This document shows positions 1 through 16,374 of a stretch of DNA of 16,374 nucleotides, piece by piece. The notes under the pieces were generated by a model. That model had not been told where the DNA came from and did no database searches. It was given only the letters and a program-made list of their open reading frames with translations. Position numbers and translations under genes: made by a program. Each line of letters starts with the position of its first letter. Positions within the stretch are counted from its first letter, which is position 1. Source of the DNA: an uncultured Bacteroidales bacterium (GTDB taxonomy: Bacteria > Bacteroidota > Bacteroidia > Bacteroidales > UBA932); the NCBI GenBank assembly GCA_934678915.1, contig CAKUSF010000040.1:1-16374 (forward strand), in the 5' to 3' direction.

Positions 1-149
1 TCCTTCTTGCTTGCAACATCCCTACAACCGAAAGGATAGGAGGACCGCTGCGCGTAATGATAAGGTGACGGCTGCGCATTAGCCATCGGAAACGCCATAC
101 ACGAAAACAATCCGATGACCAAGTAGGTAACAATAATTGTCTTTCTCAT
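1..149 (-). CDS. Secreted protein of unknown family, N-terminal part only (runs off the window)
   Basis: An open frame begins at an ATG (149-147) and stays open to the window edge, giving 49 residues. The N-terminus is a clear Sec signal peptide: basic MRK, a hydrophobic stretch (TIIVTYLVIGLFSCMAF), then a likely signal peptidase I site after Ala-Asn-Ala before QPSPYHYAQ. It starts 9 bases after the stop of the TlpA-like gene, so the two are almost certainly co-transcribed and share the upstream promoter near 1780. The visible mature part (Ser/Tyr-rich, one Cys) is too short to assign to a family. The call rests on signal peptide plus spacing. Confidence 0.7.
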   Translation of the reverse strand, partial: MRKTIIVTYLVIGLFSCMAFPMANAQPSPYHYAQRSSYPFGCRDVASKK

Positions 150-158
150 AAGAATAGA

Positions 159-1613
159 TCAAAATAGTCCAATATATTTGTCAAGTTCATTTAGTATTTC
201 TGACGAGGATGGCCTTGGTGCGTCAGGATTAACAAGTCTTCCGTCCGTGTCGAAAACAAGATACCGCGGAATATATCTGAACTTTATCTCCTTCAAAAAT
301 TTGGACTCAGCTGACACTATCCGGAAATTCTCGCCAATGTCACCCAGCCCATATTCTTTGACAGCCCGCTTCCACTCAGATTCATTTCTGTCTGACGAGA
401 TGTTCATGAATATGATTTCATCAGAATCCAGTCCCACTTTCAGTCGTCTTGAAGCAGGCATCTCTTTCCGACAAGGTCCGCACCAGCTTGCCCACATGTC
501 CATATAGATCACCTTTCCTCTATGTTTCTCTATAACTTCCGCCAATGACAGTCTATTTCCGGTAATATCCTGAAGAACGAGATCATACGTATAACCATCA
601 ATCGAGGAGACATTAGGCTTTTCTATTGCCGGACGCAAAAATGAACTGTCCACAGTCAAATCGTGGTATTTTTCATTGTACTCATTGACAATATTTTCCG
701 GATATGGAACCCAACCCGTGTCATTTATCCTGTCAATGTAGTGACGCATCAGAGACTCTCTCGCGGCTTTGCATAATGTCGTGTCCCGCGCCACATAATC
801 AAACCTGCCAGTATAATCAAATGAGTCATAGCCCTCATCTGGATATCCCATCAGTTTATGAAGATGGGTGATATAGCGCAATAGGCTGTCTGATTGTTTG
901 ATGCAGCCGACAGGGCACCCATCTTCAAGCAGCGTCTGCCTGTACCAACGAGAATATTCCCGTCCACGGTTTCCTGTTTGTGAAAGCGAATCCAGCTTCG
1001 CGGAAAAGCAATCGCGCCAGTTATTGTACATGTTTCCTGCAGAATCAAGATCCACATAATACTCTTTAAAAATCTTTTCCAGTCCCGGATATTTTCTTTG
1101 ACTGGCAGGATCGGTCAGGTATTTTTCTGCTGCACGAAAACGAGGATTCCTAAGAATCGACCTGAAAGAGTATCCGTTCCGATGAACCAATCCAAGGACA
1201 GACTCCGGCAGGCGATACAGTTTGGTATATTCCTCATTACTAAGGCTTCTCATCACTGGTCTAGCATTCTTGTCGTACGTAACCATCACAGAATCACCCT
1301 CCGGCAAAAGGAAAGGAATCTCCTCGCAAGCCTGATAAAGGTGGATTATCTCCGCATAGCCATGATACGTTGGAACATCCAGAGTATCAAAACCGATGCT
1401 TCTTGGGTTGAAACCCATCTCATGCCCAGCGCTGTCCACATAAGCAACGATCGACCCATGTACACTATTCAAATGGCCGATCCTTTCGGTGCTTCTCTGC
1501 TCCGGTGCATCCTTGAATATGACCGTGACCTGCCCAGGGCCTGTCCTCACGCCATCCGTTCCCACACAAGAAAGACACAAGATAATAACGAGTATAAGTA
1601 ATCTTTGCTTCAT
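159..1613 (-). CDS. TlpA-like thiol-disulfide oxidoreductase lipoprotein
   Basis: A 484-residue envelope protein. Residues 1-16 form a lipoprotein-type signal ending in Leu-Ser-Cys16, so it is probably anchored in a membrane facing the periplasm. Residues about 25-340 are a helical, Tyr- and Arg-rich region with no domain I can name. The C-terminal ~140 residues are a TlpA/ResA-type thioredoxin fold: the redox motif is WCGPC (W377, C378-C381) after a beta strand (VIYMDMWAS), and the cis-proline is in YIPRYLVFD (P449). Such proteins reduce or rearrange periplasmic disulfides. The gene follows a 45-residue small ORF by 3 bases and is followed 9 bases later by another secreted protein. It is expressed from a promoter of the same design as the peptide cassettes, so a role in handling cysteine-containing peptides or their partners is plausible but inferred. 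Confidence 0.9.
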   Translation of the reverse strand: MKQRLLILVIILCLSCVGTDGVRTGPGQVTVIFKDAPEQRSTERIGHLNSVHGSIVAYVDSAGHEMGFNPRSIGFDTLDVPTYHGYAEIIHLYQACEEIPFLLPEGDSVMVTYDKNARPVMRSLSNEEYTKLYRLPESVLGLVHRNGYSFRSILRNPRFRAAEKYLTDPASQRKYPGLEKIFKEYYVDLDSAGNMYNNWRDCFSAKLDSLSQTGNRGREYSRWYRQTLLEDGCPVGCIKQSDSLLRYITHLHKLMGYPDEGYDSFDYTGRFDYVARDTTLCKAARESLMRHYIDRINDTGWVPYPENIVNEYNEKYHDLTVDSSFLRPAIEKPNVSSIDGYTYDLVLQDITGNRLSLAEVIEKHRGKVIYMDMWASWCGPCRKEMPASRRLKVGLDSDEIIFMNISSDRNESEWKRAVKEYGLGDIGENFRIVSAESKFLKEIKFRYIPRYLVFDTDGRLVNPDAPRPSSSEILNELDKYIGLF

Positions 1614-1616
1614 ATT

Positions 1617-1754
1617 TCAATAGGCTGGGAAGAAGGGGCAGATATCACAGCACCAACGTCCGCCAACCCTATCATGCATAAACAAGGCATACTCCTTATT
1701 GATGTTGCAAGCTACAAGGAGAATCAATGTAAACATATATGGCTCTGTTCTCAT
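1617..1754 (-). CDS. Candidate 45-residue Cys-rich small protein upstream of the TlpA-like gene
   Basis: Reading the minus strand from the ATG at 1754 gives a 45-codon ORF ending TGA at 1619-1617, three bases before the ATG of the TlpA-like gene. It starts 25 bases downstream of a good -7 box, so it is the first ORF of that transcript. Residues 7-16 (MFTLILLVAC) look like a hydrophobic signal ending in a lipobox LVAC. The C-terminus is Gly-Gly followed by RWCCDICPFFPAY, with three cysteines in a CCxxC arrangement. The position before a thiol-disulfide enzyme fits a Cys-containing substrate or a small lipoprotein. It does not carry the leader of the three GG precursors, and the residue at -4 from its GG is Arg, which is poor for C39 cleavage. 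It could also be an untranslated leader. No homologue is recognised. Confidence 0.45.
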   Translation of the reverse strand: MRTEPYMFTLILLVACNINKEYALFMHDRVGGRWCCDICPFFPAY

Positions 1755-1778
1755 GACACAAGAGTATAATGCTTCACG

Positions 1779-1786
1779 CAAATATA
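1779..1786 (-). promoter_or_regulatory. Bacteroidetes-type -7 box for the small ORF / TlpA operon
   Basis: Read on the minus strand, this is TATATTTG, an exact match to the Bacteroidetes -7 consensus TAnnTTTG, preceded by ACGTTTT as at the other two cassette promoters. No TTTG is found at the usual -33 distance, which suggests activator dependence. The first ATG (1754) lies 25 bases downstream. Confidence 0.75.
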
Positions 1787-1829
1787 AAAACGTTTTTATT
1801 TATATTAAAGGAATATAACAAAAATTCAT

Positions 1830-2005
1830 CTTACATAAATCCTCGCCAACACAGTAGTGTAACCACCACATAATAAACATAATACATCTTATTCTAAAAC
1901 TTCATGTAAGACAATAACCTTACAAGCATGATGTCATTAGATTAAATCGACAATGGAGAGCCATAAAAAAGGATGGTTCGTCAAGGACAAGAAGGTGGTT
2001 GTAAG
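1830..2005 (-). promoter_or_regulatory. Upstream activating region of the TlpA operon (TGTAAG elements)
   Basis: Relative to the centre of the -7 box this region holds CTTACA (1830-1835) at 50 bp, TGTAA (1858-1862) at 77.5, TACATC (1883-1888) at 103, the inverted repeat TGTAAG-N8-CTTACA (1905-1924) at 132, and TGTAAG (2000-2005) at 220. The same elements recur at the same distances upstream of cassettes 1 and 3. The intervening sequence is largely different, so the elements look like binding sites of a shared activator. The TPR/HTH regulator encoded immediately upstream is the obvious candidate, by proximity only. Confidence 0.7.
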
Positions 2006-2017
2006 AAAATAAATCGG

Positions 2018-3694
2018 TTAAATCATCAACAAGTAATCATCTTTATAAGGAGAATTTAATTTTCTGATACGTTCACGCAGGCGTGATCTCTTTGTATAGA
2101 CATTCGACACGGAAAGGTTAAGCAACATTGCTATAGTCTGTGAATCCAAACCGGCAATAAGATAACAGATAAAACGCTCATCCTTTTTGCCGGCAATTCC
2201 CAAGTCCTCTTTTATATGGACAAGGATTCCATTAAGATCTTGGTTAATACGAGACTCAAATTTGTCAAATAGATTATTGTCTCCATTAATATCGGAAATT
2301 AGCTGTTCCACGTGATAATAAATAAGATCTTTCTTATCACTACGACCGTTTAAGCCCAAATAAGCCTTACAGAGTTCACCCAGTGTGGCAAATTTTCCCT
2401 TATAAACAGAAGCTAAAGATAAACGCACCTTTTTCCGTTCATCCTCACTTATATCGTATTTGGATTTCAACTCTGCATTCTCCTGCTCCAACACTCTCTT
2501 CGCCTCATCTAAAAGGTGCAGCATCTGTCTATCATTCTCACGTTCTTTCATCAGCCTAACACGATGATATAGTAATAATATCATAAACAGCAGAACAGCA
2601 AAGGAAAGACTGACAGCCGATATTATCAAGATCTTATGACTTCTGACACGATTTTCATCCGCGACAAACTGGTAATAATCCTGAAGTCCCTCAGAAACAG
2701 GAAGAGCCAAAAGGGAATTCAACACTTCAATATTATACACCTTGGCGGATTGCAAATAATCTAATGCTTTCTTATAATCACCTCTACTGTTATATATCCG
2801 ATACAGCCAAATCAAAGCATCTTTTTTATGTTTTACATCAAGATTCTCAAGCTGAACGACAATCCGGTCACAAGTGAATTGATCACCTATCATGTCTGAC
2901 GCGTATGCATAAACCCCATAATCTATTATAGACAGAGATTGGTGATACTCATGTGACAGAGACTCCAACAGAGAAATAGCGCCATGAGGATCAGGTTCCG
3001 TTTGAATCATTTTCATTTTGGCGTAATTGGCCAAAAGGTTGGATACGACCAACGTATCATGTTTCGCCTTTTCTATTCCGATACGGTATAAAGAATCAGC
3101 CTTATCCCATTCCCGCCTTCCATGATACGCACGCGCAAGATCACCATATGACAAGTTCATGCGACTCGTATCACCAGCCTCGCTGTAACAAGCCAGACCT
3201 TTTTCCGCATATTCAAGTTGTTTGTCATTGTTATGAATCCAATTGTATAGATAGCTGAAATTCATGAACAATAAGCCTTTCTGCACAAGATCTTGTGACT
3301 TTTCCGCCTCTGACTCAGCCAATGAATATTCGTATGCAGCCTTATCCAACCGACGAGCATTCAGATAAATACGTCCGAGATAGAAATGTGTCTTCAACTT
3401 TTCATCAGGACTACCGTGTCGATTGTAGTAGTCAACCGCAGGCATAATAACAGAAACATCCGTGGTGTCAATGAAGTTCCTGTCCAAAGCCATGGCATAA
3501 AGCAAGGCATACTTTGCACGCAGTTTTTTCGTATTCAGTGAACTTTGATTCATCCCGCGAAGTGTTTCCAGCGCATTTTCTGGATGCTCACAAATGCACC
3601 TCTCCACTTCTGACAAAGTAAGTTTTATTTCCTGATTGCCACAAGAAACGAACAAAAAAGATACAAAAAGAATAAAGCCTTGCAAGTACTTCAT
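2018..3694 (-). CDS. Membrane-anchored TPR / helix-turn-helix transcriptional regulator
   Basis: This is a typical Bacteroidetes architecture of 558 residues from the chosen start. It has a lipoprotein-like signal (MKYLQGFILFVSFLFVSC, lipobox FVSC at 15-18), a long array of TPR-like helix pairs (about residues 30-330), a single membrane span (about 355-375, ILIISAVSLSFAVLLFMILL), a short coiled coil (about 380-420), and a C-terminal LuxR/sigma-4-like helix-turn-helix (about 505-545, core LIAGLDSQTIAMLLNLSVSNVYTKRSRL). The layout suggests sensing outside the inner membrane and DNA binding inside. I start it at the ATG at 3694: the ATG 25 codons earlier lies inside a perfect hairpin and would bury the signal peptide. 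Its own promoter is visible. It lies between the export operon and the TlpA operon, whose promoters share operator-like repeats, so it is the likely regulator (inference). Confidence 0.88.
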   Translation of the reverse strand: MKYLQGFILFVSFLFVSCGNQEIKLTLSEVERCICEHPENALETLRGMNQSSLNTKKLRAKYALLYAMALDRNFIDTTDVSVIMPAVDYYNRHGSPDEKLKTHFYLGRIYLNARRLDKAAYEYSLAESEAEKSQDLVQKGLLFMNFSYLYNWIHNNDKQLEYAEKGLACYSEAGDTSRMNLSYGDLARAYHGRREWDKADSLYRIGIEKAKHDTLVVSNLLANYAKMKMIQTEPDPHGAISLLESLSHEYHQSLSIIDYGVYAYASDMIGDQFTCDRIVVQLENLDVKHKKDALIWLYRIYNSRGDYKKALDYLQSAKVYNIEVLNSLLALPVSEGLQDYYQFVADENRVRSHKILIISAVSLSFAVLLFMILLLYHRVRLMKERENDRQMLHLLDEAKRVLEQENAELKSKYDISEDERKKVRLSLASVYKGKFATLGELCKAYLGLNGRSDKKDLIYYHVEQLISDINGDNNLFDKFESRINQDLNGILVHIKEDLGIAGKKDERFICYLIAGLDSQTIAMLLNLSVSNVYTKRSRLRERIRKLNSPYKDDYLLMI

Positions 3695-3715
3695 AACAAC
3701 GAATATTCTATTTCG

Positions 3716-3746
3716 TAAATATAATGTGATTTGAAGTAATTTGCAA
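3716..3746 (-). promoter_or_regulatory. Promoter of the TPR/HTH regulator gene
   Basis: On the minus strand TTG (3746-3744) is separated by 20 bases from TATATTTA (3723-3716), one mismatch from the Bacteroidetes -7 consensus and with normal -33/-7 spacing. The ATG at 3694 lies 22 bases downstream. Unlike the cassette promoters, it has a -33 element and no TGTAAG repeats upstream, so the regulator is probably expressed independently of the regulon. Confidence 0.55.
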
Positions 3747-3751
3747 GATGC

Positions 3752-3773
3752 CCGGATGCCACATGGCATCCGG
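3752..3773 (-). terminator. Perfect 9-bp hairpin between the export operon and the regulator gene
   Basis: CCGGATGCC-ACAT-GGCATCCGG is a GC-rich perfect inverted repeat with a 4-base loop, 20 bases downstream of the DUF3244-like stop codon and just before the regulator promoter. Its position fits termination or 3' end stabilisation of the export operon transcript. There is no T-run after it on the minus strand, so a classical intrinsic terminator is not established. Confidence 0.45.
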
Positions 3774-3793
3774 AACTTATGCCTGTTTCACAA

Positions 3794-4174
3794 TCATAAA
3801 AGGAAATTTCCGAAATACTGTTTTCCATTTGAAAGGATAAACGTTATCGTACAATAACCCTCATCCCCTGGACAAGGAACAATCTGGGTTCCATTGGCCA
3901 GAACCGTAACATTGACACTTTCTCCTGTCATTGAATTATAAAGGTCAATCATTACCTCACCGACAGCGCTTTTAAATTTGATCAAAACGCAATTCATGCC
4001 GGAATCATAATAGCATTCCAGCGGAATTCTGGACGGTGCCCTGTGTGTTGGTCTAGACGGAACCGTGTCTGTATCCGTAATCACAATCTCGATTTGTTCA
4101 TCATCACTTGAAGCTAGTGAAAACGCAGAAATGCCACACAACAATGACAAAAAAAGAATAATTCGTTTAATCAT
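3794..4174 (-). CDS. Small secreted DUF3244-like protein
   Basis: A 126-residue protein with a Sec signal peptide (MIKRIILFLSLLCGISAFSLAS). After a short acidic and Pro-rich linker, the rest looks like a small all-beta domain with strand blocks CVLIKFKSAVGEVMIDLYN, ESVNVTVLANG, YCTITFILSNG and a final YFGNFLL. The length and the C-terminal pattern of a turn plus Tyr/Phe-Gly-x-Phe resemble the DUF3244 family of short secreted Bacteroidales proteins, whose function is not known. It is the last gene of the export operon, 37 bases after the HlyD-type gene and before a hairpin. Three cysteines (in LECYY, NCVLI, GYCTI, with a further one in VPCPGDE) would be exposed to the envelope disulfide machinery. 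The family assignment is by pattern only. Confidence 0.65.
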   Translation of the reverse strand: MIKRIILFLSLLCGISAFSLASSDDEQIEIVITDTDTVPSRPTHRAPSRIPLECYYDSGMNCVLIKFKSAVGEVMIDLYNSMTGESVNVTVLANGTQIVPCPGDEGYCTITFILSNGKQYFGNFLL

Positions 4175-4211
4175 ATAACAACTAATTTAAATGTATTATT
4201 GACTTTATAGC

Positions 4212-5522
4212 TCATCTATTCATAAACAGCGATTTAATCGGATACAGCAGCTGACCAGCGAGGCGCATGTCCTCGGTGATTATCTCAGCGGTTCCGTCCA
4301 TCTCTTGAATCATTGGGAAAGTCTTCCCGTAAGTGCTGACTAGACCTTTTGGGAATGAGACTTCGATAGTGTACGAGACTTCCCCACTAGAATCCTTTTC
4401 GGGCACGGAGGAAATGTGGCTGACAGATCCCTTCAAAATGCCAAACTCCATGTACGGGAAACCGTTCAGCCTAACATTTACCTCCTGTCCCTCAACCACC
4501 TTGCCGAATCCCATGGAAGACACCCTCATCCGTCCTTCGACCACACCTACCGCATCTGGGACAACACTCGCCACGACATCGCCAGCGTTCACGTGCTGCC
4601 CTCGACTCCAATAATCCTGCAACGACACGATACCGTCCATTGGAGCGACTATCGCATAGGTTTCAAACCAAACATCAACCTGAGCGGAGATCCTTTGGAG
4701 ACACTGGTTGATTCTGACATAGAAATCATTCTCTTCCTTAAGTCTTTGAAGTTCAATCTCATCGGCACTCTGAAACAATTGAAGCATCGTCATCTGGGCA
4801 GATTTCATGGAGGATTCAAAGCCTGTCAGGCTATTCAGTTTCGAGAGGTAGGACTGCCGTGACGATTGGAACTCATATTCAGAGATCGCCTCCTTCCTCA
4901 GCAGGATCGAATCACTGTCCATGATCCGCCTTTGGATGGAAATGTCTTCAAGCAGGATGTCCCGCTGCGCCACAAGATATTCATAGTACTCCTTGTTCTT
5001 GCTGATCCTGTCATTTGTCATCCGTGTCTGGCGACCGGCCAAGTCAAGGGATATGTAGCGTGCGTACTCGTCCGCCACCGCTGCAGCCTCCGTCCACAAT
5101 GCCTGAATGTCACCCAATTCAAGTTTACTTCTGAACATCGTGTCCGAAAGGACATCCTTTAAGGAACGATGGCTGCAATCATCAACAAAAGTCCTGACTC
5201 TCAGCACATCATCATAGCGAGCGGGTGTCGCTAACAATGCTATCAGGTCCCCTTTTCTCACCTTCCCGCCATTCGCGATGGTGACGGTGTCCAACAGGCC
5301 TGAAAATCTTGCTGCGATCCTTGATGGAGGATTGGAGGAGGTGATGACAATCGGAGACGCAATCGTCTGGGGATAGCGGATCAGGCAGCAACCAATGAAT
5401 ATGATCACGAATATCCCGAATATGACAGTGACTCCCCACCTTGTTATCCAAGACGGAATTGTCCCCATTATCTCCTGAACGGGTTCGCTATAGAAGTCTT
5501 CTATACGTTTTCTTTCAGCCAT
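4212..5522 (-). CDS. HlyD-family membrane fusion protein of the peptide exporter
   Basis: The periplasmic adaptor of a type I-like secretion system, 436 residues from the chosen start. Order: short cytoplasmic N-terminus with a conserved-looking FYSEPVQEIMG, one transmembrane helix (about 29-48), first half of a lipoyl-like domain (around ARFSGLLDTVTIANGGKVRKGDLIA), a long alpha-helical hairpin (about 120-280), the second lipoyl half (IVAPMDGIVSLQDYWSRGQHVNAGD) and a C-terminal beta-barrel (about 320-436). A longer frame from TTG at 5543 overlaps the transporter gene. I prefer the ATG at 5522 because GGAGGA lies 7 bases upstream, a rare good Shine-Dalgarno site here, at the very end of the transporter gene. 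It follows the PCAT transporter with a 4-base gap, implying coupled expression. An outer-membrane partner is not encoded nearby. Confidence 0.93.
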   Translation of the reverse strand: MAERKRIEDFYSEPVQEIMGTIPSWITRWGVTVIFGIFVIIFIGCCLIRYPQTIASPIVITSSNPPSRIAARFSGLLDTVTIANGGKVRKGDLIALLATPARYDDVLRVRTFVDDCSHRSLKDVLSDTMFRSKLELGDIQALWTEAAAVADEYARYISLDLAGRQTRMTNDRISKNKEYYEYLVAQRDILLEDISIQRRIMDSDSILLRKEAISEYEFQSSRQSYLSKLNSLTGFESSMKSAQMTMLQLFQSADEIELQRLKEENDFYVRINQCLQRISAQVDVWFETYAIVAPMDGIVSLQDYWSRGQHVNAGDVVASVVPDAVGVVEGRMRVSSMGFGKVVEGQEVNVRLNGFPYMEFGILKGSVSHISSVPEKDSSGEVSYTIEVSFPKGLVSTYGKTFPMIQEMDGTAEIITEDMRLAGQLLYPIKSLFMNR

Positions 5523-5526
5523 ACCG

Positions 5527-7722
5527 TCATCCTCCAAGCTCAAGCTGGTTCTTCACCAATTCATAATACTTTCCACGCAGGGCAGTGAGCTGCAAATGAG
5601 TCCCTTGCTCGGCTATCCTCCCCTTGTCTAGGACAATGATGTTGTCAGCATTCTTCACTGTACTCAGGCGATGTGCCACAACAACCACTGTCTTGTCCGC
5701 GAAAAGCCGATCCAGATTTTCCATGATGGTTCTCTCGTTGTTAGCATCAAGAGAGTTGGTCGCCTCATCAAAGAACAAGTACTGGGCATCCTTGTAGGCA
5801 GCCCTGGCAATCAAGATGCGCTGTTTCTGCCCTGAGCTAAGTACGTGACCGTCTGCCCCGATCTTTGTGCCGTAGCCAAGAGGCAGACCTTCTATCCAAC
5901 TTTTTATGTTTGAAATGCCCGCTGCCCACCGCACCCTGTCCATGTTAGGATATTCCTCGGACACCGCGATGTTGGCAGCGATAGTATCTGAGAATATATA
6001 GCCTTCCTGTATCACTGTCCCGCACCTTGCCCTCCACCGACTCTCACTGTAGTTCTTCAATGGCACATTTCCAAGCAGGACCTCGCCCGAAACTGGAGGA
6101 TAGAATCCAAGCATCATCTTAAGCATTGTGGTCTTTCCGCTTCCGGACGCACCGACTATAGCGGTCACCTTCCCTGACGGAATCGTCAGCGACACGTCAT
6201 CAAGAACCTTAGGAGAATGAGGCCCGTCATACTGGAACACCACGTCACGGAAAGCAATGTCGGCATCCTCTGGAATGTCTTTAATCCTTTCCTCATCCAA
6301 CGGTTCCTCGTCCTTCATTTCGTGGATTTCACCAAGGCGATCTAGCGAGATGGACGCGTCCTGAGCGGACTGGACAAAAGAGATGAACTGAGAAATCGGA
6401 GCGTTGATCTGGCCCATTATGTACTGAAGTGCCATCATCATTCCCAACGTCATCCCACCATCTATCACCGACTTGGCAGCGATGAATGACATAAGAATAT
6501 TTTTGGTCTGGTCAATGAATGTGCTACCTATCTCCTGAATCTGTCCGAGGGTAAGGCTCTTCACTCCGACCTTGAACAGCCTTGCCTGAATCGCCTCCCA
6601 TTCCCACCTTTTCTGCTTCTCACAGTTGTTCAGCTTGATCTCCTGCATTCCTCCGATGAGTTGGACAATGTTGCTTTGGTTCACGGAGGCTTGCTGGAAG
6701 CGCATATAGTCTAGTTTCCGTCTTCTCTTCATAAAAAGCAGGACCCAAAGCACGTACAAAGACGCGCCAACCAGAAAGACGATGAATATTGTCGCGTTGT
6801 AACCAGCCATGATGAAGCCATAGACAACGAAGGAAACCACCGCGATGACCATGCTGAGCAATGAGCCCGTCAGGAATGTCTGAATGCGGTTGTAGTCCCC
6901 TATTCTCTGCATTATGTCGCCCACCATCTTACTGTCAAAGAAGGCTATAGGTAGTTTCATCAGTTTGCAGAGAAAATCAGAGATCAAGGATATGCTCACC
7001 CTCGATGTGGTGTGCAGCATCAGCCAGCTACGGATTAGATTGTTCGCCAGACCGCCTAAAGTCAAAGTCAGTTGGGCTATGAGCAGCACAACAATCAAGG
7101 ACAGGCTCCCGGTGCCGATTCCCTTGTCCACAACAGACTGTGTGATGAATGGCATCAGAAGGCTTATAACACTCGCGGTGAGCATCGCCAAAAGAATCTG
7201 GACTATGTAGGAGCGGTAAGGCCTCAAGTATTTGAGCACGTAGCCGAAACCATAGTGCCTGCGTTCTTCATCACCGTCTTCTTCGTAGAATTTCGGTGTT
7301 GGTTCCATAATCAAGGCTATGCCTTCAGTCTTTTCCTCAGACTCCAGCCAGGATTTCAGGAAATCCTCTGCTCGGTACTCAAGCAGGCCGGACGCGGGAT
7401 CGGCCACCACAACTTTGTAAGACCCGCGCTTTTTCACCACATCATAGACTACGACAAAATGACGTTGGTTCCAGTGGACTATGCAAGGCAACGGCATCTC
7501 CTCGACCATCTGCCTCCAAGTCACCTTGACCCCAGTCGTGCGGAAGCCGATGGATTCGGCAGCGTCACTTATTCCCAGCAGGGACACGCCCTCCCTTGTG
7601 ATATGACATCGGTCCCTAAGGTTCTGAAGGCTGTAACTCTTGCCATAGAACCTGGCCACCATTCTAAGGCAGGTGGGGCCGCAGTCCATCGAATCGTGTT
7701 GGATATAGCTGACAAATCTCAT
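5527..7722 (-). CDS. Peptidase-containing ABC transporter (PCAT) with C39 leader peptidase
   Basis: An inner-membrane exporter that removes double-glycine leaders and pumps out the cargo. From the ATG at 7722 (731 residues; the longer frame begins with TTG 4 codons earlier): C39 peptidase domain about 1-135 with oxyanion Gln8, catalytic Cys14 (DSMDCGPTC), His88 (NQRHFVVVYD) and Asp108 (ADPASG); ABC transmembrane domain about 160-455 with roughly six helices; ATPase domain about 485-725 with Walker A GASGSGKTT (524-532), Q-loop in VIQEGYIF, signature LSSGQKQR (628-635), Walker B YLFFDEATN (648-656) and switch His684. All catalytic residues are present and the length is normal. The ATG start gives MRFVSYIQHDSMDCG, the usual beginning for this domain. 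The three GG-leader peptides encoded upstream are the obvious substrates. Confidence 0.97.
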   Translation of the reverse strand: MRFVSYIQHDSMDCGPTCLRMVARFYGKSYSLQNLRDRCHITREGVSLLGISDAAESIGFRTTGVKVTWRQMVEEMPLPCIVHWNQRHFVVVYDVVKKRGSYKVVVADPASGLLEYRAEDFLKSWLESEEKTEGIALIMEPTPKFYEEDGDEERRHYGFGYVLKYLRPYRSYIVQILLAMLTASVISLLMPFITQSVVDKGIGTGSLSLIVVLLIAQLTLTLGGLANNLIRSWLMLHTTSRVSISLISDFLCKLMKLPIAFFDSKMVGDIMQRIGDYNRIQTFLTGSLLSMVIAVVSFVVYGFIMAGYNATIFIVFLVGASLYVLWVLLFMKRRRKLDYMRFQQASVNQSNIVQLIGGMQEIKLNNCEKQKRWEWEAIQARLFKVGVKSLTLGQIQEIGSTFIDQTKNILMSFIAAKSVIDGGMTLGMMMALQYIMGQINAPISQFISFVQSAQDASISLDRLGEIHEMKDEEPLDEERIKDIPEDADIAFRDVVFQYDGPHSPKVLDDVSLTIPSGKVTAIVGASGSGKTTMLKMMLGFYPPVSGEVLLGNVPLKNYSESRWRARCGTVIQEGYIFSDTIAANIAVSEEYPNMDRVRWAAGISNIKSWIEGLPLGYGTKIGADGHVLSSGQKQRILIARAAYKDAQYLFFDEATNSLDANNERTIMENLDRLFADKTVVVVAHRLSTVKNADNIIVLDKGRIAEQGTHLQLTALRGKYYELVKNQLELGG

Positions 7723-7755
7723 TGAGTCACTCAAATATATTCTTCAAAAACGCCA

Positions 7756-9285
7756 TCAGAAAAAAAACCGCAATTCCGTATAATCGTACATTCCCGGCAG
7801 GAGTCTGCCATCTACACAGATAAAAGGTGTTTCCGTTATTCGCTTGGTCTTGGCGAAACGGCTATGCCGAAGCGCCATGCGTTCATATTCAGCATTGACT
7901 TTCCACCCTCGCGGCACTTCCATTGACGAATACCATCGATCAAGCACCGCATGCATATCACTGTCCGCCATGTTAGCATCATATTCCTCAAGGATCCAAC
8001 TTGCCGCGTTGACCCCAGACTGATCATACACCGCGAAAACAACATCTATCCGGACGTTCTCCAATGCGCTCAATTCTTTTACAAGTTCCTGACAGTGCGG
8101 GCAATATGGGTTAAGAGCCACCAAGAGCCAATGTTCATATTCACGTAATCCGTTGTTGACTGTCGGGAAGTTTAATTCTTCACGTGAAACGAGCCTGCGC
8201 TCCGAATTAAGAAGATTCATAAAGAGAGCCTGGTCGGAAAGAATGATTTCTTCTTTGCGTCTGAGTCTTTTATACGTATAACGATCCAAGGAATTGTTCC
8301 TTAGGATGGTAATCATAAACAAAACAAAGATGCAACCAAATGCGAAACACAGAATATAGCCTACATTAATGTCCAAAGGGAGGCTGGCAGCCATAAGCAG
8401 CAGCAAGAATTCCATGGCCAACAGAAAATCCACCAACAGACAATAGACACAGAACGTACGATTTTTGAGCTGAAAAAATAGCGAATAGGCGACAATAGGC
8501 AAAGTCAGGCAAGATATATAGAGGAAAGAAGGAAAGACAGTTGCGTCACGAATCGTCAAGGAAAGGATGAACTCGACAAGAAAATATGTCAAAGCCAGAT
8601 CTCCGAGAGGCACCAGTCCGAACAACTTGGAATCCTCATTGTCAGTAACAGTCCGGCATCCATGCGAACCTACAATGTCACACAATCCTTTACCGGCATC
8701 CGTCCCGAAAAATTCTTTAAATACTATGGATGAAGAAACAGCAAGACCGCAAAACAGACATAGACGTAGCAAGAACGTTGAAAGAGAGATTGTGTTAATG
8801 AATATCAGTGCTAAAAGGGACACGAACATCAAAGTTTTAAGGCCATTATCTCCCAAATCCCATATTACGTTTCTAAAATAGCATCCCACATTGCACCGCA
8901 CCTTCTTGTCTGAAGCATATCCATCTGTCTGAATAACATAGAGCGGAAGATGTGTCTCTATCTTCCTTAGAGGCACATCAGTTTTGACTTTCCCATCATA
9001 AAGCGTCAAAGTGTCCGTGCAGTGCTCGGAAACAAATCTCAGCGGATTGGGCTCGTAGGGTACAAACAAAATCTTACCATTCAAGTCCACGCTGGTGCAA
9101 TCCTCCAAAGAACAGACCTCATGGTTGACACCTATTTCGTCAAGGACGTCACTGACACACCGCATGCTGTTCTGCATAGGGTGCTTCCGATAGGCTGTCT
9201 GAATAGCGTGCTTGTCGGCAACAAATCCGTTGTCAACTGAAAATATGTGCACTACCTTTACAAACTCACTCGTGCTCATATTCAT
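7756..9285 (-). CDS. VKOR-thioredoxin fusion (disulfide bond formation), with N-terminal C39-like region
   Basis: A 509-residue membrane protein that should make disulfides in the envelope. Residues about 25-125 look like a degenerate, non-catalytic C39-peptidase-type domain (weak similarity of pattern, no Cys-His-Asp triad). Residues about 148-330 are a vitamin K epoxide reductase (VKOR/VcVKOR-like) domain of about five helices. Its loop cysteines are Cys202 and Cys210 (LCDIVGSHGC) followed by the GLVPLG motif, and its quinone-side CxxC is Cys279-Cys282 (FCVYC). The C-terminal thioredoxin-like domain carries CPHC (395-398) and a cis-proline at TP (487). Its ATG overlaps the stop of the third GLPGLI gene (ATGA), so it belongs to that operon, and the PCAT gene starts 33 bases after its end. 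Since precursors and GLPGLI proteins carry conserved cysteines, they are its likely clients (inference). Confidence 0.92.
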   Translation of the reverse strand: MNMSTSEFVKVVHIFSVDNGFVADKHAIQTAYRKHPMQNSMRCVSDVLDEIGVNHEVCSLEDCTSVDLNGKILFVPYEPNPLRFVSEHCTDTLTLYDGKVKTDVPLRKIETHLPLYVIQTDGYASDKKVRCNVGCYFRNVIWDLGDNGLKTLMFVSLLALIFINTISLSTFLLRLCLFCGLAVSSSIVFKEFFGTDAGKGLCDIVGSHGCRTVTDNEDSKLFGLVPLGDLALTYFLVEFILSLTIRDATVFPSFLYISCLTLPIVAYSLFFQLKNRTFCVYCLLVDFLLAMEFLLLLMAASLPLDINVGYILCFAFGCIFVLFMITILRNNSLDRYTYKRLRRKEEIILSDQALFMNLLNSERRLVSREELNFPTVNNGLREYEHWLLVALNPYCPHCQELVKELSALENVRIDVVFAVYDQSGVNAASWILEEYDANMADSDMHAVLDRWYSSMEVPRGWKVNAEYERMALRHSRFAKTKRITETPFICVDGRLLPGMYDYTELRFFF

Positions 9286-10238
9286 TCCCGTTCCATCGGG
9301 TAATGGGGACTTGTGTAATTCTCTGGGGTGAAGATTTTGTAGCCCAGTTCCTCTGGAATACCTTTAAGACCATTATGAGTACCAATCATGTAATCATGTT
9401 CATGCCAACTATTCATAATAGGGCAATCAAAACGTTTCTTTTCGACCGAACGGAATTTATCTCGGGGTAATTTCTTGACTGTGATAGAGGTCACCACATC
9501 TATGTCCTCCTTGGCGTTCTTGATGGACACAGCAGTAAATGAATAGTAACGCTCGCTGTCCTCGGCTTTCAGTATCAGCCCCGGAAGGCCGGAAAATTTC
9601 CAGAATCCGCAATCCACAGGGATATCCGATGTGAACCAGACGGTCCAATGGCGGCCACAATAATCCGTGTCGGCACGTTGGCACAGATAGCCGCTCACTG
9701 TCATTGTGTCAGCAGACATCGTCCAAACGAACGAAGGTTGCGATTCATCATACTGGATAGCATAATGTGGCAACATCGGCAAGGCATGGAGGTTAGATAC
9801 CATACGAGAAGCCAGATTACGATAAACGAACCAGTTTATCAGTTCATAATACCCCTCTGGTCGTCTATAGTTCTTTGATTGGTCTTCTGGCACCGTGTTG
9901 CACATCGAGCCCATCCAATAATAATGGCCGTTGCTCAACATATAGTTCTTGCCGAGCAGTGTCCTGACACGATCCATCCCCCTCTTACCCGACAGGGAGT
10001 CGAGGAGGATGTCCGCATCGTAATCAACCCGCAGATAGGAGCGGTCAAGTCTTTTTGTCTTGCTGAGATTCCAGATTGCATACTCTGGGTATGGATCACG
10101 ATAGACACCTTCGTACAAAGAGAACCTACCATCCCAATTGGTCAGAGCCTCCTCAAGTGTAAATTTACGCCACCTCTGAGCCTCCGCAAATGATGACATC
10201 ATTAACAATGTCAAAACAACAAGACAAAAGCGTTTCAT
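9282..10238 (-). CDS. GLPGLI-family secreted protein, copy 3
   Basis: A 318-residue secreted protein with a signal peptide (MKRFCLVVLTLLMMSSFAEA, cleavage before QRW). The family-defining GLPGLIL is at 217-223, preceded by the usual block of aromatic strand and Pro (HWTVWFTSDIPVDCGFWKFS) and followed by YYSFTAVSI. GLPGLI proteins are common in Bacteroidetes and have no established function. This copy lies 9 bases after precursor 3 and overlaps the VKOR-thioredoxin gene by 4 bases. Cysteines in YLCQ and VDCG are shared with copies 1 and 2, while a Cys in DYCGRH is unique to this copy. The middle section (RRPEGYYELINWFVYRN) matches copy 1 and the C-terminus (GYKIFTPENYTSPHYPMERE) matches copy 2, a mosaic pattern suggesting recombination between copies. 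Confidence 0.92.
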   Translation of the reverse strand: MKRFCLVVLTLLMMSSFAEAQRWRKFTLEEALTNWDGRFSLYEGVYRDPYPEYAIWNLSKTKRLDRSYLRVDYDADILLDSLSGKRGMDRVRTLLGKNYMLSNGHYYWMGSMCNTVPEDQSKNYRRPEGYYELINWFVYRNLASRMVSNLHALPMLPHYAIQYDESQPSFVWTMSADTMTVSGYLCQRADTDYCGRHWTVWFTSDIPVDCGFWKFSGLPGLILKAEDSERYYSFTAVSIKNAKEDIDVVTSITVKKLPRDKFRSVEKKRFDCPIMNSWHEHDYMIGTHNGLKGIPEELGYKIFTPENYTSPHYPMERE

Positions 10239-10247
10239 AGAAATCAG

Positions 10248-10460
10248 TTAATTAGCACGTGTACAGTTGACTTGGTTCGCGCCATACTTCTTGTGCATGT
10301 AGTCAGCTGCATCGACTGCAGTTGCGGCTTCTACAACTTCTGAATCTCCTTCAAGAATCACATCACACTCGGTCTGTATTACATTCCTTACAGCCAAACA
10401 AACCCAACTTTCGCCACCTCTGATCTGCGACATCTGTGACTTTGACAATACTCTTTTCAT
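10248..10460 (-). CDS. Double-glycine-leader peptide precursor 3
   Basis: A 70-residue precursor. Residues 1-16 (MKRVLSKSQMSQIRGG) form a canonical GG leader with hydrophobic residues at -12 (Leu5), -7 (Met10) and -4 (Ile13) and Gly-Gly at -2/-1, as C39 peptidases require. The predicted 54-residue product is acidic and has cysteines at 21, 32 and 66 in the pattern W-V-C, TECDVILEG, then AADYMHKKYG and QVNCT. These positions are conserved in precursors 1 and 2. The leader resembles the GG-Bacteroidales natural-product precursor type, but the mature region matches no peptide family I can name. It is the first gene of the operon that also encodes GLPGLI copy 3, the VKOR-thioredoxin protein and the exporter, and has its own activator-type promoter about 110 bases upstream. 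Function (toxin, signal, surface protein) is unknown. Confidence 0.9.
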   Translation of the reverse strand: MKRVLSKSQMSQIRGGESWVCLAVRNVIQTECDVILEGDSEVVEAATAVDAADYMHKKYGANQVNCTRAN

Positions 10461-10569
10461 GGTAATTAAAATTTGTTAATCAGTTCAACTTTATCATTTG
10501 CGTACAACCTCACCTTCTTCCGCGGCCTAAGATATCAAAAAGAAGACGGAATCGCGCAAACGACCACTG

Positions 10570-10577
10570 CAAATATA
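10570..10577 (-). promoter_or_regulatory. -7 box of the cassette 3 / export operon promoter
   Basis: TATATTTG on the minus strand, preceded by ACGTTA. There is no TTTG at -33 distance. The predicted 5' untranslated region to the precursor 3 ATG is about 100 bases and closely resembles the one in front of precursor 1. Confidence 0.75.
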
Positions 10578-10620
10578 TAACGTCCAATTGACAATTCACT
10601 CATAAACACGAGAATCACGT

Positions 10621-10797
10621 CTTACAAAGCCACCTCCTTGACATCAGTGTAAATAATCAAATATTAACACACTACATCACAACATCAAAACCTGTGTAAG
10701 ATTGGATTCTTACACTGTAAGACCAGACAAGAAGAAAGTGTCGCCTGACAACGGCCAAAGGCACTTTCACGTCAAATCCGGAAACGGATCCTGTAAG
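10621..10797 (-). promoter_or_regulatory. Upstream activating region of cassette 3 (TGTAAG elements)
   Basis: Measured from the -7 centre: CTTACA (10621-10626) at 50 bp, TGTAA (10648-10652) at 76.5, TACATC (10673-10678) at 102, palindrome GTGTAAGA-N6-TCTTACAC (10694-10715) at 131 with a further TGTAAGA directly adjoining (10716-10722), and TGTAAG (10792-10797) at 221. The arrangement matches the regions at 1830-2005 and 13448-13622. Confidence 0.75.
10734..10768 (-). terminator. Hairpin after GLPGLI copy 2, inside the upstream region of cassette 3
   Basis: GAAAGTG (10734-10740) pairs with CACTTTC (10762-10768), with partial inner pairing. On the minus strand the stem is followed by TTCTTCTT. 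It could end the cassette 1-2 transcript about 80 bases after the GLPGLI copy 2 stop. A homologous but better-formed hairpin sits at the same distance from the cassette 1 promoter, so a regulatory role is also possible. Confidence 0.4.
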
Positions 10798-10824
10798 ATA
10801 AAAATCAAACGTAATTCAGGATCC
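10786..10824. repeat. Inverted repeat GGATCCTG / CAGGATCC downstream of GLPGLI copy 2
   Basis: Two perfect 8-base arms (10786-10793 and 10817-10824) flank an A-rich 23-base spacer containing the outermost TGTAAG element. The flanking sequence CC-GTAAGAT-AAAATCAA is partly conserved near 13616-13632, in the homologous region upstream of cassette 1. Significance unknown. Confidence 0.4.
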
Positions 10825-10846
10825 AGACCTATCCGCGCGCTCATAT

Positions 10847-11806
10847 TCATTCTCGTTCCATCGGGTAATGTGGACTTGTGTAATTCTCCGGTGTAAAGAT
10901 TTTGTAGCCAAGTTCCTTTGGAATGCCTTTAAGGCCAGTATGAGAACCAATCATGTAATCATTTTCATGCCAACTATTCATAATAGGGCAATCAAAACGA
11001 CTTTTTTCCACCAAACGGAATTTATCTCGTGGTAATTTCTTGACAGTGATAGAAGTAATGACGTCTATGTCCTCCTTTACATTCTTAATGGACGCAGCAG
11101 TAAATGAATAGTAACGCTCGCTGTCCTCGGCTTTCAATATCAGCCCAGGAAGGCCGGAAAATTTCCAGAAGCCGCAATCCACCGGAATCTCCGGTGTGAA
11201 CCAGACTGTCCAGTGGCGACCACGGTAATCTGTGTCGGCACGTTGGCACAGATAGCCGCTCACTGTCATCGTGTCAGCGGACATTTTCCAGACGAACGAT
11301 GGCTGCGGCTCATCATACTGAATGGCATAGTCCAGCAGCATTGGTAAGGCATGAAGGTTTTGTACTGAACGGGATGTAAGATTACGATAAACGAACCAGT
11401 TCATCAGTGGTGTGAAACAACCTTGCGGATCACAATAATTATCTGTTTCTTCCGATGGAACTGTCTGGCGCATTGAATAAGACCAAAAGCCATGGCTATC
11501 ACTCAGCATATAGTTCTTACCGACAAGCGTTCTGACCCAGTCCATCCCCCTCTTACCCGACAAGGAGTCGAGGAGGATGTCCGCGTCATAATAGATTCGC
11601 AGATAAGAACGATCCAGCCTTTTTGTCTTGTTGAAATGCCATGGTGCATACTCCGGATACGGGTCACGATAAACACCCTCGTACAGAGAAAACCTATCAT
11701 CCAAGTTAGTCAGTGCCTCATCAAGCGTCCATGTCCGCCACCTCTGCCCATCAGCCAATAATGACATCGCGAATAATGTTACGACAAAAAGACATAAGCG
11801 CCTCAT
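10847..11806 (-). CDS. GLPGLI-family secreted protein, copy 2
   Basis: 319 residues from the ATG at 11806. A frame starting two codons earlier (11812, Met-Val-Met) is possible, but the paralogues begin at the Met-Arg/Lys-Arg equivalent. Signal peptide MRRLCLFVVTLFAMSLLADG, then QRWRTWTLDEAL. GLPGLIL lies at about 218-224, with the same flanking blocks as the other copies (RHWTVWFTPEIPVDCGFWKFS before, YYSFTAASI after). The internal section around residues 105-145 (SHGFWSYSMRQTVP...CDPQGCFTPLMN) is different from copies 1 and 3, so this is the divergent member there, while its C-terminus is nearly identical to copy 3. It pairs with precursor 2 and is followed by a hairpin. Function unknown for the family. 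Confidence 0.92.
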   Translation of the reverse strand: MRRLCLFVVTLFAMSLLADGQRWRTWTLDEALTNLDDRFSLYEGVYRDPYPEYAPWHFNKTKRLDRSYLRIYYDADILLDSLSGKRGMDWVRTLVGKNYMLSDSHGFWSYSMRQTVPSEETDNYCDPQGCFTPLMNWFVYRNLTSRSVQNLHALPMLLDYAIQYDEPQPSFVWKMSADTMTVSGYLCQRADTDYRGRHWTVWFTPEIPVDCGFWKFSGLPGLILKAEDSERYYSFTAASIKNVKEDIDVITSITVKKLPRDKFRLVEKSRFDCPIMNSWHENDYMIGSHTGLKGIPKELGYKIFTPENYTSPHYPMERE

Positions 11807-11819
11807 AACCATAGATCTT

Positions 11820-12035
11820 TTAAGCCTTGGTACAATTCACTTGGCTTACTCCGTATTTATCATGCATATAGTCAGCAGCAACCACAGCCGTCTCTGCCAT
11901 AACAATCTCCGTTGGCCCTTCGAGAATTACATCGCATTCTGTCTCGGTTTTGCTCTGAACAGCCTTACACAGCCATGCCGTTGGTGCTCCGCCCTTTATC
12001 AAGGACATCTGAGATTTTGATAATACATTTTTCAT
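11820..12035 (-). CDS. Double-glycine-leader peptide precursor 2
   Basis: A 71-residue precursor. The leader is MKNVLSKSQMSLIKGG (residues 1-16), with Leu/Met/Ile at -12/-7/-4. The predicted 55-residue product begins APTAWLCKAVQ, has cysteines at 23, 34 and 68, and keeps the family blocks TECDVILEG, AADYMHDKYG and QVNCTKA. It is the only precursor without its own promoter: the 71-base gap to GLPGLI copy 1 retains only the last part of the conserved 5' untranslated region, so it must be co-transcribed with cassette 1. It differs from precursors 1 and 3 mainly just after the leader and in the middle acidic stretch. Confidence 0.9.
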   Translation of the reverse strand: MKNVLSKSQMSLIKGGAPTAWLCKAVQSKTETECDVILEGPTEIVMAETAVVAADYMHDKYGVSQVNCTKA

Positions 12036-12106
12036 GTGTAATTAAAATTTGTTAATTTAGTTCAACTTTATCATTTGCGTACAACCACATCTTCTTCCGC
12101 TCATAT
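12036..12106 (-). other. Short cassette 1-2 junction lacking a promoter
   Basis: The 71 bases keep the leader sequence found upstream of precursors 1 and 3 (the stretch reading AAATGATAAAGTTGAAC on the minus strand), then jump at a CCGC directly into the GLPGLI 3' end (TCATATTCATTC on the plus strand). About 325 bases of promoter and activating region present at the cassette 2-3 junction are missing here. Confidence 0.7.
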
Positions 12107-13066
12107 TCATTCCCGTTCCATCGGGTAATGAAGAGAGGTGTAGTTTTCAGGGGTAAATACAGTATGATATAACGACTCATCAATGCCTTTCATGCCAAGA
12201 TGGGTTCCAATCATGTAACCGTTCTTATGCCAACTATTTTGAATTGGGTTATCAAAGCGGTTCTTCTCCATCAAACGAAATTTGTCTCGGGGTAATTTCT
12301 TGACAGTGATTGATGTAATCACGTCTATGTCCTCCTTGACGTTTTTTATGGACACAGCAGTGAATGAATAGTAATGCTCACTATCCTCGGCTTTCAGTAT
12401 CAGGCCAGGAAGGCCGGAAAATTTCCAGAAGCCGCAATCCACCGGAATCTCCGGTGTGAACCAAACTGTCCAGTGGCGGCCACGGTAATCTGTGTCGGCA
12501 CGTTGGCACAAATAGCCGCTTACTGTCATCGTGTCAACAGACATTTTCCAGACGAACGTTGGCTGCGGCTCATCATACTGGATGGCATAGTCTGACTGCA
12601 TTGGTAAGGCATGAAGATTCAGCACTGTACGAGAAGTTAAATTACGATAAACAAACCAGTTTATCAGTTCATAATACCCCTCTGGCCGCCTATAGTTCTG
12701 TGATTGGCCTTCCAACACTGTGTTGCACATCGAGCCCAACCAATAACAATGACCGTTGCTCAACATATAGTTTTTACCGAGAAGTGTCCTGACACGATCC
12801 ATCCCCCTCTTTCCCGACAAGGAGTCGAGGAGGATGTCCGCGTCATAATCCACCCGCAGATAGGAGCGGTCTAGTCTTTTTGTCTTGCTGAAATGCCATC
12901 GTCCATAAGTCGGATAAGGATCGCGATAAACACCTTTGTACAAAGAGAACATCGTACCTCCTTTATAAGCAAGAGCCTCATCAAGTGTCCACTCTCGCCA
13001 TGTCTGAGCTGACATCTCAAAAACCGATGCCAACAATGCCACAAGAACAAGACAAAAGCGTTTCAT
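12107..13066 (-). CDS. GLPGLI-family secreted protein, copy 1
   Basis: 319 residues with signal peptide MKRFCLVLVALLASVFEMSA (cleavage before QTW). GLPGLIL is at 218-224 within the conserved RHWTVWFTPEIPVDCGFWKFS block. Most of the protein is very close to copies 2 and 3, but the C-terminal segment (FDNPIQNSW, then GIDESLYHTVFTPENYTSLHYPMERE) is distinct and replaces the FDCPIMN cysteine with Asn. Its central part (RRPEGYYELINWFVYRN) matches copy 3. It begins 9 bases after precursor 1, the same spacing as in cassette 3. The strict one-to-one pairing with a precursor suggests a dedicated partner role, for example surface display, maturation or self-protection, none of which the sequence decides. 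Confidence 0.92.
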   Translation of the reverse strand: MKRFCLVLVALLASVFEMSAQTWREWTLDEALAYKGGTMFSLYKGVYRDPYPTYGRWHFSKTKRLDRSYLRVDYDADILLDSLSGKRGMDRVRTLLGKNYMLSNGHCYWLGSMCNTVLEGQSQNYRRPEGYYELINWFVYRNLTSRTVLNLHALPMQSDYAIQYDEPQPTFVWKMSVDTMTVSGYLCQRADTDYRGRHWTVWFTPEIPVDCGFWKFSGLPGLILKAEDSEHYYSFTAVSIKNVKEDIDVITSITVKKLPRDKFRLMEKNRFDNPIQNSWHKNGYMIGTHLGMKGIDESLYHTVFTPENYTSLHYPMERE

Positions 13067-13075
13067 AAGTTGTAT

Positions 13076-13285
13076 TTAGAGACTAGTACAATTGATTTGG
13101 TTTGCTCCGTACTTCTCGTGAAGCATATCCGCAGCTTCTATCGCGGACGATGCCTCTATATCCACTTCTGGGCCTTCTAATATAATGTCACACTCTGTTT
13201 CTGTGATTTTGGTAACAACTTTGCAATGCCACCATGCTCCGCCTCTGATCTGCGACATCTGTGACTTTGATAATACATTTTTCAT
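13076..13285 (-). CDS. Double-glycine-leader peptide precursor 1
   Basis: A 69-residue precursor. Leader MKNVLSKSQMSQIRGG (1-16) is near-identical to the other two. The predicted 53-residue product starts AWWHCKVV, has cysteines at 21, 32 and 66, and the blocks TECDIILEG, EAADMLHEKYG and QINCTSL. It is the most divergent of the three cores, with conservative exchanges in the shared blocks (Val/Ile, Tyr-Met/Met-Leu), a pattern typical of a folded domain under constraint. It is the first gene of the cassette 1-2 transcript, about 110 bases downstream of a TATATTTG promoter with the full set of TGTAAG elements. Confidence 0.9.
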   Translation of the reverse strand: MKNVLSKSQMSQIRGGAWWHCKVVTKITETECDIILEGPEVDIEASSAIEAADMLHEKYGANQINCTSL

Positions 13286-13394
13286 TGTAATTAATATTAG
13301 TTAATCAGTTCAACTTTATCATTTGCTTGTTCCCTCATCCTCTTCCGCGGTTTAAGATATCAAGATTACGACTGAATCATTCAAATGATAATCG

Positions 13395-13402
13395 CAAATA
13401 TA
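13395..13402 (-). promoter_or_regulatory. -7 box of the cassette 1 promoter
   Basis: TATATTTG on the minus strand within ACGTTTTATATTTGC, the same core as at 1779. No -33 TTTG at the normal spacing. The precursor 1 ATG lies about 110 bases downstream after an untranslated leader shared with precursor 3. Confidence 0.75.
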
Positions 13403-13447
13403 AAACGTTTAATTGATAATTCACGCATAATACTTAAAAAATTGTGT

Positions 13448-13622
13448 CTTACAAATCTGTCTTACGAATCTCACGGTAAATAATTAAGTATAAGCACGCT
13501 ACATCATAGCGTCCAAAACAGTGTAAGATTAAATTCTTACACTGTAATCTTCAACAAGTAAAAAATGCCATCTGACAAAGGTCAGTGGCATTTCATGTCG
13601 AACTCACAATAGATTCCGTAAG
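13448..13622 (-). promoter_or_regulatory. Upstream activating region of cassette 1 (TGTAAG elements)
   Basis: From the -7 centre: CTTACA (13448-13453) at 52 bp with a second CTTAC at 13461-13465, GGTAA (13475-13479) at 78.5, TACATC (13500-13505) at 104, palindrome GTGTAAGA-N6-TCTTACAC (13521-13542, arms extendable to 10 bases) at 133 followed by TGTAA, and CGTAAG (13617-13622) at 221. Confidence 0.75.
13560..13593 (-). terminator. Strong hairpin with T-run upstream of cassette 1
   Basis: AAATGCCA (13563-13570) pairs with TGGCATTT (13586-13593) and CTGAC with GTCAG, giving 13 pairs with one bulged T and an AAAG loop. On the minus strand it is followed by six T (13565-13560), so it can work as an intrinsic terminator for transcripts coming from the S4-protein operon. 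It sits about 180 bases upstream of the -7 box, the same distance as its homologue near 10750. Confidence 0.55.
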
Positions 13623-13862
13623 ATTAAAATCAACTCCCGTTCAAAATCTGAATCAATTCAGCCGGAGTGGCCTCTACCGTTTTTTAGGGAAGTGGTTAAG
13701 AAGCTGTCACTAGAGCACCCAATAAATATCAACAAGCAGCAGTGGAGCACAATCCATTGATTATAAACATAATAGCGAGTTATCTTTAGTTGAAATCAGC
13801 TAAAGACAACTCATTATTTCATTATCAATCAACCAATTATGCAGCACGGGTACAAAATACCG
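13623..13862. other. Remainder of the intergenic region between the S4 gene and the cassette 1 promoter
   Basis: Beyond the two hairpins and promoter elements listed, I see no gene here. On the minus strand a short frame at about 13630-13680 reads KTVEATPAELIQILNGS between two stops. It could be the eroded end of a lost gene but is too short to support. The part up to about 13635 is still related to the sequence just downstream of GLPGLI copy 2, which hints that another cassette may once have stood here. Confidence 0.4.
13777..13812 (-). terminator. Long hairpin downstream of the S4-domain gene
   Basis: GAGTT-A-TCTTTAG pairs with CTAAAGA-C-AACTC, with further TGA/TCA pairing close to the loop: about 16 pairs and one mismatch. 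It starts about 50 bases after the S4 gene stop, so it probably marks the 3' end of that operon. The following T content is modest on both strands. Confidence 0.5.
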
Positions 13863-14315
13863 CTACAAATCATCATCGGTGAGGCCGAAGTGGGCAGCGA
13901 TGTCATCAGGGACGCCACCGAGGTCGGTGCTGTAGTCAATCTCGTCCCAAGCTTCTTCCATGGCGCGGCGGTCTTTTTTGGTCGGGCGGCCGGCACCGGG
14001 GTCTCTGCGGAGGAAGAAGGTCTCAACGGGGGCCTTTAGCTTGTCGAGCTCGGATTGCGGGGTGAGGTTCTCGGCATAGTCAGGGACCAGCTTTGCACCG
14101 AGACGGTGGTCGGCCAGTTGCTTGATTCTGTACGAATACTGCACGGCACCCTTGCGGATTTCCACAACCTCACCGACCTTAAGCATTCTGGACGGCTTGG
14201 CGTTGACTCCTCCGATCTTGACCTTGCCACCTTTGCAGGCGTCCGTGGCCTCGGTGCGGGTCTTGAACACCCTGATGGCCCATAGGACCTTGTCTATTCT
14301 TTCAGTGTCTGCCAT
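13863..14315 (-). CDS. S4-domain RNA-binding protein (Hsp15-like)
   Basis: 150 residues from the ATG at 14315. The first ~60 residues are an S4 RNA-binding domain: RIDKVLWAIRVFKTRTEATDACKGG with the following VKIGGVNAKPSRMLKVGEVVEI, as in Hsp15 (HslR), which binds stalled 50S subunits with peptidyl-tRNA in Escherichia coli. The rest is a basic then acidic tail (RRDPGAGRPTKKDRRAMEEAW). An in-frame ATG at 14330 lies inside the end of the preceding gene. I prefer 14315, two bases after that stop, giving MADTERIDKVLW. It is the last gene of the GH31/isomerase-like operon and has no evident link with the peptide system. I do not assign a symbol because Bacteroidetes have several S4 paralogues. Confidence 0.88.
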   Translation of the reverse strand: MADTERIDKVLWAIRVFKTRTEATDACKGGKVKIGGVNAKPSRMLKVGEVVEIRKGAVQYSYRIKQLADHRLGAKLVPDYAENLTPQSELDKLKAPVETFFLRRDPGAGRPTKKDRRAMEEAWDEIDYSTDLGGVPDDIAAHFGLTDDDL

Positions 14316-14317
14316 AA

Positions 14318-15376
14318 CTAACTGTTCCATTCACGAATATGCGGGTCTGGGGTCTCGGCCTCGACAAATGAGCTAGGTTCGACCTCCTGATTCGTGTACG
14401 AATCCTTCACAAAACGCTTCTCCACAAGAGTCTCAAGCAGGACGGTTCCACGTGCGGCAGGAATGAGGAAAAAGTCGTTCAATTCTGACGGAACCAAAAT
14501 GGAGTGACCCGATTTCAATGAATATGATTCCACACTCCTTGAGCCTTTGTCATTCTCAACCGGAATCTGGACGGTCGCCTCACCGGAAGCGCAGTAATAA
14601 ACTGCGAAACTGCCAGGCTGCTCGGAGAATATGTGGAATCCGTCCTTCAGATTGAGTTTAGTGACCACAAATTCAGGGCAGACTGCCAATTTATCTCCAG
14701 TGACAGGCTCTGGGACATATTTCCGGAAATCAATCAGATCGAAGGCCTCCTCAAGCAGCAGTTCCTCTGAATCAGGCAGTTCCACGCCCCAGTTATGGAG
14801 ATTGAACACAAGTTCGGAGCTCTCGGCTATCTCCACGATCTTTAGTCCCGGACCGGCAGCGAAAACAGTTCCCGGTTTTATCAGGAACGCCTCGCCTTTA
14901 TGCGGCTTGACAACATTCAAGACTTCTTTGACCGTCCCGTCCTGACATCTTGCGTAGAACTCAGCTGGATCAATGTCACGGTTGAAGCCCAGCAGAAGTT
15001 CGGCTTCCGGAGCGGCCTCCTGAACGTACCAAAGGGCGGTCTTGCCGAACGAATCGTACCTTTCTGCTGCGATGTCATCGGAGGCGTTCATCTGCAATGG
15101 CTGCCAACCGATCACATCCATAACCTTCACCATAACAGGGAATTGAAGGCCATAAAACTCAAACACATCGTCCCCGACCACTCTCTCCAGATACGTTCCC
15201 ATGAGTTCGCTCAGGGTGTTGCCACCGAACCAACCATTGTCGATCATCGAATCCTTGAACCCAAGGTCAGCGATCTGATAGCTGACGTGTCCCCAAGGCA
15301 CATCCGCGCCTTCATCCACAAATCGTAGCGGGTAGAGTTTCCTATTATTATCTTCCATATTCTTGAATATAATCAT
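14318..15376 (-). CDS. Class I mannose-6-phosphate isomerase homologue with a degenerate metal site
   Basis: 352 residues with the type I phosphomannose isomerase/cupin outline: PLRFVDEGADVPWG near the N-terminus, the SELMG helix, and the core FPVMVKVMDVIGWQPLQMNASDD. Active enzymes bind zinc through residues of QxH in LSVQVHPDD, Glu in GKTEMWYV and His in PAGTVHA. Here these read QMN (Gln95, Asn97), GKTALWYV (Ala114) and KPGTVFA (Phe172), so three of the four ligands are changed and the protein may not be an active isomerase. The cupin C-terminus (residues about 230-330) is intact. Its ATG overlaps the GH31 stop by one base (TAATG); a later ATG at 15358 (MEDNNRKLYPLRF) is an alternative start. 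Context suggests a link to sugar metabolism. Confidence 0.8.
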   Translation of the reverse strand: MIIFKNMEDNNRKLYPLRFVDEGADVPWGHVSYQIADLGFKDSMIDNGWFGGNTLSELMGTYLERVVGDDVFEFYGLQFPVMVKVMDVIGWQPLQMNASDDIAAERYDSFGKTALWYVQEAAPEAELLLGFNRDIDPAEFYARCQDGTVKEVLNVVKPHKGEAFLIKPGTVFAAGPGLKIVEIAESSELVFNLHNWGVELPDSEELLLEEAFDLIDFRKYVPEPVTGDKLAVCPEFVVTKLNLKDGFHIFSEQPGSFAVYYCASGEATVQIPVENDKGSRSVESYSLKSGHSILVPSELNDFFLIPAARGTVLLETLVEKRFVKDSYTNQEVEPSSFVEAETPDPHIREWNS

Positions 15377-16374
15377 TATTCAGCTCCGACCTGAGCCTTT
15401 ACCTTAGCCACGAAGTCAGCCGGAATCTTTTCATAATTGGCAAAATCCGCAATAAGCGATGCCGTGTCAATCTTCTCCAGATACTTCTCGGCATTCTGAG
15501 GGTCCTCGTTAATGAAGCTGGCGCATTGTGCGAGGGCAAGGAACGGATCCGGAAGCATCATGTAGGCATCGACATATTTCCCGAAAATCAACTTGGCCTC
15601 AGGGGTGATGTCCATCATTCTGTGCATCAAGCCCTTCTTCCCGTTCAATAGACCACGGTGCGAGGCAGCATATTCATTGAAAGAGAACTCAACCACAAGT
15701 TCTTCGGAGGCAGGTGTCTCCGGAAGGTAGAGGACAACGGAGAGATCCGCTCCTTCATACCCCCACTCGGCATTCTTTCCTGCCACCTCGGCATTGTGGG
15801 CAGCGAAACGGGAATATGGCACCTCAACACCGTTCACCGTCACCTTCTCCGGCGCGAAAACACCTGCGAGGACAACCTGCACACGACGATTAGGGTCTAT
15901 TCCGCGGTAGTCACCATGACGAGGAGCGACAGTTATCCTTAAACCAGAAGCATCGGAAACCTTGCGAACCAGCGTGGTGGCATATTCAGTGCCGTACGCC
16001 TGCGTGGCGCCATCGTCCTCATAGACGGAAACGGTGCTCTCGCCATCGCCCGGAGCCACAAAGAGTTTCAACGTGTTGTCCTTTTCCTGAAGAGATTTGA
16101 TCTTGCCCGAAGCCATCGGAATGACAGCTCCGGCCTTGATGTAGTACGGATTCTCGCTGACGGTATATTCCAAAGTGTCAACTTGCCCGCCTTTGAAGAG
16201 CGTTCCGCTGGCCGCATCGTACCAATCGTTGCCCTCCGGGAACCACATCACACGCTTCGCCAGTCCCGTAACGGAATCAGCGGGCTCGCAGACAACGGTC
16301 GCAAGGATGTCATTTCCAAAGAGATACTCCTGAGTGAAATCGTAGGCCTGAGGCGCTTCAGGATATTCATAATA
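15376..16374 (-). CDS. GH31 glycoside hydrolase (alpha-glucosidase/xylosidase type), C-terminal part only
   Basis: The frame is open to the window edge, giving 332 residues of the C-terminus; the catalytic acids lie outside. The start is YYEYPEAPQAYDFTQEYLFGNDILATVV, then VMWFPEGNDWYDAASG, the standard end of a GH31 barrel and its proximal beta domain (Y-x-FG, then P-x-G-x-WYD). A DUF5110-type distal domain follows (STVSVYEDDGATQAYGTEYATTLVRK). The last ~100 residues (from about KGLMHRMMDITPEAKLIFG) form a helical extension beyond the beta domains. An internal GTG at 16251 is not the true start, because the coding pattern continues upstream without a stop. Such enzymes remove alpha-linked glucose or xylose from oligosaccharides, usually in the periplasm. 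The substrate cannot be told from this fragment. Confidence 0.92.
   Translation of the reverse strand, partial: YYEYPEAPQAYDFTQEYLFGNDILATVVCEPADSVTGLAKRVMWFPEGNDWYDAASGTLFKGGQVDTLEYTVSENPYYIKAGAVIPMASGKIKSLQEKDNTLKLFVAPGDGESTVSVYEDDGATQAYGTEYATTLVRKVSDASGLRITVAPRHGDYRGIDPNRRVQVVLAGVFAPEKVTVNGVEVPYSRFAAHNAEVAGKNAEWGYEGADLSVVLYLPETPASEELVVEFSFNEYAASHRGLLNGKKGLMHRMMDITPEAKLIFGKYVDAYMMLPDPFLALAQCASFINEDPQNAEKYLEKIDTASLIADFANYEKIPADFVAKVKAQVGAE

Follow-up and report, generated by a model that had tools for sequence, protein, structure and literature searches.

Three minus-strand promoters, P1, P2 and P3, in the window (the whole 16,374-nt stretch of an uncultured Bacteroidales genome analysed here) carry arrays that are very probably multi-copy predicted binding sites of the TPR–TM–HTH activator encoded at 2018..3694, which would control all three. 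We favour this reading because the layout recurs 3′ of homologous regulator genes and because the half-site co-varies with the recognition helix of the adjacent regulator. The array, its geometry, its conservation beside the regulator gene and its co-variation with the helix can be read directly from the DNA.

Array layout at the three promoters

A first-pass annotation of this DNA had claimed that P1, P2 and P3 share a −7 box with TGTAAG-type elements at fixed distances upstream, and the matching offsets bear this out. The box TATATTTG lies on the minus strand at 1779..1786 in P1, ahead of a TlpA-like gene; at 10570..10577 in P2, ahead of the peptide 1, exporter and regulator genes; and at 13395..13402 in P3, ahead of the peptide 3 and peptide 2 cassettes. 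Counted on the minus strand from the first base of the box, the proximal element (TGTAA) starts at −49, −49 and −51 in P1, P2 and P3, and its half-site TGTAAG (1830..1835, 10621..10626 and 13448..13453) is centred 47, 47 and 49 bp from the box. A TTACA element lies at −76 in P1 (1858..1862) and −75 in P2 (10648..10652); as read from the sequence, P3 has TTACC instead at about −77 (13475..13479). GATGTA starts at −102, −101 and −103 (1883..1888, 10673..10678 and 13500..13505). The central dyad TGTAAG-N8-CTTACA has its TGTAA at −138, −137 and −139 (1905..1924, 10695..10714 and 13522..13541, the last with arms of up to 11 bp), and the distal element begins with CTTAC at −219, −220 and −220, reading CTTACA in P1 (2000..2005) and P2 (10792..10797) and, with one mismatch, CTTACG in P3 (13617..13622). 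All of these elements are given on the minus strand.

Window-wide, the dyad occurs only at 1905, 10695 and 13522, and 12 of the 17 TGTAAG/CTTACA hexamers lie inside the arrays and 5 outside. P2 and P3 have one extra hexamer copy each (−144, −63), and a fourth copy of TATATTTG at 7732 is without array elements. The annotation had also described all three promoters as lacking a normal −33 element, in agreement with the absence of a suitably placed TTG: between −34 and the box there is none in P1 and P3, and P2 has TTG at −17 and −10 only.

Conservation beside regulator genes and the recognition helix

In diverged Bacteroidales the layout stands beside regulator homologues, with a TGNNAG array score of at least 4 directly 3′ of 38 of 198 homologues and 0 in ten shuffles. 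The exact three-part array (distal, dyad and proximal) lies 3′ of 13 of 88 regulators, where shuffling expects 0.04, and in a larger set 28 of 195 regulators reach a score of 5 or 6 (0.8 expected). Any recognised TGNNAG site accompanies 77 of the 198 regulators, the remainder showing none. Across 299 genomes, 12 of 16 distinct array dyads lie after a regulator gene or its remnant, and one locus (L034) holds an intact regulator together with a remnant whose helix is of another type; behind each stands a half-site of the type that matches. The dyad pattern by itself is not rare, giving 17 matches in the 299 genomes against 9 for the reversed pattern, and 11 against 6 in nine genomes picked from the loci. 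The nulls we relied on were shuffles, offset shifts and permutations; reversed downstream sequence, in which 20 of 195 regulators score at least 5 against 28 for the real sequence, was dropped as uninformative because the array is nearly symmetric. Dyads of L085 and L195 inside open reading frames were counted as chance, those of L042 at 9522 and 14923 were rejected as distant from its regulator and without a proximal copy, and 107 stretches from a pattern scan of viral contigs were also taken for chance.

The array had been described as having five parts. The distal, dyad and proximal elements stand, but TACATC and (T/G)GTAA are weakly conserved: in 28 TGTAAG promoters the only trace is a degenerate TA, 24–25 bases from where the right dyad arm starts, so these two are not firm parts of the array. 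The GATGTA element of P1 has only a degenerate counterpart in relatives, and conservation of its TTACA element is not firm. In 40 promoters, TAnnTTT lies 46–49 bp from the proximal centre in 28 cases and 36–38 bp in 7. A spacer of 19–21 bp would place a −33-type TTG at −22 to −24, and TTG starts there in 4 of 28 array promoters. The dyad–proximal spacing is 81–82 bp in the window and 57, 66–70 or 78 bp in relatives. Helical phasing of the array is suggestive only, the dyad–proximal distances having a concentration of 0.74 at 10.5 bp and 0.79 at 11.5 bp (no peak at 10.5) and the distal copy showing no phasing (0.08).

The general half-site is TGNNAG, of which TGTAAG is one instance, and its middle bases co-vary with residue x of an NVYx motif in the recognition helix: T with TGTAAG, M or E with TGTTAG, and I or L with TGAAAG. 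Among 147 C-terminal columns, column x has the highest adjusted mutual information with the half-site, at 0.65 versus 0.40 for the runner-up, and it also leads the 109 columns of an enlarged set of 76 (0.56 versus 0.27); for the third half-site base alone, another column lies slightly above it (0.429 versus 0.422). A held-out set consisted of the 39 of 160 other regulators with TGNNAG centred 36–38 or 46–48 bp from a −7 box. The rule built on the 38 fits 30 of these 39, compared with a permuted mean of 11.4 (sd 2.7) and none of 10,000 permutations reaching 30. It fits 13 of 16 held-out regulators less than 40% identical to any training regulator, and only 2 of 6 that are 40–50% identical to one. 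Among the nine failures (Val 5, Ala 2, Ser 1, Asn 1), Val and Ala are the weak points of the rule, and Val pairs with five different half-sites. The true offsets give sites in 71 of 198 loci and shifted offsets in 1–6, with 14 at one shift. As a control for relatedness, we compared disjoint regulator pairs sharing 35% identity or more outside the helix: where the half-sites are unlike, 21 of 24 pairs differ in x, and where they are alike, 24 of 26 pairs have identical x. These data suggest that one regulator residue largely predicts which half-site is used, and they support the earlier proposal that the protein at 2018..3694 reads the arrays.

Alternative explanations for the arrays

The likeness of the three promoters could in principle reflect duplication within the locus and have no regulatory meaning. 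P2 and P3 are indeed paralogues, duplicates of each other, at 71% identity overall and 65% outside the elements, and both stand ahead of homologous peptide genes. P1, however, is no closer to them outside the elements (43% to P2, 42% to P3) than shuffled DNA is (47 ± 4% in 30 pairs). Each of its four GTAAG/CTTAC elements has a counterpart at the same place, to within 2 bp, in both P2 and P3. When P1 was shuffled 20,000 times and compared with P2, one element was shared in 449 shuffles, two in 4 and three in none. The claim that recent duplication alone can hardly account for the shared spacing holds for P1. As the array also recurs in species whose regulators are at most 45% identical, duplication as the sole cause is already mostly contradicted and extremely improbable.

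The arrays might instead serve another factor, such as a global regulator or a nucleoid protein, with the TPR–HTH gene adjoining by chance. Binding by the regulator is only predicted, and the reversed-pattern controls show that dyad patterns arise by chance at an appreciable rate. But the half-site shifts with the adjacent recognition helix even among close relatives: L039 pairs Ser with TGTCAG, and L033, L040 and L054, 69–72% identical outside the helix, pair Ala with TGTAAG. A global factor would not follow the neighbouring helix, and we consider this explanation quite improbable. A dyad could also be an RNA hairpin, acting as terminator or attenuator behind the preceding gene, with the single copies being chance occurrences or repeats. 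In many relatives the dyad does come after the regulator stop codon, and RNA folding of the P3 dyad is strong (−17.6 kcal/mol, z −4.7), but those of P1 and P2 fold like shuffles (z −1.2 and −0.8). An Rfam search of the window gave no match, so that the window offers neither an RNA family nor three copies folding beyond chance. With single copies at a fixed distance from the −7 box and a half-site that co-varies with the HTH, a hairpin is very improbable as the source of the arrays.

The regulator, its predicted targets and known systems

The 558-aa regulator (2018..3694, minus strand) combines an N-terminal hydrophobic stretch and Cys, TPR repeats, a probable membrane helix and a C-terminal HTH. 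S17 and C18, at the hydrophobic N-terminus, are nearly invariant in the homologue alignment, and a second hydrophobic stretch was judged by eye near residues 355–375. In the structure model the HTH helices span residues 518–524 and 529–544; the recognition helix is SNVYTKRSRLRERIR, with the T of NVYT as its key residue. The best NCBIfam match is NF053779, the BT3442 family, at 62.8 bits over residues 1–543, well short of the 940 bits set as its curated cut-off, and NF058541 (SusR) scores 20.5 bits against a cut-off of 480. A Foldseek comparison of the AlphaFold model with solved structures ranked Rap proteins best and listed NprR (E ∼5e-6 to 2e-4), although LGN ranks eighth, above NprR, and the match may thus be a generic TPR one. 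For the HTH part, compared by Foldseek with solved LuxR/GerE-type folds in mind, FixJ leads together with a LuxR-domain protein and sigma factors, none of them at E below 0.2.

We infer binding, activation, operon extents, autoregulation, an oligomer and a ligand as follows. The regulator would be a distant SusR-like one-component activator with a predicted topology of periplasmic TPR sensor, single membrane helix and cytoplasmic HTH. Its recognition helix would read TGTAAG, the Thr pairing with the central TA. With its centre 47 bp above the −7 box, or at roughly −58 relative to the start on the assumption that the box sits at −7, the proximal half-site would keep one subunit and RNA polymerase at a constant separation. 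Further subunits would occupy the distal copy and the central dyad, which lies about another 5–8 helical turns upstream, so that a membrane-tethered oligomer probably has the DNA wrapped or looped around it. Binding would then switch on promoters without a −33 element.

The predicted targets, all on the minus strand, are consistent with the annotation's candidate regulon of peptide cassettes, exporter and TlpA operon, which the layout beside homologues and the tracking of half-site with helix support. P1 would drive the TlpA-like gene (159..1613; PF08534, PF13905). From P2, transcription would cover GG-leader peptide 1 (10248..10460), the first gene behind it, GLPGLI family protein 1 (9282..10238; TIGR01200, 107.7 bits, cut-off 50), a membrane protein without a family match, named by inspection only as perhaps VKOR/thioredoxin-like (7756..9285), a peptidase C39 ABC exporter (5527..7734; PF03412, PF00664, PF00005), an HlyD-type adaptor (4212..5543; PF13437), a small secreted-type DUF3244-like protein (3794..4174) and the regulator itself, whose last place in the operon suggests positive autoregulation. 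P3 would serve GG-leader peptide 3 (13076..13285; TIGR04149 at 19.3 bits, below the cut-off of 25), GLPGLI-type protein 3 (12107..13066), GG-leader peptide 2 (11820..12035), which has no array of its own, and GLPGLI-type protein 2 (10847..11812); the translations of both GLPGLI-type genes resemble that of 9282..10238.

SusR-like regulators, among them SusR (BT3705) and SusR2 (BT3091), are described as membrane proteins that have a sensor in the periplasm and, close to the C-terminus, a putative HTH; their sites are predicted to occur in tandem on the same face of the DNA, at a distance of 67 or 77 bp. In Bacteroides thetaiotaomicron three of five are linked to susC/susD, and this 2013 account calls such membrane regulators poorly studied and their sites only predicted (PMC3878776). 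The window regulator may be like them in having a periplasmic sensor, a membrane helix and a C-terminal HTH. Of 29 usable SusR-family loci, 14 have direct 9-mer repeats at 66–68 or 76–78 bp, anchored on TAnnTTTG, on the 3′ side of the gene, compared with 0.9 in shuffles, and the same tests gave inverted pairs in 0 of 29 and a dyad-array score of at least 4 in 0 of 29. The dyad–proximal spacings in the window and in relatives resemble the 67/77 bp of SusR, but the upstream site is a dyad accompanied by an inverted distal copy, built on the TGNNAG half-site, in contrast to direct repeats. The predicted targets differ as well, being peptide, exporter and redox-type genes rather than susC/susD or glycan genes. 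The inverted copies and the candidate specificity code are new relative to the long-spaced direct repeats of SusR-like systems, and none of the titles listed by searches of open-licence literature describes this array. For dozens of family members, the sequence gives the site, the promoter geometry and a candidate specificity residue, and such a code would make the regulons of the family predictable from raw genomes.

RRNPP receptors such as Rap and NprR are cytoplasmic TPR receptors of exported peptides. The Foldseek resemblance of the TPR part and the position of the window regulator among peptide genes and an exporter recall them, whereas its TPR is predicted to be periplasmic and its HTH is C-terminal. 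It is conceivable, though we think it rather unlikely, that the arrays belong to a large class of membrane-spanning Bacteroidales TPR activators with a near one-residue code, in which x of NVYx selects the middle bases of TGNNAG, on rigid, partly palindromic arrays, which here would form a self-inducing loop sensing exported GG-leader peptides or their products through the periplasmic TPR, a Gram-negative counterpart of the peptide-pheromone TPR receptors.

Bacteroidales RiPP/GG-peptide clusters are described as having GG-motif peptides and a C39 ABC exporter, with TPR genes in two clusters (PMC10352776), and the bacteroidetocins (PMC6671954) are grouped with them here. The window shares the GG-motif peptides and the C39 ABC exporter; GLPGLI and DUF3244 are absent from the main text of PMC10352776. 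Here a regulator of their own, which may reinforce itself, would be linked to the uncharacterised peptides and their exporter, and this offers a testable way into the secretion of peptides or signalling by them in gut Bacteroidales.

Further observations concern individual genes. The DUF3244-like assignment comes from tblastn matches in 34 loci, some counted twice, and from the L019 homologue, which exceeds the PF11589 cut-off. A protein search with peptide 3 gave five homologues, none with a family name, and against plasmid records the best exporter match is below 60% identity among the matches listed. The P2/P3 arrangement has this window as its only example, the compared loci having regulators no closer than 46% identity; regulators of 87–97% identity are encoded on other contigs. 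A similar gene set (DUF3244-like, GG peptide, GLPGLI and a C39 remnant) occurs in L041, where there is no clear array and neighbouring genes look broken, so that this locus is no test of the arrangement. By eye, the end of a GH31-like gene lies at the window edge, with other genes in between.

Shared layout of the three window promoters

The genes of interest in the window are all on the minus strand. Downstream of P3 (−7 box at 13395) the order is peptide 3, GLPGLI, peptide 2 and GLPGLI, while P2 (−7 box at 10570) is followed by peptide 1, GLPGLI, a membrane protein, a C39 ABC exporter, HlyD, a DUF3244-like small protein (assigned through its homologues) and, last, the regulator, a predicted TPR-TM-HTH protein of 558 aa (2018-3694), with neighbouring genes either overlapping or no more than about 100 bp apart. 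P1 (−7 box at 1779) is located just 3′ of the regulator, with a TlpA-like protein downstream. The three cassettes of GG-leader peptide and GLPGLI lie at 9282-13285, with three Cys kept in each peptide; only 5 homologues of peptide 3 were found by protein search. The regulator would control its own gene if the operon is transcribed from P2. Bacteroidetes promoters usually have a −33/−7 layout, and a candidate separate regulator promoter at 3716-3746 (minus strand), TATATTTA with a TTG 20 bp upstream, comes close to its consensus; this would possibly add basal regulator expression beside P2.

Each promoter carries an array, composed of a distal half-site, a central dyad TGTAAG-N8-CTTACA and a proximal half-site upstream of the −7 box. 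Sequence comparison confirmed the shared elements in P1, P2 and P3 at the distances reported in the first-pass annotation: all four GTAAG/CTTAC elements of P1 were found again within 2 bp in both P2 and P3, and none of 20,000 shuffles of P1 against P2 gave three shared elements. The reported lack of a normal −33 element also holds, with no TTG from −34 to the −7 box in P1 and P3 and TTG only at −17 and −10 in P2; of 28 array promoters, 4 have a TTG that begins at −22 to −24. The view that duplication alone explains the layout poorly was upheld for P1 but not for P2 versus P3. Masking of the elements leaves P1 43% identical to P2 and 42% to P3, no nearer than 30 shuffled pairs aligned whole (47 ± 4%), whereas P2 and P3 are 65% identical, which argues that P2 and P3 are duplicates of each other and that P1 arose independently or is a very old example of their layout.

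Arrays in related genomes

The regulator has 202 protein homologues (best 120 of 202 listed), with identity up to 97%. A scan of genome contigs gave 78 DNA loci with regulators at ≤45% identity to that of the window, titled Bacteroidales, Bacteroidia, Prevotellaceae or Rikenellaceae in all but one (L069, Lachnospiraceae). These loci (1.32 Mb, spacers 0-24 scanned) contain 22 exact TGTAAG-N-CTTACA dyads, 19 of them with a spacer of 8, 9 or 10, and 16 of the 19 begin ≤200 bp 3′ of the regulator stop; the remaining three are one after a regulator remnant in L034 and two elsewhere in L042. The elements and their spacing recur in related genomes: with the half-site left free, a full exact array turned up 3′ of 13 regulators out of 88, a count that includes the window's own (0.04 expected). 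The half-site-free scan found the same layout also with TGTCAG, TGAAAG, TGAGAG and TGATAG. In an enlarged set of 206 distinct regulators (195 or 198 with sufficient downstream DNA), 28/195 score 5 or 6 (0.8 expected), and 38/198 have an array of the general form TGNNAG scoring 4 or more (0 in ten shuffles), including close relatives such as L031/L032/L133, L008/L009 and L055/L060.

In a genome-wide form of the motif search proposed in the first-pass annotation, with TGTAAG-N8..10-CTTACA as the pattern, nine genomes chosen from the loci gave 11 dyads (in 8/9 genomes), eight adjoining a regulator; the reversed-pattern control gave 6 dyads, in 3 genomes. Of the other three dyads, one falls within a reading frame; genome G007 has the remaining two, one of which is separated by about 1.2 kb from a regulator fragment. 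Across 299 same-family genomes, a longer pattern matched 17 times, against 9 for the reversed control; these matches represent 16 distinct dyads and come from 12 genomes. Of the 16, twelve lie directly after a regulator or its remnant, L187 being judged from the reading frame with which its contig begins; the L195 dyad is inside a reading frame, and those of L190, L199 and L196 precede lipoprotein-type genes and have no regulator gene directly upstream. Arrays apart from the regulator, like P2 and P3 in the window, thus occur elsewhere too. The L190 and L199 arrays, both in G007, are separated by 7.7 kb; their upstream halves are almost identical and the lipoprotein-type genes after them differ, as if promoter modules had been copied.

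Geometry was measured in 40 promoters (the 38 arrays, P2 and P3). The proximal half-site centre lies 46-49 bp from TAnnTTT in 28 and 36-38 bp in 7 (35/40), giving two distance classes about one helical turn apart. The distance from dyad centre to proximal centre, in the 39 with an exact proximal copy, is 57 (2), 66-70 (26), 78 (8) or 81-82 bp (3), the last class being the window's own three promoters; these steps look like helical turns, but a period scan of the same distances did not single out 10.5 bp. The distal copy, found in 31/40 at ≤1 mismatch and a distance of 65-118 bp, shows no phasing. Box-anchored exact 7-mer repeats accompany 32/160 regulators without a called array and 21/38 with one (shuffling, about 9/198). 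An A/T-rich tract, frequently resembling GATTATCA, is present in many of 28 TGTAAG promoters; counted from where the right dyad arm begins, it lies about 34-36 bases away.

Half-site and recognition-helix residue

In the 38 arrays, the half-site co-varies with residue x, the last position of NVYx in the recognition helix. After Tyr/His, x is Thr (14) or Ala (6) with TGTAAG; Ile (5), Leu (2) or Val (2) with TGAAAG; Ser (2) or Lys (1) with TGTCAG; Glu (1) or Met (1) with TGTTAG; Asn (1) or Val (1) with TGATAG; Val (1) with TGAGAG; and Gln (1) with TGACAG. Among 147 columns of the C-terminal 150 residues, x ranks first (adjusted MI 0.65, next 0.40), and second for the third half-site base alone (0.422 vs 0.429).

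The rule from these arrays was applied to held-out regulators, using TGNNAG centred 36-38 or 46-48 bp from TAnnTTT(G/A). Such sites accompany 39 of the 160 other regulators and 32/38 training loci (71/198 together), compared with 1, 6, 3, 1, 3, 14, 6 and 5 of 198 at eight shifted offsets; by either rule, array or box-anchored, 121/198 regulators have no recognised TGNNAG site. The rule fits 30/39 held-out cases (permutations 11.4 ± 2.7, 30 never reached in 10,000), the nine misses being Val (5), Ala (2), Ser (1) and Asn (1). Sorted by identity to the nearest training regulator, the held-out cases fit in 5/5 at ≥70%, 10/12 at 50-70%, 2/6 at 40-50% and 13/16 at <40%. In the pooled set (n = 76; L312, which is ambiguous, left out), Thr goes with TGTAAG (25/25), Ile (9/9) and Leu (2/2) with TGAAAG, and Met (7/7) and Glu (3/3) with TGTTAG; Ala is divided between TGTAAG (7) and TGTTAG (2), and Val is spread over five types.

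Shared ancestry could account for part of this co-variation, notwithstanding a test on disjoint pairs sharing ≥35% identity outside the helix, where x differs in 21/24 pairs with unlike half-sites and is the same in 24/26 with like half-sites. In leave-one-out prediction, x gives 55/76 correct and the nearest relative outside the helix 46/76. At L034 (4780-8150), an intact regulator with a TGAAAG array is followed about 1.6 kb on by a second-regulator remnant (NVYTKRSR) and then a TGTAAG array, apparently two specificities side by side.

The regulator and its relatives

The AlphaFold model of the regulator (pLDDT 83.5) has the recognition helix at 529-544, and a C-terminal model (82.7) gave only weak HTH matches. 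With the full-length model, Foldseek ranked Rap proteins best, LGN eighth and NprR thirteenth. At 3640-3694, a Cys near residue 18-19 that comes after a hydrophobic stretch is nearly invariant in regulator alignment A2, and A3 shows it without exception; besides spanning the membrane, the sensor may carry a lipid anchor.

For SusR-like regulators, PMC3878776 predicted direct repeats spaced by 67 or 77 bp. Of 29 usable SusR-family loci, 14 have direct 9-mer repeats that are anchored on the box and spaced 66-68 or 76-78 bp (shuffles 0.9); inverted ones occur in 0/29 (shuffles 1.3) and a dyad array scoring 4 or more in 0/29. The window regulator scores far under the curated SusR cut-off and the BT3442 family cut-off, and would thus be SusR-like in its mode of working but not a family member.

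A distant relative, L041 (9947-13960), combines a regulator, a DUF3244-like stretch, a GG peptide and GLPGLI with a C39 exporter of which just the first part is present, apparently the window's gene set in decay. L023 (3361-14956) has a regulator and a TGTCAG array, and beyond them a DUF3244-like gene, a gene judged radical-SAM-like by eye, a GG peptide, and a C39 exporter sharing 65% identity with that of the window, a further link between this regulator class and peptide export.
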